From Carboxylicivirga marina (GTDB lineage: Bacteria > Bacteroidota > Bacteroidia > Bacteroidales > Marinilabiliaceae), in NCBI RefSeq assembly GCF_016612505.1, contig NZ_JAENRR010000011.1:1-64000 (forward strand): DNA of 64,000 nucleotides, written 5' to 3'. The position numbers and the translations under genes are program-made. Position 1 is the first letter of the stretch; each line of letters begins with the position of its first letter. Of the stretch, positions 1 to 64,000 are shown in pieces. The notes beneath the pieces were generated by a model. The model saw only the letters and a list, made by a program, of their open reading frames with translations, searched no databases and was not told where the DNA came from.

Positions 1-209
1 GGTTTTGTAAGTATTGGTACAACTTTTAAACAGCCAAGGTGGTACTAAATCCAGTATTTGTCGGATTATTGGTTTATAGGTGTGAGTCATCCCTTGTCAG
101 CAAAAGATCATGCCAGGCTTTCGCAGCCCTATTTTCAGTCTTCCCTTCAAAGGCACTCAAATAGCGCTGCTCACTATAGTCACTCTCCTCGCTCTAACCG
201 ACAATACCC

Positions 210-232
210 GGTCATCGAGCGGAGTCGAGATG
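210..232. repeat. REP-like dispersed motif
   Basis: The 23 bp here (ggtcatcgagcgg then agtcgagatg) resemble a short extragenic motif of the form ggtcattgagcgg/agtcgaaatg that I remember from many Bacteroidota genomes. The inner part can form a small hairpin (tcga...tcga). Recognition is from memory; I did not search for it. Only one copy is seen in this window. Confidence 0.4.
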
Positions 233-623
233 AGCCTGTCATGCCCTTTGCAACTCCAACGGTCTTCCTCACGGCAGCTCCTTTGTGTTTTTAGCCGCTT
301 TGTTCCGTTCCTCCACGCAGCCACTAAAAATCACAACCGCTGCCAGAGTTAGGCTCGCCTGCTAGTCGCTGCGGGCATCGGGCTGTCACATTATTTGCAC
401 TGGCCTCCGTTCACATTCCACTCCCCGGTGCCTGCAGTAGCCTCATCTCATTTGCATTTACCAGTCTCATACTTCACCTGGTAACCACTCACTCGCCTCA
501 GCAGCTTCGCCACCCCACGCAAGTATGCACTTCTAACGTCTTTTTAATAGCACTAACCCAACATTTTCAACCAAGCTGTCACTGAACTAAATCAAAGTGC
601 AAACTTACTTTTCCCTCGTTCGG

Positions 624-640
624 CGTAGCGTCACGCTACG
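624..640. repeat. Perfect 8-bp palindrome
   Basis: cgtagcgt and acgctacg are perfect inverted repeats separated by a single base, inside the GC-rich no-gene region. The arms are visible directly in the sequence. It could be the apex of a MITE-like hairpin or of a structured RNA; no T-run follows, so it is not a classical terminator. Confidence 0.6.
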
Positions 641-1010
641 ACGTCCTACCCACGCTCCATATTCACTACAGCCACAGCAAATAATCCGCCAGCCCTCGGC
701 TTGTCCGTTTCGTATCCCGCCCTACGGGACAGGCTCTCCACTACCAAGCTATGCCAGTTTCCACTATTTCATAGTTCTCAACCTGCCACCCTTGCTCCAC
801 TCGCAGTCGGCTCGACCCGCCATTCCACCGCAAACCACCCTCGATACCTCGGGTTCATTGCGCTTCCATCCCCACACTAGCCGCAGGCGCTTGTCCCTAT
901 ATCAAACGTTATAATTCAAACAGCCTTCAATAAATTACCTCTGTAATCTTTATGAACAAAGGGTTTCTAAATAAAATTTCATAGTTTAGTAGCAATAAAA
1001 TAACTCGAAT

Positions 1011-1283
1011 ATGAATAAACAAGAATTAGTATCAGCAATTGCTGAAGAAGCAGGAATCACAAAAGTTGACGCGGAAAAAGCCATTAATGCCTTCGTTGAA
1101 ACAACCAAAGCAACACTGGCTAAAAAAGAAAGCATCCAATTAATTGGTTTTGGTGCATTTTCAGTATCTGAGCGCTCAGCTCGCACAGGCCGTAATCCAC
1201 AAACCGGTAAAGAAATTCAAATAGCAGCAAAGAATGTTGCTAAATTCAAAGCCGGTAAAGCTTTAGACGACAGCATAAACTAA
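1011..1283 (+). CDS. HU family DNA-binding protein
   Basis: A 90-residue histone-like HU protein, a dimeric nucleoid protein that bends DNA. The family signature is complete: an N-terminal helical dimerisation part beginning MNKQELVSAIAE, then GFGAFSV, then the DNA-binding arm with RTGRNPQTGKEI (about residues 59-70) and a C-terminal helix with KFKAGKALDD. The length is normal for HU. The ATG at 1011 gives the standard HU N-terminus. A hairpin terminator follows directly, so it appears to be a single-gene unit. The leftward phage-like cassette downstream is convergent with it. Which of the usually several HU paralogues this is cannot be told from one window. Confidence 0.97.
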   Translation: MNKQELVSAIAEEAGITKVDAEKAINAFVETTKATLAKKESIQLIGFGAFSVSERSARTGRNPQTGKEIQIAAKNVAKFKAGKALDDSIN

Positions 1284-1306
1284 TGCATTCTTTATAAAGA
1301 AATTAA

Positions 1307-1338
1307 TGGAGGCTACCTACCTTGGAAGCCTCCATTTT
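1307..1338 (+). terminator. Rho-independent terminator of the HU gene
   Basis: tggaggct (1307-1314) pairs perfectly with agcctcca (1327-1334) around a 12-base loop and is followed by a short T-run. It lies 24 bp after the HU stop codon. Confidence 0.75.
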
Positions 1339-1497
1339 AGTATCATTTAGTTTGGGTACACAAGATGAAATAGGTAACCAACACTGTAATTGCGTTATAT
1401 TACTTTATCACTCTAGTAAAAGCAAATCGAACATCATAATTCCATACGTCAAACTTCCTCACATCGAACATCTTACATCCTGCACCCGCCTTCAAAT

Positions 1498-1609
1498 CCT
1501 TAAACAAAGGTCTCCCAGCCTGCCAAATAGTAAAGGTCAAGCCCTTCGGGTTCTGGCTACGCCCTCAACCTTGACTTATTTGCCAGCCTGTAAAAAAGGT
1601 GGTTTAAGG
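1498..1609. repeat. Imperfect palindromic (MITE-like) element
   Basis: The segment starts with ccttaaac and ends with gtttaagg. Further inward are matched arms (cagcctgcc near 1515 against ggctggc read back from about 1590; aggtcaag near 1537 against cttgact near 1572). The whole ~112 bp can fold into one long imperfect hairpin. It lies between two convergent genes. No flanking target-site duplication was confirmed. It may be a miniature inverted-repeat element or a bidirectional terminator-like structure. Confidence 0.5.
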
Positions 1610-1634
1610 GTTTAAGGCTAGAAGTATTCAAGTT

Positions 1635-2090
1635 TTAATTAATATCGCAAACTTGCAGATAGACTGAGTCACCATTAATTAGAGCATCACTCACTACTGC
1701 ATAAATCCGATTATACGCCACTGTACTACTACCGATAAAACCATCCTTCACCTGGTTATTGTTGGCACTATCGCCAAGCAATAAGCAACCAGCCGTATCA
1801 TCATTGTCATTACCCTTATGAATCAGGATATCGGTAAATCCAGGAACATCCATAATCTGCAACATCCCTTTGTGAAAATCCGCACCGTATTTTCGCAGAT
1901 AGCGCCAATGGTGCCCTCCATAAGCACGCAACACAATCCGGTATCGCCCAGATGGGATTCTGGTTTCTCCCATCACCTTAACATCTCGGTGTTCATCCTC
2001 CAATGTATAACAAGCAAACACCCCATCAATAAACAATAGCCCCAACGTACTCTCCTCAGAACTACTATATCTCACAACCTTCAATTCCAT
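1635..2090 (-). CDS. DUF5675 family protein
   Basis: A 151-residue protein matching the DUF5675 family: the conserved stretch CYTLEDEHRDVKVMGETRIP (about residues 27-46) is followed by a GG-H-RY segment, an HKGMLQI-DVPGF segment and LIHKGN-DDTAGCLL. The family is common in phages, prophages and phage-derived loci and has no signal peptide here. Its biochemical role is not established as far as I know; the conserved His and Cys residues (LIH...GC) would be compatible with an enzyme acting at the cell wall, which is an inference. It is the last gene of a leftward cassette after a holin-like gene, the order expected of a lysis module. Confidence 0.75.
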   Translation of the reverse strand: MELKVVRYSSSEESTLGLLFIDGVFACYTLEDEHRDVKVMGETRIPSGRYRIVLRAYGGHHWRYLRKYGADFHKGMLQIMDVPGFTDILIHKGNDNDDTAGCLLLGDSANNNQVKDGFIGSSTVAYNRIYAVVSDALINGDSVYLQVCDIN

Positions 2091-2110
2091 TTTCTATCAC
2101 TTTTAGCCAC

Positions 2111-2240
2111 CATGCAAATCAGTTCTCCCCATTCAGGGGGAGATGCTGAAAGCAGAGGGGGTTATTCATCATGTAAATCATTTCTCCACTTGGGGAGATG
2201 CCAACAGATAGTGGGGAGTAACCATCATGTAAATCATCTC
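2111..2240. repeat. Short tandem spacer repeats (56-59 bp period)
   Basis: The motif catgyaaatc recurs at 2111, 2170 and 2226, and the first two are each followed by a ctcc...gggg(a)gatg hairpin-like segment. The copies are imperfect. They fill the spacer between the holin-like gene and the DUF5675 gene. The same catgtaaatc motif also touches the start codon of the holin-like gene (2753-2762), so these spacers seem to have grown from one another. Confidence 0.55.
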
Positions 2241-2259
2241 ACCTCTCACTACTCACCTC

Positions 2260-2754
2260 TCACTTCTTTTTACTCATCATCTCACTCACCAACGGCGCTA
2301 CATTCTTCACTGCCCTCTCACCAAACAAGAACCCCAACACCAAAAAATTAATAATCCAAAATGCGGATTCCAGCTTTTCATTTCCCTTCAGCGTCCAATT
2401 CCCGGCAAACACCATATAATCCATATACGCCACAAAATAACCCCATAAAGGCCGTTGGGCACCACGCATAAACAGCACCACCTTACCCAACCAACCCGAT
2501 TGCTGCAAATCCTTAGCCGTTCCCTCCAGGTCTTTAATACGCTGATTAAATTCCTGCTCCGCCTCCAGAGATAACTTCACAGTCTCCACCTCATGTCGGT
2601 GTTGCAATTCCAACAACTGCTTTTTCATTTCCTGCTTCTCTGCACCGGTCGTCACAAATCGGTCGATTAGCTCACCCACATCCTTAAAAACACTATTGCC
2701 TAACAAGGCAGTCACCTTCTCAAAAAATTTCATAATCTTTTTTTTTGACATCAT
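2260..2754 (-). CDS. Holin-like 3-TM protein (GTA_holin_3TM type)
   Basis: A 164-residue protein of the 'holin of 3 TMs' type. The N-terminal half is amphipathic and charged, with a likely coiled coil (about residues 38-85, rich in Glu, Lys and Gln); then comes the family hallmark, an R-P motif (RGAQRPLWGYF) leading into two or three hydrophobic segments (about 100-150) and GERAVKN. Holins of this type form inner-membrane lesions for phage or gene-transfer-agent release. The protein starts and ends with the same hexapeptide MMSKKK, so the start could be a repeat-derived extension and Met-8 (MKFFEKV) is an alternative start. It lies between the 64-residue membrane protein gene and DUF5675, with no other phage structural genes nearby. 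Confidence 0.75.
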   Translation of the reverse strand: MMSKKKIMKFFEKVTALLGNSVFKDVGELIDRFVTTGAEKQEMKKQLLELQHRHEVETVKLSLEAEQEFNQRIKDLEGTAKDLQQSGWLGKVVLFMRGAQRPLWGYFVAYMDYMVFAGNWTLKGNEKLESAFWIINFLVLGFLFGERAVKNVAPLVSEMMSKKK

Positions 2755-2756
2755 GT

Positions 2757-2950
2757 AAATCCACCCGACCTCAGCAACGCAGCTGGGGCACCCATAGATT
2801 TGAAATCAGATAGAAAAGAAAGTTGTTTGAACGTAGTGAGTTCTTTCTTTTCCTGATGAAAAATCGTGATGGGTCAGCGAGTGCTGCAGTCAATGATTTT
2901 TTGCCAACTTTTTCATCAAGGAAAAAGTCTGAGCCTTTGCGGCTTAAGCA
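2757..2950 (-). repeat. Duplicated ~200-bp intergenic repeat, copy A
   Basis: This spacer shares its two ends with the spacer at 3369-3564: the right part (gggtcagcgagtgctg onward, 2871-2950) is nearly identical over 80 bp, and the left part (gtaaatcc, gacctcagcaacg, agctggg, gcaccca) also matches. The middle ~80 bp differ. The conserved part contains a hairpin, actttttc/gaaaaagt. Both copies lie immediately 5' of a leftward membrane-protein gene, so they could carry a promoter or processing signal. Confidence 0.8.
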
Positions 2951-2972
2951 AACCTGTCTGGTAAGACAACTA

Positions 2973-3007
2973 TAAAAAAGGCTCTTGAATCCTTAAATCC
3001 AAGAGCC
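2973..3007 (-). terminator. Terminator of the 64-residue membrane protein gene
   Basis: On the minus strand ggctcttg and caagagcc form a perfect 8-bp stem with a 12-base loop, followed by six Ts (the As at 2974-2979 on the plus strand). It sits about 140 bp after the stop of the gene at 3145-3339. Confidence 0.75.
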
Positions 3008-3144
3008 CTCCAACACACATTATCAACGACCGTTGTCGCCAAACCAACCTATCCCGAATAGGAGAATCTTTAATGAACTTAATCGGGTAAGCCTAATAGG
3101 TATACATCTCCATTACCAAGCTCTAAATCACTACTGACTAAAAG

Positions 3145-3339
3145 CTACTGACTATTCTTCGAATGATTCTTCAAAAAATACTTCAGCAACCACGACACCC
3201 CAAAACTCACGACCGTTCCAAGAATAGTATAAAACACAGTTTCAACCATCCCCTCAAACGATATTCCGTTCAGCACACTAATCAACGTCCCGCCCAGAAA
3301 ACCAACCTTGCCACTGCCATTCAATGAAGCCTCACTCAT
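3145..3339 (-). CDS. Small two-TM membrane protein of the phage-like cassette
   Basis: A 64-residue protein with two hydrophobic stretches (about residues 11-25 and 34-55) and a basic C-terminus ending KNHSKNSQ. I do not recognise the family. Its size, topology and place next to a holin-like gene suggest a second holin or holin accessory, but this is inference. It has its own terminator and is bordered on both sides by the duplicated intergenic repeat, which suggests an independent transcript. Confidence 0.6.
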   Translation of the reverse strand: MSEASLNGSGKVGFLGGTLISVLNGISFEGMVETVFYTILGTVVSFGVSWLLKYFLKNHSKNSQ

Positions 3340-3368
3340 AATTCTGTGTTTTAATCATCTTATCCAAG

Positions 3369-3564
3369 CTGTAAATCCCTTCGACCTCAGCAACGTAGCT
3401 GGGCACCCACTTGATGAAGCGAAGGGTAGGAAGATTTGGTGCCAAGATGTAAGTCTTTAAATCTTCCCCGGAGCAAGTCATTAGCGGGTCAGCGAGTGCT
3501 GTAGTCAATGATTTTTTGCGAACTTTTTCATCAAGGAAAAAGTTTGTGCCCTCGCGGCATAAGC
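3369..3564 (-). repeat. Duplicated ~200-bp intergenic repeat, copy B
   Basis: Second copy of the spacer repeat described at 2757-2950. From 3486 to 3564 it differs from copy A at only a handful of positions. It lies between the stop codon of the 251-residue gene (3571) and the start of the small membrane protein gene (3339). Confidence 0.8.
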
Positions 3565-3570
3565 GAAAAA

Positions 3571-4326
3571 CTACACCTTGCTAACCTCCACTATCGCCAT
3601 CGGATTATGCGTCTTCGTCTGAATAGGATACATATGCCCATTCACCTCCTGGTGGTACTCAACGCCAACTACAATAAATACCGGATGAGGTGAATCTGCG
3701 GAAATCGCACTATCCACATTGATTGCGGCCTGTTCCAATGCAGTTAGATCCACATCAGCACCATCCTTCACATCCACTTCATAGCTCTGATTTCCAAAAT
3801 CAACAGCGGCAGTAGCAAGGATGAAACGCACATGCGTTGCACCTTCGACCTGAGGAATCTCTTCACTCGGATTAAAAGCATCGATAGCCAACTGGGTTGT
3901 GCCAGCTGCACGGTCAAATGCAATTGTATGGCTCAATTTCAAAATCGATTCCAATGGAGCAGCTGCATTTAACTCAAAACCTGTCAATAATGTCAGATCA
4001 CCATCCAAAACATTACGCTCGCCACGTCTATTAGTGGTATCAGCCTGAATAGCCTTCAAGATAGCCGAAGCCAATCGATTAGAAACTCGCTTATCAGCAG
4101 CTCTCACCAATACCTCATTCAAAGCATTTCGTAATTCTTTTCCAGCTTTGCCGGCACGACCAAACTCAGCACCATTCTCTCGTGTTCGGGCATATGCCGG
4201 ATCCTTTTTGATGCGTTCTCCGTCCACACCACCTTTTTCACGCGCCATGTACTGGCCATTGCTCTTGTAAAACGATAAATCACCAACACGACCTTCCAAC
4301 TTAATCACTCCTTTTTGCCTTGCCAT
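3571..4326 (-). CDS. Conserved Bacteroidota protein of unknown function, cassette head gene
   Basis: A 251-residue soluble-looking protein with no signal peptide. The N-terminus (about residues 1-35) predicts short beta strands with the pattern KGVIKLEGRVGDLSFYKSNG, followed by a very basic, Arg- and Gly-rich helical part (DPAYARTRENGAEFG, GRAGKAGKELRNAL; about 40-75), and a C-terminal beta-rich half ending in HPVFIVVGVEYHQEVNG. I recall similar proteins widely in Bacteroidota, annotated only as hypothetical. The N-terminal layout reminds me of the DUF6266 family, another unexplained Bacteroidota family; this is an analogy and not a match. It is the first gene of the leftward cassette and could be a structural or cargo protein. 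Confidence 0.7.
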   Translation of the reverse strand: MARQKGVIKLEGRVGDLSFYKSNGQYMAREKGGVDGERIKKDPAYARTRENGAEFGRAGKAGKELRNALNEVLVRAADKRVSNRLASAILKAIQADTTNRRGERNVLDGDLTLLTGFELNAAAPLESILKLSHTIAFDRAAGTTQLAIDAFNPSEEIPQVEGATHVRFILATAAVDFGNQSYEVDVKDGADVDLTALEQAAINVDSAISADSPHPVFIVVGVEYHQEVNGHMYPIQTKTHNPMAIVEVSKV

Positions 4327-4391
4327 AACATCAATTTTTATGGGTTAATAAGCTCAAAGTACAATCCCATAAATAGCAATTCAAATAACAG

Positions 4392-4424
4392 TGTCCGTCT
4401 TGTCCCTGTTGGTCACTTTTGTCC
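4392..4424 (-). promoter_or_regulatory. Helically phased ggaca direct repeats (candidate operator)
   Basis: Read on the minus strand, ggac(a/c)-type motifs occur four times at about 9-10 bp spacing (plus-strand tgtcc at 4392, 4401 and 4420, and ggtca at 4411). They lie 65-100 bp upstream of the start codon of the 251-residue cassette gene. Repeats one helical turn apart upstream of a start are typical of a cooperative regulator site or an iteron. No factor is assigned. Confidence 0.45.
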
Positions 4425-4462
4425 TTAAACTTCCGCAAAAGTTAGCCTGTAATGGAATACAG

Positions 4463-4493
4463 CTTAAGTACTCCTCAAGCATGGATGAAGTAC
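4463..4493. repeat. 30-bp dispersed motif, copy 1
   Basis: cttaagtactcctcaagc followed by rtngatgaagta occurs here and again at 22905-22934 with only about two differences. Both copies lie 130-190 bp upstream of the start codon of a leftward gene (start codons at 4326 and 22719). Function unknown. Confidence 0.65.
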
Positions 4494-5296
4494 TAACTAT
4501 TATCACCTTTCAAACACTCGTTAATAAATGTTGTTTGTGTTTGTATATCTACATTTTATCTCTATAGGGGGATAGGAGTGTAATTCCTTTGAGCATAAAC
4601 AATCCGAACCGTCACCTTAGTGTCATTTTTCTGTGTGCATATTTGCAAGATCATTTCACCATCTTTAACTTGTTTTATTGATAAATATATTTAACTACAT
4701 CAAACCACGTTTTGGTGAGGAGATTTTTGCTTATGTAATCTACGCTGTTATTAGCAGTATAATAAACGGGTATTATTAATAGATTTCACAAATTGGCTTT
4801 TTATTGGTGTTCTTTATGAGTTTTGATTAAGCCTTTTATCTCAAACAGGAAATAAATATTTCTTGAGTCTCATTATGGAGTTACTAAAAGCAGATTCTTC
4901 TTTCCAGCTAAAAAAGAAAAGAATGTGAGTTCTTGAACGTTATTATTTGCAGCTTTATTATTTGGAAAACCTTTTGATTCCAATAATACGTTTTTAGGAT
5001 TTAATTGATACAATTTAGCCACCTAATAGATTAGACTAACATGTATAAATATTGTTTGGATTTGTAATAAAAAAGTAAAAAACATACTTTTACAACTTCT
5101 TGAAGGAGAATCTTCAATACTCTGTCTTTACATTTAATAAGGTTTGATTAAAATCAATAATCAAAATCCATACCCTAGGTGATGATTTGTTATCCAGTTT
5201 TTTAGGATTAGTATTGTATGAAGTACTTATATAAGTATGCTTAATCGATGTTTGATGAAACTGTATGAAATTCTATCAACAGTTCAATTCTGGTGA

Positions 5297-5899
5297 ATGG
5301 ATATTATTGAAATAATAATTTTAAGAAGGGTGAATAATATAGAAATAATCGCAAGTCAATTTCTGAAAAATAAAGATTTAAAATCTTTCAAGTTGTTATA
5401 TGACAGTAGCTTCAGAAGATTGTGTTTCTTTGCAGAGTCTCTACTTGCTGACAAGCAGGATGTTGAAGATGTTGTTCAGGATGCTTTGGTTTTGATATGG
5501 GAAAGGAGGCATAAGATTGATGATAGTATCAATATATTAGGATACATGTATATGGTTGTTAAGAATAAATGCCTTAATACCAATCGAAGTATTCGACAGG
5601 CTATTAATTATAAGAACCACCATAATCATCTAATTGAGTTTGATGATACTGAGAGTTTACGAATTATTAAGTCGGAGGTTTACAATGAGATATTAGAAAG
5701 CTTGGAGAAGTTGCCTGAACGCGCCAGGATGGTATTTCGTCTTAGTTATCTGACCCAGATGACTGAGTCGGATATTGCTGATCGATTAAATATTTCAGTC
5801 AATTCGGTCAAAACTCATAAAAAAAGAGCTAAAGAGATATTAAAAAAGGATCTTCAACATCTGTTCTCATTGATTTTATTGTTTAAGTTTTTATCCTAA
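5297..5899 (+). CDS. ECF RNA polymerase sigma factor (FecI/SigQ-like)
   Basis: A 200-residue extracytoplasmic-function sigma factor of the Bacteroides expansion type. Region 2 (about residues 30-95) includes DVEDVVQDALVLIWERRHKI, the core-binding and -10 recognition part. Region 4 (about 130-185) includes LPERARMVFRLSYL and the helix-turn-helix ESDIADRLNISVNSVKTHKKRA. It precedes a FecR anti-sigma gene and a SusC with an STN domain, so it should switch on the SusCD locus when the transporter is occupied. The N-terminal ~12 residues (MDIIEIIILRR) look like an extension; a GTG at 5330 is a possible alternative start. The C-terminus ends in a hydrophobic tail (FSLILLFKFL), slightly unusual for a cytosolic sigma factor. 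Confidence 0.93.
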   Translation: MDIIEIIILRRVNNIEIIASQFLKNKDLKSFKLLYDSSFRRLCFFAESLLADKQDVEDVVQDALVLIWERRHKIDDSINILGYMYMVVKNKCLNTNRSIRQAINYKNHHNHLIEFDDTESLRIIKSEVYNEILESLEKLPERARMVFRLSYLTQMTESDIADRLNISVNSVKTHKKRAKEILKKDLQHLFSLILLFKFLS

Positions 5900-6166
5900 A
5901 AACGACTTCTAAGTAAATATTAGTTCCCAATAAGATGTAATAATTCTGCATAAATCATTCGAAAAACGCATCTTGAACAGTTACTTTATAATAAAAGCCT
6001 TTGTGTATCGATAATTGAGGTTAAAACCGGAGATTGCTAAGTTACGCTTGAATGTTCTTGAGATATGGTGCTTAGTGTGGATTCTTAGAATTAATTCTAA
6101 TTTTTTTTTACATCCTTTCACCTATGTCGTTTTCCCATGAGATTATATTATAAATAAGTTGTGAAT

Positions 6167-7336
6167 ATGAACCCAATTGAACTTTCAAAATTAATTATAA
6201 AGCATATTAAAGGTAAGATCTCTGAAGAAGAGAGAGAGTTTCTTGACAGTTGGAGAAATAAAAAGAAACATGCTGAATTAATGGAGGAATTGACTGATAT
6301 AAATCAGGTATCCAAAGAATTATGTAGGTATAGCTCTTTTCGGAAAGATGAGACATGGTTGAAAGTGGAAAAGAGAATTAATCCGCAAAGGAAAGTAGCC
6401 ACTGGCCTGAACTATTTAATCAGAGTGGCTGCTGTAGTATTATTGATTGTTTCAGTCAAGTTATCTATGCAATTATTTATTTCGGAGTCTACCGATGAAT
6501 CATTTATGTCAAATAAAACCATCAAGGCAGGTGATTTTAAGGCTGTTCTTAAAATTGATGGCAGTGAAGATATTATTATCCGGGATACGCTAACATACGA
6601 TGTAAAGAGACAGGAGTCTTTACTGGCTAAAATAGACAAGGGACAATTGGTATATGAAAATAATACATCCATAACACCTTCAAATATAGATATTCAGGTG
6701 CCAGAACGTTCAGAGTTCATGTTTACCTTATCAGATGGTTCTGTTGTCTGGCTAAATGCAGGAAGTAGACTGACCCTTCAACAGCCTTTTAGTGATGACA
6801 AAAGGAATGTGATACTCGAGGGTGAGGCTTATTTTGAGGTAAAACATGACAGCGATAGGCCCTTTACAGTGAATGTGCCAGGAGAAAATTCAATACGCGT
6901 ATTGGGCACTTCTTTTAATGTAAATGCCTATCTGACAGAGAAAATATTCCACACTGTTTTGGTAGAAGGAAGTGTATTATGGAAAACTAAAGGAGGACAG
7001 GAAAGAATTCTGGAACCTGAGCAGCTCTTAAGTTATGAAGTAAATGGAACTCAAATTGATGTAAAATCAGTTCGAACAGAAAATTATACAGCATGGAAAG
7101 ACGGCCGTTTTGTATTTGATGGGGAGCCTCTCTTTAAAATTATGCAATCATTAAGTCGTTGGTATGGTGTTGATGTTAATTATTTGCACCCGAAAATAAA
7201 AGATATTCCATTTAGTATGGATGTTGAAAAGTATGAAGACCTAAACACAATTTTAGAGATGTTTGAATATACCCAAAAGGCCAAATTTGACATTAATGAT
7301 AAAGGAGTAGTTACTGTAAGTAAATTTTCGCATTAA
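6167..7336 (+). CDS. FecR family anti-sigma factor
   Basis: A 389-residue FecR protein. Residues 1-75 form the cytoplasmic sigma-binding part, a single membrane span lies at about 83-103, the periplasmic FecR domain at about 175-275 contains SDGSVVWLNAGSRL and GEAYFEV, and a C-terminal DUF4974-type domain (about 315-385) contains FVFDGEPLFKIMQSLSRWYG. It relays occupancy of the outer-membrane transporter (through the STN domain) to the sigma factor encoded 267 bp upstream. I chose ATG 6167 (MNPIELSK) over the in-frame GTG two codons earlier. The order sigma, FecR, SusC is the standard TonB-dependent trans-envelope signalling arrangement. Confidence 0.93.
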   Translation: MNPIELSKLIIKHIKGKISEEEREFLDSWRNKKKHAELMEELTDINQVSKELCRYSSFRKDETWLKVEKRINPQRKVATGLNYLIRVAAVVLLIVSVKLSMQLFISESTDESFMSNKTIKAGDFKAVLKIDGSEDIIIRDTLTYDVKRQESLLAKIDKGQLVYENNTSITPSNIDIQVPERSEFMFTLSDGSVVWLNAGSRLTLQQPFSDDKRNVILEGEAYFEVKHDSDRPFTVNVPGENSIRVLGTSFNVNAYLTEKIFHTVLVEGSVLWKTKGGQERILEPEQLLSYEVNGTQIDVKSVRTENYTAWKDGRFVFDGEPLFKIMQSLSRWYGVDVNYLHPKIKDIPFSMDVEKYEDLNTILEMFEYTQKAKFDINDKGVVTVSKFSH

Positions 7337-7417
7337 GCAACACCATGATTCATAATCATAGGAGGGATACCGAGCCGAAATCAGTTTAATAATCCACAAA
7401 TCTCAGAATAGTTTTCA

Positions 7418-10400
7418 ATGTACAATATTTTTAAATTTATGAAAGTACTGTTTCTATTTCTATTTGTAGTGCTTGTTTGTCAAGATGCAAATAGTCAAAC
7501 TCCTAAATTGTCTATCAATCAGCATAATGCCACAATTAAGCAGGTTTTTAATGCAATTATGTCGCAAAGTGAGTATACTTTTCTTTACAGTGATGCGGAT
7601 ATAAATAAGCTAAGCACAGTTAGTGTAAATGCTGATGAAATATCTATAGACAAAATACTTGACATATGTCTTGCTAAAAGTAATTTATCTTATAAAATTC
7701 AAGATGAGGTAATCATCATTAGACCTGTAACGCAAGTTGAAGAGCCTCAAAAAATGGTAGCAATACGTGGACAGGTTTTGGATGATAGTGGATTGCCAAT
7801 ACCTGGGGTTAATATTATTTTAAAAGAACTAAATACGGGAACTGTCACAGATAACAATGGTAAATACGAAATGAATGTACCGGATGGAAAGGGAACTTTA
7901 GTGTTTTCATTCATTGGTTTTCAGAAACTCGAGGAAAAAATAAGAGGAAGGGATAAGGTGAATGTGAGTCTAAGTGTTTCAGTTAATGATATTGAAGGTG
8001 TAATTGTTACAGGTTATGGGAAAAGAAGTAAAGAAAGTTACACGGGAGCAGTAAGTTCATATAGTGGTTCAGACTTGGTTAAAGTTAGCAGTGCTAACAT
8101 CCTTAGTACTTTGCAGGCTTTGGATCCATCATTTGAAATGGTTGAAAACAATGAAATAGGATCTGATCCGAACATTATACCTGAATTTGAGATAAGAGGA
8201 GAAGCCAGTATTCCAGGCTTGGAAGATGAGTTTGATGGAAGCCCTAATATGCCAACATTTATATTGGATGGCTTCCAGGTTACTCCACAGGTAATATTTG
8301 ATATGGATCCTAACAGAGTGGAGTCCATTACCTTACTTAAAGATGCTTCTGCGACTGCAATTTATGGATCGAAAGGTGCTAACGGGGTGGTTGTAATCAC
8401 AACCAAGGCACCTGAAGCTGGAAAAATGAACGTTGATTATAAATACAGCTTAGCCCTTTCTGCTCCTGATCTGACCGATTACGATTTATTAAATGCAAGC
8501 GAAAAACTGCAACTGGAAAAAGAGGCCGGTTATTTTAATGGGACAAGTTTCATTGATGATATAGAGAAAGCTAAAGAGGAATATAACCGGAAATTAATGT
8601 TTGTTGAAAAAGGTTATGATACCTACTGGTTAGCAAAGCCCGTCCAAACTGCGATGAGCCATAAGCATTCGACTACACTTGGAGGCGGTAACGAAAGTTT
8701 ACGCTATGGTCTGATATTAACATATGAAGATAATAAAGGTGTTCTTAAAGGTTCAGGTCGGAATCGCTATGGTTTTGCCGTATCTCTTCAATACGTGCTT
8801 CAGAATTTTACTTTCAGAAACATATCATCCTACAGTAATGTTGTTTCAATGAATTCACCTTATGGTTCATTCAGTCAATATGCCCGAATAAATCCGTATT
8901 ACAGAGATAAAGATGACGAAGGAAACTATTTGTATGCTTTTGATCGTATTGGAGCAAACCAAAAGGTGTATAATCCTCTTTTTAATACAACTCTTAATAC
9001 TATTGATGAAAGGAAAATTAGGAACTTTAGCAATAATTTTAGCATTGACTGGCAAATTGGACAATCTTCAATAATCAGGGGTTCATTGGCTTTAAATCAG
9101 CAAACAAATAACCGTGATAAATTTTTACCTGGAGATCATACCTCCTTTGCCAATATGAAAGATTTTTCAAAAAGGGGAAGCTATATTGCAGGAAGTGGAG
9201 TGTCCTTTGGCTATCAGGGTAACCTAAGATATACTTTTTCAAAAACTATCGCTAATCATCTTTTCTACTTAAATTTGGGAGGTGAAATACAGGAAAATTC
9301 TAGTCAGGATTATTCAATCAAAGTAATAGGGTTTCCAAATGAAAAATTAGACGCCGTATTTTTTGGAAAGGAATATTCTGTTGGTAAACCTTCTGGAAGT
9401 GAATACAGCAGTAGAGCTCTTAGCTCCATAGGCATATTCAATTATGCTTATGATAGTCGTTACCTCTTTGATGTTTCTTACCGCATTGACGGTTCTTCTC
9501 GTTTTGGTGCAAATAGTCGTTGGGCACCATTTTGGTCCATTGGAGGAGGCTGGAATGTTCATAAAGAAACGTTTATGAAATCTCAAAGCGTTCTTAGCCG
9601 TTTAAAAATAAGAGGTTCTTATGGTATTACCGGATCTCAGAATTTTAATCCTTACCAGTCATTAACGACTTATCAATATTATGATGATACAAGATATCAC
9701 TATGGTTATGGTTCAACTTTACTTGGATTAGGAAATAAGAACCTTAGCTGGCAACAGACTGTACAGTCCAATGTAGGTATTGACGCTGATTTTTTTAACG
9801 GTCGTTTATCTTTGTCTGGCAATGTTTACAAGAAACTTTCCAAGGATGTGTTAACGCCTGTAACCCTTCCTACATCACTGGGGTTTAACACCTATCTTGA
9901 AAATTTGGGACAGATAGAAAATAAGGGCTTTGATGCAAAGGTTACGCTGGTATTAATAAAAAACACCTCGTCCAATGTCAATTGGACGCTTAATTTCTCA
10001 GCCGTCAGAAATATCAATACATTAAAGAAATTATCCAATAGCCTGAAGTCTATTAATGAATCAAACGATAAAATACTGGATGGTCCGGATAGGGATGAAA
10101 ACTATAACCCGATTGAAGTAAATAGGCCAATAGTCAGATATATTGAAGGAGAATCTGCCAATACCATCTGGGCAGTTCGTTCATTAGGGATTGATCCAAT
10201 CACTGGAAAGGAAGTTTATCTGACAAAGGATAAGCAACTTACGAATATCTGGAATTCCAAAGATCAAGTGCCTGTTGGAACGTCTGATGCAATTTTGCGA
10301 GGAAATTTTGGAACCAGGCTGAAGGTGAAAAGATTGGAATTAAGATCAATATTCAGCTATAGACTAGGAGGCCAACAATATAATTCTACGCTTGTAAGTA

Positions 10401-10738
10401 GAGTTGAAAATGCTGATAAACGTTACAATGTTGACCGACGGGTGTTTGAGGAAAGGTGGAAAAAACCTGGTGATATTACCTTTTTCAAAAATGTAGCTGA
10501 CCATTCACAAACAAAACCAACATCTCGATTTGTTGAAGATTATAGTTTTATCAATATAACATCTTTGTCATTTTCATATGATTTGACTTATCCAGCCATT
10601 AAAAAGATAGGGGTTAAATACATGGATCTTACCTTCTTTATGAACGATCTTCTCCGCATCTCCACAATAAAAATGGAGAGAGGACTAAACTACCCATTTG
10701 CACGATCTGCAACGTTTTCAGTACGTTTAAAAATGTAA
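7418..10738 (+). CDS. SusC/RagA-type TonB-linked outer-membrane transporter with STN domain
   Basis: An 1106-residue outer-membrane receptor. In order: signal peptide (about 1-27), STN signalling domain (about 30-105, binding FecR), carboxypeptidase-regulatory-like beta domain (about 115-190; GQVLDDSGLPIPGVNI), the SusC-type linker GVIVTGYGKR, plug domain with the family motif LKDASATAIYGSKGANGVVV (about 305-325), then a 22-strand barrel to the C-terminus ending in VRLKM. It pairs with the SusD lipoprotein 17 bp downstream to import a large nutrient. The STN domain marks it as a regulated transducer, consistent with the ECF/FecR genes in front. The substrate is not encoded in the sequence; the proteases and lack of glycan enzymes nearby favour peptides. 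Confidence 0.96.
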   Translation: MYNIFKFMKVLFLFLFVVLVCQDANSQTPKLSINQHNATIKQVFNAIMSQSEYTFLYSDADINKLSTVSVNADEISIDKILDICLAKSNLSYKIQDEVIIIRPVTQVEEPQKMVAIRGQVLDDSGLPIPGVNIILKELNTGTVTDNNGKYEMNVPDGKGTLVFSFIGFQKLEEKIRGRDKVNVSLSVSVNDIEGVIVTGYGKRSKESYTGAVSSYSGSDLVKVSSANILSTLQALDPSFEMVENNEIGSDPNIIPEFEIRGEASIPGLEDEFDGSPNMPTFILDGFQVTPQVIFDMDPNRVESITLLKDASATAIYGSKGANGVVVITTKAPEAGKMNVDYKYSLALSAPDLTDYDLLNASEKLQLEKEAGYFNGTSFIDDIEKAKEEYNRKLMFVEKGYDTYWLAKPVQTAMSHKHSTTLGGGNESLRYGLILTYEDNKGVLKGSGRNRYGFAVSLQYVLQNFTFRNISSYSNVVSMNSPYGSFSQYARINPYYRDKDDEGNYLYAFDRIGANQKVYNPLFNTTLNTIDERKIRNFSNNFSIDWQIGQSSIIRGSLALNQQTNNRDKFLPGDHTSFANMKDFSKRGSYIAGSGVSFGYQGNLRYTFSKTIANHLFYLNLGGEIQENSSQDYSIKVIGFPNEKLDAVFFGKEYSVGKPSGSEYSSRALSSIGIFNYAYDSRYLFDVSYRIDGSSRFGANSRWAPFWSIGGGWNVHKETFMKSQSVLSRLKIRGSYGITGSQNFNPYQSLTTYQYYDDTRYHYGYGSTLLGLGNKNLSWQQTVQSNVGIDADFFNGRLSLSGNVYKKLSKDVLTPVTLPTSLGFNTYLENLGQIENKGFDAKVTLVLIKNTSSNVNWTLNFSAVRNINTLKKLSNSLKSINESNDKILDGPDRDENYNPIEVNRPIVRYIEGESANTIWAVRSLGIDPITGKEVYLTKDKQLTNIWNSKDQVPVGTSDAILRGNFGTRLKVKRLELRSIFSYRLGGQQYNSTLVSRVENADKRYNVDRRVFEERWKKPGDITFFKNVADHSQTKPTSRFVEDYSFINITSLSFSYDLTYPAIKKIGVKYMDLTFFMNDLLRISTIKMERGLNYPFARSATFSVRLKM

Positions 10739-10755
10739 ACTTTAAAAGACAGATT

Positions 10756-12195
10756 ATGAAATATATAAGTTATATAACGATGGTTGTTTTGCTTAGTGCC
10801 CTGTTTTCATCTTGTGAAAGCTGGCTTGATATTATGCCCAAGTCTCGAGTGCGAGCAGAAGAACTATTTGAAACAGAGTCCGGTTTTAGGGAAGCACTCT
10901 TTGGAATTTATACATCTGCATCGCAACGAACGCTTTATGGCGAAAATTTGACCATGAGTTTTCTTGATGTATTAGCTCAGAATTATGTCATCAATCATAA
11001 TGAGGATGCCTTTTATTATGAATCCATTTATGACTATAATGAGCAAAACGTTGAAAATAGAATCGCTTCAATATGGGCTGGCATGTATAATGTGATTGCA
11101 AATTGTAATAGTTTATTGAATGCATTAGACGGCAAAGAAAAGCTATTTAAGGATCATAATTATAGTTTCTTTTTGGCCGAGACAAAGGCTCTCAGAGCGT
11201 TTCTGCATTTTGACTTATTGCGCTTATATGCTCCTTCTGCAAATGTCATAGGCGATCAGCCAGCTATCCCTTTTGTTGATCAATTGACCAATGTTCCCTT
11301 TCCTCAGTTGTCAGCTAATGAGGTCTTAGAAAGAATTATATCAGAATTGTTAGTGGCCAGAGGATTGTTGGCAGATATTGATCCTATAGGTCCTAGATAT
11401 ACAGAATACAGTGAGGAAGAGGTTGCCATTGAAGATGTCGTTTATGATAAGGGATTTCTGCTCCACAGAAAGAATAGGTTAAATTATTATGCAATAACAG
11501 GACTGCTCGCAAGGGTTTATTTATACAAAGGAGATAAAAACGCTGCTGCAAAAATGGCCGTTGAGGTGATTGATTCACAAAAATTTAATTTTCAAACCGT
11601 ATATGATGATGATGGGGAAAATAATAATTTGGATATCAGTGAAATTAGAGATCAGATCTTCTATGAAGAAATAATTTTTGGTTTGTATAATGATAAGCTG
11701 GGTGAAATGAGCCGATGGCTGTTTGCCACTGACGGTGGACTTTTCATACCACCCGAGAGACTGAAAATGTATTTCGAGATTCCAAGCTATGGAACAATTG
11801 ATGAAAGGTACCGATATCAATTTGAAATACCTAACAGTGCCACTGTTGAAGTTCTTGCTAAATATGGCAATAGGGATCGGACAATTCCGCTTATTCGCCT
11901 GGCTGAAATGTATTATATAGCAGCAGAGTGCGCTGATAGCAACGAAGAAGCATTGGACATGCTAAATACCGTTCGTAAGAGCAGAGGGTACGAAGACTTA
12001 TCAGCCAGTACAGACTTTAATGCCGAATTGCAGAAAGAATATCGAAAAGAATTTATAGGAGAAGGGCAACTCTTTTATTTTTTCAAAAGAAGGAATGCTA
12101 CAGTTATTCCATATTCTTCCATTACTGGTTCTGATAAAGTTTATGTATTGCCTATACCATCAATTGAAAAGGAATTTGGAAACATTAACGACTAA
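10756..12195 (+). CDS. RagB/SusD family nutrient-binding lipoprotein
   Basis: A 479-residue SusD homologue. A lipoprotein signal peptide ends in LFSSC (Cys at about residue 20), followed by the typical WLDIMPKSRVRAEELF start, the TPR-rich body with ETKALRAFLHFDLLRLYAP (about 135-155), the RLAEMYYIAAECA helix (about 375) and a C-terminal lid with KEYRKEFIGEGQLFYFFKRR. SusD proteins sit at the cell surface and close over the SusC barrel. Translational coupling is likely at both ends (17 bp after susC, 3 bp before the DUF4843 gene). Confidence 0.95.
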   Translation: MKYISYITMVVLLSALFSSCESWLDIMPKSRVRAEELFETESGFREALFGIYTSASQRTLYGENLTMSFLDVLAQNYVINHNEDAFYYESIYDYNEQNVENRIASIWAGMYNVIANCNSLLNALDGKEKLFKDHNYSFFLAETKALRAFLHFDLLRLYAPSANVIGDQPAIPFVDQLTNVPFPQLSANEVLERIISELLVARGLLADIDPIGPRYTEYSEEEVAIEDVVYDKGFLLHRKNRLNYYAITGLLARVYLYKGDKNAAAKMAVEVIDSQKFNFQTVYDDDGENNNLDISEIRDQIFYEEIIFGLYNDKLGEMSRWLFATDGGLFIPPERLKMYFEIPSYGTIDERYRYQFEIPNSATVEVLAKYGNRDRTIPLIRLAEMYYIAAECADSNEEALDMLNTVRKSRGYEDLSASTDFNAELQKEYRKEFIGEGQLFYFFKRRNATVIPYSSITGSDKVYVLPIPSIEKEFGNIND

Positions 12196-12198
12196 ATT

Positions 12199-12906
12199 AT
12201 GAAGATACTATTTAAATATTTGCCGGCGTTTGCTTTTATCATTTTTTGTGCCTGTCAGGAGAGCGAGCGCATGCTATTTAATTCTCAAGCAGCCATTTAT
12301 TTCAACGTATCTGACAACCCTGGAGAGGAAGAGTCCGATAGCCTCATTTATTCTTTTGCAAAGGGGTTTAAACAATCGGATACTGTACATGTGAATGTGA
12401 AAATAATTGGAGAGACGACAAATTATGATCGCTATTTTAAAGTTTCTGTTGACGAATCGCTGACAACAGCAGTAGAAGGTGTTGATTTTAATGAATTGGC
12501 AGGTCAGTATAAACTGCCGGCTAATTCATTTACTGGTTTTGTGTCTTTGGTTTTAAATAACAGTTTAAAACTACAGGAACAATCTGTGTGTGTTGGACTA
12601 CGTGTAGAGGAATCGGTTGATTTCAAAATTGGTTTGCAAGAGAAACTTACGGCACGAATTATTTTCTCAGATTTCCTGATGAAATCTCCCATATGGGATA
12701 TATGGTTAAAATATTATTTTGGCACATACAGTCGGGTGAAGCACCGGGTTTTTTTGGAGCTTTTTAACATTGATGTGCCTCAATCTATGAGTGAAATGAC
12801 AGAAGATGGTTTGTGGAGAAGTTATGGAACTATACTTAATAATTATTTTAAAGAGAACTATCCGGTATATGATGAAAAAGGATCAGTCATTGAACCTTGG
12901 CAATAA
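12199..12906 (+). CDS. DUF4843 domain lipoprotein
   Basis: A 235-residue lipoprotein: signal peptide with FCAC (Cys about residue 19), then a Calx-beta-like fold typical of DUF4843 (FNSQAAIYFN near residue 30, TTAVEGVDFN near 93, VCVGLRVEES near 132). The family is encoded after SusCD in loci that also hold PKD-like and TlpA-like proteins. The role is probably surface binding of the substrate or assembly of the SusCD complex; this is inferred only from context. It starts 3 bp after susD. Confidence 0.85.
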   Translation: MKILFKYLPAFAFIIFCACQESERMLFNSQAAIYFNVSDNPGEEESDSLIYSFAKGFKQSDTVHVNVKIIGETTNYDRYFKVSVDESLTTAVEGVDFNELAGQYKLPANSFTGFVSLVLNNSLKLQEQSVCVGLRVEESVDFKIGLQEKLTARIIFSDFLMKSPIWDIWLKYYFGTYSRVKHRVFLELFNIDVPQSMSEMTEDGLWRSYGTILNNYFKENYPVYDEKGSVIEPWQ

Positions 12907-12917
12907 CGATAATATTG

Positions 12918-14360
12918 ATGAAAGCTATGAGAAGATCTAATTACTTTGCTTTATGGATTATTAGTTTAACGATTATTCTACATTCGTGTTACGACGATTT
13001 GGGGAATTACGATTATATGGAACTGAATGATATAAGCCTTTCTGGTATAGATAGTTTATACGTTGTAAAGCAGTTTGATACTTTGTCTATCACTCCTTTT
13101 ATTTCTCAAAAGATCGAGGCTGACGAAAGTAAGCTAGAATATTTTTGGCATATGTATCCTGAGAATCGTATTAATTATTCAGATACATTGTCATTTGATA
13201 GAGACATGGAAAAAATCATTGGCTCCCCACCTGGGTTGTATATGGCTGCTTTTGAGGTTACGGATTCAGAGACAGGTGTTTTTTATAAGCATGAATTTTT
13301 TATTAAAGTGATCAGTAATTACTCTGATGGCTTGATGATTCTAAGTAATATAGATGAGCTCGCTAATGTCACTTTCATCAATACTGCCGGAGACCTATTT
13401 CATGATTTGTATTTTAAAGTAAATGGAAGCTATGCAGGTCGAAATCCAACAGCACTTGGTCATGGTCATTTTCATGACCGATCAGATAACGGAGTTATTA
13501 TGATCTTATGTAATGATGAAGTAGGTGGAGTAGTCACTGAACCAATAGGATTCATGCATATAGGTGAATATTCAGATTTATTTTGGATTCCTCCTTCAGA
13601 ATCGAAACCAATGGCATATTATTCTTTTGGAAGTTTTTATGATGATGCAGTCATAGATAATGGTCAGTTATACTTCAGAACCTGGTTTAGTATGCCTCCT
13701 GTACGTTATCAAGCACCACAAACACAAGAGACCAAACTTTACCCAGCTATATTTAAAGGAGGCTGGTCTGGATTGGTTGTTTACGACAATGCAAATGAGC
13801 GATTTATGGCCAAAGGAATGAATTATGCGAATGTTGTTCCAGAAAAAACTGGTGCTTTTAATCCGGCCGACGTCGGAATGCAGATGATTTATGGAGGTAA
13901 AGGGTATAAGGGGCTTGGTTATGGCGTTTTCTACGATGATAATTTAAGCGAATATTATATTTTGAGTTATACATTGTCAACATCATCCGTTACTCCGGGG
14001 CAAAAAACATTGTTATCTAAGGGTTCAGGAATAGATCAGGCCACTGCTTTTGCAGTTTATACACAATCCCCTTTGCTTTATTTTGCAGTCGATAATATCC
14101 TTTACTATTGGGATCAATCAAAAAGGGAAATCATTGCAGGCTATACCTTTGATGAATCATTGTCAATTGATTACCTGGAATTCGACGTTTATAATTCAAA
14201 CCTTTTGTATGTAGGTACCAGTGATTCAAATTCAGTTTCGAAAAAACAAGGCAACCTGCACTATTTATCTGTTTCTTTTGACGGTGCAACAATCCTGACG
14301 AAAACATATCCTAATGTAGGTGGAAAAATTGTAGATGTAATGGACAAAAGACCATTGTAA
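12918..14360 (+). CDS. PKD-like family surface lipoprotein
   Basis: A 480-residue lipoprotein of the PKD-like family that accompanies DUF4843 in SusCD loci. The signal peptide ends in ILHSC (Cys at residue 24 from ATG 12918), followed by YDDLGNYDYMELNDI, the typical start of the mature protein. An N-terminal Ig/PKD-like part (about 35-135) precedes what looks like a beta-propeller (about 140-475) with repeated aromatic/Gly blades. An in-frame TTG at 12897 would extend it into the DUF4843 gene, but the ATG gives a cleaner signal peptide. It probably binds substrate at the surface; the ligand is unknown. Confidence 0.85.
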   Translation: MKAMRRSNYFALWIISLTIILHSCYDDLGNYDYMELNDISLSGIDSLYVVKQFDTLSITPFISQKIEADESKLEYFWHMYPENRINYSDTLSFDRDMEKIIGSPPGLYMAAFEVTDSETGVFYKHEFFIKVISNYSDGLMILSNIDELANVTFINTAGDLFHDLYFKVNGSYAGRNPTALGHGHFHDRSDNGVIMILCNDEVGGVVTEPIGFMHIGEYSDLFWIPPSESKPMAYYSFGSFYDDAVIDNGQLYFRTWFSMPPVRYQAPQTQETKLYPAIFKGGWSGLVVYDNANERFMAKGMNYANVVPEKTGAFNPADVGMQMIYGGKGYKGLGYGVFYDDNLSEYYILSYTLSTSSVTPGQKTLLSKGSGIDQATAFAVYTQSPLLYFAVDNILYYWDQSKREIIAGYTFDESLSIDYLEFDVYNSNLLYVGTSDSNSVSKKQGNLHYLSVSFDGATILTKTYPNVGGKIVDVMDKRPL

Positions 14361-14396
14361 GTGAATAATAAAGAGAAATGCTAAAATAAATGATAT

Positions 14397-15809
14397 ATGA
14401 ATAATAACTTATCTAAATTAATACTAGGTCTTTTGACCATTGGATTCCTACTTGCTTCATGCACAAAAAAAAATGAATATGCATCAATAAAAGGAGTTTA
14501 CAAAGGAATTCCTGAGGGAAAGGAAATTCACCTTAGCAAAGTGGCTCATGGCCAGCTTGAAAAAATTGCCGTTACTTCACTTGGAGCAGATGGACGGTTT
14601 GGATTTACATATTCTGTGGATGAGCCGGCGTTATATGTGACTAATATAGTGTGGAAAAAAAGTCAAAAAACTATTAACAGAGATCATAATCTCACTCGCT
14701 TTTACCTCGCGAACGGTGATGAATTAAATATTAATTTATGGGATGATAAATACGAATTAATACAGACTAATACAGCAGCCAATAAGTTATTAACCGAATG
14801 GAATAACCAGGTCGATAGTCTTTATACATTCTCACATGGCTTCGCCTATACCAGGGCTGATTACCAGGAGTTTTTTCCGTTAATTGAGAATTTTGAAGCT
14901 GAAATGATTTCATTTCAGGGGAAAATAAAAACAAGTGATAAGCATTTTAATGAACTGTTGAAATTATTGGTTGAAACAGACCTGAGTTATTCATGTCTAA
15001 ATTTTTTGTTTACTCCAAGACCAAAACATGCTGATCGAGCTGATTATCCAGAGTTCTACGATAAAATTATTGAGATGTATAATCCTAAATCGGATCTGTT
15101 GCTTCATCTGCCAATTGGAAGTGCATACATGCATATTTTTAATATGTTTGCTCAAACTTCATTATCATCCATTCCTTCAACAGTCAATAAGCGTTTTGAT
15201 ATTTTTTCCGAACGGTTTGGTACCGACTTGTTAAAAGGATACTATGCTCTGTACAATCTTCATAGTTTCAAAACTTATGATTCCGAATTTTTAACGTACA
15301 GAAAGAAGGTTGAGCCATTTTTAGTATCTGATTACCTCAAGCAAAAGATGCAGGATTATGAAATCTCAATTCGTAAATTTGAACGTGGAGCGCTGGCTTT
15401 CGATTTTACAGGATATGATATGACCAATCAGGCGGTTAAATTATCAGATTTTAAAGACCAGATTGTATATGTTGATATTTGGGCCACTTGGTGCAAGCCA
15501 TGTACCGACCAGATTCCTTATCTCAAAAAACTTGAGAAAAAATTTCAGGGTAAGCCAATTACTTTTCTTAGCCTCTCATTAGATGATCTAAGAGATAGAA
15601 AGAAATGGGAAGAATTTGTAGAATCAAAAGAGCTTGGTGGAATTCAGCTAATGAGTGACAAAGGTTTTGATTCTGATATAGCGAAAGCCTATAGTATTAC
15701 ATCAATACCCCGATTCTTACTGATTGACAAACAAGGTAAGATTATTTCTTCTAATGCAGTAAGACCTTCTGAAGAAAATACAGAAGCCTTGCTTAACTCA
15801 TTACTATAA
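14397..15809 (+). CDS. TlpA-like thioredoxin-fold lipoprotein, copy 1 (WCKPC)
   Basis: A 470-residue lipoprotein (lipobox LLASC, Cys-22) with an N-terminal beta domain of the DUF4369 kind (about 28-115), a helical middle (about 120-310) and a C-terminal TlpA/AhpC-TSA thioredoxin fold (about 325-470). The active site is W365-C-K-P-C369, preceded by YVDIWAT, with the cis-Pro loop SIPRFLLID. Such proteins are thiol-disulfide reductases of the periplasm or surface. The gene is followed 45 bp later by a trypsin-fold protease with a Cys nucleophile. It is a clear paralogue of the gene at 16814, with full-length similarity, so the TlpA-protease pair was duplicated in tandem. Confidence 0.9.
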   Translation: MNNNLSKLILGLLTIGFLLASCTKKNEYASIKGVYKGIPEGKEIHLSKVAHGQLEKIAVTSLGADGRFGFTYSVDEPALYVTNIVWKKSQKTINRDHNLTRFYLANGDELNINLWDDKYELIQTNTAANKLLTEWNNQVDSLYTFSHGFAYTRADYQEFFPLIENFEAEMISFQGKIKTSDKHFNELLKLLVETDLSYSCLNFLFTPRPKHADRADYPEFYDKIIEMYNPKSDLLLHLPIGSAYMHIFNMFAQTSLSSIPSTVNKRFDIFSERFGTDLLKGYYALYNLHSFKTYDSEFLTYRKKVEPFLVSDYLKQKMQDYEISIRKFERGALAFDFTGYDMTNQAVKLSDFKDQIVYVDIWATWCKPCTDQIPYLKKLEKKFQGKPITFLSLSLDDLRDRKKWEEFVESKELGGIQLMSDKGFDSDIAKAYSITSIPRFLLIDKQGKIISSNAVRPSEENTEALLNSLL

Positions 15810-15854
15810 CCTTGATGATAATTATTTATAGGCCTTTAATATAATTCTGTGTTG

Positions 15855-16769
15855 ATGACATATTTAAAAATAAAGTTTATTCTTTTCTCTTTGGTATTAA
15901 TGCTTGTTGTAGTTGGATGTCTGTCGAGAGCAACAAAGGAGCAGCCAAATGAAGTAAACAGAGTTTCTGAAGAAACATCTGCACCGGTGGATGATTATGA
16001 AGTGTTTAAAAAGTTTCTGGATAAAGCGTCTGGTTACTATGAAAAAAACGGAGGAATTACTTCAGATGTTTTAAAGAAGCAAATGCTGTCAGGCGATTGT
16101 AATATTAAACTTTTTAGTTCTGGTCAAAGGGATGTTCCTTTTAGCTTTTATAACCATACTAAGGAGCACGTACTTATTCAAGGAAATCTTTATAAATGTG
16201 ATCATTGTCCTGATTTTCACCTAAGAATAGAAACTGCCTTTCCTATTACAGAGGATGGTTTGTGTGTATCCAACTATCATGTATTTAAGTCATACGATCC
16301 CTCAAAGCCAAATGATTACATTACTTCTTTTGTAATGGATTTCAAGGGGGAAGTTTATCCGGTGACCGAAATTATCGCAGCCAGTAAACAAGATGATTTG
16401 TGTATATTTAAGATAGAGTGTCCGCCTTCAAATTTTAAACCCTTGAAGTTAGGAGCTGATCTTCGCACCGGGGATGAAGTACAGTTAATTAGTCATCCCG
16501 ACAGGCGATTTTTTAGATTAAGTAAAGGACATATTACGCGTAAGTACCTCAAAGCTGGAACATCTAAAATCAGGCAGAGTATTTCAGCAGATATAGGTAC
16601 AGGATCATGTGGCGCGCCTGTATTTGATATTGAAGGCAAAGTTGCCGGGATTGTCACAGGAACAGAAAATGTCTATTATTTGCCGGGTAACAAGGGCTAT
16701 CAAATGACGGTTAAAGAAATTGTTCCTGTTAGCCAATTGTTGAAACTAATCAATACACCGTCAAATTAA
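15855..16769 (+). CDS. Trypsin-fold protease lipoprotein with Cys in the nucleophile position
   Basis: A 304-residue lipoprotein (lipobox VVVGC, Cys-18) with a chymotrypsin/HtrA-like (trypsin_2) domain at about 95-290. Triad positions: His142 in SNYHVF, Asp181 in QDDLCIF, and the GxSGxP loop, which reads GTGSCGAPVF with Cys252 (codon TGT at 16608) where the catalytic Ser is expected. Its paralogue at 18353 has Ser (AGT) there. A CxxCP motif (KCDHCPDF) precedes the His and is shared by both copies. An S1-fold enzyme with Cys nucleophile is known from viral 3C proteases; here it may be a true cysteine protease or a catalytically altered binder. ATG 15855 was preferred over upstream GTG/TTG. Confidence 0.85.
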   Translation: MTYLKIKFILFSLVLMLVVVGCLSRATKEQPNEVNRVSEETSAPVDDYEVFKKFLDKASGYYEKNGGITSDVLKKQMLSGDCNIKLFSSGQRDVPFSFYNHTKEHVLIQGNLYKCDHCPDFHLRIETAFPITEDGLCVSNYHVFKSYDPSKPNDYITSFVMDFKGEVYPVTEIIAASKQDDLCIFKIECPPSNFKPLKLGADLRTGDEVQLISHPDRRFFRLSKGHITRKYLKAGTSKIRQSISADIGTGSCGAPVFDIEGKVAGIVTGTENVYYLPGNKGYQMTVKEIVPVSQLLKLINTPSN

Positions 16770-16813
16770 TTAGCAGATAATTTCTGATAACTCAAGATAA
16801 AACAGATAATATT

Positions 16814-18226
16814 ATGATGAAAAACACGATGAGGAATTTGATTTCGGGATTGATTGCTATCCTTCTGATGGCATCAGCCTGTCAGGCAGAAAAAGGGAAT
16901 TTTGCCTACATAGAAGGCAGGTTTCATGGTGACACAAAGGGTATAAAGATCAATTTGAGTAAAGTTGTTAATGGTAAAACTTTGGCTGTTTCTAACTGTA
17001 CGCCTGGAAATGAAGGTCGGTTTGGTTTTACCTGTCCCATAAATGAATCAGGTATTTATGTAATCAATGTAATTAAGAACGGAGGTATTTACAGCAGAGA
17101 TGTAGGTTTGAATCGCTTTTTTCTGGAAAAAGGAACGACCATAGATCTTGATCTTTGGGGAGACAAATATGAGTTGCGAGAAACGAATAACCATAAAAAT
17201 GAATGGCTAACAGAGCTTAATACATTGATGGATACCGTCTTTACCTATTCCCATGGTCAGTTTTTCTCCTTTTCAACATATGAAGAATTCTTTCCGCTAC
17301 TACCTGAATATGTTGCTAATAATCAACAGTTTCAAAAACGCATTAATACGGGAGATAAAGATTTTGATGAGCTTTTAACTTTGATGGCTGAGACGGATAT
17401 TAATTCTGCTTCATTAAAATTTGTTCAATCAATGCGAAAAAAGCACCCAAAGCGAGGTGATTATCCTGATTATTATGATGTTATACGTGAACAAAAGGCT
17501 CCTGTTTCTCCCCGAATGTTTGAGTTGCCAACTGGATTTGACTACATACTTAGTTATGCGCGTTTTGCTGTTAAAGAACTTCCTGAACAACCAGCCTGGG
17601 GTAGAAGTGTTCATAAATATATTGAGCTGACAAATAATGAGGTGTTCAAAGGTCATATTGCACTTTATTTCCTAAAAAGGAAACAAGCCTATAATCCACA
17701 ATATCTGGAATTTAAGGAAGATATGACTCCATATTTGATCACAGATTATCTGAAAGATGAAGCGAGGAAGCATGATTTGTCAATTCGCCAATTTGCCAAA
17801 GGCACAAAAGCCTTCAATTTTGTAGGAACAGATACGGAAGGCAAAGAACATAGTCTGTATGATTACAAAGGTAGCCTGATATATGTAGATGTGTGGGCGA
17901 CATGGTGCGGACCTTGCACGCAAGAAATACCTCACCTGGAAAAACTGGAAAAGAAGTTTCACGGGAAGAAAGTGAAATTTATAAGTTATTCTTTAGATAA
18001 GCCAAGGGACTTGAAAAAGTGGCAAGCTTATGTCAATAAACATAATATGAGTGGACTACAATTAGTAGGAGATAAGGGCTTTGGATCTGACATAGCTCAG
18101 GATTACGCCATTTCGTCAATACCTCGTTTCATGCTTTTTGATCAGGATATGAAAATTATTAGTGTGAATGCACCACGTCCATCAAGTGGAAAAGTGATTG
18201 AAGATTTGATCAATTCGCATCTATAG
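16814..18226 (+). CDS. TlpA-like thioredoxin-fold lipoprotein, copy 2 (WCGPC)
   Basis: A 470-residue paralogue of the gene at 14397, with identical domain order: lipoprotein signal (MASAC, Cys about 23), beta domain with GRFHGDTKGIKINLSKV, helical middle, and a C-terminal TlpA fold with W364-C-G-P-C368 and SIPRFMLFD. The dipeptide between the Cys residues is GP here and KP in copy 1, which usually shifts the redox potential. It follows the Cys-protease gene by 44 bp and is separated from the Ser-protease gene by a strong terminator, so it probably ends the main SusCD transcript. Confidence 0.9.
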   Translation: MMKNTMRNLISGLIAILLMASACQAEKGNFAYIEGRFHGDTKGIKINLSKVVNGKTLAVSNCTPGNEGRFGFTCPINESGIYVINVIKNGGIYSRDVGLNRFFLEKGTTIDLDLWGDKYELRETNNHKNEWLTELNTLMDTVFTYSHGQFFSFSTYEEFFPLLPEYVANNQQFQKRINTGDKDFDELLTLMAETDINSASLKFVQSMRKKHPKRGDYPDYYDVIREQKAPVSPRMFELPTGFDYILSYARFAVKELPEQPAWGRSVHKYIELTNNEVFKGHIALYFLKRKQAYNPQYLEFKEDMTPYLITDYLKDEARKHDLSIRQFAKGTKAFNFVGTDTEGKEHSLYDYKGSLIYVDVWATWCGPCTQEIPHLEKLEKKFHGKKVKFISYSLDKPRDLKKWQAYVNKHNMSGLQLVGDKGFGSDIAQDYAISSIPRFMLFDQDMKIISVNAPRPSSGKVIEDLINSHL

Positions 18227-18242
18227 TATTGGGATATATAGA

Positions 18243-18285
18243 GCATGATGCATTTTTTAATTCCACGAATGCATCATGCATTTTT
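18243..18285 (+). terminator. Terminator after TlpA copy 2
   Basis: gcatgatgcatt (18243-18254) and aatgcatcatgc (18268-18279) form a perfect 12-bp stem, followed by attttt. It lies 17 bp after the TlpA stop and 68 bp before the next start codon, dividing the second TlpA gene from its protease. Confidence 0.8.
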
Positions 18286-18352
18286 CGCTATTTTAACATC
18301 CTATTGCTAGTTTTAATTACTACCGCATACATTGGGTTAAATATTTTTTAAA

Positions 18353-19216
18353 ATGAAACCAACATTATATCTGACTTGTATATTATTGTGTTACTTATAT
18401 GCCTGTAATAATTATAAAACCTCCGGAGTAGAAGAGGTAATAGAGGACATCCGTTATACAAAGATATTTGAGTCTAAAGCATCCGATTACTATTCGAAAA
18501 ATGGAGGTACATCATCTGATACATATAAAAAACAGTTGCTTAATGAAAAATGTGAAGTGAAATTGGATAGTATTTTACATGAAGCAAACGGAAGCCAAAA
18601 CTTCTATACAACACATAAACATCAAGTTCTAATATATGGGAAAATGTACAATTGTGGGAACTGTCCGGAATGGCATATCTCAGCTGCTACAGCTTTCCCA
18701 ATTAGTGATGACGGTATCTGTGCATCAAATTACCATGTATTTGATTCTTATAATCCTGATAGCTCGGAAGATTATGAAACATCATTTGTTATGGACCTCA
18801 AGAAAAATATTTATCCGATTGTTGAAGTACTTGCTGCCAGTAAGAAGGATGATCTAGCAATATTCAGGATTAACTGTGAACCGAATACTATCAAACCTTT
18901 GGTTTTAGGCAATGATTTGGTCAATGGTGGAGACGTTTGTTTAATTTCCCATCCCGACAGTCGTTATTATACTTTTACTCAGGGCATACTAAACAGGACC
19001 TATATTAAGCCAAAGGAAGGAATTTTGAGGCAAAGTATGTCAGCAGCATTTGCCAGGGGCTCAAGTGGTGCTCCTGTCCTGGATAGTACTGGTAAAGTGG
19101 TTGGTATAGTAGCAGGTACATCGCCCGTTTTCAGAAATGGCAATCCGAGCGAAGGCCATCAAATGATAGTTAATGAGATAGTGCCCGTGAGTCGTTTGAG
19201 GGCCCTGATAAACTGA
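18353..19216 (+). CDS. Trypsin-fold serine protease lipoprotein, copy 2
   Basis: A 287-residue paralogue of the gene at 15855, again with a lipoprotein-type N-terminus (LYAC, Cys about 18). The triad is canonical: His128 (SNYHVF), Asp167 (KDDLAIF) and Ser238 (GSSGAPV). The CxxCP motif (NCGNCPEW) is kept. It is a secreted serine endopeptidase by family, probably degrading proteins outside the cell for uptake by the SusCD pair. It lies beyond a terminator, so it may have its own promoter in the 68-bp gap or depend on read-through. It ends the tandem duplication. Confidence 0.88.
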   Translation: MKPTLYLTCILLCYLYACNNYKTSGVEEVIEDIRYTKIFESKASDYYSKNGGTSSDTYKKQLLNEKCEVKLDSILHEANGSQNFYTTHKHQVLIYGKMYNCGNCPEWHISAATAFPISDDGICASNYHVFDSYNPDSSEDYETSFVMDLKKNIYPIVEVLAASKKDDLAIFRINCEPNTIKPLVLGNDLVNGGDVCLISHPDSRYYTFTQGILNRTYIKPKEGILRQSMSAAFARGSSGAPVLDSTGKVVGIVAGTSPVFRNGNPSEGHQMIVNEIVPVSRLRALIN

Positions 19217-19245
19217 TATTTACATTTTGTACAGAATGTGTTAAG

Positions 19246-19279
19246 AGTTGTCTGAAACTAAATCAGACAACTTTTTTTA
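19246..19279 (+). terminator. Terminator of the SusCD/protease region
   Basis: agttgtctga (19246-19255) pairs with tcagacaact (19263-19272), followed by seven Ts. It lies 29 bp after the last protease stop codon. Confidence 0.88.
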
Positions 19280-19790
19280 TGCTCATATCTTAAAAGGTAA
19301 CTTTATTGAACCCATATTTTGATAGCTAAAACGATAAAACTCATCTAAGCTTTTAAGCAGAATGTTCTATTAAAATCGAAAGATTCCTATAGGTTTAAAG
19401 CTAAGATTCTCTATATCGGGATTAAATCCGCCTAATACTTTAGTTCGTTTCATTCCTAATGCATAAAACGGGTTGAATTAGGCCGTAACTGATTTACTCT
19501 TATAAAAGTTAATTTTTACTATTCAGACATTGTTCTTCAGTAATATTGCTTTGATAATATTTGGTTATATAATTACAAAATTATCGTTGTTATTTGTATA
19601 CTGTTTTGTCAATCATTTTATAATCTAATTCAACTAACTAACAGCAATCTTCTTCATATAGTTGTCTTAAAATAAAGCCCGCTCTTCTCTAGCTAATATA
19701 CACTTGAGACTTAATGTTTGTATACGTAATGAATTCAAAATATTACGTTGAATTCGGATTAATACGGGTGTGTTTTTGAATTATAAAGCA
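19280..19790. other. Intergenic region, no gene seen
   Basis: About 500 bp of AT-rich DNA between convergent units. I see no coding frame, RNA gene or clear repeat in it. Confidence 0.6.
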
Positions 19791-19793
19791 AAT

Positions 19794-19827
19794 AAAAGGT
19801 GGATAACCTTTTAGTTATCCACCTTTT
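19794..19827 (-). terminator. Bidirectional hairpin terminator of the GLUG protein gene
   Basis: aaaaggtggataac (19794-19807) and gttatccacctttt (19814-19827) are perfect 14-bp inverted repeats with a 6-base loop. The T-rich side on the minus strand ends the leftward gene at 19924; the plus-strand side is also T-rich. Confidence 0.8.
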
Positions 19828-19923
19828 ATTAATTAGAATTATAGTTTGTTTTCCGATACTATCAATTAAATCAAGAAGTACTCCCTTTATAAGCAACCAC
19901 TTCTTTCAAATTCTCCAACTTAC

Positions 19924-22719
19924 TTATTTTTTAATCACTTTATGAACTTTTTCACCTTCTACAGATACGATATATATACCTGCCGGCTGAGAAGATAGAT
20001 CAATGGTAAGTTCATTTGTGTTCGCGTAAACAGAGTTGATTAATGCTCCAGTAACACTATAAATCATCACTTTGCTTCCTTGACCTATATTGTTAATTTT
20101 AATCATCCCTGTTGTAGGGTTTGGACTTATGCTGATAGTCAATAAATAATCCTTTTTAACAGCAGTAGGTGTATCAAGTGTTTGCCATTTAAGGTATGGA
20201 CGGGTATCGGAACTTATTTCACTGATAACGCCTATGTGCCATACATCAGAAAAGTTGAAACCTGTAAAGTTTACAGAAGACTCGAATTGTGTTGTAGTTA
20301 GGCCATTTGCATTTTCATTGGCAGCTGCCCCGTTATACATTGATGTCTCTGATGAGGTGGTTACATTCCAATAGCAGTTGGTAGGGGCAACTGAGCAGAT
20401 GCCAGCAAAACCACCCTTATTGATCCCATTAGTAAGAGTTACAGTACCGGTCGAATAGCAGTGATTGAGGCGTCCGGCACCAAATCTCGCATCACCTGCA
20501 AAACCGCCAACTCTATCACTTCCTTCAACATTGCCTGTTGCATATGAATTAGCCACGCCTTTATAAACTAGAGTTTCACCAGGATAAGAAATATAACCAA
20601 TCAACCCTCCAACATAGCTTTTATTAGCAGTTACAGACCCTGTGGCATAACATTGAGAAACTAATACCGTCATTGAGGTATTGCCTAATCTCCCAATCAA
20701 ACCACCTGCGTAAGAACTCATTGATGCTCCTTCTCCCAATACATTTGCTGATGAAACATTATTTGTATATGTTCCAGTAGCTGCATATCCAACCAATCCG
20801 CCAATATAATCAGTTCCATCAATTGCTCCTGATGTTGAACAATTATCCATAGTAGTGGTAAGTGAATAACCTGCAATTCCACCAATATAGCTATCACCGG
20901 ATATTGTGGCATTTATTAGTTTTATATTCTTAATTGTGGCCCCTTTTGTATATCCAAACAGTCCAATATAGTCAATTGTTGGACGATTAATTGTTAAGTT
21001 ATTAATTGAATAAACATCGCCATCAAAAGAGCCAGTAAACTTAATGGCACTTGTACCAATAGGGATAAATCCTTCACCTCCATTAGAGGCGCTTGTGGTA
21101 CTTGCATCAATATCTGCACCAAGTTTAAAATGATTAGTCCAAAGGCTATTGTTGGAGCTGACAACCTCTAACTGCTCTAAAGTTGTGATTATAAAAGGAT
21201 CAATATCTGTACCGGTACCTCCGGTGAATACAGATGGATCGAAACCAACATTGGCTGTAATACTCGTAGGCGAGTCTGCAGCCACAGTTAAGGTATACGG
21301 GTTTTCTGTGCTTAACTCTGCTCCATTGGCAGTCCAATTGAGAAGAACATGATTGTTAACAACAGTAGCTGAAAGGCTCACAATATCTCCAATTGCATAA
21401 GTGCCTGTACCACTTAATGCGCTTATTTTTGAAGCAGGAACTCCATCAACAACTATGGTTATACCACCGTTAAACCATTTGAAATATGGGCGGGCATTGG
21501 CGTCTATTTCGGTAATGGTACTTATTTCCCAAATATTGGCATTTAAGCCTGGCAGGTTTGCCATGCTGGCAAATTGAGCAGTTGTTAATCCGAAACTTGT
21601 GTAATCGCCAGTATGGGTTTGACCTAAGATGGCTGTTTGTCCGGTAGCTTCTGTATCCCAATAACAATTGTTTATATAGGTTTCATTTCCAATCCCGGCA
21701 ATACCTCCCTGATTATAGATCATTCCTCCGAAGACAATGTCAGGCTTGCCATCTACGCTCACTGCTGCAAAAGAATATGAATCCTGAACCGTCGATTTCA
21801 TATATCCAACGATGCCACCTGCCTCTGTTAAAGAGTGAACAGAACCAGAGCTAAAACAACTTGTTGTTGAACCGTTTGACAAACCAATTAAGCCCCCGGC
21901 ATAAATACTTGTACTGGATACTGTTGCTGTGGAGTAGCATAAGGTCACTTTATTCGACTGGCCAACAAGACCTCCGGTATTTTGACCTGCAGAAGTAACT
22001 GTACCTGTTGAATAACAAAATCGAAGCTCGCCTGTTGACTTACCAACAAGTCCACCTGTATCTGAATTAGTTCCAGTTACAGTTGCAGAAGAGTTACATT
22101 CTAAAATAAGAGATGGGCTTGAACCAATAAGCCCACCAATACTAGTTCCATTAATTCCTGTGCCATTACCGGAAACAGTTCCAGTGGTAGAGCACCTTGT
22201 TATTATATCGGCCGTACTACCCACGCTACCAATTAAACCACCAACAAATGTCTGCCCTGCTACTGTAACGTTAGTCAGACCTAAATCTGTTATGGATGAG
22301 ACTCTGGTTGAACCAAAAAAACCTACCCAATTTGTTGCTGGCCGATTGATGGTGATATTGCTGATGGACTTGTTATTACCATCAAAAGTACCAGTAAAGG
22401 TATTGTCTGGCCCTTTGTTATCACCAATGGGATTAAAACCTTCATAAACAATTGGATCTGCCGATGGGTCAACAGGGTTCCAGGTGGCTGTTTCTGTAGC
22501 ATCGATATCTGCTGTCAGGATATAGTAAGAGCTCATCCTGGTGACTATATCATCAGTGCCATCCACACCCTCAGATATCCAGCGAAGATGGGCGAGTGTG
22601 GATATTTGATATGGATTTGCCTCTGTTCCTTCTCCTGAAGGAAGTTCTGCAACTGTCTGTGCCATAATAGCAGCAGTTAATGCAAAATAAATTGATAATA
22701 ATGTAAATAATTTTTTCAT
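19924..22719 (-). CDS. GLUG-repeat surface protein with type IX secretion sorting domain
   Basis: A 931-residue secreted protein. Signal peptide about 1-20 (ending AAIMAQ). Two similar halves follow: each opens with a GT(D/E)xxP(Y/F)-I-T/STL segment, an ADIDA-T segment, G(F)xPIG, FTG(S/T)FDG and ITINRP-type strands, and continues with many GLUG repeats (GGLVG, GGLIG, CYSTGTV, CYATGSV) that build a right-handed beta helix. Between the halves lies a Gly/Thr-rich linker (about 425-495). The last ~75 residues (PNPTTGMIKI, then YSVTGALI, then PAGIYIVSV and HKVIKK) form a type A Por/T9SS sorting domain, so it should be exported by the gliding/Por system and anchored or released. Adhesin-like; ligand unknown. 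It is a single-gene unit. Confidence 0.93.
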   Translation of the reverse strand: MKKLFTLLSIYFALTAAIMAQTVAELPSGEGTEANPYQISTLAHLRWISEGVDGTDDIVTRMSSYYILTADIDATETATWNPVDPSADPIVYEGFNPIGDNKGPDNTFTGTFDGNNKSISNITINRPATNWVGFFGSTRVSSITDLGLTNVTVAGQTFVGGLIGSVGSTADIITRCSTTGTVSGNGTGINGTSIGGLIGSSPSLILECNSSATVTGTNSDTGGLVGKSTGELRFCYSTGTVTSAGQNTGGLVGQSNKVTLCYSTATVSSTSIYAGGLIGLSNGSTTSCFSSGSVHSLTEAGGIVGYMKSTVQDSYSFAAVSVDGKPDIVFGGMIYNQGGIAGIGNETYINNCYWDTEATGQTAILGQTHTGDYTSFGLTTAQFASMANLPGLNANIWEISTITEIDANARPYFKWFNGGITIVVDGVPASKISALSGTGTYAIGDIVSLSATVVNNHVLLNWTANGAELSTENPYTLTVAADSPTSITANVGFDPSVFTGGTGTDIDPFIITTLEQLEVVSSNNSLWTNHFKLGADIDASTTSASNGGEGFIPIGTSAIKFTGSFDGDVYSINNLTINRPTIDYIGLFGYTKGATIKNIKLINATISGDSYIGGIAGYSLTTTMDNCSTSGAIDGTDYIGGLVGYAATGTYTNNVSSANVLGEGASMSSYAGGLIGRLGNTSMTVLVSQCYATGSVTANKSYVGGLIGYISYPGETLVYKGVANSYATGNVEGSDRVGGFAGDARFGAGRLNHCYSTGTVTLTNGINKGGFAGICSVAPTNCYWNVTTSSETSMYNGAAANENANGLTTTQFESSVNFTGFNFSDVWHIGVISEISSDTRPYLKWQTLDTPTAVKKDYLLTISISPNPTTGMIKINNIGQGSKVMIYSVTGALINSVYANTNELTIDLSSQPAGIYIVSVEGEKVHKVIKK

Positions 22720-22904
22720 GCTTTAAACTTTATGTTAATAATTTATTAACGAACTCAGGTTTGTTATTTCAGACCTTTATATTATAAATACCTTGAAAAT
22801 TTCAATTAGGTGAAAAGAGGGGTGATTTTTTTATGAAAATATTGACTTAACCATGTTTGGCTTGCTTAATGAAGATTTTAATCCAAGAGAGGGTACTTGC
22901 ATTA

Positions 22905-22934
22905 CTTAAGTACTCCTCAAGCGTCGATGAAGTA
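22905..22934. repeat. 30-bp dispersed motif, copy 2
   Basis: Second copy of the cttaagtactcctcaagc motif described at 4463-4493, lying 186 bp upstream of the GLUG gene start. Confidence 0.65.
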
Positions 22935-23065
22935 TAGATAAAGTAATAGTCAACTATAACCTCAGTTGTTCCATTTGAATAAATAAGCAACCATCTGTCC
23001 AACCCATTTTTCCTGAAAATCTTAATATATTACCTATTTTTCATGCTTAGTGCCTATTATTCTCC

Positions 23066-23073
23066 TATATTTG
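23066..23073 (+). promoter_or_regulatory. Candidate -7 element of the fic gene
   Basis: tatatttg matches the Bacteroidota -7 consensus TAnnTTTG and lies 25 bp upstream of ATG 23098. It argues for that ATG and against the in-frame GTG at 23050, which would be upstream of the promoter. No clear -33 box is seen. Confidence 0.4.
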
Positions 23074-23097
23074 AATACCTATTATTCACAAATTGCC

Positions 23098-24639
23098 ATG
23101 AAAAAGAACCATTTTTCTCAAACAATAACCGTTTTTCAAGGACGCACAGCTCCTGAAGAGGGCAACATTGTGGGCTATGCTGCCATTATCAATACCTTGG
23201 AACTTCCGGTTCCTTTGCCTAATCGCTTGTCATTAATTAGCACCAAAAACAGGCGTTATGAGAAAGATGGTTGGCAAGTTTTCACCCCCAAGCATCAACC
23301 CGAAGATTCGCTATACAAACATTTAGTGTTTGCACTCAAATACGAAGGTATCAACTTACTATGTTTTAAATGCCTTTTCAACACCATGACCAATGATGAG
23401 GTCATTGAATTACTTGCAATTGAACCGACTGGACAATACAGTCGTAAAATATGGTTTCTTTACGAGTGGTTTACAGGTACCACACTCGACATGCCTAACC
23501 TTGGTGTAAAGAATTTTGTACCCTTACTCGATGACAAGCTGCAGTTTACTATTGAAGGACAGCGCTCTTCTCGTCACCGTATCATTAATAACCTGCCAGG
23601 TACTCCGGAATTCTGCCCACTCATTTATAAAACACCAAAGCTGCAAGCTCACATTGAAGCGAACCTGGCCAACAGTCAGAATACATACCTACAGTCCATT
23701 CATAAAGATGTACTGCAACGTGCATCATCTTTTCTGCTTTTAAAAGATTCGAAAGCATCTTTTACCATCGAGGGTGAAAACCCGGGTACCAAGCGTGCCC
23801 TTAGATGGGGAAAAGCCATTGGGCAGGCTGGCTCCAAAGACCTCAGTCTTGAGGAATTGATTCGACTACAGCAGCTCGTCATCGACAGCAAGCGTTTTAC
23901 CCAGATGGGCTTACGTCAGTATGGAGGCTTCGTTGGCGAGCATGACCGCTCAACAGGGGAACCATTGCCGGATCACATATCCGCCAGGCATGAAGATTTA
24001 GAGCAATTGATAGATGGACTAATCGCCACAAATAAGCAACTCGAAGCATCTGACTTTGATGCAGTGCTGGCAGCCACATGTATTGCTTTTGGCTTTGTAT
24101 TCATCCACCCGTTTGTGGATGGTAACGGACGCCTTCATCGCTACCTCATTCACCACATTCTGGCTAAGATGAGGTTCTCACAACAAGGTATTATCTTCCC
24201 GGTATCCGCATCCATACTCAATCACATCGATGATTATCGGCTTGTGCTAGAGTCCTACTCACATCCCGTTCTAGACTTTATTGAGTGGGAAACCACCGAG
24301 GATAATAATGTGCAGGTAATCAACGAAACGATTGATTACTACCGCTACTTTGATGCAACAGCGCAAGCAGAGTTCTTATACGACTGTGTCCTTGACACAA
24401 TTAACAATGTCATTCCCGAAGAAGTCAATTACCTAAAGCACTACGATGACTTTAAGCGTTACATTGATAATCAGCTGGAGATGCCTGATAAGTTAATAGC
24501 CACATTGGTTCGCTTCCTTGAACAAAACAATGGGCGATTATCCAAAAGAGCACGTTCTAAAGAGTTCAAAGAACTCACTGAGACTGAAATAAAGGATTTA
24601 GAAACGCAATACCAAGAGATATTTATGAGCAATGACTAA
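23098..24639 (+). CDS. Fic family AMP-transferase-type enzyme with N-terminal self-inhibitory motif
   Basis: A 513-residue Fic protein. An N-terminal unknown domain (about 1-190) precedes the inhibitory helix motif S221-F-T-I-E225-G, which fits the [S/T]xxxE[G/N] rule of class II Fic enzymes. The catalytic loop is H337-PFVDGNGRLHR. The C-terminal ~110 residues are helical and may be a winged-helix region. Fic enzymes usually transfer AMP from ATP to a Ser, Thr or Tyr of a target protein; the inhibitory Glu blocks ATP binding until displaced. The reading frame overlaps the small gene that follows by 8 bp, so the two are translationally coupled. ATG 23098 was chosen over GTG 23050. Confidence 0.92.
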   Translation: MKKNHFSQTITVFQGRTAPEEGNIVGYAAIINTLELPVPLPNRLSLISTKNRRYEKDGWQVFTPKHQPEDSLYKHLVFALKYEGINLLCFKCLFNTMTNDEVIELLAIEPTGQYSRKIWFLYEWFTGTTLDMPNLGVKNFVPLLDDKLQFTIEGQRSSRHRIINNLPGTPEFCPLIYKTPKLQAHIEANLANSQNTYLQSIHKDVLQRASSFLLLKDSKASFTIEGENPGTKRALRWGKAIGQAGSKDLSLEELIRLQQLVIDSKRFTQMGLRQYGGFVGEHDRSTGEPLPDHISARHEDLEQLIDGLIATNKQLEASDFDAVLAATCIAFGFVFIHPFVDGNGRLHRYLIHHILAKMRFSQQGIIFPVSASILNHIDDYRLVLESYSHPVLDFIEWETTEDNNVQVINETIDYYRYFDATAQAEFLYDCVLDTINNVIPEEVNYLKHYDDFKRYIDNQLEMPDKLIATLVRFLEQNNGRLSKRARSKEFKELTETEIKDLETQYQEIFMSND

Positions 24640-24835
24640 AGCACTAACAAGGCTATGTATATACCCAAAAGATGTGAAGCGCATCACCGGTAAGAGTGAA
24701 AAGTCAAGCCGGCGCATTCTGCAAAACATCAAAGAAACATTGGGGAAGAAGGAGCACCAGTTCATTACAAGCGAAGAGTTTGCTAGCTATACTGGCATCG
24801 ATGCCAACCTGGTTCGAGAATACTTGGTTGATTAA
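24632..24835 (+). CDS. Small HTH/excisionase-like protein coupled to Fic
   Basis: A 67-residue protein rich in Lys, with two helical parts: residues 11-32 (YPKDVKRITGKSEKSSRRIL) and 45-65 (TSEEFASYTGIDANLVREYL). The second resembles the MerR/excisionase kind of HTH. I recall similar small proteins in Bacteroidota annotated only as hypothetical. The start codon overlaps the end of the fic gene. Since the Fic enzyme already carries its own inhibitory helix, this is not the classical FicA antitoxin; it could be a target, a regulator or a transcriptional repressor of the pair. Confidence 0.7.
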   Translation: MTKALTRLCIYPKDVKRITGKSEKSSRRILQNIKETLGKKEHQFITSEEFASYTGIDANLVREYLVD

Positions 24836-25008
24836 TGAAGGTGAACTTTTTATTTCCATCGGTATCATCATACTCTATTCCTAACCAATTTGAATAAAAT
24901 TGAAACACCTTGTTTGAATTCTTTAATATCATCCACAGTCAACCTTTATTCATAAAATAGCTATTTAACGATATTTTTATACTTCCTCTTCACAAAAAAT
25001 TAGCCAAT

Positions 25009-25045
25009 TTTGACAAAAATCGCATGGTTTTATTTCGTAACTTTG
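25009..25045 (+). promoter_or_regulatory. Candidate promoter in the fic-namZ spacer
   Basis: tttg (25009-25012) and taactttg (25038-25045) resemble the Bacteroidota -33 and -7 elements, with a spacer of 25 bp, a little long. No convincing coding frame follows; see the candidate ncRNA at 25052. Confidence 0.3.
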
Positions 25046-25051
25046 TCACTG

Positions 25052-25220
25052 TCAAAGGATATCAAAGACAATCAAATTCAATCATTTAAATCGGGAATCC
25101 CTCGGGAATCGCTAAAATTTGATTTTCACGACATGCTGTATATAAGAGATTTACAGAGGACGACACTCATCTTGTCATCCCGACAATTTAAACTTAAAAA
25201 CTCTGTAGTTTTAAGTTTTT
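25052..25220 (+). ncRNA. Candidate small RNA in the fic-namZ spacer
   Basis: About 170 bases between a promoter-like element and a hairpin with T-run (aacttaaaa at 25191-25199 pairing with ttttaagtt at 25209-25217, then ttt). The stretch also holds an inverted motif, gggaatccctcgggaatc. The only open frame (from 25010, TTG) has no coding character. The hairpin may instead just end the fic transcript or the convergent DUF1343 gene, so this is a weak call. Confidence 0.25.
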
Positions 25221-25234
25221 GATACCCTTGTTTA

Positions 25235-26464
25235 TTAATAGATAAAATATTTTTGAGCTTTTTCCTGATATGCCTGAATGTCCTTATGCCACATTTCTTC
25301 AATATCAGCTACTTGCCATCGTTTAGTGAATGTTTTCCTGACTTTGTTGCTTCCGCAAACTTTATCAAACATGCTGATTCTTGACTCATCACAGAGTTCA
25401 AATACATTGTGCTCCGGCCATAAAGCATAGGCTTCTTGTAAGATGTAAAATTGGATAAGGGAAAGAGGAGCCTTCTCGTAATTGGTAAAATGCACCTGAA
25501 CACCATGCACCATCTTGCCTTTTGACACACTATAATAGGGTTTGAAATGAACGGGCCTGAATGTAATGCCGTCTATTTGCAGTGCATTCAAATTGTTCGC
25601 AAGGCTATCTGCGTTTATCCATTCTGCAGCAAATAACTGAAAAGGTAAAGTGTAACCAACGCCTATATTATAAACGTATAGTTCACCAAGGATACCACTT
25701 ACCGGATAAAAATAGGATGAATGGGCATGTGGTATGTGAGGCGAAGAAGGAATCCAAGGTAATCCTGTTTCTTCAAAGGTCATTGGACGCTTCCAGCCAT
25801 TCATTTTAATTACTTCAAGCTCACACTGTACACCTCCTTTGAGCATTTTCTCGCCATTGAGCAATTTTGCTAGTTCACCAACGGTTAAGCCATGTACATA
25901 TGGAATCGGGAATTGACTAACAAACGAAATAAACTCCGGCTCTGTTACTAAGCCTTCCATTTTTATCCCATTAAGTGGGTTGGGACGATCAAGTACAACC
26001 ACCTTAATATTGTTTTCAGCTGCAGCTTCCATAGCAAGTCCTAGTGTGCTTATGTAGGTGTATGAACGAGAACCAATATCTTGTATGTCGTACACCAGTA
26101 CATCAATTCCTTTTAGCATTTCTGGGCTTGGTTTTTTGTTCTTCCCATACAGGCTATATACCGGAAGGTTTGTTTTCGGGTCAGTAAAAAAGTTGACTTT
26201 GTCGCCTGCTGAATAATCGCCACGGACACCATGCTCTGGTCCAAACAAGGCAACTAGCTCAATATCTTGAGTATCAAATAAAATATCAATGGTTGATTTA
26301 AGTTGGCTGTTAACGCCTGTTGGATTGGTAATTAAACCAATCCGCTTGCCGGTAAGTGCTTTAAATTTTAAATCTTGTAATACTTCAATGCCAGTTTTTA
26401 CTTTTTGAGCAGGTATTGAATTAATTTGAAGTATGAGTGTTAAAACTAGGATAAGGTATTTCAT
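25235..26464 (-). CDS. DUF1343 protein, NamZ-type exo-beta-N-acetylmuramidase
   Basis: A 409-residue exported protein (signal peptide about 1-19, MKYLILVLTLILQINSIPAQ). The DUF1343 domain covers the rest: GKRIGLITNPTGV (about 40-52), LFGPEHGVRGD (about 74-84), YDIQDIGSRSYTYI (about 124-137), VLDRPNPLNG (about 158-167) and LPWIPSSPHIPH. The family includes the Bacillus NamZ enzyme, which removes N-acetylmuramic acid from the non-reducing end of peptidoglycan fragments. The conserved Glu, Asp and His residues (PEHG, DRPNP) are present. It probably acts in cell-wall recycling or scavenging in the periplasm. It starts 21 bp after hydE ends and shares its direction, so the two may be co-transcribed without a clear functional link. 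Confidence 0.9.
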   Translation of the reverse strand: MKYLILVLTLILQINSIPAQKVKTGIEVLQDLKFKALTGKRIGLITNPTGVNSQLKSTIDILFDTQDIELVALFGPEHGVRGDYSAGDKVNFFTDPKTNLPVYSLYGKNKKPSPEMLKGIDVLVYDIQDIGSRSYTYISTLGLAMEAAAENNIKVVVLDRPNPLNGIKMEGLVTEPEFISFVSQFPIPYVHGLTVGELAKLLNGEKMLKGGVQCELEVIKMNGWKRPMTFEETGLPWIPSSPHIPHAHSSYFYPVSGILGELYVYNIGVGYTLPFQLFAAEWINADSLANNLNALQIDGITFRPVHFKPYYSVSKGKMVHGVQVHFTNYEKAPLSLIQFYILQEAYALWPEHNVFELCDESRISMFDKVCGSNKVRKTFTKRWQVADIEEMWHKDIQAYQEKAQKYFIY

Positions 26465-26485
26465 TGGTCATGGTATTGAGTTTGC

Positions 26486-27580
26486 TTATTTTTTTTCTTG
26501 TCTCTTAAAAAAATGCTTCGAGTCGCCCCATTCGTTATAGCCAATCTCACGCCCTGCCATTTCAACCCGTATGCTCAGGCAATTGGCACAATCGTCAGCT
26601 CCCTCATCGGTGCACGGTTTGTTTTCATATAAGGTGTAATCCTTTCTGTTGGCAGTTGGCGTAATGTTAGGCATGATTACGTTGGCACCATAGCGTAATG
26701 CTTTTTCTCTTCCCATAGGGTCAATCGCTTGAAGTGCAGTGGCTGCAGCCATATTGATGTCGGGCATTAATATGCGAAGTGTGGCAATCATGTTCAACGA
26801 TACATCAAAGCGTCGCTGTAATGACCATAGGGCATCCTTGTGTTCGTATAGAGGTGTTTCGGTATGCTCGATAAATGGTCCCATGCCTACCATGTCAATG
26901 TTCGTGTTTTTAAAAAAAAGTAAATCATCGGCCAGATCATTATAGCTCTGAAAGGGTAGACCAATCATAACGCCTGTTCCTGTTTGATAACCTATTTTTT
27001 GTAGTGTTTTAAGGCATTTGATGCGGGTTTCAAAGTTGTGCTTTTCATCTTTAGGGTGAATTTTATAGTATAAATCCTGGTTTGAACTTTCAATTCGTAA
27101 GAGGTAGCGGTGAGCGCCGGCTTCAAACCAATCTCTGTAAGTTTCTTCACTTTGTTCGCCAAGAGAAATAGTGATGCCTAATTCACCATTTGTGGCCTCT
27201 TTTATTTTTTTTAGAAGGCTTGTGATGCGCACCGTAAAAGCTTTGTCGCTTCTTTCGCCTGATTGAAGTACCAGTGAGCCGTATTTGTTTTCATGTGCAA
27301 AAATAGCAGCGTCAACAATTGCTTTGTTATCAATATCGTACCTTTCGGAGTGTGTGTTGCTTTTTCGAATACCACAGTAGTAGCAATCTTTGGTGCAAAA
27401 ATTTGAAAATTCGACCAGGCCTCTGAAATAGACTTTTTTTCCTAGGCTTTCTGTATAGGTGTTACCTACCTGCTTTAAAAAATAATCTCGTTCATCTCCT
27501 TCCAGACTAATCAGATAGCTTAGGTTTTCTTTTGTAAAGTCTTTATTATTAATGATTTTCCGGATTCTTTCTGTGCTCAT
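26486..27580 (-). CDS. [FeFe]-hydrogenase H-cluster maturase HydE
   Basis: A 364-residue radical SAM protein. The SAM [4Fe-4S] ligands are C62-x3-C66-x2-C69 in NFCTKDCYYCGIRK. The C-terminal C-x7-C-x2-C (CTDEGADDCANC, about 321-332) matches the second cluster site found in HydE, and the order of HydE-specific motifs (GERSDKAFT, RIESSNQDLY, MIGLPFQS) fits. HydE supplies part of the H-cluster diiron subsite (thiol/CN/CO synthon chemistry with HydG and HydF). hydF, hydG and the hydrogenase itself are not in this window, so the maturation genes are scattered. It indicates hydrogen metabolism, probably fermentative. Confidence 0.92.
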   Translation of the reverse strand: MSTERIRKIINNKDFTKENLSYLISLEGDERDYFLKQVGNTYTESLGKKVYFRGLVEFSNFCTKDCYYCGIRKSNTHSERYDIDNKAIVDAAIFAHENKYGSLVLQSGERSDKAFTVRITSLLKKIKEATNGELGITISLGEQSEETYRDWFEAGAHRYLLRIESSNQDLYYKIHPKDEKHNFETRIKCLKTLQKIGYQTGTGVMIGLPFQSYNDLADDLLFFKNTNIDMVGMGPFIEHTETPLYEHKDALWSLQRRFDVSLNMIATLRILMPDINMAAATALQAIDPMGREKALRYGANVIMPNITPTANRKDYTLYENKPCTDEGADDCANCLSIRVEMAGREIGYNEWGDSKHFFKRQEKK

Positions 27581-27630
27581 CTTTCCCTTTTTAGATTGGG
27601 TAAAAATAAGAAAAAAACAATAGCTTATGG

Positions 27631-27660
27631 TTTGAAAATTGAATCATTCGTGTATTTTTG
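27631..27660 (+). promoter_or_regulatory. Promoter of the ADP-forming acyl-CoA synthetase gene
   Basis: tttg (27631-27634), an 18-bp spacer and tatttttg (27653-27660) match the Bacteroidota housekeeping promoter (TTTG, then TAnnTTTG) well. The start codon at 27826 gives a leader of about 155 bases. Confidence 0.55.
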
Positions 27661-27825
27661 CGCAGGTAACAAATTGTTACTAAAAGTTATTTGGGTTAAT
27701 GTGTTAGTTGTATTAGTGGCTTTGTTTATGGGCTTTTTAGTAGCTTATGATTTTAATCATATTTAAACATGACTTTCTTTAAAAACTCAATTATTTAATA
27801 TTTGACCGACAAAAAGAGTAGACAA

Positions 27826-29886
27826 ATGATAAACGAACAATTGCTCAATCCTAAAAGCATCGTGGTGGTTGGAGCTTCTGATGATGTCATGAAGCCAGGG
27901 GGCAAAATTCTTAAGAATATAGTAGATGGTGATTATAAAGGAGATTTGTATGTTACCAACCTTAAGAGTGACGAAGTGCAAGGTATCAAGTCATATCGTG
28001 ATGTGGCGGATTTGCCTCAGAATGTTGATTTAGCTGTATTGGCTATTGCTGCCAAGTTCTGTCCGCAAACTGTTGAAGTTTTGGCTAAGCAAAAAGGTAC
28101 AAAGGCTTTTATTATTATATCTGCTGGTTTTAGTGAAGAAAATGAAGAAGGTGCTGCGTTGGAGCATCAAATTGTTGAAACAATAAATGAAGTTGGAGGC
28201 TGTTTGATTGGTCCTAACTGCGTAGGTGTATTAACTACGAACCATAGTAGTGTGTTTACAACTCCGATACCTGCTTTAGAGCCAATGGGTGCTGATTTTA
28301 TATCAGGTTCAGGAGCTACTGCTGTGTTTATCATTGAAGCCGGAATGGCCAAGGGGCTTAAATTTAATAGTGTTTATTCGGTTGGTAATAGTGCTCAAAC
28401 GGGTGTTGAAGAGGTTTTAGAATATCTTGATAATACTTATGTTGAGGGTGAAAGTTCAAAGATTAAGCTTTTGTATCTCGAAAGTGTAAATAATCCACAG
28501 AAGTTATTGAAGCATGCTTCTTCATTAATAAATAAAGGATGTAAGATTGCTGCGATTAAAGCGGGTAGTTCAGATGCAGGTAGTCGTGCTGCCTCAAGTC
28601 ATACAGGTGCATTAGCAAGTAGTGATTTGGCGGTTGATGCTTTATTTAAAAAAGCGGGTATTGTTCGTTGTTATGGTCGAGAAGAGCTGGCCAATGTGGC
28701 AGCAGTATTTATGTTGGAGGAACTAAAGGGTAAGAATGTAGCTATCATCACTCATGCGGGAGGACCTGCTGTGATGTTAACTGATGCTTTGTCAAACGGT
28801 GGGTTAGAAGTGCCGGCAATTGACGGGCCTAAAGCGGATGCTTTGTTGGAGAAATTGTACCCAGGTTCAAGTGTGGCTAATCCAATTGATTTTTTAGCAA
28901 CAGGAACGGCCGAGCAGCTCGGCGATATTATCGAAGCGTGCGAGAATGATTTTGAGCACATTGATGCAATGGCGGTTGTGTTTGGTAGTCCGGGTTTATT
29001 CTCCAATGCTGAAGTGTACAAGCTGCTGCATCAAAAAATAAGAGATTGTAAAAAGCCAATCTATCCAATTTTGCCTTCTGTGGTAAATGTGAAGGATGAT
29101 ATTGAGATGTTCATTAATATGGGTAATGTTAATTTCCCGGATGAGGTGATGTTTGGTAATGCGCTTACGAAAATATATAATACACCAAAGCCTGTGATGA
29201 CTGGGCTTAATAATGATGGTGTTGATGTAGCTGAGGTGCGCCGCATTATTGAATCGCAACAAGATGGTTATGCATCACCAGAGGTCGTTCAATCGTTGTT
29301 GGATGCGGCGAGTATTCCACGGGTAAGGGAATTTGTGAGCGATAAGGTTGGGGATTTAAAAAATGCTGCCAAAGAGGTTGGTTTTCCAGTGGTGATGAAA
29401 GTGGTTGGACCGGTACATAAGTCCGATGTTGGAGGTGTGGTTCTGAATGTTGATTCAGATGAGCAACTAGTTGCTGAGTTTGAGCGTATGATGCAAATTC
29501 AAGATGCTACTGGGGTAATGTTGCAGGCGATGTTGAGCGGTAAGGAGCTGTTTGTTGGTGCAACTTACGAGCCTGGTTTTGGTCACATGGTGTTATGCGG
29601 TATGGGAGGTATCTTTATTGAGGTATTGAAGGATGTGAGTTCTGGATTGGCACCATTGAACCAATCAGAGGCTTTAGAAATGATTCATAATTTGAAGAGT
29701 TATAAAATAATTCAGGGTGTTAGAGGGCAGCAAGGTATTGATGAGAACAAATATGCTGAAATCGTTGTTCGTTTATCGAATATGTTGTGTCATGCACCTG
29801 AAATTAAAGAAATGGATATAAATCCGTTGTTGGGAGAAGGCGAAAAAGTAATTGCTGTAGATGCCCGTATTCGGATTGAGAAGTAA
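27826..29886 (+). CDS. Acetate/acyl-CoA ligase (ADP-forming), fused alpha-beta
   Basis: A 686-residue single-chain ADP-forming acyl-CoA synthetase. Order: CoA-binding Rossmann domain (about 1-130, KSIVVVGASDD), succinyl-CoA-synthetase-like domains (about 140-440, with the phospho-His candidate H259 in SSHTGALA), and a C-terminal ATP-grasp domain (about 455-686; VVMKVVGPVHKSDVGGVVL, EMDINPLL). It converts acyl-CoA, ADP and phosphate to acid, CoA and ATP, the energy-yielding last step of amino acid or pyruvate fermentation. Together with the 2-oxoacid:ferredoxin oxidoreductase 3 kb downstream it suggests substrate-level ATP from 2-oxoacids. ATG 27826 preferred over the TTG at 27802. Confidence 0.94.
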   Translation: MINEQLLNPKSIVVVGASDDVMKPGGKILKNIVDGDYKGDLYVTNLKSDEVQGIKSYRDVADLPQNVDLAVLAIAAKFCPQTVEVLAKQKGTKAFIIISAGFSEENEEGAALEHQIVETINEVGGCLIGPNCVGVLTTNHSSVFTTPIPALEPMGADFISGSGATAVFIIEAGMAKGLKFNSVYSVGNSAQTGVEEVLEYLDNTYVEGESSKIKLLYLESVNNPQKLLKHASSLINKGCKIAAIKAGSSDAGSRAASSHTGALASSDLAVDALFKKAGIVRCYGREELANVAAVFMLEELKGKNVAIITHAGGPAVMLTDALSNGGLEVPAIDGPKADALLEKLYPGSSVANPIDFLATGTAEQLGDIIEACENDFEHIDAMAVVFGSPGLFSNAEVYKLLHQKIRDCKKPIYPILPSVVNVKDDIEMFINMGNVNFPDEVMFGNALTKIYNTPKPVMTGLNNDGVDVAEVRRIIESQQDGYASPEVVQSLLDAASIPRVREFVSDKVGDLKNAAKEVGFPVVMKVVGPVHKSDVGGVVLNVDSDEQLVAEFERMMQIQDATGVMLQAMLSGKELFVGATYEPGFGHMVLCGMGGIFIEVLKDVSSGLAPLNQSEALEMIHNLKSYKIIQGVRGQQGIDENKYAEIVVRLSNMLCHAPEIKEMDINPLLGEGEKVIAVDARIRIEK

Positions 29887-29911
29887 CTGTTTGTGTATTG
29901 ATAATGATGAA

Positions 29912-29946
29912 AAAGTCGGCACTTCAATGGAAGGCCGGCTTTTTTA
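29912..29946 (+). terminator. Terminator after the acyl-CoA synthetase gene
   Basis: aaagtcggc (29912-29920) pairs with gccggcttt (29934-29942) with one G-T pair, followed by Ts to 29945. It lies 26 bp after the stop codon. Confidence 0.8.
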
Positions 29947-30102
29947 TTGTTAGTGTCGTGAATAAAGAAAAATATCCTTAAATGAAGGTTTTCGTTAAAT
30001 AATTTCGAGCAAAAGAAGTTACTCAATCTACATTTAAAGAAAATTAGTGCTAAACTTGATTTAAATCATTATTGTGAATGATAAAATAATATAAAAAGCT
30101 AC

Positions 30103-30110
30103 TATTTTTG
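30103..30110 (+). promoter_or_regulatory. Candidate -7 element of the Mpv17-like gene
   Basis: tatttttg matches TAnnTTTG, 124 bp before the start codon at 30234. The -33 box is not clear. Confidence 0.3.
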
Positions 30111-30233
30111 TAATGCCTTACAGATTGTTATTGTTTGAAATGCCTGCTAATTAAGGATTAGGAGAGGGGTTGTGAGTTTTTTATCGGGATTTGATGATAA
30201 TTAATAAATGGTAATGGGCTAAAGAGTTAACAA

Positions 30234-30935
30234 ATGAACAAGACAATAAGAGATATTATTTTTGCCGCCATGGTTGTGGTGTTTTTTCTGCCATTTTTCC
30301 TTAGTGATTATGTGTATAATTGGTATGCTTCATTTAATCTGGAACATCCAATGGTTATGAGTTTTCTTAAGTTTGCTATTTTGGCAACCTTGGGAGAAGT
30401 AATCGGATTACGTATTCGAACTGGCAAATTTATTGCGGCAGGGTTTGGAGTCATTCCGCGAGCTGTTATATGGGGATTGTTGGGCTTGACTATTAAAATG
30501 GCATTTGTTGTTTTTGCATCTGGGGTACCAGTGTTTTTACAAAAAATGGGGCTCGAAAATGCACTTGAAGTTATGGCGCAACCATTTTCAGCTTCCAAAT
30601 TGTTAGTAGCTTTCAGTATTAGTGCAGCCATGAATCTGGTTTATGCTCCGGTGATGATGACGCTGCATCGCATAACGGATACGCACATTGTTGCGAATGA
30701 GGGCAAGCTTGCTTGTTTGCTAAAACCTATTGCTTTTGGGAAGATAATGAAGGAATTGGATTGGGGCATGCAATGGAATTTTGTTTTCAAAAAAACGATA
30801 CCATTTTTTTGGATTCCTGCTCATACCATCACTTTCTTGATGCCAGCAGAATACCGTGTGTTGTTTGCTGCACTTTTAGGAATAATATTGGGGATATTGC
30901 TGGCTATAGCGGCTAATAAGAAAGTATCAGAATAA
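30234..30935 (+). CDS. Mpv17/PMP22-like integral membrane protein
   Basis: A 233-residue membrane protein with about five hydrophobic segments (near residues 8-25, 43-62, 77-97, 122-142, 185-230). The C-terminal part DWGMQWNFVFKKTIPFFWIP resembles the W-x2-Q-x2-NF-x3-P motif of the Mpv17/PMP22 family, and I recall such bacterial proteins in Bacteroidota. The family forms small channels in eukaryotic organelle membranes; the bacterial role is unknown. It stands between terminators or promoter-like elements and is probably monocistronic, 73 bp before the flavodoxin gene. Confidence 0.65.
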   Translation: MNKTIRDIIFAAMVVVFFLPFFLSDYVYNWYASFNLEHPMVMSFLKFAILATLGEVIGLRIRTGKFIAAGFGVIPRAVIWGLLGLTIKMAFVVFASGVPVFLQKMGLENALEVMAQPFSASKLLVAFSISAAMNLVYAPVMMTLHRITDTHIVANEGKLACLLKPIAFGKIMKELDWGMQWNFVFKKTIPFFWIPAHTITFLMPAEYRVLFAALLGIILGILLAIAANKKVSE

Positions 30936-31007
30936 AGGCTGGTTGCATATCTCGGCTAAAAAAAGCATATTTGAATAATATAAAAACCTCTGTAAAAATC
31001 ATTAACT

Positions 31008-31532
31008 ATGTCTAAGATTGGTATTTTTTATGGTCCTGAATTGGGTAGCGTAGAGAAGGTTGCGCATGTCATCGAAGGAAAGTTTGGTGCTGATAAGGTG
31101 GAACTTATTGCTGTTAAAAATGTAGATGAATCTGCATTGGAACAATTCGATAAGTTAATCTTTGGTATGTCAACCATTGGTAAAACAAATTGGGACTCTG
31201 AGTATAAGGATACTGATTGGGATGTTTTTGCGACGAAGGTTGGAAAAGTAAACTGGGAAGGTAAGAAAGTGGCCATGTATTGTTTGGGTGATCATATTCA
31301 ATATCCACAGCACTTTGTTGATGCATTGGGTTGGGTGTATGAACGCTTAGAAAATACAGCAGCTGAAGTGGTTGGATTCTGCTCAACAGAAGGATATGTT
31401 TATGAAGAGTCTGAAGGTATTAAGGATGGTCAGTTTCTGGGATTACCTGTAGATGAAGATAACGAAGCCGGTAAAACGGATGTTCGTGTTGAAAATTGGA
31501 TTAACCGACTCATTAACGAGTTTGGATTTTAA
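31008..31532 (+). CDS. Flavodoxin
   Basis: A 174-residue long-chain flavodoxin. The FMN phosphate loop is unusual: FYGPELGSVEKVA (residues 7-19) where the classical T/S-x-T-G-x-T is expected. The 50s loop GMSTIGKTNWDSEY, the 90s loop YCLGDHIQYPQHFVDALG and the long-chain insertion (about 120-145) are all present. It carries electrons from ferredoxin-type donors such as the 2-oxoacid oxidoreductase encoded 2 kb downstream. A terminator follows directly. Confidence 0.93.
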   Translation: MSKIGIFYGPELGSVEKVAHVIEGKFGADKVELIAVKNVDESALEQFDKLIFGMSTIGKTNWDSEYKDTDWDVFATKVGKVNWEGKKVAMYCLGDHIQYPQHFVDALGWVYERLENTAAEVVGFCSTEGYVYEESEGIKDGQFLGLPVDEDNEAGKTDVRVENWINRLINEFGF

Positions 31533-31546
31533 AATATTTAACAGAT

Positions 31547-31575
31547 AGGGTGGTGCATTGTACCACCCTTTTTGT
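31547..31575 (+). terminator. Terminator of the flavodoxin gene
   Basis: agggtggt (31547-31554) pairs with accaccct (31562-31569), followed by a T-run, 15 bp after the flavodoxin stop. Confidence 0.85.
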
Positions 31576-31622
31576 TTTCATAAGTTAAGGAGCGTTTAGC
31601 GTTTCTGCTGAAAATAAAACAC

Positions 31623-32942
31623 ATGCAATCATACACTAATACACCAATTGACGCCAAAATTGTTGATGCAGTTCTGGCAAAATATCAAATTGGCGACCTT
31701 AACAATGCTACAATTCGTGAAATTGTTTCCATTGTAAATGATATTGAAGAGCAAAGTGGCGAGAAGTTCATCCGAATGGAAATGGGTGTTCCGGGGCTTA
31801 TGCCTTCTGACATAGCAACGAATGCAGAAATTGATGCCTTGAAGAGAGGGGTAGCTTCAAAATACCCGATGCTTGAGGGGATTAAACCGCTAAAGGAAGA
31901 AGCAAGTCGCTTTGTAAAAGCATTTCTTAATTTAGATATTTCACCTGAGTGTTGCGTGCCAACTGTTGGTTCAATGCAAGGTTCGTATGCTAACTTCTTG
32001 GTTTCGGGCCAGCTTTATAAAGAACGTGACACTTTACTGTTTATCGATCCTGGTTTTCCGGTTCAAAAACAGCAGCTTGATGTACTGGGCTATAAATATG
32101 ATTCGTTTGATGTCTATGACTATCGAGGTGAAGCACTTCGTGAAAAGTTAGAGTCGTACTTCAAAACAGGTAAGATTAATGCGGTTGTGTATTCAAATCC
32201 TAACAACCCAACATGGGTGTGTTTTACCGAATCAGAACTAAAGATAATTGGTGAGTTAGCTACACAATACGATGTGGTTGTTATTGAAGATTTGGCGTAT
32301 TTTGCGATGGATTTCCGTCAGGATTTGTCTAAGCCGTTTGAGGCGCCATATCAGGTGTCTGTAGGGCATTATACCGACAACTATGTATTGTTAATATCGA
32401 GTTCCAAAGCCTTTAGTTATGCCGGGCAGCGCATGAGTTTAACCTGCATGTCTGATTCATTGTATAATCGTCGTTACGAAAATCTGGAAGAACGCTTTGG
32501 TGTAGATAAGTACGGTCAGGTGTTGGTAACTCGTGTATTATATGCGCTTTCTTCCGGTACAGGACATTCGGCACAGTATGCCTTGGCTGCCATGTTAAAG
32601 GCTGCCAATGATGGTGATTTTAACTTTTTGGAAGAAGTAAAAGATTATAAAGAACGTGGTAAGGTCATGAAGGATTTGTTTTTAGCAAATGGGTTTAACC
32701 TTACCTACGATAAAGATATTGACGAGCCATTGGCTGATGGTTTCTATTTCACAGTTTCGTATGGTGATATGACAGGTGGACAGTTATTGGAGAAGCTGTT
32801 GTATTACGGAATTAGTGCTATTACTTTAGGTAAAACAGGAAGTAAGCAAGAGAGTTTGCGTGCTTGTGTATCGCAAACAGGTAAGGAGCGCTTTGACGAA
32901 TTAAAGAATAGATTAGAAGCATTTAAAGCTGATAATGCCTGA
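31623..32942 (+). CDS. PLP-dependent aminotransferase, class I/II
   Basis: A 439-residue fold-type I aminotransferase. The PLP Lys is K262 in SSSKAFSYAGQRMS, the NPNNPTW motif (about 192-198) and the IIEDLAYFAMD strand (Asp for the pyridine nitrogen) are intact. The N-terminal ~55 residues extend beyond the usual class I start. Its gene stands before the four VOR/KOR genes, so it probably supplies 2-oxoacids by transamination of branched-chain or other amino acids. Substrate specificity is not readable from sequence alone. Confidence 0.9.
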   Translation: MQSYTNTPIDAKIVDAVLAKYQIGDLNNATIREIVSIVNDIEEQSGEKFIRMEMGVPGLMPSDIATNAEIDALKRGVASKYPMLEGIKPLKEEASRFVKAFLNLDISPECCVPTVGSMQGSYANFLVSGQLYKERDTLLFIDPGFPVQKQQLDVLGYKYDSFDVYDYRGEALREKLESYFKTGKINAVVYSNPNNPTWVCFTESELKIIGELATQYDVVVIEDLAYFAMDFRQDLSKPFEAPYQVSVGHYTDNYVLLISSSKAFSYAGQRMSLTCMSDSLYNRRYENLEERFGVDKYGQVLVTRVLYALSSGTGHSAQYALAAMLKAANDGDFNFLEEVKDYKERGKVMKDLFLANGFNLTYDKDIDEPLADGFYFTVSYGDMTGGQLLEKLLYYGISAITLGKTGSKQESLRACVSQTGKERFDELKNRLEAFKADNA

Positions 32943-33070
32943 TTTTAGGTATTTGGTGATAAATTGAAAGCTTGTTTATACTGTTTATAAACAAGGGTAT
33001 ACTGATAGTAGTCATGTGGTTTTTTGAGCTATTGGTTTAAATTTGTAACATCTATTAAAGACTCAATAAT

Positions 33071-33307
33071 ATGGCAAAAGCAAAAGGTGCAATTGTGGTG
33101 GAAAAAGCGAGGTGTAAAGGCTGTGGCGTTTGCACAACCGTATGTCCCACAAAGGTAATTGAATTGGCTGCCGAGGTTAACGGCAAAGGGTATCATTACG
33201 CCTACATGGCAAATCCCGATGCTTGTATCGGTTGTTCTAATTGCGGGATTATTTGTCCCGATACATGTATTACTGTTTATCGCGCTAAGGCAGGTGCTAC
33301 TGCTTAA
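33071..33307 (+). CDS. 2-oxoacid:ferredoxin oxidoreductase, delta (2x[4Fe-4S]) subunit
   Basis: A 78-residue ferredoxin-like subunit with two [4Fe-4S] sites: CKGCGVCTTVCPTKVIEL (first) and CIGCSNCGIICPDTCI (second). It passes electrons from the thiamine-diphosphate site to free ferredoxin or flavodoxin. It is the first gene of a four-gene operon with order delta, alpha, beta, gamma and spacings of 3-31 bp. A taaatttg element at 33038 may be part of its promoter. Confidence 0.93.
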   Translation: MAKAKGAIVVEKARCKGCGVCTTVCPTKVIELAAEVNGKGYHYAYMANPDACIGCSNCGIICPDTCITVYRAKAGATA

Positions 33308-33338
33308 TGTAAAACTCATAAAGGAAATTTAGTCACAC

Positions 33339-34421
33339 ATGAGAGAATTAAAATTAATGAAAGGTAATGAGGCGATTGCTGAAGCCGCTATCCGCGCAGG
33401 TGTGGATGGTTACTTTGGTTACCCTATTACTCCTCAATCGGAAGTAATGGAGACCCTCATGGCCGAGCAGCCTTGGAAAACAACCGGGATGGTTGTATTG
33501 CAGGCAGAAAGTGAAATCGCATCGATTAATATGGTATATGGTGGTGCCGGATGTGGTAAGCGTGTTATGACTTCTTCTTCAAGTCCGGGTATGAGTTTGA
33601 TGCAGGAAGGTATTACCTACCTGGCAGGAGCAGAGTTACCTTGTGTTGTTGTAAACGTAGTAAGAGGAGGACCAGGATTAGGAACTATTCAGCCTGCTCA
33701 GTCCGATTATTTTCAGACTGTAAAAGGTGGTGGTCACGGTGATTATAAATTAATTACTCTGGCGCCGGCTTCAGTTCAGGAAATGGCTGACTTTGTTGAA
33801 GATGCGTTTGATTTAGCGTTTAAATATCGCAATCCGGTTATGATTTTATCTGACGGTGTTATTGGTCAGATGATGGAAAAAGTGGAGTTGAAAGAATTCA
33901 AGCCACGTTGGACCATGGAACATATTGAAGAAAATTATCCTTGGGCGACAACCGGTAAAAAGAAAGACAGAGCTAAAAATATCATTACATCTGTACAGTT
34001 GGAAGCATCTGTTCAGGAGGCTTTCAATCATAAGCTGCAGGCTAAGTACAAGGCTGTAGAAGAAAATGAAGTATTGTTCGAAGAAGTAATGTGTGATGAT
34101 GCTGAGTATCTTATCGTAGCTTATGGTTCAAGTGCTCGTATTTGTCAAAAATCAGTTGAAATTGCTCGCGAAAAAGGTATCAAGGTTGGTATGCTTCGTC
34201 CGATTACTTTATATCCGTTCCCAACACAACCAATTCAGAAATATGCCGAAAAGGTAAAGGGTATGCTTTCTGTTGAGATGAGTGCCGGGCAAATGGTTGA
34301 GGATGTACGATTAGCTGTAAATGGTAAAGTACCGGTTGAGCATTTTGGTCGTTTTGGTGGTTCAGTACACTCACCAGGTGAAGTTGTAGAAGCATTAGAA
34401 CAAAAATTAATAGGAGGTTAA
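33339..34421 (+). CDS. 2-oxoacid:ferredoxin oxidoreductase alpha subunit, VorB type
   Basis: A 360-residue alpha subunit carrying the pyrimidine-binding-like domain (about 1-230; GNEAIAEAAIRAGVDGYFGY, YPITPQSEVMETL, SSSPGMSLMQEG) and the C-terminal transketolase-C-like domain (about 250-355; SARICQKSVEIAREKG, HFGRFGGSVH). The sequence resembles entries named 3-methyl-2-oxobutanoate (2-ketoisovalerate) dehydrogenase VorB; the close relative KorA (2-oxoglutarate) cannot be fully excluded. It oxidises branched-chain 2-oxoacids to acyl-CoA and CO2 with reduced ferredoxin. Confidence 0.93.
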   Translation: MRELKLMKGNEAIAEAAIRAGVDGYFGYPITPQSEVMETLMAEQPWKTTGMVVLQAESEIASINMVYGGAGCGKRVMTSSSSPGMSLMQEGITYLAGAELPCVVVNVVRGGPGLGTIQPAQSDYFQTVKGGGHGDYKLITLAPASVQEMADFVEDAFDLAFKYRNPVMILSDGVIGQMMEKVELKEFKPRWTMEHIEENYPWATTGKKKDRAKNIITSVQLEASVQEAFNHKLQAKYKAVEENEVLFEEVMCDDAEYLIVAYGSSARICQKSVEIAREKGIKVGMLRPITLYPFPTQPIQKYAEKVKGMLSVEMSAGQMVEDVRLAVNGKVPVEHFGRFGGSVHSPGEVVEALEQKLIGG

Positions 34422-34424
34422 GCA

Positions 34425-35189
34425 ATGTCAGAAATTAATTCAATTATAAAACCTGAAAATCTTATCTATAAAAGAACCGAGGTTCTTTCAGATAATGATT
34501 TAAGCTACTGTCCGGGTTGTGGACACGGTACAGTTCATAAGCTAATTGCTGAGGTAATCGAAGAAATGGATATTCAGGATACAACCATTGGTATTGCACC
34601 TGTTGGTTGTTCTGTGTTAGCCTATAACTTTTTAGAGATTGACTGGCAGCAGGCTGCTCACGGTCGTGCACCAGCATTGGCTACAGCCGTTAAGCGTCTA
34701 ATGCCTGAGAAAAATGTATTCTCATACCAGGGCGATGGCGATTTAGCAGCTATCGGTACTGCTGAAACGATTCACGCATGTAACCGTGGCGAAAATATCG
34801 TTATGATTTTCATTAACAATGGTATTTACGGTATGACAGGTGGTCAGATGGCACCAACTACTTTGCCAGGTATGGCAGCTTCTACTTGTCCTGCTGGTCG
34901 TGACGTAAGCCACGATGGTGAGCCAATCAAAATTTCTGAAATTTTAGCACAATTACCAGGGACTTGTTATGTCACTCGTCAGTCGGTACACACAGCTGCC
35001 AATGTACGTAAAACCAAGAAAGCGTTACGTAAGGCATTTGAAAACCAGCAGGCAAATAAGGGTACATCGTTGGTTGAGGTGGTTTCAAACTGTAACTCAG
35101 GATGGAAAATGACACCTATTAAAGCCAATGAATGGATGGAAGAAAACATGTTCCCTTACTACCCACTTGGTGATATTAAGAGCGAGTAG
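34425..35189 (+). CDS. 2-oxoacid:ferredoxin oxidoreductase beta (thiamine-diphosphate) subunit
   Basis: A 254-residue beta subunit with the ThDP/Mg binding motif GDGDLAAIGTAETIHACNR and downstream NNGIYGMTGGQMAPTT. The N-terminal CPGCGHG is typical for KorB/VorB. It begins 3 bp after the alpha gene and forms the catalytic core with it. Confidence 0.95.
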   Translation: MSEINSIIKPENLIYKRTEVLSDNDLSYCPGCGHGTVHKLIAEVIEEMDIQDTTIGIAPVGCSVLAYNFLEIDWQQAAHGRAPALATAVKRLMPEKNVFSYQGDGDLAAIGTAETIHACNRGENIVMIFINNGIYGMTGGQMAPTTLPGMAASTCPAGRDVSHDGEPIKISEILAQLPGTCYVTRQSVHTAANVRKTKKALRKAFENQQANKGTSLVEVVSNCNSGWKMTPIKANEWMEENMFPYYPLGDIKSE

Positions 35190-35217
35190 TTCGGTTTAAT
35201 CTTTTAAAATTGACAAA

Positions 35218-35772
35218 ATGAAAGAAGAAATTATTATAGCCGGATTTGGTGGACAGGGTGTACTTTCAATGGGTAAGATTCTTGCTTACTCAGGCGTTAT
35301 GCAAGATATGGAAGTGTCGTGGATGCCAGCTTACGGTCCGGAAATGAGAGGTGGTACAGCTAACGTAACGGTTATTCTGAGTGAAGACCGTATTAGCTCA
35401 CCAATTCTACATGAATATGATACAGCTATCATTCTTAACCAGCAGTCGATGGATAAGTTTGAGAACGATGTAAAGCCAGGTGGTACTTTAATTTACGATG
35501 GCAATGGTATCACACGTCATCCTGAGCGTACCGATATTAATATTTATCGAGTTGATGCAACCGATGAAGCTGCACGCATGCATGCTGTAAAAACATTTAA
35601 CATGATTGTATTGGGTGGTTATCTTGAGGTGAAGCCTATTGTGAAAATGGAGAATGTGGTAGCTGGTTTGAAAAAGTCATTGCCAGAACGTCATCATCAT
35701 CTTATTCCAATGAATGAGAAAGCCATTACACGTGGTGGTGAGGTTATTAAAGAAGTTTCGTTGGTTAAATAA
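35218..35772 (+). CDS. 2-oxoacid:acceptor oxidoreductase gamma subunit
   Basis: A 184-residue gamma subunit with the Rossmann-like start IIAGFGGQGVLSMGKILAY and the family motifs PAYGPEMRGGTANV (CoA side) and LNQQSMDKF. It completes the four-subunit enzyme (delta, alpha, beta, gamma). A strong shared terminator lies 19 bp beyond the stop. Confidence 0.95.
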   Translation: MKEEIIIAGFGGQGVLSMGKILAYSGVMQDMEVSWMPAYGPEMRGGTANVTVILSEDRISSPILHEYDTAIILNQQSMDKFENDVKPGGTLIYDGNGITRHPERTDINIYRVDATDEAARMHAVKTFNMIVLGGYLEVKPIVKMENVVAGLKKSLPERHHHLIPMNEKAITRGGEVIKEVSLVK

Positions 35773-35790
35773 TCCAACTACTCATAAAAC

Positions 35791-35824
35791 AAAAGAGCGC
35801 ATCCAATTGGGTGCGCTCTTTTTG
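35791..35824. terminator. Bidirectional terminator between the VOR operon and the PurF gene
   Basis: aaaagagcgcatcc (35791-35804) pairs with gggtgcgctcttt around an aatt loop, with T-runs on both strands (tttttg on plus, ttttgtttt on minus). It serves both convergent units. Confidence 0.9.
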
Positions 35825-35842
35825 TATGCATGCATTTGTATG

Positions 35843-37252
35843 TTATTCAAAATAGCTTGAGCCATCCCAACAATGGGTACACAGCTTTTCTTTTGGCAGG
35901 CCTATGGCTTCAACCAAATCGTCCAATCTTTGAAACTTCAATGAGGTTAAATCGAGTGTTTCGCGTATTTCCTCAATCATGGCATTGTATTTCTCCGAAT
36001 TGCAATCGGAGTATTCCTTCATATCCACATCTTCTCTGCCTTCCAGTTTGCAAGCTGCTTTAATGGTGGCTAAATCCATGTTTGAACGAGAACGACTGAA
36101 ATTTAGGAATTCACAAGGATAGGTAAGGGGAGGACAAGCAATGCGCACATGTACCTCTTTAATACCAGCTTTGTGTAAATCCTGAACGTTGTCTTTTAGC
36201 TGTGTTCCACGCACGATTGAATCATCCAGAAAAATACCTCGGCCACCCTCAATCAGAGCTTTGTTTGGAAGAAGCTTCATCTTGGCTACCAAATCACGTG
36301 TTTTCTGACTTTGTGGCATAAAGCTTCGAGGCCATGTTGGGGTGTATTTTGAGTAAGGGCGTTTTAATGGAACACCTGTTGCATGGCTATAACCCATCGC
36401 ATGACCAACACCGGAGTCTGGAATGCCAGCACAAAAATCGGCATCGGTACCATTTCTTTTAGCCAGGGCAGCACCGCAACGGTAACGACTTTCATCTACA
36501 TTAATGCCTTCGTAAAACGATGGCGGATACCCGTAATAAACCCAAAGGAATGAGCAAACCTGCATTTTTTTGTTAGCTTGGCGTAGCTGTTTGTACCCAT
36601 CGGCCGTAATTTGAACGATTTCACCAGGGCCTAAGTATTTCTCGATTTCATAATCAAGGTTGGAAAAAGCACAAGTTTCAAAAGATGCAGCATAGCCATC
36701 CTTTTTCTTGCCAATTATAATTGGTGTTCGGCCCAGTTTATCTCTGGCAGCCAGCAAGCCTTCCTCGGTTAATATAAGCATTGAGCAAGAGCCCTTAATG
36801 CTATCATATACATTCTCAACACCTTCTTTAAAGGTTTTGCCTTCAGCTATTAACATGGCCACCAATTCAGTAGGGTTAATGCTATTCTGACTGGTTTCTG
36901 AGAAAGTACGATGTTGCTTAATAAAACGTTCTTCCAGTTCGTCAATGTTATTAATCTTTGAAACTGTGGCGACCGCAAAACGTCCTAGATGCGATGTGAC
37001 AATAATAGGTTGCGCTTCGGTGTCGGAGATAACGCCAATGCCGCTTGTACCATCAAACTCTTCAATGTCTGCTTCAAATTTGTTTCTGAAATAACCATCT
37101 TCCAGGCTATGAATTGCTCGCTGAAATCCTTTTTGAGGGTCAAAAAATGCCATTCCAGCCCTTTTGGTTCCTAAATGAGAATGATAATCTGTCCCATAGA
37201 AAACATCTGTTACGCAGTCACTTTTTGAAATGCTGCCAAAAAATCCGCTCAT
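35843..37252 (-). CDS. Amidophosphoribosyltransferase homologue lacking the N-terminal Cys
   Basis: A 469-residue PurF homologue. The phosphoribosyltransferase half keeps the PRPP loop IFLDDSIVRGTQL (about 341-353), and the four cysteines that bind the [4Fe-4S] cluster in Bacillus PurF seem present: one in MQVCSFLWVYYG, one in TYPCEF and two in CTHC near the C-terminus. But the N-terminus reads MSGFFGSISKSDC where the processed glutaminase nucleophile of PurF should be Cys-2 (CGIxG). I recall a similar second PurF-like protein (starting MGGFFG) across Bacteroidota, so this is probably a conserved paralogue, perhaps using ammonia or acting as a regulator, with the true PurF elsewhere. Confidence 0.85.
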   Translation of the reverse strand: MSGFFGSISKSDCVTDVFYGTDYHSHLGTKRAGMAFFDPQKGFQRAIHSLEDGYFRNKFEADIEEFDGTSGIGVISDTEAQPIIVTSHLGRFAVATVSKINNIDELEERFIKQHRTFSETSQNSINPTELVAMLIAEGKTFKEGVENVYDSIKGSCSMLILTEEGLLAARDKLGRTPIIIGKKKDGYAASFETCAFSNLDYEIEKYLGPGEIVQITADGYKQLRQANKKMQVCSFLWVYYGYPPSFYEGINVDESRYRCGAALAKRNGTDADFCAGIPDSGVGHAMGYSHATGVPLKRPYSKYTPTWPRSFMPQSQKTRDLVAKMKLLPNKALIEGGRGIFLDDSIVRGTQLKDNVQDLHKAGIKEVHVRIACPPLTYPCEFLNFSRSRSNMDLATIKAACKLEGREDVDMKEYSDCNSEKYNAMIEEIRETLDLTSLKFQRLDDLVEAIGLPKEKLCTHCWDGSSYFE

Positions 37253-37561
37253 GTGTATTAATATTTGTGATTGAGGTAATAAGCTGACTAATTTAATTAA
37301 TTCTAAGTGCTTAAAAAGCCAATATTTAGCACCGTATCTTATTTGGTTTTATTCTAAATGTAGTAGGTTGGATGTGTTATGTTTTGTAGAATCTGTTTGA
37401 AGCTTAGTTTATGTTGTTATCTGATGTGACCACTTGGTCTGTTTGCGATGAAAGAATGATGCTTTGGTACTTCAAAAAAGTTATGAACAATTTATGCCGG
37501 TATGTTACAAAGCAATGCTGATTGCTGTTCAGATATAAAACTAAGTTTTAGTTTTGTAGTG

Positions 37562-37858
37562 ATGGGAAGTCAGATTTTAAATAATCAGAAAAAAGCTTTT
37601 AGTATATTCAAACAATGGAGCCGTAAAGGCTACGCTATTTTTGGATCCTTGGGTAATGTTGTCCATATCGGTTGTTTATCAGTGGCCCTTCTTCAGTGTA
37701 TTGGGCTGTTATTAGGCCATATCGAAACCATGTTGTCTTGGGCTTTGCAACCTTTTAACGATGACTGTATGGAAGAGAATCGACTTGCAGAGCCAGTGTT
37801 GTTAACATTGAAGGCAAGTACTGATATTGTAAGTGATGTTTATAATAGATTAAGATGA
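37562..37858 (+). CDS. Small conserved protein upstream of bioB
   Basis: A 98-residue protein (ATG 37562; an upstream in-frame ATG at 37502 would add 20 residues without family support). It has a basic N-terminus with FKQWSRKGYAIFGSLGNVVH, a hydrophobic segment (about 34-50, IGCLSVALLQCIGLLLG) and an acidic C-terminal part. I recall similar small proteins with the RKGYAxFxSL-IG pattern in Bacteroidota near TonB receptor or vitamin genes; function unknown. A terminator hairpin follows at once, before bioB, so this gene may act as a leader or a target in bioB control. Confidence 0.55.
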   Translation: MGSQILNNQKKAFSIFKQWSRKGYAIFGSLGNVVHIGCLSVALLQCIGLLLGHIETMLSWALQPFNDDCMEENRLAEPVLLTLKASTDIVSDVYNRLR

Positions 37859-37867
37859 TATTTCTAA

Positions 37868-37900
37868 CCGTCAATAGGCTTGTTCTATTGGCGGTTTTTT
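37868..37900 (+). terminator. Terminator in the bioB leader (possible attenuator)
   Basis: ccgtcaatag (37868-37877) pairs with ctattggcgg (37885-37894), followed by six Ts ending 11 bp before the bioB start codon. It starts 10 bp after the stop of the small upstream gene. bioB must be expressed by read-through, by anti-termination or from an internal promoter. Confidence 0.75.
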
Positions 37901-37911
37901 ATTTATACAAT

Positions 37912-38871
37912 ATGATACAAACAATTAAAAAACGACTATTAAACGGAGGTGTGATTTCTCAAGCAGAAGCACTTGCATTAGCCAAAATTGATAATAAAGA
38001 AGGATTGTATGATTTGGCCAATACTATTCGACAGCATTTTAAAGGCGATTATATGGAACTGTGTTCCATTATGAATGCTAAATCGGGTAAGTGCTCACAA
38101 GATTGTAAGTGGTGCTCGCAATCCATGTTTCATAATACCAATGTAGAAGAGTATGAGTTAGTTGATTTAAAAGAAGCTGAGAATCTGGCAGAGGAGAATG
38201 CTCAGAAGGGTGTTGATCGATTTTCATTGGTGACCAGTGGACGTGTCATATCAAATAAAAACCTGGACCAGCTTTGTGGTGTATATCGAAAAATCAATCA
38301 AAAATCGTCGATTCATCTGTGTGCATCAATGGGCTTACTAAATCGACAACAACTTGATAAATTGTATGATTCAGGTGTAAGCCATTACCATTGTAATATC
38401 GAAACGGCACCTTCCTTCTTTCCTGAAATGTGCAGCTCTCATACTATTGAAGATAAAGTCAAGACCATTAAGGCAGCACGTGATGCCGGCATGGGCGTAT
38501 GCTCAGGTGGTATTATTGGTATGGGCGAATCGATGGAGCAACGCATTGAAATGGCTTTTTATTTAGCTGAATTAGGAATCGAATCCATCCCTATTAATGT
38601 ACTTATGCCTGTTAAAGGAACGAAGTTGGCTGAAATTGAACCATTGTCTGATGAGGAGATTCTGACCACATTTGCGCTGTTCAGACTTATTAATCCAATG
38701 GCCAATATTCGATTGGCTGGCGGACGAAGTTTAATTACTCGTATTCAGGATAAAGCTTTAAAAGCAGGAGTGAGTGCTGCATTGGTTGGTGATTACTTAA
38801 CAACCATCGGAACAAATATTGTGCAAGATAAAGAGACTTTTAAGGATGCCGGTTTTATTGTTGGTTGTTAA
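37912..38871 (+). CDS. Biotin synthase
   Basis: A 319-residue BioB. The radical SAM ligands are C61-x3-C65-x2-C68 in GKCSQDCKWCSQ; the [2Fe-2S] region includes SIHLCASMG and HYHCNIETAP, and the conserved Arg is in IRLAGGRSLI. It inserts sulfur into dethiobiotin. The ATG at 37912 is preferred; an ORF open from 37855 would overlap the terminator and the upstream gene. The rest of the biotin genes are not in this window. Confidence 0.94.
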   Translation: MIQTIKKRLLNGGVISQAEALALAKIDNKEGLYDLANTIRQHFKGDYMELCSIMNAKSGKCSQDCKWCSQSMFHNTNVEEYELVDLKEAENLAEENAQKGVDRFSLVTSGRVISNKNLDQLCGVYRKINQKSSIHLCASMGLLNRQQLDKLYDSGVSHYHCNIETAPSFFPEMCSSHTIEDKVKTIKAARDAGMGVCSGGIIGMGESMEQRIEMAFYLAELGIESIPINVLMPVKGTKLAEIEPLSDEEILTTFALFRLINPMANIRLAGGRSLITRIQDKALKAGVSAALVGDYLTTIGTNIVQDKETFKDAGFIVGC

Positions 38872-38960
38872 TCACTCATAATTAACCATTCGTCATATTA
38901 TAATGCATTTAAAATACTTTTTTGCTAACTTATTAGAGTTAACGATAAAACTCTGGAACT

Positions 38961-39332
38961 ATGAAGGGAGGCAATATAAACTTAATAGATCTTGATTTTG
39001 AATATAAAGTGTGGAAAAACCGTCTCACTTTGTTTATTAAAGAGATTGAAATATTAAAAAATCGGAACGAAGAAGTAAAGCATGAGCAAACGATTGTAGA
39101 GCTCAATACTGTTGAGTTAATGGTGCTCGATGAGCATACCGAGCAACTTAGTAAACTGTCCAATCGCATTAAGGTGCAGGAAAATGAGTTGCAATTTTAT
39201 AATAAGGATTTTCCAATTACTCAAAACCACCAGTATTATAAAGATCATGAGCTCCTAAGGGAAAAGATGGATGATATCTCAAAGATTCATTTTTATCGGG
39301 TGGCCGACCTGATAAAGGCATTAGGTATTTAA
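38961..39332 (+). CDS. Coiled-coil protein of unknown function
   Basis: A 123-residue, charged, mostly helical protein without signal peptide. Two likely coiled-coil stretches (about residues 8-75) are rich in Leu, Glu, Lys and Ile. I know no family. It stands alone between bioB and an SRPBCC gene, with its own terminator, so it is probably monocistronic. The coding character (stop-free frame, start near a purine-rich stretch, terminator) supports a real gene. Confidence 0.65.
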   Translation: MKGGNINLIDLDFEYKVWKNRLTLFIKEIEILKNRNEEVKHEQTIVELNTVELMVLDEHTEQLSKLSNRIKVQENELQFYNKDFPITQNHQYYKDHELLREKMDDISKIHFYRVADLIKALGI

Positions 39333-39357
39333 GCATAAAATCAGAATTGGCTTTGGT

Positions 39358-39394
39358 AAGAACTTGTAACACTTAGTTGCAGGTTCTTTTTTTT
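39358..39394 (+). terminator. Terminator of the coiled-coil protein gene
   Basis: aagaacttgtaac (39358-39370) and gttgcaggttctt (39376-39388) form a 13-bp stem with two G-T pairs, followed by a long T-run. Confidence 0.8.
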
Positions 39395-39557
39395 ATTACT
39401 GTCAGTAACGAGTGGAATTTAATTTTGATTTATATTTCAGTTATAATAATATGGCAATTTGTAGATTTTGAGTATGTTATTCAACTTGAATTTGCTTTCG
39501 TACAATATTTCAAGTTAATCAGCTTATCACGGTATCAATATATTTCATTCATAAACC

Positions 39558-39565
39558 TATCTTTG
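39558..39565 (+). promoter_or_regulatory. Candidate -7 element of the SRPBCC gene
   Basis: tatctttg matches TAnnTTTG 17 bp before the ATG at 39582, implying a very short leader. The -33 element is unclear. Confidence 0.4.
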
Positions 39566-39581
39566 CACAAAACAAACCATC

Positions 39582-39971
39582 ATGTACAAAGACTATAAAA
39601 CACGCATCAAGGTAAATGCAGAAATGGAAGATGCTTTTGCTGCATTTATCAATCCCTTTACCATTGAGTTATGGAGTGGATATCCGGCGGTGATGAGTAA
39701 AGAGGCCAACTCTGAATTCTCTTTGTGGGAAGGTGATATTACAGGTCGTGTTTTAGAAGTAGAGGACGAGAAAAAGATTGTACAGGAATGGTATTTTGGT
39801 GAGCAGGAAGCGTCATCAATTGCGACTATAAAATTCTTTCCACAGAGTGGTGGCAAAGTGCAAATTGATTTGCTGCACACGAATATTCCGGAGGAAGCCT
39901 ATGACGACATTGTTGAAGGATGGAATGACTATTACCTCGGTGCAATTAAAACATTTCTGGAAGTGCAATAG
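39582..39971 (+). CDS. SRPBCC/START-like domain protein
   Basis: A 129-residue single-domain protein with the helix-grip pattern: INPFTIELWSG near residue 23, SLWEGDITGRVLEVEDEKKI, VQEWYFGE and a C-terminal helix DDIVEGWNDYYLGAIKTFL. It resembles the AHSA1-like branch. Such proteins bind hydrophobic ligands; the ligand here is unknown. Monocistronic by spacing. Confidence 0.85.
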   Translation: MYKDYKTRIKVNAEMEDAFAAFINPFTIELWSGYPAVMSKEANSEFSLWEGDITGRVLEVEDEKKIVQEWYFGEQEASSIATIKFFPQSGGKVQIDLLHTNIPEEAYDDIVEGWNDYYLGAIKTFLEVQ

Positions 39972-40174
39972 ATTGCAGCTATTGCTTTCAGTTTCTTTTC
40001 GAGTTTAGTTGTTTCTAATTTGTATTCAAGAACTCATAAACCGATAATTTTAAATTCTTTTAACCGAACATGTTGTGTAACATCATGGAAACATGACTTC
40101 GGTCAATTATAGGGGTATTGTAAGGCCGTACTTTTGTGTCAGATTATTGATGCAGTTAAAGCACAGTTTAAACA

Positions 40175-40972
40175 ATGTTTCAGCAAGCAGATTCTCCCAC
40201 TGTCAGTACCCGAAAGGTGCATGCTATCTTTTTTAGTCCGGCCCGCTCTACCAAAAAAATTGTAGAAGCTATCGCCAGCGGTATTTCCGAAGAGTTTATC
40301 GTTCATGATATCACACAGGGTTTATTCAAGAACATTGAGCTGACGTCTAATGATATTGCTGTTGTTGGTGTACCAGCCTTCTCGGGTCAGGTGCCTGCTA
40401 TTGCGGCTCAATACATATCTCAAATTAAAGGGAATGGTGCACGAGCCATTATAACCTGTGCATATGGTAATTGTCATTACGAGAATACCTTGAGTGAGTT
40501 AAGTAATATTTGTGTTGAAGCTGGTTTTATTCCTATCAGCTCAGGTGCCTTTGTGTCGCGTCATTCGTTATTTCCAGAGCTGGGTAAAGGTCGTCCTGAT
40601 GCAAGGGATTTGGATAACGCCAGGCAATTTGGTAAAAAGAGTGTGCAACATTCAAGAATTATGAATGGTGGTGCATTTAAGTTAGAGGAGAAGTCTTCAA
40701 TGAGGCCACAGGGTATTGTTCCTTTGGTGGCCAAAGCTAATGGCGATTGTAATTTTTGTGGGCGCTGTGTGCAGGCATGTCCTGTAGGTGCCATAGATAC
40801 TCAAAATCCCAAAAAGACCGATAAAAAAGCATGCATATCCTGCACGCGTTGTATAGATGTATGTCCTTATGGTGCTCGCCAATTTAGTGGGCTTATGTAT
40901 CTGATCACTAAAAAGCGCTTGATGGATAAAAACAAAGAGCGTAAAGAGATTGAGGTGAATATCCCCTTGTAA
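40175..40972 (+). CDS. Flavodoxin-ferredoxin (EFR1-type) protein
   Basis: A 265-residue protein with an N-terminal flavodoxin-like domain (about 14-150; FFSPARSTKKIVEAIASG, GVPAFSGQVP, TCAYGNCHYENTL) and a C-terminal 2x[4Fe-4S] ferredoxin part with CNFCGRCVQACPVGAID and CISCTRCIDVCPYGAR. The electron carrier or flavoprotein is common in strict anaerobes (EFR1 family). Partner unknown. A terminator lies 42 bp after its stop. Confidence 0.92.
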   Translation: MFQQADSPTVSTRKVHAIFFSPARSTKKIVEAIASGISEEFIVHDITQGLFKNIELTSNDIAVVGVPAFSGQVPAIAAQYISQIKGNGARAIITCAYGNCHYENTLSELSNICVEAGFIPISSGAFVSRHSLFPELGKGRPDARDLDNARQFGKKSVQHSRIMNGGAFKLEEKSSMRPQGIVPLVAKANGDCNFCGRCVQACPVGAIDTQNPKKTDKKACISCTRCIDVCPYGARQFSGLMYLITKKRLMDKNKERKEIEVNIPL

Positions 40973-41014
40973 AAGTTAAAGAATACTACAATAAATCGAT
41001 TCTCTACAGTATAG

Positions 41015-41041
41015 CCTGCAAGTTCACTTGCAGGTTTTTTT
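41015..41041 (+). terminator. Terminator of the EFR1-type gene
   Basis: cctgcaag (41015-41022) and cttgcagg (41027-41034) form a perfect 8-bp stem with a ttca loop, followed by seven Ts. Confidence 0.92.
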
Positions 41042-41157
41042 ATAAATGAGAGTCTTACAGATAGAGTTCTGTGCCATTCGTTTTCAAGTGCTTACTTCTA
41101 TTTACTCTATAAATATTGTACCTTTAATTACAGTTAATTCTTTAAATTCCCTATTCT

Positions 41158-43341
41158 ATGTCAACAAATAATCATCAACTCGATCACATTGCTATTTCTG
41201 TTAAATCGCATATGTTATTACGACAGTTATTGCATGAAAATCCCATTCTGGAAGAAATAATGCGTAACGGCAGAAATGAGACTGAAGTATTAGTTGGTGT
41301 ACGCAATTGGGTGCTGGATGAAATAAAGAAGCATCCTGATGCTTATCAATTTTATAAGCGAGAAGCACATGGTCGTGAAGCCTTTGAGAAGTTAAGTTGG
41401 AAAGATTTTGCCGCTATCCGTATATTGGATTACATCGATAATGCGGGGCGCGAATTTGAAGATCTTAACCTGCGGGGCGAGATGGCCATAAGTAATCCTA
41501 TTCATTTGATTTGGTTAGCTGTTAGTAAAGGTACCGGTGGAGCCAAGCCATTTTTCTTTAAGGATATGCTAATGCTTTTTAAGCAGTTCAGAGGGGAGTA
41601 TAAAAGAAGTATTCCGACAAAAGAACAGGTGGAAGAGTGGATGGCACGTTGGTGTTCAGGCCGTGACCCAAGGATAGTTAAGCTAAGAGAGGAAAATAAA
41701 GATCGGATACTGAAAATAATCATCCGTCTTATTGATTCGGGCGAGGTTAATGACAGTCGATTCTATTTTGCAGAAGGCTTATCAAAAGAACAAAAGTACC
41801 TACATGCACTCGACTGGTGGGATAATCACTTATTTCATCTACGTTTTGCTGTACGTTCGCCTGATTTGTTAAATGAGATGCTCGACAATTCGCTTGACCC
41901 TGATACGATGAAGGTCCTGTATGATGCAGCTTCCAAAGGCATTCCTTTTTTTGTGAACCCTTATTACCTGTCGCTAATGCACGTGAGGGTGCCTTATTTT
42001 GCTGTTGGCGCTGATTTGGCTATCCGACATTACGTTATCTACAGTCAGAAGCTAATTGATGAATACGGCAAAATTGTGGCCTGGGAAAAGGAGGATACAG
42101 TAAAACCAGGTGAGCCCAACGCTGCTGGCTGGTTTTTGCCAAGCGAGCATAATATTCATCGGCGCTACCCCGAAGTGGCCATACTGATACCTGATACCAT
42201 GGGACGGGCATGCGGCGGCTTATGTGCCTCATGCCAGCGTATGTATGATTTTCAACGTGGTAACCTGAATTTTAATCTGGATAAGTTAAAACCGAAGCAA
42301 ACCTGGGATGAGAAACTGGATAACCTACTACAATATTTTGAAAAGGATTCGCAATTGCGCGATATCCTTATTACCGGAGGTGATGCACTGATGAGCTCAG
42401 ATAAGTCACTTAAAAAGATTCTGGACAGGGTTTATCAAATGGCACTTAATAAGGTAGAAGCCAATAAAAACAGAGTTAATGGCGAAAAGTATGCACATAT
42501 TTTGCGTATTCGATTAGGGAGTCGTTTACCGGTATATCTGCCACAACGAATAACGCCAGAACTGGTTAGCATTCTGGGTGATTTCAAAAAGAAGGCTTCT
42601 GAAATTGGTGTTAAGCAGTTTTTTATGCAAACCCATTTTGAGTCACCCATGGAAGTAACACCTGAAGCGCATCGGGCCATTAAACTGTTAAACTCGGCCG
42701 GATGGACGGTAACAAACCAGCACGTATTTACCACTGCGGCTTCTCGACGCGGCCATGCAGCTAAATTGCGTAAAGTGTTAAACGAAATTGGTGTAATCAA
42801 TTATTATACCTTTAGCGTGAAAGGCTACATGGAAAATAGCTTCAACTTTGCCACCAATGAGCGTGCTGTACAGGAGCAGATGGAGGAGAAGGTGATTGGC
42901 AAAATTCCAAAGGAATATTATCCGGTGATTAAAGAGTTTCCGAACAATGCCGATGCCATTGAAGAGGAGATGGCCAAGCTGATGAAAGAGAGTGGCTTGC
43001 CCTTTTTAGGTACCGATCGTAATGTGCTCAACCTGCCAGGTGTTGGTAAAAGCCTTACTTTTCGAACCATTGGTATTACCCGCTATGGTCGACGTATACT
43101 CGAATTTGAACTCGATCACACCAGAAACCACAGTCCGGCTATGCAGCAAATGAGCAAGGTCATTATTATCGAATCCAAATCTATTAGTGAATACCAACGC
43201 CAGATGCAGGATCTGGGGGAGGAATTTGAAGATTATGAAAGCATTTGGGGATACTCAATAGGTGAAACCGAGCAACGGATTCCAATATACGATTACCCAG
43301 ATTACGACTATCAGCTAACACAAGACTTTACTAACCTGTAA
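41158..43341 (+). CDS. KamA-like radical SAM protein, long form
   Basis: A 727-residue relative of lysine 2,3-aminomutase. The [4Fe-4S] ligands are C352-x3-C356-x2-C359 (ACGGLCASCQRMYDF), and ILITGGDALMSS follows. The likely PLP Lys is K631 in LNLPGVGKSLTF, where KamA has a GGGK-type motif. Family members are usually 400-470 residues; here about 330 residues precede the radical SAM core, without signal peptide and with a helical look. This longer form is known to me from Bacteroidota only as an uncharacterised KamA family protein. It could isomerise lysine or another amino acid (for fermentation) or have a new substrate. Its 3' end faces the transporter gene 14 bp away. Confidence 0.85.
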   Translation: MSTNNHQLDHIAISVKSHMLLRQLLHENPILEEIMRNGRNETEVLVGVRNWVLDEIKKHPDAYQFYKREAHGREAFEKLSWKDFAAIRILDYIDNAGREFEDLNLRGEMAISNPIHLIWLAVSKGTGGAKPFFFKDMLMLFKQFRGEYKRSIPTKEQVEEWMARWCSGRDPRIVKLREENKDRILKIIIRLIDSGEVNDSRFYFAEGLSKEQKYLHALDWWDNHLFHLRFAVRSPDLLNEMLDNSLDPDTMKVLYDAASKGIPFFVNPYYLSLMHVRVPYFAVGADLAIRHYVIYSQKLIDEYGKIVAWEKEDTVKPGEPNAAGWFLPSEHNIHRRYPEVAILIPDTMGRACGGLCASCQRMYDFQRGNLNFNLDKLKPKQTWDEKLDNLLQYFEKDSQLRDILITGGDALMSSDKSLKKILDRVYQMALNKVEANKNRVNGEKYAHILRIRLGSRLPVYLPQRITPELVSILGDFKKKASEIGVKQFFMQTHFESPMEVTPEAHRAIKLLNSAGWTVTNQHVFTTAASRRGHAAKLRKVLNEIGVINYYTFSVKGYMENSFNFATNERAVQEQMEEKVIGKIPKEYYPVIKEFPNNADAIEEEMAKLMKESGLPFLGTDRNVLNLPGVGKSLTFRTIGITRYGRRILEFELDHTRNHSPAMQQMSKVIIIESKSISEYQRQMQDLGEEFEDYESIWGYSIGETEQRIPIYDYPDYDYQLTQDFTNL

Positions 43342-43355
43342 GAGGAGGCTAACAC

Positions 43356-45545
43356 TTAGGCAAAAATATTTTCAAGACCCGAATCACGAATAAACAAGCA
43401 AGTGGTATGTGTTTCTTCAACCATCTTATCCATAAATTTAAAATTAGGATGAGGTTCCAAACCGAAAATGTTTAGATCGGCTTCGGGCGCATTTTTAATC
43501 AGCTCATTAAAATTGTTGATGTAAATACTAATCTCCGTTTTAGGTAATCGGGCATGGTCAATCAATTCTGTCATAAAATGATGAGCCTGTGCTTTTTGCT
43601 CTTCGTTATCGACCACTGTAACCAGACGAATTTTGGCACCCCAGTTACGTTTTAGTTTATAAGCCACCAATATAGAGAGATCAAGGTTGCCAATATCCCA
43701 GGAGATTTTCCATTCTGGCGCTCGGTTTCTGATCCATACGTTAATTACCTGTCGCTTTCTCATGCCGGCATCGGGATGTTGAGCATAAATAAGAACACCT
43801 AGCTGCAAGCGTGCAGCCTCATTTATAATCTCACTAAAATCCACAGAATGCTCATTAAGGTCCATCCTGTTTAAAAAAGTAATATTAGGCTTGATAAAAG
43901 AGCCGCGGTAGGCCTGGTTGGCAAAATTAACGCCTTGCGAATAATCCTCAGTACGGATAACAGCCCACGATGAAAACACATTGCTGTCTTTGTATTCGTC
44001 AGAAAGCTTACTGATGCTATCTCCTAATTCGGGGCACTTTTCTTTGGAACCCAGACCAAGCAGTTTGATGGAGCCTTGTGGATAAGCTACATTCTTTAAA
44101 AATGAGAAATAACTTTTAATAGTGTCGGGATGTCTGATCGGAACTAATAAGTTTGGTTTCCAGGAGCGTTCCTGACGCTGCGTTAAGCGGGCACTTCGCT
44201 TGGCTGCCCATTCGGCTACAGATACAAAAAAGCCACTTCGAACATCATCAAAAGGTGTGGTTAGTTTACGTTGTAACAATACAGCATAAACCAGAAATAC
44301 CAGGGCAAATGATACCAGACTGATGGTTGAATTAATGATAAACATAGCAACAACCGAACTGACTAAACCTAACCAAGGCACCCATTTTAATACCCTGAAC
44401 ATGGGGCGGAAGCTTATTAAACCAAGGTTTTGCTCAATGATAACCACTACGTTTAACATGGCATATGTAATCAGGAAAAACATGGTTACCAGTGGTGCTA
44501 CGGCATTAAGGTCGCGCAGTAACATGGTTAAAAACACCAGTGTGCCGGTTACAATCATTGAATTGCGTGGCTGTCCCATTTTGTCGGTTCGTCCTAGCCA
44601 CGGCCCGGCAGGCAATACATGATGGCGGCCCATGGCGTATAAGATGCGTGAGGAACCGACCATGGATGCCAAAGCAGATGAAAATGTGGCACCTAAGACC
44701 CCGGCAATCGCCATAGGTGGGAAAAAGGATTTATCAATTAATATATTGTAGTTTGTTAATAACTCTTCGGTACTGGCTGACTTGGCTAACCAGAAAGCTA
44801 CGGCCATATACACCACAAAACTAACGCCTATAGCTGATAGGGTGCCCACCGGAATACTCTTTTTGGGGTTCTTTAATTCGCCTGACATATTAGCGCCAGC
44901 CATAATACCAGTGGCAGCAGGGAAAAATACTGCAAAGACTATCCAGAAGTTGGAGCCTGAAAAATTATTTTCAATAGAACCAGCAAAATTACCCCAGATG
45001 AGTGTATCGTTGATACTGTTTTGCATCGAACCGTAATAAGCCGCCAATGCCATTCCTACCAGTGAAGCAAAAATTATGGACATGATAAGGTATTGGGTAC
45101 GAATGGCCAAATTGGCACTTTTATAAGCAATAGCATAGAGCACGATAAAGACCGTAACATCAACCAGGAAAGCCGGGTGAGTGGGGAAAATTGAGAGCCA
45201 GCCTTCCCTGAATCCGAATATATACATGGTAACGGCCAGGGCCTGTGAAACATAACGCGGTATACCTAAGCTTCCACCAATCTCGAGCCCCAATGACTGC
45301 GAGATGATGGCATAAGCTCCACCGGCCCCAATTTTTATGTTGGTGGTGATGGACGACATGGATAGCGCCGTGGTTAGTGTTATTAAAAACGAAATAATTA
45401 TGATGAGCCAGGCCCCTAGTAATCCTGCATTTCCAACAACCCAACCCAAACGCAGGTACATTATTACACCAATGATAGTAAGTAGAGTAGGGGTGAAAAC
45501 CCCTCCAAAGGTCCCGAACTTTTTAAGAGTGTGTGTTTTGTCCAT
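43356..45545 (-). CDS. Cation-chloride cotransporter-type permease (SLC12-like)
   Basis: A 729-residue membrane protein. An APC-fold transporter domain with about 12 TM segments (about 15-450) opens with GTFGGVFTPTLLTIIGVIMY, followed by a cytosolic C-terminal domain (about 480-729) like that of eukaryotic Na-K-Cl cotransporters and the bacterial homologues. It probably moves K+, Na+ and Cl- or an amino acid; no ion-selective proof can be read. Monocistronic, convergent with the KamA-like gene. Confidence 0.88.
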   Translation of the reverse strand: MDKTHTLKKFGTFGGVFTPTLLTIIGVIMYLRLGWVVGNAGLLGAWLIIIISFLITLTTALSMSSITTNIKIGAGGAYAIISQSLGLEIGGSLGIPRYVSQALAVTMYIFGFREGWLSIFPTHPAFLVDVTVFIVLYAIAYKSANLAIRTQYLIMSIIFASLVGMALAAYYGSMQNSINDTLIWGNFAGSIENNFSGSNFWIVFAVFFPAATGIMAGANMSGELKNPKKSIPVGTLSAIGVSFVVYMAVAFWLAKSASTEELLTNYNILIDKSFFPPMAIAGVLGATFSSALASMVGSSRILYAMGRHHVLPAGPWLGRTDKMGQPRNSMIVTGTLVFLTMLLRDLNAVAPLVTMFFLITYAMLNVVVIIEQNLGLISFRPMFRVLKWVPWLGLVSSVVAMFIINSTISLVSFALVFLVYAVLLQRKLTTPFDDVRSGFFVSVAEWAAKRSARLTQRQERSWKPNLLVPIRHPDTIKSYFSFLKNVAYPQGSIKLLGLGSKEKCPELGDSISKLSDEYKDSNVFSSWAVIRTEDYSQGVNFANQAYRGSFIKPNITFLNRMDLNEHSVDFSEIINEAARLQLGVLIYAQHPDAGMRKRQVINVWIRNRAPEWKISWDIGNLDLSILVAYKLKRNWGAKIRLVTVVDNEEQKAQAHHFMTELIDHARLPKTEISIYINNFNELIKNAPEADLNIFGLEPHPNFKFMDKMVEETHTTCLFIRDSGLENIFA

Positions 45546-45726
45546 AGGCTTTTAGATACATCTAAAATAGGAATTTTTTGTACCTAAACTCAAATAATGG
45601 CAAACAATGACACTAAAATTAGTAGAAGATCCAGTCAATTTATTGCAGAATGAGCAACAGTGGTAGGTTTTTGTATGACTTTGTGGAGGTCTTTAATCCT
45701 AAGCCATAAATATACACTATTCTCTT

Positions 45727-45734
45727 TATCTTTG
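45727..45734 (+). promoter_or_regulatory. Candidate -7 element of the AbgA-like gene
   Basis: tatctttg matches TAnnTTTG and lies 17 bp before the ATG at 45751, implying a short leader. No good -33 box. Confidence 0.4.
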
Positions 45735-45750
45735 TACAAAATAATTGTGT

Positions 45751-47046
45751 ATGATGAGTAGTGTTTCCAACAACTTTAAACAACTGCAGGAAGAAATGAT
45801 TCAATGGCGTCGCTTGTTTCACAAGTATCCTGAGCCTGCCTGGTGTGAATTTAGAACGGCTACATTTGTCGCACAATCATTGAAAAAATGGGGCTTCACT
45901 GTATATATGGGGCAGGATTTGATTTGTGATAAACGTATGAACCTACCTACACAGGAGACCCTGAATAAATTCTATACTCAAGCACTGGAAAGATATGATT
46001 TGGACAAAGAATTGTTGGAACACACGAAGGGAGGCTACACAGCTGTTGCAGGCGTACTTAACAATGGTGAAGGCCCAGTAAAAGTTTTTCGTGTTGATAT
46101 GGATGCACTTCCCATTAATGAAAGTCAATTAAATGATCATTATCCTGTTAGAGAGAAGTTTGCATCTGTTCATAATGGCTTTATGCATGCTTGTGGACAT
46201 GATGCTCACACCGCTATTGGTTTGGGATTAGCAAAATACCTTTCTACAAGCAAAGGCAGTCTTCAGGGAAAAATAATCATATTGTTTCAACCGGCAGAAG
46301 AAGGCTTGGGTGGAATGGCTGCAGTGGTAAAACATTCGATTTTCGAAAAAGTGGATGAAGCATATGGCTTTCATGTGTGGGCAAATAAAGAACCAAATGA
46401 GTTTATTTGCGGAACCTATGGTCAGCTTGCCAGTAAGAAGTTCGATGTGGAAATAAAAGGCAAGGCCTCTCATGCTGCTTTAGCACCTGAAAAAGGAATA
46501 AATGCCATGCTTCCTGCTGCAGAAATTATATTAAGCTTAGAAAGGCTAAAAGCTGATTTTCCATCACATATTCGATTAAATATTGGTCAGATGCAAGCAG
46601 GTACAGCCCGTAATATTATCTGTCCTGATGCGCTTTTAAAGATTGAAACAAGGGCAGGTGACACAATCACACGAGATAAACTATTCAATGCTTCCATCAG
46701 AATAATTGAAGAGATCACAAAGAAATATGCTTGTACCTGCAATATCAATTTGGTAGGTGAAGCTGAAAGTGCTTCCAGCTCAATCGATCTTGCCAAAAGC
46801 ATTAAACAATTTGTGACGGATACTGGCTTATTTACACATTGCACAGAACGAGAATTACACAATACTTATAGTGAAGATTTCTGTACCCTGATGAACCATG
46901 TGCAGAATACAGGTGGTAAAGCTGCGTTTATGGGTATTGGAGCATCCAATAAGGCAGGCACCCATCACCAAACTAACTTTGATATTGACGAAGAGGTGAT
47001 GATGAAGATGGTTAGTGTATTGGCAGAATTGAGTATGTCTAAATGA
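45751..47046 (+). CDS. M20 family amidohydrolase, AbgA-like
   Basis: A 431-residue M20D metallopeptidase. Zinc-site motifs: RVDMDALPI (about 108-116), HACGHDAHTAIG (about 142-153), QPAEEGLGG and a C-terminal HHQTNFDI. An insertion near the N-terminus (MNLPTQETLNKFYTQALER) is typical for the AbgA-type p-aminobenzoyl-glutamate hydrolase subunit A. The small dimerisation domain (about 220-330) is present. It probably cleaves N-acyl- or aminobenzoyl-amino acids; no abgB or abgT is adjacent. ATG 45751 is preferred over TTG 45745. Confidence 0.9.
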   Translation: MMSSVSNNFKQLQEEMIQWRRLFHKYPEPAWCEFRTATFVAQSLKKWGFTVYMGQDLICDKRMNLPTQETLNKFYTQALERYDLDKELLEHTKGGYTAVAGVLNNGEGPVKVFRVDMDALPINESQLNDHYPVREKFASVHNGFMHACGHDAHTAIGLGLAKYLSTSKGSLQGKIIILFQPAEEGLGGMAAVVKHSIFEKVDEAYGFHVWANKEPNEFICGTYGQLASKKFDVEIKGKASHAALAPEKGINAMLPAAEIILSLERLKADFPSHIRLNIGQMQAGTARNIICPDALLKIETRAGDTITRDKLFNASIRIIEEITKKYACTCNINLVGEAESASSSIDLAKSIKQFVTDTGLFTHCTERELHNTYSEDFCTLMNHVQNTGGKAAFMGIGASNKAGTHHQTNFDIDEEVMMKMVSVLAELSMSK

Positions 47047-47110
47047 ATGTTTTGAGTTTCATTACTTGCGGGCTATCTGAGGCTGTAATAAACTACTTCT
47101 AGTATAATTA

Positions 47111-47158
47111 CAAAAAAAGCCTCACTCCGAAGAGTACAGCTAGTGATATAAAACTCTC
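47111..47158 (-). repeat. Degenerate copy of the terminator at 47404
   Basis: aaaaaaagcctcactccgaa and the following ~28 bp parallel the segment at 47404-47453 over about 48 bp. The hairpin is partly decayed here. Either a duplicated terminator or an old element copy. Confidence 0.55.
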
Positions 47159-47269
47159 CCTCTGGACTTTTACTGTTGAGGTAATATGTATTTATCACAA
47201 ATCAAAAACCTTGCGGCTTGGTGGCCTGCTAGTTGAGCTTGTGCTGTTTAGCCAACTGCAATTAATGGT

Positions 47270-47403
47270 AACATTTTTTTTATTGGGCGGTGCACCCCTT
47301 CGACATGGGTACACTGCCCAATCATTTTCGGTAAGCTACCCAATATCTTTGGGCACATTGCCCTTTATGGTTGGATAGATGGCCCACGATGATTGGCCGA
47401 AAA
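47270..47403. other. Spacer with short complementary gggc/gccc tracts, no gene seen
   Basis: Between the AbgA-like gene and the Cus operon lies a spacer with several gggc, gccc and ggcc tracts and a 10-bp inverted pair (tcattttcgg and ccgaaaatga, about 70 bp apart). No coding frame is seen; it may fold as an RNA or be a relic repeat. Confidence 0.4.
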
Positions 47404-47434
47404 TGAAAAAAGCCTCATTCTGAAGAATGAGGCT
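47404..47434 (-). terminator. Terminator of the Cus efflux operon
   Basis: On the minus strand agcctcattc and gaatgaggct form a 10-bp perfect stem with a 4-base loop, followed by Ts (the As at 47406-47410 on plus). It lies about 140 bp after the CusB-like stop. Confidence 0.85.
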
Positions 47435-47574
47435 AGAGAGTATAAAATTTCTTTTCGACCAAGATACCTAAAGCCCTAACTCCGTATAGAGCGCAATCAG
47501 TTTTGGAACTGACACTCCCCTGAGTATAGAAATACAACATCAAATTGTTGAATACTATCCGGACTTTCCAGTAA

Positions 47575-49695
47575 CTATTTTAATCGCTCATATTTACAAC
47601 AGCTATGTAAGTGTTCGTATACAGCATCATCGGTTTTGTATTTATCGGTATCGTGTCCGGCTTTGGCTATTGCCTTCTGAACGCCATCCTCTGTAGCCGG
47701 GGCAGAAAAGTTAATGTGTATCTTTTTAGTTTCTTTATCCCAGTTGGCATCAAGGACGCCCTCAACAGTTAGTGCTGCTGTTTCAATACGGTCTTTACAC
47801 ATGCCACAGTTGCCTCCAACATTAAACATCACATGCTGTTTTTCATTATTGCTCTTTAGTTGTTCCATGCGAGGGTATTGACAACAACCGTGAAGCGCAT
47901 CGTAAACTGCATCATCGGCTTTATACTTTTCAGTGTCATGACCAACCTTGGCAATGGCTTTTTGTATTTTATCCGTGTTGGCTTTGTTCGATTGATAATT
48001 AACATGCAACTCTTGCTTGTCGGCATTCCAATTAGCCTTGGTTACGCCTACAACTGATAATGCAGCCTTTTCGATGCGTTCTTTACACATATCACAATTT
48101 CCTGAAACTTGTAGCATGGCGTGTGCAGCTGCACCGGAAGAGTCCTTTGATGTATTATCCAATCGCTCATATAAGCAACAGCCGGGCAATTTACTATAGA
48201 CATTATCATCGGCCTTATGCATCTCAGTATCATGACCAGAATTGGCAATGACTTTATGCACGTCATGGAGCTCAGCTTTCTCAGGGTCAAACTGGATAGT
48301 TATGGTCTGCGAATCCGCATTCCATATAGCAGAGCTAACACCATAAATCGTTTTGGCGGCTTTCTCAATTCTGTCTTTACACATTTCGCAATTGCCAGCG
48401 ACGATAAATGTTTCCTTCTTAAGATTCTTCGAATCGGGTGCATTCATCATGCTTGGCAATCCAACTAACTGGGCTGCAGCATCAATCTTAAATACACCAT
48501 TTGTGGCTATTTCCTCGCCTGGCTCCAATCCTTCCTTCACCACATAAAAAGCACCTGCTTCAGGTCCCAATACAATTTCACGATATAAGAATGTGGGTGA
48601 TTCTCGGTCTTGAACTTTAGAGTATACCACTGATCTTTTACCTGTCCATAGCACCGCTGACTTTGGAATAATAACAGCCTTTTGTTCATTCGCTATTTTA
48701 GACTCCAGTACGCCGCTTGCAAACATCTCAGGTTTTAAGCGTAGTTCCTTGTTGTTGATTTCGGCCCGCACCTTGGCAACTCTTGTTCTGGCATCAATAA
48801 AAGGGTCAACATAGGTCACCTTTGTTTTGAATTTTTCACCTGGCAGAGCCTGCAAAGTAAAATTCACCTTGTCACCAATTTTCATCCACGGTAAATCTGT
48901 TTCATAGGCATCAAATAAAACCCACAATTTGCTTAAATCGGCAACTTTTAATAAGGCTGTTCCTTCTTTTACATAGTCTCCTAATGCTACATGGCGCATA
49001 GTTACTGTTCCGGTTATTGGCGACAGAACGTTAAAATTAACTTCAGGTTCACCGGAGGCTTCAATTTTGTTAACTTGTCTTTCAGTCAAACCCCACGATT
49101 TAAGTTTAGCTCTTGATGCCTTGTATAAGGAGGGATTGTCTTCTTTAAATTCGGAAGCTTCAATTAATTCACGTTGAGCACTCACCAAATTAGGTGAGTA
49201 AATAGTGGCTAACTTCTGACCTTTACGAACTTCTTGTCCTGTAAAATTAACAAAGAGCTCTTCGATACGTCCTCCAAAGCGAGCAGTCAGTTCGGCAATA
49301 CGTCGTTCATCTACATGTAATTTCCCCTGCACATAGATGGACTTATTGGGCTCTCCAATGGCCACAACTGATGTTTGTATCTCTGCCAGTTTGGCGGCTG
49401 CTTCACTCATGACAACTTCATTGGGGTCAGCATTTTCACCTCCCCCCATCGACGACAATGGAATTAAATCCATGGCACAAATGGGGCATAAGCCAAACTT
49501 GTCCTGTTTAATTTGCGGATGCATGGAACAAGTCCAGGTAGTGGGTTCTTCATCGTGGTTATGGCCCGCATGTTCGTCTCCGGCACCATTTGCATTACCG
49601 GATGGTGAAACTATCCATCCAATAGCCAGTCCGACTATTAATACGCCAAGGACTAATTTGTAATTGCTTTTTATATTTTGAAATATTGTTTTCAT
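47575..49695 (-). CDS. CusB-like RND adaptor with three C-terminal HMA domains
   Basis: A 706-residue periplasmic adaptor of heavy-metal efflux. Order: signal anchor (about 10-30), a heavy-metal-binding domain (C56-S-M-H59 ... C70-P-I-C73), membrane-fusion-protein core (about 95-420: barrel-sandwich hybrid with GGRIEELFVNFTGQEVRKGQ, helical hairpin, beta barrel), then three ~97-residue HMA units. Each unit has GNCxMCKxRIE (C436/C439, C534/C537, C630/C633) and ends in a GHDTE-K-DD-VY segment plus a CC-Y pair. CusB-like adaptors normally end after the barrel or have at most one such domain. It would capture Cu(I) or Ag(I) in the periplasm and load CusA. Last gene of the leftward operon. Confidence 0.93.
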   Translation of the reverse strand: MKTIFQNIKSNYKLVLGVLIVGLAIGWIVSPSGNANGAGDEHAGHNHDEEPTTWTCSMHPQIKQDKFGLCPICAMDLIPLSSMGGGENADPNEVVMSEAAAKLAEIQTSVVAIGEPNKSIYVQGKLHVDERRIAELTARFGGRIEELFVNFTGQEVRKGQKLATIYSPNLVSAQRELIEASEFKEDNPSLYKASRAKLKSWGLTERQVNKIEASGEPEVNFNVLSPITGTVTMRHVALGDYVKEGTALLKVADLSKLWVLFDAYETDLPWMKIGDKVNFTLQALPGEKFKTKVTYVDPFIDARTRVAKVRAEINNKELRLKPEMFASGVLESKIANEQKAVIIPKSAVLWTGKRSVVYSKVQDRESPTFLYREIVLGPEAGAFYVVKEGLEPGEEIATNGVFKIDAAAQLVGLPSMMNAPDSKNLKKETFIVAGNCEMCKDRIEKAAKTIYGVSSAIWNADSQTITIQFDPEKAELHDVHKVIANSGHDTEMHKADDNVYSKLPGCCLYERLDNTSKDSSGAAAHAMLQVSGNCDMCKERIEKAALSVVGVTKANWNADKQELHVNYQSNKANTDKIQKAIAKVGHDTEKYKADDAVYDALHGCCQYPRMEQLKSNNEKQHVMFNVGGNCGMCKDRIETAALTVEGVLDANWDKETKKIHINFSAPATEDGVQKAIAKAGHDTDKYKTDDAVYEHLHSCCKYERLK

Positions 49696-49736
49696 TTCTC
49701 TGTCATTAAAACGTTATCACTTGATGAATACTTTCG

Positions 49737-50969
49737 CTATTTACCCATTAGGTAATGGATAAAAGCTATGGCTGCCTGCTTATCTGTTCTGGCCTTTTCC
49801 AATTCCAGATTGTATTTTAACAAGCGCCTTTCCATCCGTAAAATTTCCTCAAAACTTTTATTGGCGTAAGCATATTCTGTTTCCAATAATTTTAAGGATT
49901 TTCGAGCGATGGTCAGTTGCTTATCAAATAACTTAATTCGACGATGGGCATCACGATAATCTTTCCAGGAATTCTCAAATACGGTTTCCAGCACATTTAC
50001 CTTATCTGCACGCTCATAATCCTTGGCAGTTTCCAGGTAAATGACTTCTTGAACCATGCTCTTATATTTATTTCGATACAGGGGAATGGTTAATCCTACC
50101 TTTGGGAATGCGATGGCATCCTTACCCGATAAATTATTATCACCTTTTCCAATTGAAATATAATCAATACCAAGGCTGAATGTTGGAGCTCCATGTTTTT
50201 TGGCCGCTTGCTTTTTAAATACCAGCGCACTCTTTTGCAAATCGATGCTTAAGAGTTGGTGATTCTTTAATTGAATAGAATCCAATACTGCCACCTTTGT
50301 GTACAGAATATCTGTCGACCACAACTCATCAGGAAAAGTGATAAGCCTCTTTTTATCTAAATTTAGAAGGTTATTGAATGAGACTTCCAACACCTCTTGC
50401 TTGTCCTTTAAGAGTGCCAGTTGATTTTCCAAATCGTTTATTTCCATCTCAATCCGGTACTGGTCAACCGCCGACACTAAGCCAGCTTCAACCTTTACAA
50501 TAGCCAGCTTTTTAAAAGTATTGAGTATCTCTATGTTTTCCAGGGTGATAATAGTAGCCTTGTTATTGAAATACAGATTATACCAATTAGCCTTTACCTC
50601 ATTAAATAGTTTCGACTTGTTTTCTTCAAATAATTCATACAAGGCTTTGGCTTCTTCTATACTGGTATTTTCCTTAGCCTTTAATGTTCCAAACCAGGGA
50701 AACATTTGTGTGGCTGACAGCCTGAACTCCTGAGGACCGTTTCTGGTCTCAACAGGTTGTATAAAATAGGCAAAGGCTAGTTGCGGATCAGGTAATGCGC
50801 CGACCTGTGGAGCCTTTTCGAGGGCAGCCAGGTATTTGTTGAATGAGGCTTTTAAAGCCGGATTATTCTCTGCGGCCTCTACCAAATAGTGATTGAGTTC
50901 ATCCTGTGCATGACTCACACCTGACAAACCTAATAGCACAAATAATATATAAATCTTAATGCGTTTCAT
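49737..50969 (-). CDS. TolC/CusC-like outer-membrane factor
   Basis: A 410-residue TolC-family protein (signal peptide about 1-21, ending VSHAQ) with two alpha-helical coiled halves (about 25-215 and 225-410), including NPALKASFNKYLAALEKAPQ and the P-x-G-DPQL segment. It would form the outer-membrane duct of the tripartite pump. The stop is 42 bp before the adaptor start and its own start is 3 bp after cusA, so they are co-transcribed. Confidence 0.92.
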   Translation of the reverse strand: MKRIKIYILFVLLGLSGVSHAQDELNHYLVEAAENNPALKASFNKYLAALEKAPQVGALPDPQLAFAYFIQPVETRNGPQEFRLSATQMFPWFGTLKAKENTSIEEAKALYELFEENKSKLFNEVKANWYNLYFNNKATIITLENIEILNTFKKLAIVKVEAGLVSAVDQYRIEMEINDLENQLALLKDKQEVLEVSFNNLLNLDKKRLITFPDELWSTDILYTKVAVLDSIQLKNHQLLSIDLQKSALVFKKQAAKKHGAPTFSLGIDYISIGKGDNNLSGKDAIAFPKVGLTIPLYRNKYKSMVQEVIYLETAKDYERADKVNVLETVFENSWKDYRDAHRRIKLFDKQLTIARKSLKLLETEYAYANKSFEEILRMERRLLKYNLELEKARTDKQAAIAFIHYLMGK

Positions 50970-50972
50970 GTC

Positions 50973-53900
50973 TTATGCTTTTTCAGGGTTATTCTTCTTT
51001 ATTTTCGCTTCCTGCCACATACTGTAAAGCACCGGAACAACAAACATGGTTAAAACCTCAATGGTCATACCACCAAATAGAGGAATGGCCATTGGTACCA
51101 TTATATCAGACCCTTTTCCTGTGGATGTTAATACGGGTAATAGTGCGATAATTGTTGTCGCAGTGGTCATGATGGCAGGGCGTACTCTTTTTGAACCAGC
51201 TTCCAATACCAAAGCCCTGACTTCTTTAACGGTTTTTGGTTGTCGTTTGTCCTGTAGTTGTTTGATGTAAGTACTGATTAATACTCCATCATCAGTAGCT
51301 ACACCAAACAGAGCAATAAACCCAACCCAAACCGCAACACTCAGGTTGATGGTGCTAACCTGAAATAGATTGCGTAAACTCATTTCGGCTATAGAACCAT
51401 CCATAAACCAAGGCTGACCGTACAACCAAAGCATGATGAATCCACCCGATAATGCCACAATAATGCCTGAGAAAATCAAAGTGGTTGAAATAACCGACCT
51501 GAACTGGAAGAACAGTATCAGGAAGATGATAATTAAAGAAATTGGAATAACTATCATTAGGCGCTTGGTAGCACGTATCTGATTTTCATAGTTTCCGGTA
51601 AATTTATAACTCACCCCGGCAGGTAGAGAAAATTCACCACTATTCATTTTTTTCTTTAAGTATTCCTGGGCATTTTCAACCACATCGACTTCGGCATAAC
51701 CTTCTTTTTTATCGAAAATCACATAGCCCACCAGGAAAGTATCCTCACTTTTTATCATCTGAGGGCCTCTGACATAATTTAGAGTGACCAATTCACCAAG
51801 AGGTATTTGAGCTCCGGAAGGTGTAGGAATTAAAATGCGTTTTAAATCCTCTGGATTATCCCTGAACTCACGGGCATAACGCAGTCGTACAGGAAAACGT
51901 TCACGTCCTTCAACGGTGGTAGTTAAGGGCATTCCTCCAATTGCACTTCCAATAACGGCTTGTAAATTCTGAACGGTCAATCCATATCGGGCGATGGCGT
52001 CTCGTTCAATTTCCATCTCCAAATACGGTTTACCTACCACACGGTCGGCAAAAACAGACATGCCTTGCACTCCATCAACCTGCTTTAATTGTTTTTCCAG
52101 CTCAAAGCCTACTTTTTCGATGCTTTCCAGGTCGGGACCATACACCTTAATACCCATTGGCGCACGCATACCTGTTTGTAACATTACCAAACGTGTGGAA
52201 ATAGGTTGTAACTTTGGTGCGGATGTCAGACCCGGTATGCTACTTTTATCAAGAATAGCCTGCCAGATATCATCAGGTGATTTAATTTCATCGCGCCACT
52301 GCCTGAAATACTCCCCGTTTTTATCCTCCGTCAAATCCTCCTTATCAATCAAACGGAATGCTTCTTCCTTTGGATGGTAAGCAGAACCATCTTTTAATAA
52401 GAAGGCGCCTTCTTTATTGGTTTTAAAGCGCATGCGATGCCCTTTTTTATTCAGTATGTATTCTGGTTTATAGTTAATAACATTCTCATACATAGAAGTA
52501 GGAGCCGGGTCCAGTGCCGAATTCACACGTCCCCATTTACCAACCACCGTTTCAACTTCAGGTATGGAGTTAACCTGTTTATCCAGTATCCGAATGACTT
52601 CCAGGTTTTCTTCGATACCGGAATGCGGCATGGTCGTTGGCATTAACAAAAATGAGCCTTCATCCAATGATGGCATAAACTCCTTACCTATACCCGGTAG
52701 TTTTTTATCCAAATAAGCATATGAATCGGTGTCTTTAATAAACTGAGGCATAAAACCAAACAGCTTATTAAAACCTTGCCAGCTGGTCATTCCAAACAGT
52801 ACAATAAAAATGGGTACAACCAAAAAAGTCCATTTATTATCTAAACACCAATTTAATATTCGGGAATAAAACACCACCACCATTGATAAACTGCCCAATA
52901 CGGTTGTTATAATGGCTATTACAAATAGGAAATTGGCAAACAGGCTATTTTGCGCCCCAAGAGGCATCCAGGCCTTAGTGAGGAAAAATACAACTACAAC
53001 GATAGTGATGGCTATATTAATCAGGTTTATCCATTTTTTCTGATGCTCTTTCCATCGATAGGCCAATAAACCATTAATGCCGTAAGCAGAAATAGCTAAA
53101 GCAATATAATTGCCTGAAACGATTGATAGAACAACTCCGGCAGCAATTAGTATAAAGTTACCTAATCGTTGATATCGCTTTTTATCAATCTTAATGGAAA
53201 AAATTAAGTGCGATAAGGTTGGGATTATAATAAGTCCGATGAGTAAAGCAGAAATCATCGTAAAGGTTTTTGTAAAGGCTAATGGCTTAAACAATTTTCC
53301 TTCGGCTGCTTCCATGGCAAACACAGGCAAGAAACTAATAATGGTGGTTGATAATGCAGTGATGACAGCTCCGGCCACTTCAATGGTTGCCTGGTATACG
53401 ACATTTAACAGTTCCTTTCCACGCTTCCCTTTGTTTTCAGGCATCTCAATGTGCCGGATTATATTTTCGACAAAAACCACCCCCACATCAACCATCACAC
53501 CTATGGCAATGGCAATACCTGAAAGGGCTACAATATTGGCATCAACCCCAAACTGTCGCATGGTGATAAAAGTGATTAATACACCGATTGGCAGTAAGCT
53601 GGAGATGAGAAACGAAGCTCGCAAATTAAAGACAAGGACGATTACTACAAGAATACTAATCAGCAATTCCAGCGAGATAGCTTCTTCCAATGTTCCCAGT
53701 GTTTCCTTAATTAATCCGGTACGGTCATAAAACGGCACAATGGTTACTTTGGAAACAGTACCATCAGCCAATGTTTTGGAAGGCAAGCCAGGTGCTATCT
53801 CAGCAATCTTGGCCTTCATATTTTCAATGGTCTGAAGTGGGTTGGCACCATAACGAGCAACCACAACTCCACCTACAGCTTCAGCACCTCCTTTATCCAG

Positions 53901-54776
53901 TCCACCTCGCCTTGTAGCCGGACCAAAATTTATCTTGGCCACATCCTTCAGGCGTATAGGCACGTTATCACGCACAGTTACAACACTTTTTTCAAGGTCT
54001 TCCAGGTTTTTAATGTAACCAATGGCACGTACCAAATACTCAGCTCTGTTAAACTCAATAGTGCGTGCTCCAATATCCAGATTACTGCTTTTAACAGCAT
54101 TCATTATCTGCGCAATATTAACACCATGTGCCTTCATTGCATTGGGGTCTATATCAACTTGATATTCCTTTACAAAACCACCTATGGAAGCCACTTCGGC
54201 AACACCTTTGGCTGATGTTAATGAGTAGCGCACATAAAAATCTTGTATGGTTCGTAGTTCGTGAGGATCCCATCCTCCTGCAGGTTTTCCATCCTTATCC
54301 CGGCCTTCGAGAGTGTACCAATAGATTTGTCCTAAGGCAGTTGCATCAGGTCCTAAAGATGGAGATACGTCATCTGGTAATGTGCCACTTGGTAATGAAT
54401 TTAGTTTTTCCAGGATGCGGGTTCTACTCCAGTAAAATTCCACATCCTCGTCAAAAATGATGTAAATACTAGATACACCAAATATAGAATTACTTCTTAT
54501 GGTTTTAACACCAGGTATCCCCAATAAGGAGGTGGTTAATGGATATGAGATTTGATCTTCAATGTCCTGTGGTGAGCGTCCAGACCACTCGGTATATACG
54601 ATTTGTTGATTTTCGCCGATATCTGGTATTGCATCAACAGGAACCGGGTCAGTAGGTAAAATACCAGTATCCCAGCCAAATGGAGAAGTTATTATTCCCC
54701 AACTAATAAAAACAAGCAATACTAAAAAAGTAACCAGCTTATTTTCTAGAAAAAAGCGAATGATAGAATTAAGCAT
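50973..54776 (-). CDS. CusA/CzcA-type heavy-metal RND efflux pump
   Basis: A 1267-residue inner-membrane RND transporter. The N-terminus (PVDAIPDIGENQQIVYTEWS) and the SMFGVSSIYIIF-like segment are typical of heavy-metal RND proteins, and the TM4 proton-relay region GIAIAIGVMVDVGVVFVENI is present. It is about 200 residues longer than E. coli CusA (about 1050) because of an extra central insertion (about 535-690) with additional hydrophobic segments, a form I know from Bacteroidota. Cu(I)/Ag(I) is the likely cargo given the HMA-bearing adaptor. Second gene of the leftward operon. Confidence 0.95.
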   Translation of the reverse strand: MLNSIIRFFLENKLVTFLVLLVFISWGIITSPFGWDTGILPTDPVPVDAIPDIGENQQIVYTEWSGRSPQDIEDQISYPLTTSLLGIPGVKTIRSNSIFGVSSIYIIFDEDVEFYWSRTRILEKLNSLPSGTLPDDVSPSLGPDATALGQIYWYTLEGRDKDGKPAGGWDPHELRTIQDFYVRYSLTSAKGVAEVASIGGFVKEYQVDIDPNAMKAHGVNIAQIMNAVKSSNLDIGARTIEFNRAEYLVRAIGYIKNLEDLEKSVVTVRDNVPIRLKDVAKINFGPATRRGGLDKGGAEAVGGVVVARYGANPLQTIENMKAKIAEIAPGLPSKTLADGTVSKVTIVPFYDRTGLIKETLGTLEEAISLELLISILVVIVLVFNLRASFLISSLLPIGVLITFITMRQFGVDANIVALSGIAIAIGVMVDVGVVFVENIIRHIEMPENKGKRGKELLNVVYQATIEVAGAVITALSTTIISFLPVFAMEAAEGKLFKPLAFTKTFTMISALLIGLIIIPTLSHLIFSIKIDKKRYQRLGNFILIAAGVVLSIVSGNYIALAISAYGINGLLAYRWKEHQKKWINLINIAITIVVVVFFLTKAWMPLGAQNSLFANFLFVIAIITTVLGSLSMVVVFYSRILNWCLDNKWTFLVVPIFIVLFGMTSWQGFNKLFGFMPQFIKDTDSYAYLDKKLPGIGKEFMPSLDEGSFLLMPTTMPHSGIEENLEVIRILDKQVNSIPEVETVVGKWGRVNSALDPAPTSMYENVINYKPEYILNKKGHRMRFKTNKEGAFLLKDGSAYHPKEEAFRLIDKEDLTEDKNGEYFRQWRDEIKSPDDIWQAILDKSSIPGLTSAPKLQPISTRLVMLQTGMRAPMGIKVYGPDLESIEKVGFELEKQLKQVDGVQGMSVFADRVVGKPYLEMEIERDAIARYGLTVQNLQAVIGSAIGGMPLTTTVEGRERFPVRLRYAREFRDNPEDLKRILIPTPSGAQIPLGELVTLNYVRGPQMIKSEDTFLVGYVIFDKKEGYAEVDVVENAQEYLKKKMNSGEFSLPAGVSYKFTGNYENQIRATKRLMIVIPISLIIIFLILFFQFRSVISTTLIFSGIIVALSGGFIMLWLYGQPWFMDGSIAEMSLRNLFQVSTINLSVAVWVGFIALFGVATDDGVLISTYIKQLQDKRQPKTVKEVRALVLEAGSKRVRPAIMTTATTIIALLPVLTSTGKGSDIMVPMAIPLFGGMTIEVLTMFVVPVLYSMWQEAKIKKNNPEKA

Positions 54777-54875
54777 ATCAATTCATTTATGATTAAAATT
54801 CGAAATAAGTTATTGATTTGACACAAGTATCGCAATTAAAGTGCGTTAAGTCAATTAATAATCACATCGAAAAAA

Positions 54876-55256
54876 TCACAAACGATACACTTGTATATTA
54901 GAAAGAAAGGCAAGAACCTTTTGGGGCGGCGGTGGATTAAGTCTCACTAATTCAAAATCCTGTTGCTCATTCTCATTGATAACAAAACTTTGAATAAATG
55001 GCAATAAAAGGTCTAATATAGCTTCTTGAAATTCTACATTATTTGTTTCAACTACAAAATCTTCATCCAGTTCAAAGTGTTCTGATTCATTATGACAACA
55101 TTTTGAAGTTCCTATGTCATCACAGCAAGTCTTCAGTTCACTAAAAATTTTGACGTCAATCAAGCTGCCTCCACAATAATGTTTAGAAACAGTCATGCCT
55201 GTTGTGGAAATCAACAACACGCTTATCAATAGTATATGACTGATTTGTTTAAGCAT
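54876..55256 (-). CDS. HYC_CC_PP family protein
   Basis: A 126-residue exported protein (signal peptide about 1-22) with the three hallmarks of the Bacteroidota HYC_CC_PP family: KHYCGGS (residues 25-31), CC pairs (residues about 43-44 and 53-54, the latter in KCCHNES) and NPPPP near the C-terminus (about 108-112). The Cys- and His-rich pattern suggests Cu or other soft-metal binding. It is the first gene of the Cus operon (100 bp before cusA), which fits a periplasmic metal-handling role. No biochemical function is established. Confidence 0.88.
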   Translation of the reverse strand: MLKQISHILLISVLLISTTGMTVSKHYCGGSLIDVKIFSELKTCCDDIGTSKCCHNESEHFELDEDFVVETNNVEFQEAILDLLLPFIQSFVINENEQQDFELVRLNPPPPQKVLAFLSNIQVYRL

Positions 55257-55604
55257 AGTTTTTGTAAAGCTTTATACAAAGAAACAATAAAAGGTAGTAA
55301 AGGTTGAGTTAACTATTACCTTTAACAAATCATTAACCGTAATTTATAAGAACTATTTAGACAAGAATAGAAGAATGTGCGTTTGTTGAGACAATATTCT
55401 TATTTAGCATCAAATTGTTCTAAAAGTACTAGAGTTTTTTTGATTTAGTTTTCAGCCTGGTTTCTATTACAAATCTACTTTCGCTTGCTCTGCCTGACTC
55501 AGGTGTTTCCTTCCTGCTTTCATTTAAGTATATTGCATTGTTAGTTAGGTTTTTATTTGCTTAAATATCTACTGATAAAGTATTCATCCATTAAAAGTGA
55601 CGAT
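55257..55604. other. Divergent promoter region between the Cus operon and its possible regulator
   Basis: About 350 bp between the divergent start codons at 55256 and 55605. AT-rich with no gene; it must hold the promoters of both units and is the natural place for binding of the AraC-type protein encoded to the right. I could not pick out a clear operator by eye. Confidence 0.45.
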
Positions 55605-56708
55605 ATGCCGATTTACATGGATAGACATGACCTACCGGGAGTAACAGCCAAAGATGTGGCTGAAGCACATCAGAAAGATTTAAAAATACAAGATGATTAT
55701 GGTTGCCGTGCAATCACCTATTGGTTTGATGAAGAGAGACAAACGGCTTTTTGTTTAATTGAAGCACCGGATAAAGGGGCAGTAAAAGCAATGCACGAAC
55801 ATGCCCACGGTTTGGTTCCGCACCAGATTATTGAAGTGAACAACCAGGTAGTGGAATCTTTTCTTGGTAGAATTGAAGACCGTCAGGTTAAAGATACGAA
55901 TGAGCCTTTTATACATAATGAATCGGCATTCAGGGTTATTTTAGCTACTAACTTAAAGTACTCAACTGCTATAAACCAGAGCTTGAATATAAAAGATACC
56001 ATTTCCAGCCGCCGACGACATGAAGAAATTGTGAGACAAATAACTGTTAAGCATAATGGAAGAGAAGCAGTGCATAACGCCCAATGTGTTTTGTGTTCTT
56101 TTATTTCTGTTTCTCAAGCTGTAATGTGTGCCATCGAGATCAGGAACAGCTTCATCAGCTTAAATGAGAAACATTTCAATCCAATGGCCATCCAATTAGG
56201 TATCAGTGCGGGTAGCCCAATAACAGAAAACAATGATTTTTTTGGTCAGACGATACAGTTGGCCAAACACCTGTGTTATATGTCGAATAGCGATCAAATA
56301 ACGCTGGCATCTACTGTCGTTAAACATTGCAGTAATGATAATTTACAGCGATTGGAGAAGGAAGGTGCAATAGTAATACTGAATGGTACGCAAGAAAACT
56401 TCATTGATCAGTTGCTTCTTATTATGGAGAAGTCATGGAAAATAGAGGGCTTCAGACTGGAAAATCTGGCGCAGGAAATAGGGGTTAGTAAATCTCAACT
56501 GTATCGTAAGCTAATCGCATTGACAGCATTATCACCGAACGATTTTGTCAAAGAGTTTCGACTGAATAAGGCAATGAGTTTACTTGATAAGCAAGAGCAT
56601 AGTATTTCAGAGATAGCATATGAAACAGGTTTTAGTAGTCCGTCGTATTTTTCAAAATGTTTTAAAAAGCGATATGGTATTCTACCATCATTATATTACG
56701 ATATCTAA
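55605..56708 (+). CDS. DUF4242 / cyclase-like / AraC three-domain regulator
   Basis: A 367-residue protein with three parts. Residues 1-75: a DUF4242 (nickel-binding SCO4226-like) domain, with MDRHDLPGVTAKDVAEAHQK and HEHAHGLVPHQI. Residues about 100-255: a class III adenylate-cyclase-like fold, with IQLGISAGSPITENNDFFGQ and TIQLAKHLC, lacking visible metal-binding Asp pairs, so probably a sensory rather than catalytic module. Residues about 275-367: an AraC HTH (RLENLAQEIGVSKSQLYRKL and SEIAYETGFSSPSYFSKCFK). It could sense a metal or small molecule and control the divergent Cus operon. ATG 55605 was chosen; the TTG at 55557 would add 16 residues without family support. Confidence 0.88.
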   Translation: MPIYMDRHDLPGVTAKDVAEAHQKDLKIQDDYGCRAITYWFDEERQTAFCLIEAPDKGAVKAMHEHAHGLVPHQIIEVNNQVVESFLGRIEDRQVKDTNEPFIHNESAFRVILATNLKYSTAINQSLNIKDTISSRRRHEEIVRQITVKHNGREAVHNAQCVLCSFISVSQAVMCAIEIRNSFISLNEKHFNPMAIQLGISAGSPITENNDFFGQTIQLAKHLCYMSNSDQITLASTVVKHCSNDNLQRLEKEGAIVILNGTQENFIDQLLLIMEKSWKIEGFRLENLAQEIGVSKSQLYRKLIALTALSPNDFVKEFRLNKAMSLLDKQEHSISEIAYETGFSSPSYFSKCFKKRYGILPSLYYDI

Positions 56709-56987
56709 ACAGCAAAGATATTATCCGACCTGCTTGACCTAAAATTACCATTCTTTGAATTGAATTTGGTAATCCTTCATTTGTATTCTCTCATACCTTA
56801 GCAGAAATAAAAGCAGGTATCATGAAAAATTCCACAAATAGCATTAATCAGTTATCAATATTTGAATTAAAACTCGTTTTTGTGGAAGATTGATTCTTCC
56901 GGACAATACTGAGTATAATAAAAACAGGGAGGAGGAAGGAGCTTTAATAATCGTCATTGAAATTGTTAATCACAAAAACTAGATATT
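56709..56987. other. Spacer between regulator and cupin gene, no gene seen
   Basis: About 280 bp of AT-rich DNA with no frame, terminator or repeat that I can support. Confidence 0.4.
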
Positions 56988-57377
56988 ATGAAAATTGCAA
57001 AAGAAGATGTACCGGTTAAGATTGATACCCCGGTAGCAATAGCACGTCAAAAAACAGGCTTTGGTGATTCTACTGGTTATGGCCAGATTAGTGGTGAGTT
57101 TTTCACCCTTTCAGCTGGCACAGATATTTCGCCTCTCCTTGAAGGGCTGAAAGAAAATATGTGTCAAACCCCTCACTGGGGATATGTACTCGAAGGTAAG
57201 ATAACAGTTCTTTTTTCAGACAATACGAGAGAAACCGTAACAACAGGTGATTTATTCTATTGGCCTCCTGGACATACGGTAATGGCTGGTGAAGATTCGA
57301 ATTTTATCATGTTTAGCCCTCAGGATGAACACTGTGAAGTGATTGACCATATACTTGGTAAAATGGCTGTATCGTAA
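56988..57377 (+). CDS. Cupin domain protein
   Basis: A 129-residue single cupin barrel. The metal-site positions are only partly kept: HWGYVLEGKI (the first cupin motif, single H) and WPPGHTVMAGEDSNFI (second motif), with one His in each. A conserved cupin or possibly a ligand-binding relative with reduced metal ligands. It follows the DUF4242-AraC gene in the same direction after 280 bp, so co-transcription is possible but not certain. Confidence 0.8.
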   Translation: MKIAKEDVPVKIDTPVAIARQKTGFGDSTGYGQISGEFFTLSAGTDISPLLEGLKENMCQTPHWGYVLEGKITVLFSDNTRETVTTGDLFYWPPGHTVMAGEDSNFIMFSPQDEHCEVIDHILGKMAVS

Positions 57378-57400
57378 CATATAGCTTTATGCACAGATTA

Positions 57401-57457
57401 ATAATGCGAGTTAAAATACCGGAAAGTGGATACTGCCGATATTTTAACTCGCATTAT
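57401..57457. terminator. Bidirectional 18-bp perfect hairpin
   Basis: ataatgcgagttaaaata (57401-57418) and its exact reverse complement (57440-57457) flank a 21-base loop. It lies between the convergent cupin and 152-residue secreted protein genes. The stem is perfect, but neither side is followed by a strong T-run, so it may be a terminator, a palindromic operator or an element remnant. Confidence 0.65.
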
Positions 57458-57471
57458 CATTAGAAAACCTA

Positions 57472-57930
57472 TTATGCTTTTTTCTTACTTTTACCTTTGC
57501 TTTTACCTTTAGCTTTCGGATGCTTATGGTTTGAAGCTTTATTTTTTGAGTTGTTTTTTAACTGATGAAACTCTTCTGAACCAGGTTTTATTCCAAGTTG
57601 CCTGGCAACATATCCCCATCCTTTATTTTTATGCATTTGATGCGTTTGAATGACACCATCAATAGATGTTTTAGACAACTTTGAAATTTCAAGTGCTAAG
57701 TATATTTCACCAGCTGCCATATTCAATTCACCATGCATGTAATCTAATTTCTTTTCAGATACATTATAGCTAATACTCAAATCGGTCTTAAAAGCGCCAA
57801 AATCCAGATTGGCACCTGCATTGATAGTGTTCAGATCAGATTCCAATTGTACACTCCCTGATTCAAATGAAATCTGAGCTGAAGAAATATGTGCCACGAT
57901 AAAAAATAACAGGCTAATAATATATTTCAT
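57472..57930 (-). CDS. Secreted protein with Lys-rich tail, unknown function
   Basis: A 152-residue protein: signal peptide about 1-18 (ending HISSAQ), a central part with QTHQMHKNKGWGYVARQLGI and GSEEFHQLK, and a Lys/Ser/Gly-rich C-terminus (KGKSKGKSKKKA). I recall the GWGxVAxxLGIKPGSxEFHxLK pattern in small exported proteins of Bacteroidota, without known function. The basic tail might bind nucleic acids or anionic polymers. Convergent with the cupin gene. Confidence 0.7.
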   Translation of the reverse strand: MKYIISLLFFIVAHISSAQISFESGSVQLESDLNTINAGANLDFGAFKTDLSISYNVSEKKLDYMHGELNMAAGEIYLALEISKLSKTSIDGVIQTHQMHKNKGWGYVARQLGIKPGSEEFHQLKNNSKNKASNHKHPKAKGKSKGKSKKKA

Positions 57931-58339
57931 AAATATGTTCTTTTGATTATTTTGAGAAATTGAAACGACAATTAGTGTTTGGATATAAATACGTTAACTT
58001 ATTATCTTTTAATATTCTTACTTTATTTACGTTTATCCTTTGTTTTGGTTATCTAAATTTCAAATTATTTGATGTATCTGGAAAACTTCTATACCAAGAG
58101 CTGTCATAAATTTATCGTGGGTTTGCTGAGACTTTTGAATGCAATAATATGGGACATGTGGTACTTTATAATACCTATCTATAAAAATTTCAATGTTTTT
58201 TTAAATGTCACAGCATCCAAATTTAACACCATCCGTAAAATGACCTATATCTATCGTTAGCTTTTCGCACTTTTTTCATAAACCACTAACTACCTCTAAC
58301 AGAAAATAAAGAAAAAATAGTTGCTCTTATTTATTAATG
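57931..58339. other. Intergenic region, no gene seen
   Basis: About 400 bp, AT-rich, left of the head-group operon promoter. The frame from 58069 to 58260 is short, hydrophobic and without family; I do not call it. Confidence 0.5.
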
Positions 58340-58348
58340 TATCTTTGC
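58321..58348 (+). promoter_or_regulatory. Candidate promoter of the head-group operon
   Basis: tatctttgc (58340-58348) matches TAnnTTTG, with a ttg at 58321-58323 about 16 bp upstream. The start codon at 58551 leaves a ~195-base leader, long enough for leader-based control; no known riboswitch was recognised. Confidence 0.45.
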
Positions 58349-58550
58349 AAACGGATTACTAATCTTTTAGTATCAATCATTCACTATCAATTTTGTTGAT
58401 GTGCTCCAGAAGCAAAAAACATCTAATCAACGGACTTCATACTTATAGTTGAATTATCAGGAAACTAATCCAAACATCAGAGTACTAAAATTTAGTACGC
58501 TAGGTGCTTAACTGCGTTTAGTTTTTTTTGGTGATATCAATACATCCAAT

Positions 58551-59348
58551 ATGAATAGTGATTCAGACAATAATAGTGGTCAAAATCGCATAACTACAGC
58601 ATTGCTTTTAGCGGCAGGTACCGGAAGCCGACTATATCCATTAACACAAAAAGCCCCCAAATGTCTTACCCTTGTAAATAACAAATCTATTCTTGACAGA
58701 CTTATCTCGAATTTTAAAAGTCAGGGCTTTAAACGACTTGTAATAATTACCGGGCACCTAAAAGAATGTATCATGGATTACCTTGGTGATAAATCGGGAG
58801 ATATCTCCATAGAATACATTCATAGTCCTTTATATAAAACAACCAATAATATATATTCGCTTTGGATGGCTCGAACTATTATAAATGAGCCTTTTGTGCT
58901 TTTTGAAAGCGATTTGGTATTAAACTCCGGTTTGCTCGATGAAATGGTTTACCCCGATAGAATGGCTATAGCACTAATGCAGCCATGGCTAAACGGGACA
59001 ACGGTAACCATCGACAAGGATAATAGGGTTACTCAGTTTCAAAAAGGAAGCTCTGATTCCTATTCTGATATCCGATATAAAACAGTGAATATTTACAGTT
59101 TTTCCCTTCAGTCGTGGCAAGCAATCATTAAACAATTGAACCGATATATTTTAGCAGATAGGGTAAACTGTTATTACGAAACTGTTTTTTCTGAAATGGT
59201 TGATAATAATAGTCTTTCTTTCAATTCGGTTTCATTTGACCACAAACCATGGTACGAAATTGATACGATTAAAGATTTAGCTAAGGCGGAATTACTATTC
59301 TCGAAGCACGAAAAAAAGGTATTTATGCATGAAAATGTAATGGCATAA
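58551..59348 (+). CDS. NTP-transferase, LicC/phosphocholine-cytidylyltransferase-like
   Basis: A 265-residue nucleotidyltransferase. Motifs: LLAAGTGSRLYPLTQKAPKC (about 19-38, nucleotide-binding GxGxRL...PK), LFESDLVLNSG (metal-binding Asp, about 122-132) and a C-terminal WYEIDTIKDLAKAE. It resembles LicC-type enzymes that make CDP-choline or related CDP-alcohols; CTP use is inferred from the gene downstream. First gene of a compact three-gene operon (40 bp, then an 8-bp overlap) with a PLP enzyme and a CDP-alcohol phosphatidyltransferase. Confidence 0.88.
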   Translation: MNSDSDNNSGQNRITTALLLAAGTGSRLYPLTQKAPKCLTLVNNKSILDRLISNFKSQGFKRLVIITGHLKECIMDYLGDKSGDISIEYIHSPLYKTTNNIYSLWMARTIINEPFVLFESDLVLNSGLLDEMVYPDRMAIALMQPWLNGTTVTIDKDNRVTQFQKGSSDSYSDIRYKTVNIYSFSLQSWQAIIKQLNRYILADRVNCYYETVFSEMVDNNSLSFNSVSFDHKPWYEIDTIKDLAKAELLFSKHEKKVFMHENVMA

Positions 59349-59388
59349 ATGAAATAGGGAATATAGTAGTAATTAAGCTTAAAATACA

Positions 59389-60486
59389 ATGAAAAATCAT
59401 TATAACACTCAAGAAGAAAAATACGAATACATAGCAAAACAGCATGGTGGATATTATCGGCATGATTTTACCGACCATGCTTACTTGTATAATTTATATT
59501 TTCCGCCCAAGGAAGTCTTTACCCATTTAAAAGATAATATAAACAACCTTGTTTTGAATTATCCTATGGCGCAAGATGCCCTTGCCGAACTTATTGGGAG
59601 TATTATTATCCAACCTACAGAAAGAATTATTGTTGGCAACGGAGCCGCTGAGATTATAAAAATTCTTTCGGGAAGTTTAGCAAAGAAACTAATAGTACCA
59701 GTTCCCTCTTTTAACGAGTATGCAAATGCTGCACCTGAAGGTAGGGTGGTGGAATTTCCGCTGGATTTCCCTTCATTTCAGCTTGATGTTGATAAGTTTG
59801 CCGATGAGGCAATTAAAGTTGGTGCCGATATAGCTGTTGTAGTAACGCCCAACAACCCGACATCGATGCTGGTGCCAAAAGCCGATTTAATTCGCTTGGC
59901 GAAAAAGCTTGAACCAAGCAAGTGCATGCTTGTTGTAGATGAATCGTTTCTTGATTTTGCTGATAACAAAGAACAAATTAGTCTGGAGCAAGATATTGAT
60001 AGATATCCGAATTTGGCTATTCTTAAAAGTATGAGTAAAGCCTATGGCATTTGCGGCTTAAGAATTGGATATATGTTAACGGCTAATCCTGAATTTGCTC
60101 AGGCAGTTCGTAATGGCATTCACATATGGAATATTAATGGCTTTGCTGAAGAATTTCTCAGAATTCTACCACAATATAAACAAGAGTTTGAGGCGAGCTG
60201 TGAAAAAGTAAAAGCAGATAGAGACTTGTTTTATAGTCAGCTAAGTGCAATTGATGGGATGACCGTTTTTAAACCCGATGCAAATTATATTTATTGTCGT
60301 TTGCCCGGTGATGCTTTAAACGGACCTGAGGTGGTAAAACGCTTGTTTATTAAGCACAATATTTACATAAAAGATAGTGCAGGAAAAACTCAACCCGATG
60401 CCGACCGATACCTTCGTATTGCCAGTAGAACTCAGGCGGAAAATATTAAGCTTATTACTGTATTAAAGGAGGTTATGTATGGATAG
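59389..60486 (+). CDS. PLP-dependent aminotransferase/decarboxylase, CobD/HisC-like
   Basis: A 365-residue fold-type I PLP protein. The N-terminus AKQHGGYYRHDFTDH is CobD-like (HGGN region), followed by GNGAAEIIKIL, TPNNPTSM and the PLP Lys in LKSMSKAYGICGLRIGY. Related CobD-type enzymes decarboxylate threonine- or serine-phosphate; HisC-type enzymes are aminotransferases. With the cytidylyltransferase before and the phosphatidyltransferase after it, a role in making the head-group alcohol phosphate (ethanolamine-, aminopropanol- or a related amino-alcohol phosphate) is plausible but unproven. Confidence 0.85.
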   Translation: MKNHYNTQEEKYEYIAKQHGGYYRHDFTDHAYLYNLYFPPKEVFTHLKDNINNLVLNYPMAQDALAELIGSIIIQPTERIIVGNGAAEIIKILSGSLAKKLIVPVPSFNEYANAAPEGRVVEFPLDFPSFQLDVDKFADEAIKVGADIAVVVTPNNPTSMLVPKADLIRLAKKLEPSKCMLVVDESFLDFADNKEQISLEQDIDRYPNLAILKSMSKAYGICGLRIGYMLTANPEFAQAVRNGIHIWNINGFAEEFLRILPQYKQEFEASCEKVKADRDLFYSQLSAIDGMTVFKPDANYIYCRLPGDALNGPEVVKRLFIKHNIYIKDSAGKTQPDADRYLRIASRTQAENIKLITVLKEVMYG

Positions 60487-61117
60487 GGATAAACAAATAA
60501 GTGTATTTAGCTTTATTAAAGATTTGCCAAATGTTTGTTCTCTTTTAGGCTTATTTAGTGCTGTAATAGGAATTTATTTTGCCATACAAGGAAACTTTCC
60601 GGCAGCAATAATCGGCGTGCTATGGGCAGTGCTATTCGATTGGTTTGATGGTATTATTGCCCGAAACATGAAAGGAAGAACCAAGGTACAAGGCGAATTT
60701 GGCGCCCAGCTTGATTCAATGATTGATATTGTAAGCTTTGGTATTTTACCTGCTATCATCCTATTAAGTTATGGCAACTACAATATTTGGTTTTTACCTG
60801 GTGCTTTTGTAATTATTGCATCCAGCGCCATTCGTCTCACTTATTTCAATGTATACGGACTTATAGATAGTAAAACATACAAAGGTTTTCCGCTAGATAA
60901 TAATGTGCTTATTTTGGCATTTGTATTTTTGTTTGAGGGCTTGTTTTCGCAAACTATTTTTTCTATTACAATTTATACGCTCTTGATGTTGCTTGCAGCT
61001 CTCAACTTATCTTCAATCGCAACACCTAAATTTGGAGGGAAATGGGTTTATGCTTTAGTTATTTATGTCATGACTCTTACATGTATTTATGGATGGTTTC
61101 TGTTGAACCAGGTATAG
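60479..61117 (+). CDS. CDP-alcohol phosphatidyltransferase, PssA-like
   Basis: A 212-residue membrane protein with about six hydrophobic segments. The family motif is complete in its acidic residues: D-WF-DG-II-AR ... G-AQL-D-SMI-D, but the usual 8-residue stretch between AR and G is 12 here. DIVSFGILPA is the PssA-like continuation. It joins a CDP-activated partner to an alcohol to form a phospholipid. It overlaps the PLP enzyme gene by 8 bp and ends the operon. Confidence 0.9.
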   Translation: MDRDKQISVFSFIKDLPNVCSLLGLFSAVIGIYFAIQGNFPAAIIGVLWAVLFDWFDGIIARNMKGRTKVQGEFGAQLDSMIDIVSFGILPAIILLSYGNYNIWFLPGAFVIIASSAIRLTYFNVYGLIDSKTYKGFPLDNNVLILAFVFLFEGLFSQTIFSITIYTLLMLLAALNLSSIATPKFGGKWVYALVIYVMTLTCIYGWFLLNQV

Positions 61118-61445
61118 ATAAGTAGTGTATTTCGTTCAGCATAAAAATGTTCTTTAATTAAATACTCTAAAGGTGTTCACTTTTCTTTCTAAATACCTCT
61201 ATTGTCTGCATTTATTTTCATTACCAAATTTAAATCAGGAGCAACATTTATAATTTGTCGAATTAACCAAGAATTAAAGCCATATTCTGTTTTTACCATT
61301 TGCCACTGACTACAACGATATAGCGGAGGTTTAAAATTGATAAAGGCTCATACTTAATAGTAGTGGATGCTCAATGAAATTTACAAAAAGGAACGACAAG
61401 TTATTTGCTATCAATTTTGCATTAATTCGTCTTACCAGACGGGTT

Positions 61446-61474
61446 TCCCTTTTTTCATTGCCAAAAAGGGAAGG
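61446..61474. repeat. Short hairpin
   Basis: tcccttttttc (61447-61457) and a partly matched ccaaaaaggga form a near-palindrome with a short loop. It belongs to the same repeat-rich spacer as the element at 61678. Confidence 0.4.
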
Positions 61475-61677
61475 AAAAAGCTAGTCCCATTTATGCTTCC
61501 CCGCGCTCTAAGGGTTAATGAGTTTCACAAACAAAGTAGAACAAGCCTCTTTATTGTTCAACTAAATTAACCCTTATTCACTCCATCGCCCGCTCGCAAA
61601 TGGAACAGGCCAACCCACTGTCGAAATTCCATTTCGATTAAGATGAATAGATATATGTAATTAGTATGCACTTGTGC

Positions 61678-61845
61678 GTTGGCCTGCCGGAAAGCGATGG
61701 CCAACGGCGGGGTGAAGTTTCAATTGTTATATATAATTCCAAGAAGAGGCTTGCCTTTGCCTTTGATAAAAGGCCTTACTTCGGTAGAATTATTAACAAT
61801 TGAAACGAGCGGGCGGCTTTCTTTCCGGCTAGCCTTTTGTTTCTT
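61678..61845. repeat. MITE-like inverted repeat with long arms
   Basis: The left arm (ggcctgccggaaag, then cggcgggg, then gtttcaattgtt) and the right arm (aacaattgaaac, then cgggcggc, then ctttccggctagcc) are imperfect inverse copies about 110 bp apart, so the ~165 bp could form one large hairpin. A second copy of part of the left arm (aacaggccaaccc) lies just upstream, near 61600. Mobile MITE or structured RNA; no transposase is present. Confidence 0.6.
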
Positions 61846-62326
61846 TTGGGGCAATGCCAAAGAAAGAGTAAAGAGATTTCATGATTACTTCAGCGTAGCA
61901 ACGATTAAACGTATTTCAATATTATAAATCTCACATGTCCCGATATTTAATAATACTAGTTTAGAATACGAAGCGTAAGCAATGCCAGGTTCATTTATTT
62001 TATATATTCTTTTATTCTACATACTGATCTGAAGATTCATTTAGTCCATAACTTTTTACCGTGACCCATGATAAACGGATTAAATACTTCTTTCATCCAC
62101 TCCAACGAAACAACTTGTTTGTCGTCCCATTTTTCTTTGTTCAAGTGTAATCATCCATTATCAAACAGTGTGTAGATCTAAATACTGAACGCGGTTAGCG
62201 TGAAGACATTAGATTTTGCTGGGATTTATCGTGTTGCATTCGAGTCTTGGCTTATAAATCATTAACTTCACAAATCACTGAGATTGTCAACAAGCGATTT
62301 TGTAGATGTACATTAAATAGAGTCTG

Positions 62327-63076
62327 ATGAATATTAATATAGCAGTACTAATTGATGGGGACAATATACCATCCGCCAATGTAAAGGAGATGATGGAGGA
62401 AATTGCAAAATATGGAAACCCTACCATTAAAAGAATATATGGCGACTGGACTAAACCTGATTTAAATAATTGGAAAAAGATATTACTGGAGAATGCAATT
62501 ACTCCAATTCAGCAATATGCCTATACTTCGGGAAAGAATGCTACGGATTCGGCCATGATAATTGATGCCATGGATATCCTTTATTCTGAAAAAGTCAATG
62601 GATTCTGCTTAGTGTCAAGCGATAGTGATTTTACCAAATTAGCAACCAGATTAAGAGAAGCTGGCATGCAAGTAATTGGCATTGGGGAGAAAAAGACGCC
62701 AACCCCTTTTATAGTGGCATGTGATAAATTCATTTATATCGAAATTTTAAAAACCAGAGCTAAGGATAAAGAGTCTGAAGACGATAAAGATTCGGAGAAA
62801 GAACTATTTGATAAAATTTCCTCAAAGGAAATAAAACTAATTGCTGCAACAATTACAGATCTTTCTGATGATGAAGGGTGGGCATTTTTAGGTGATGTAG
62901 GAAGCTTATTGCAAAAAAAACGACCAAACTTTGATCCCAGAAATTACGGTTTTCAAAAATTAACTCCTTTGATTGACTCCATTGGCCGATTTGAGATTGA
63001 ACAAAGAGACAGTCCAAATAGCAGGTATAAGTTGATTTATGTGAAAAATAAAGTAAAATATATCTCAAAGAAGTAA
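62327..63076 (+). CDS. NYN (LabA/PIN-like) domain protein with C-terminal OST-HTH
   Basis: A 249-residue protein. Residues 1-140 form a NYN/LabA (DUF88) nuclease fold with acidic residues in VLIDGDNI, DSAMIIDAMDIL and LVSSDSDF. Residues about 170-245 match an OST-HTH/LOTUS-type domain (ISSKEIKLIAATITDLSDDE, YGFQKLTPLIDSIGRFEI). A Glu/Lys/Asp-rich linker (about 145-168) joins them. Such proteins are putative RNases or RNA binders. Monocistronic by spacing. Confidence 0.9.
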   Translation: MNINIAVLIDGDNIPSANVKEMMEEIAKYGNPTIKRIYGDWTKPDLNNWKKILLENAITPIQQYAYTSGKNATDSAMIIDAMDILYSEKVNGFCLVSSDSDFTKLATRLREAGMQVIGIGEKKTPTPFIVACDKFIYIEILKTRAKDKESEDDKDSEKELFDKISSKEIKLIAATITDLSDDEGWAFLGDVGSLLQKKRPNFDPRNYGFQKLTPLIDSIGRFEIEQRDSPNSRYKLIYVKNKVKYISKK

Positions 63077-63143
63077 GCTGTGGAGTAATTATAAATACAA
63101 GCAAATAAACTATCAAGAGTGTGTAGTTTGAAATGACTATTTG

Positions 63144-63443
63144 CTAATCCCCATTTTGGTTACCTGCCCAAAAGTCATCTTTATTGGGACTCTTTACCAT
63201 AGTAAGAAAATCCCAGACCTCATTTAAAATTTGACGCTCTTCACTCTTCTGCGGCTTAATGCCATCGAGGTATTGCACTTCAGCAACACTTTTGAAAAAC
63301 TTATCAAAATCAGTATAATAGCCTTCAGTGTGTTTAAAACGAATAAAGACACTGGGGAAGCTTAGTTTAATCACAAACTCATATTCAGGAAAGAATAGCT
63401 TGTTTGTTCCCAGATAGTAATTTTTAAACTTTTCAGGAATCAT
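63144..63443 (-). CDS. Small protein of unknown function
   Basis: A 99-residue, soluble, mixed-charge protein with aromatic-rich N-terminus (FKNYYLGTNKLFFPEYEF). No family recognised. It is the next gene after the histidine kinase in the same direction (67 bp), so it could be part of that transcript. Confidence 0.55.
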   Translation of the reverse strand: MIPEKFKNYYLGTNKLFFPEYEFVIKLSFPSVFIRFKHTEGYYTDFDKFFKSVAEVQYLDGIKPQKSEERQILNEVWDFLTMVKSPNKDDFWAGNQNGD

Positions 63444-63510
63444 ATTTTCTTAGTTTTTTGATTAGGGGCTGTTACATGTTAGTAATGGTATTATGTGCCC
63501 CCTTGCAAAA

Positions 63511-64000
63511 TTACCTGTTACCATTCATATGGCAAGGTAAAGTAAATTTGAATTCGCTGCCTTGCCCCAAATTACTTTCCACCCAAATTTTGCCTCCTTC
63601 AATTTCAATAAATTCTTTACAGAGTAGCAAACCTAAACCTGTTCCAGGCTCTTGTGCGGTACCATAGCTCGAGTGAATAGCTTCCTGCTTAAATATCTTA
63701 CGCAAAGCATCTTCATGCAAACCTATTCCATTATCCTTCACTACAATTTCAATAAAATCATTCTTAGTTAGTGCGGTAACTTCAATAGTACCTTTGTTGT
63801 CAGTGAATTTTATAGCATTATTAATCAAGTTCCTGAAAACTGTGGCAATCATATGCCTATCTAAATAGGCAACAATATCCTTGTTGATAAAGTTATGAAT
63901 GGTAATCTTTTTTTTATGAGCATTTAATTGCGCTGAATTGATGGCTTCGGTTAGAATGGGAGAGATGTTGATGCGTGACGGTTTAAATGGCATCTTATCG
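63511..64000 (-). CDS. Sensor histidine kinase, C-terminal part (continues beyond the window)
   Basis: The visible ~163 codons encode the HATPase_c domain: N box (FRNLINNAIKFT), G1 box (VKDNGIGL), G2 box (GTGLGLLLCKEF) and the closing GQGSEFKFTLP. The dimerisation/His-box and any sensor domain would lie right of the window edge, and the frame is open through base 64000. The ATG at 63993 is internal. It phosphorylates a response regulator that is not seen here. Confidence 0.93.
   Translation of the reverse strand, partial: DKMPFKPSRINISPILTEAINSAQLNAHKKKITIHNFINKDIVAYLDRHMIATVFRNLINNAIKFTDNKGTIEVTALTKNDFIEIVVKDNGIGLHEDALRKIFKQEAIHSSYGTAQEPGTGLGLLLCKEFIEIEGGKIWVESNLGQGSEFKFTLPCHMNGNR

Follow-up and report, generated by a model that had tools for sequence, protein, structure and literature searches.

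A trypsin-fold lipoprotein of Carboxylicivirga marina with Cys at the nucleophile position, next to its Ser sister: a possible cellular cysteine protease of the PA clan

Cellular proteases of the PA clan use serine as their nucleophile, and viruses have both serine and cysteine kinds, according to a paper on nucleophile exchange in TEV protease (PMC4576821). The same source puts the typical cost of interconverting the nucleophile at more than 10^4-fold in kcat/KM, describes TEV protease variants that retained the use of Cys while evolved toward Ser, a property its authors call nucleophile permissiveness, and asks how chymotrypsin-fold enzymes could switch nucleophile without an unfit intermediate. 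Some Ser codons are reported to lie one base from Cys, with chymotrypsin and the 3C proteases named as an example (PMC9825947). Plasmodium SERA5, whose papain-like domain has Ser in place of Cys, is described as having a role other than catalysis (PMC4671257), and the SERA genes as being clustered in tandem (PMC7132891). Oligopeptide ligands are mentioned for RagA and BT_2264 (PMC7782687). Among titles and abstracts of the open-licence literature we recognised no bacterial PA-clan cysteine protease, and in the available text of a review from 2025 on the clans of cysteine proteases (PMC12445089) the term 'clan PA' does not occur.

The window analysed here is a stretch of 64,000 nucleotides from the genome of C. 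marina (5,649,616 bases in 206 contigs; completeness is given as 100% and contamination as 0.89%). It holds two related protease genes, which we call protC and protS for the residue at their nucleophile position, within a SusC/SusD locus (Table 1).

Table 1. Positions of genes, codons and hairpins of the protC/protS locus in the window
Feature	Position	Strand	Details
ECF-type sigma factor	5297..5899	+	probable regulator
FecR protein	6161..7336	+	probable regulator
SusC/RagA TonB-linked outer-membrane transporter	7418..10738	+	TIGR04056, 607.6 bits
SusD-like protein	10756..12195	+	
DUF4843 protein	12199..12906	+	
PKD_2 protein	12897..14360	+	start approximate
Trx1, TlpA-like thioredoxin	14397..15809	+	WCKPC active site
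protC, Trypsin_2 lipoprotein	15855..16769	+	304 aa counted from ATG; alternative start in ORF listing, GTG at 15849
CxxCPxxH motif of protC	16197..16220	+	Cys115, Cys118, His122; ahead of trypsin domain
His142 codon of protC	16278..16280	+	CAT; catalytic
Asp181 codon of protC	16395..16397	+	GAT; catalytic
Cys183 codon of protC	16401..16403	+	TGT; Cys here in protC alone (45-row A2)
Cys252 codon of protC	16608..16610	+	TGT; nucleophile position
Trx2, TlpA-like thioredoxin	16814..18226	+	WCGPC; Trx1 paralogue, 42% identity
Terminator-like hairpin between Trx2 and protS	18243..18279	+	13 pairs, then T run; z -3.54; coordinates from centroid structure
protS, Ser paralogue of protC	18353..19216	+	287 aa; triad partners His128, Asp167
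Ser238 codon of protS	19064..19066	+	AGT
Terminator-like hairpin 3' of protS	19243..19275	+	

The Cys protein, its Ser sister and their fold

The initial annotation, made from the letters alone, had read protC as a trypsin-fold protease, and two lines of analysis bear this out. A Pfam scan places Trypsin_2 (PF13365) at residues 127-266 with 60.6 bits, against a curated cut-off of 27.6, and an AlphaFold2 model made from a 45-row alignment (A2) has the HtrA fold (mean pLDDT 88.9, pTM 0.82). The structures closest to the model are HtrA1, Deg1, DegP and DegS, with 3nzi_A as the top match (Z 24.2, rmsd 3.3, 200 residues). Down to E 0.01 the scan returned Trypsin_2 alone, with no PDZ domain and no viral or cysteine-type protease family, and 49 residues follow Pro255. 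A lipobox, VVVGC, can be recognised by eye, with Cys22 as the lipobox Cys. Both protC (54.3 bits, E 3e-15) and protS (50.2 bits, E 5e-14) also match the C-terminal part of the PADLOC RT-Protease_XI models, which probably reflects the shared protease fold only.

The reading of Cys at the nucleophile position of this fold, with His142 and Asp181 kept, likewise stands. Cys252 lies in the loop GTGSCGAP, whose glycines are intact beside it. In five phmmer alignments the residue opposite Cys252 is Ser twice, Ala twice and Thr once, and in four of them it sits in a GN[SA]GGP loop, which we take to be the nucleophile loop of HtrA. The solved structure that matches best by sequence, the S1C domain of RsgI9 from Clostridium thermocellum, has Thr at this column. 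By alignment, Cys252 is in the nucleophile column of a trypsin/HtrA-like fold, which speaks against a position outside the active site; protC lacks a complete His-Asp-Ser triad, having His and Asp with Cys for Ser. What marks a PA-clan cysteine peptidase is a chymotrypsin fold whose nucleophile is Cys, and this is what alignment and model predict for protC.

Two further columns are altered. A 14-row alignment (A1) has 22 columns at which all 13 rows besides protC agree, and protC differs at three of them: A183C, Y220F and S252C. Among the other rows, nine depart from the invariant columns nowhere and the remainder at 1 to 10, and with nine of the 14 rows having no departure, three are not few. 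Y220F is a mild change, because Phe occupies that column in 15 of 130 distinct rows and the column is invariant in A1 only. Cys183 lies two residues past Asp181; in A2, 41 of the 45 rows carry Ala at its column, three carry Leu and only protC has Cys, and A183C takes two base changes whichever Ala codon is ancestral. Ahead of the trypsin domain, the CxxCPxxH motif, perhaps a metal-binding site or a disulfide loop, is all-or-none in A2, where 25 of 45 rows have both Cys and the His and 20 have none of the three.

The Ser paralogue that the initial annotation had pointed out next door is the sister of protC. The two proteins share 51% identity over 259 aa, and in a protease tree computed without columns 183 and 252 they pair with support 97/94, inside a clade of seven rows (100/99) that includes five Carboxylicivirga-type orthologues, all with Ser. 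On the sequence evidence, protC and protS arose by a lineage-specific duplication. Their terminal branches are alike (0.92 and 1.00, respectively). With a home-made codon model of seven genes and 257 codons, in which dS is saturated, omega came to 0.063 on the protC branch, 0.020 on the protS branch and 0.060 on the remainder. Forcing omega to 1 on the protC branch moved the log-likelihood from -4565.0 to -4569.7, a cost of 4.7 log units, and three omegas fitted barely better than one (-4565.0 versus -4565.5). The codon model lends weak support because of the saturation of dS, the protS branch having reached 8.2 changes per codon; moreover, the constraint may predate S252C, because omega is an average over the long protC branch and S252C may have arisen anywhere along it. 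Decay of protC should show in an interrupted frame, an accelerated branch, a missing His or Asp, or relaxed omega; each was looked for and none was seen. By these measures protC shows no sign of decay, although S252C may be a recent change.

The nucleophile column among relatives

The 147 aligned rows reduced to 130 distinct ones, fragments included, five of which are gapped at the nucleophile column and were left uncounted. Of the 125 distinct rows that carry a residue at this column, Ser is found in 119, Cys in one (protC) and another residue in five (Thr in two, Ala, Val and Asn in one each). Random residues among homologues, which the initial annotation had linked to decay, are thus not what is seen. 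These last five are remote homologues (E 1e-8 to 1e-15 against the profile); Ser or Asn replaces His in all of them and Asp is also lost in three, and protC is the sole non-Ser row of the 125 that retains both His and Asp. The five, HtrA-like proteins from the same bacterial family (L015, L016, L018, L019 and L023) with both nucleophile and His replaced, would make up a natural pseudoprotease set.

A clade with fixed Cys had been proposed as something to look for; none was found among the 71 genomes of the family, the loci of a scan of 84,980 species or the loci listed at order, class and phylum level, and the Cys form is known from one gene in one species. At family level, matches at E 0.001 came from 18 of 71 genomes, and the 24 matches listed comprise the two window genes, 13 relatives of the same size, all with Ser (13/13), and nine other HtrA-like proteins, mostly longer. 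The 84,980-species scan, which used two short peptide patterns only, one of which protC itself lacks, gave 52 loci with Ser in 52/52 (in L072 the Ser sits in the piece past a frame break). A2 includes 43 of these loci; L044, L047, L052, L057 and L072-L076 were left out of it as a fusion, a short or long frame, a frame break or distant. Samples of 393, 395 and 395 genomes at order, class and phylum level yielded no Cys nucleophile among the 30, 7 and 27 new loci listed, which are far fewer than the total matches. None of 27 pattern matches on viral contigs is a relative, and six phage and 18 plasmid records matched at about 27-33% identity. The genome of C. marina itself has eight Trypsin_2 matches, and the motif, readable at five of these loci, has Ser in four and Cys in protC.

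The one-base difference noted between the codons of the two window genes is real. Across A2 the Ser codon is AGT in 22 rows and AGC in 22, so that all 44 other rows have AGY, and a single transversion from AGT to TGT therefore yields the Cys codon. By a count over the genetic code, Cys is one of the eight non-synonymous single-base changes open to AGT.

A SusC/SusD locus with thioredoxins

The genes run from the sigma factor through FecR, SusC, SusD, DUF4843, PKD_2, Trx1, protC and Trx2 to protS. The SusC gene adjoins the SusD gene, as a SusCD locus is defined, and the gaps between protC and the TlpA-like gene on either side are at most 45 bp. Five terminator-like sites were seen in the region, close to the 3.6 +/- 1.9 that shuffles lead one to expect; from the hairpin between Trx2 and protS, protS may be expressed apart from protC. 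Beside the locus, 19924-22719 (minus strand) encodes a 931-aa protein with a GLUG motif and a Por secretion-system sorting domain, and elsewhere in the window 47575-54776 (minus strand) holds a likely heavy-metal efflux set, with an HlyD/CusB-like protein carrying an HMA domain and an AcrB-type pump.

Similar neighbourhoods recur among the relatives. Within up to 6 kb on each side of the 52 loci, relatives of SusC or SusD were present near 32, TlpA-like genes near 26 and both near 21; DUF4843 was found near 16 and PKD_2 near 14, and 14 loci had none of SusC, SusD, TlpA-like, DUF4843 or PKD_2. The loci include Carboxylicivirga, Ohtaekwangia, Dawidia, Chitinophaga, Flavivirga and Bacteroides. 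Relatives also occur in Planctomycetota and Verrucomicrobiota, where neighbours of this kind were absent from the stretch examined. At four of the five orthologue loci (L025-L028), a pair of TlpA-like genes precedes a single Ser protease. It follows that thioredoxin neighbours are not specific to Cys, since the Ser forms have them too, and the idea that they belong to the Cys form was rejected. A coupling of the CxxC motif to thioredoxin neighbours was also not supported (14 rows with and nine without thioredoxin among those with CxxC, nine and 11 among those lacking it; 43 rows).

In Chitinophaga arvensicola, one ORF (L044:4741-6633) fuses DUF4369, AhpC-TSA (WCAPC) and Trypsin_2, its protease being a Ser form with the CxxC motif. 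This is the only strong thioredoxin match among the protease ORFs examined (E 3e-19; a weak one, E 2.5e-5, occurs in L074), and the fusion supports the view that thioredoxin and protease act jointly. One clade of seven rows (98/98) contains both Trx1 and Trx2, and because their pairing as sisters is weak (64/30), a joint duplication with the protease pair is only likely. From the protease and thioredoxin neighbours only, we infer that this is a probable peptide-uptake locus.

Possible chemistry of Cys252 and known counterparts

We put at roughly 0.5 the probability that protC works outside the cytoplasm as a lipoprotein hydrolase with the Trypsin_2 fold, in which Cys252-His142-Asp181 replaces Ser-His-Asp; as we infer, the thiol of Cys252 would be the working nucleophile. 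After duplication of a Ser protease, protC would have been free to change its nucleophile because the Ser sister may cover the old chemistry, and a single base change from AGT to TGT would have swapped Ser for Cys. The enzyme might trim a protein or peptide for the neighbouring SusC/SusD importer, and the TlpA-like neighbours would hold the Cys252 thiol reduced. Such partners could matter because thiol chemistry outside the cytoplasm needs reduction, and the Ser-to-Cys switch would be tolerable there because thioredoxins would keep the thiol reduced. The broader proposal, that duplication and a one-base switch in a thioredoxin-associated serine family turned protC into a natural cysteine protease of the PA clan in a cellular organism, we advance more tentatively, at somewhat under even odds.

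The main rival, which we judge unlikely although it deserves weight, is that protC is a pseudoprotease that has kept the fold without proteolysis and binds peptides or regulates protS or the importer. A nucleophile swap usually cripples the enzyme (PMC4576821), SERA5 offers a precedent, in the opposite direction, for a non-enzymatic role (PMC4671257), RsgI9 with its Thr is the best match of solved structure, and nucleophile replacement occurs among relatives from the same bacterial family (5/125 rows). However, those five have lost His, whereas protC keeps both His and Asp, and it has gained not Thr, Ala, Val or Asn but Cys, the natural alternative nucleophile. It is improbable, in our view, that oxidation of Cys252 by itself, or a reversible disulfide between it and Cys183 or another Cys, lets thioredoxin switch the protein on or off: two Cys were gained at otherwise invariant sites, A183C at a cost of two base changes, and TlpA-like neighbours and one TlpA-protease fusion would fit such a role, but thioredoxin neighbours are common among Ser forms. 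An error in the sequence, or a harmful or neutral change that arose very recently in a single strain, retains a similarly small probability because this is a single sequence, one base (AGT to TGT) in one assembly, and is opposed by the second unique, two-base change A183C, the intact frame and the completeness and low contamination of the genome.

If the Cys-His-Asp hydrolase is real, a Ser-Cys switch that has until now been assigned to the viral members of the PA superfamily would have been caught in the act. The expectation of the initial annotation that such proteases are rare in bacteria agrees with the statement that cellular PA-clan proteases use serine (PMC4576821), and protC may be a rare cellular instance of a switch otherwise known from viruses. 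A bacterial Cys/Ser sister pair in one locus would make the nucleophile switch testable through single-residue swaps, and the link between thioredoxin and protease (26/52 loci, one fusion) is of interest whatever protC does.

On present evidence, the domain family is known and the Cys form is new, resting on one gene. With the HtrA/Deg-like S1C proteases (PF13365) protC shares fold, His and Asp, and nucleophile loop; those have Ser, whereas protC has Cys, no PDZ domain found, a lipoprotein signature and a place in a SusC/SusD locus. The RsgI9 S1C domain is similar in having a residue other than Ser at the nucleophile column, and differs in that this is Thr and the domain lies within an anti-sigma factor. 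The SusCD peptide importers (Bt2261-64 and RagAB) have in common with this locus the SusC/SusD pair; RagA and BT_2264 are among nine solved-structure matches of the window's SusC, and peptide uptake is here only presumed because the best match is 8aa4, another SusC homolog. As in protC and protS, one member of the tandem SERA family has exchanged its nucleophile, in that case from Cys to Ser, in a papain-like fold and in a eukaryote. Finally, the viral 3C, 3C-like and TEV proteases have, like protC, a Cys nucleophile on a PA-clan fold; unlike them, protC matches Trypsin_2 as its only Pfam family, and its sister, like the family around the two, has Ser.
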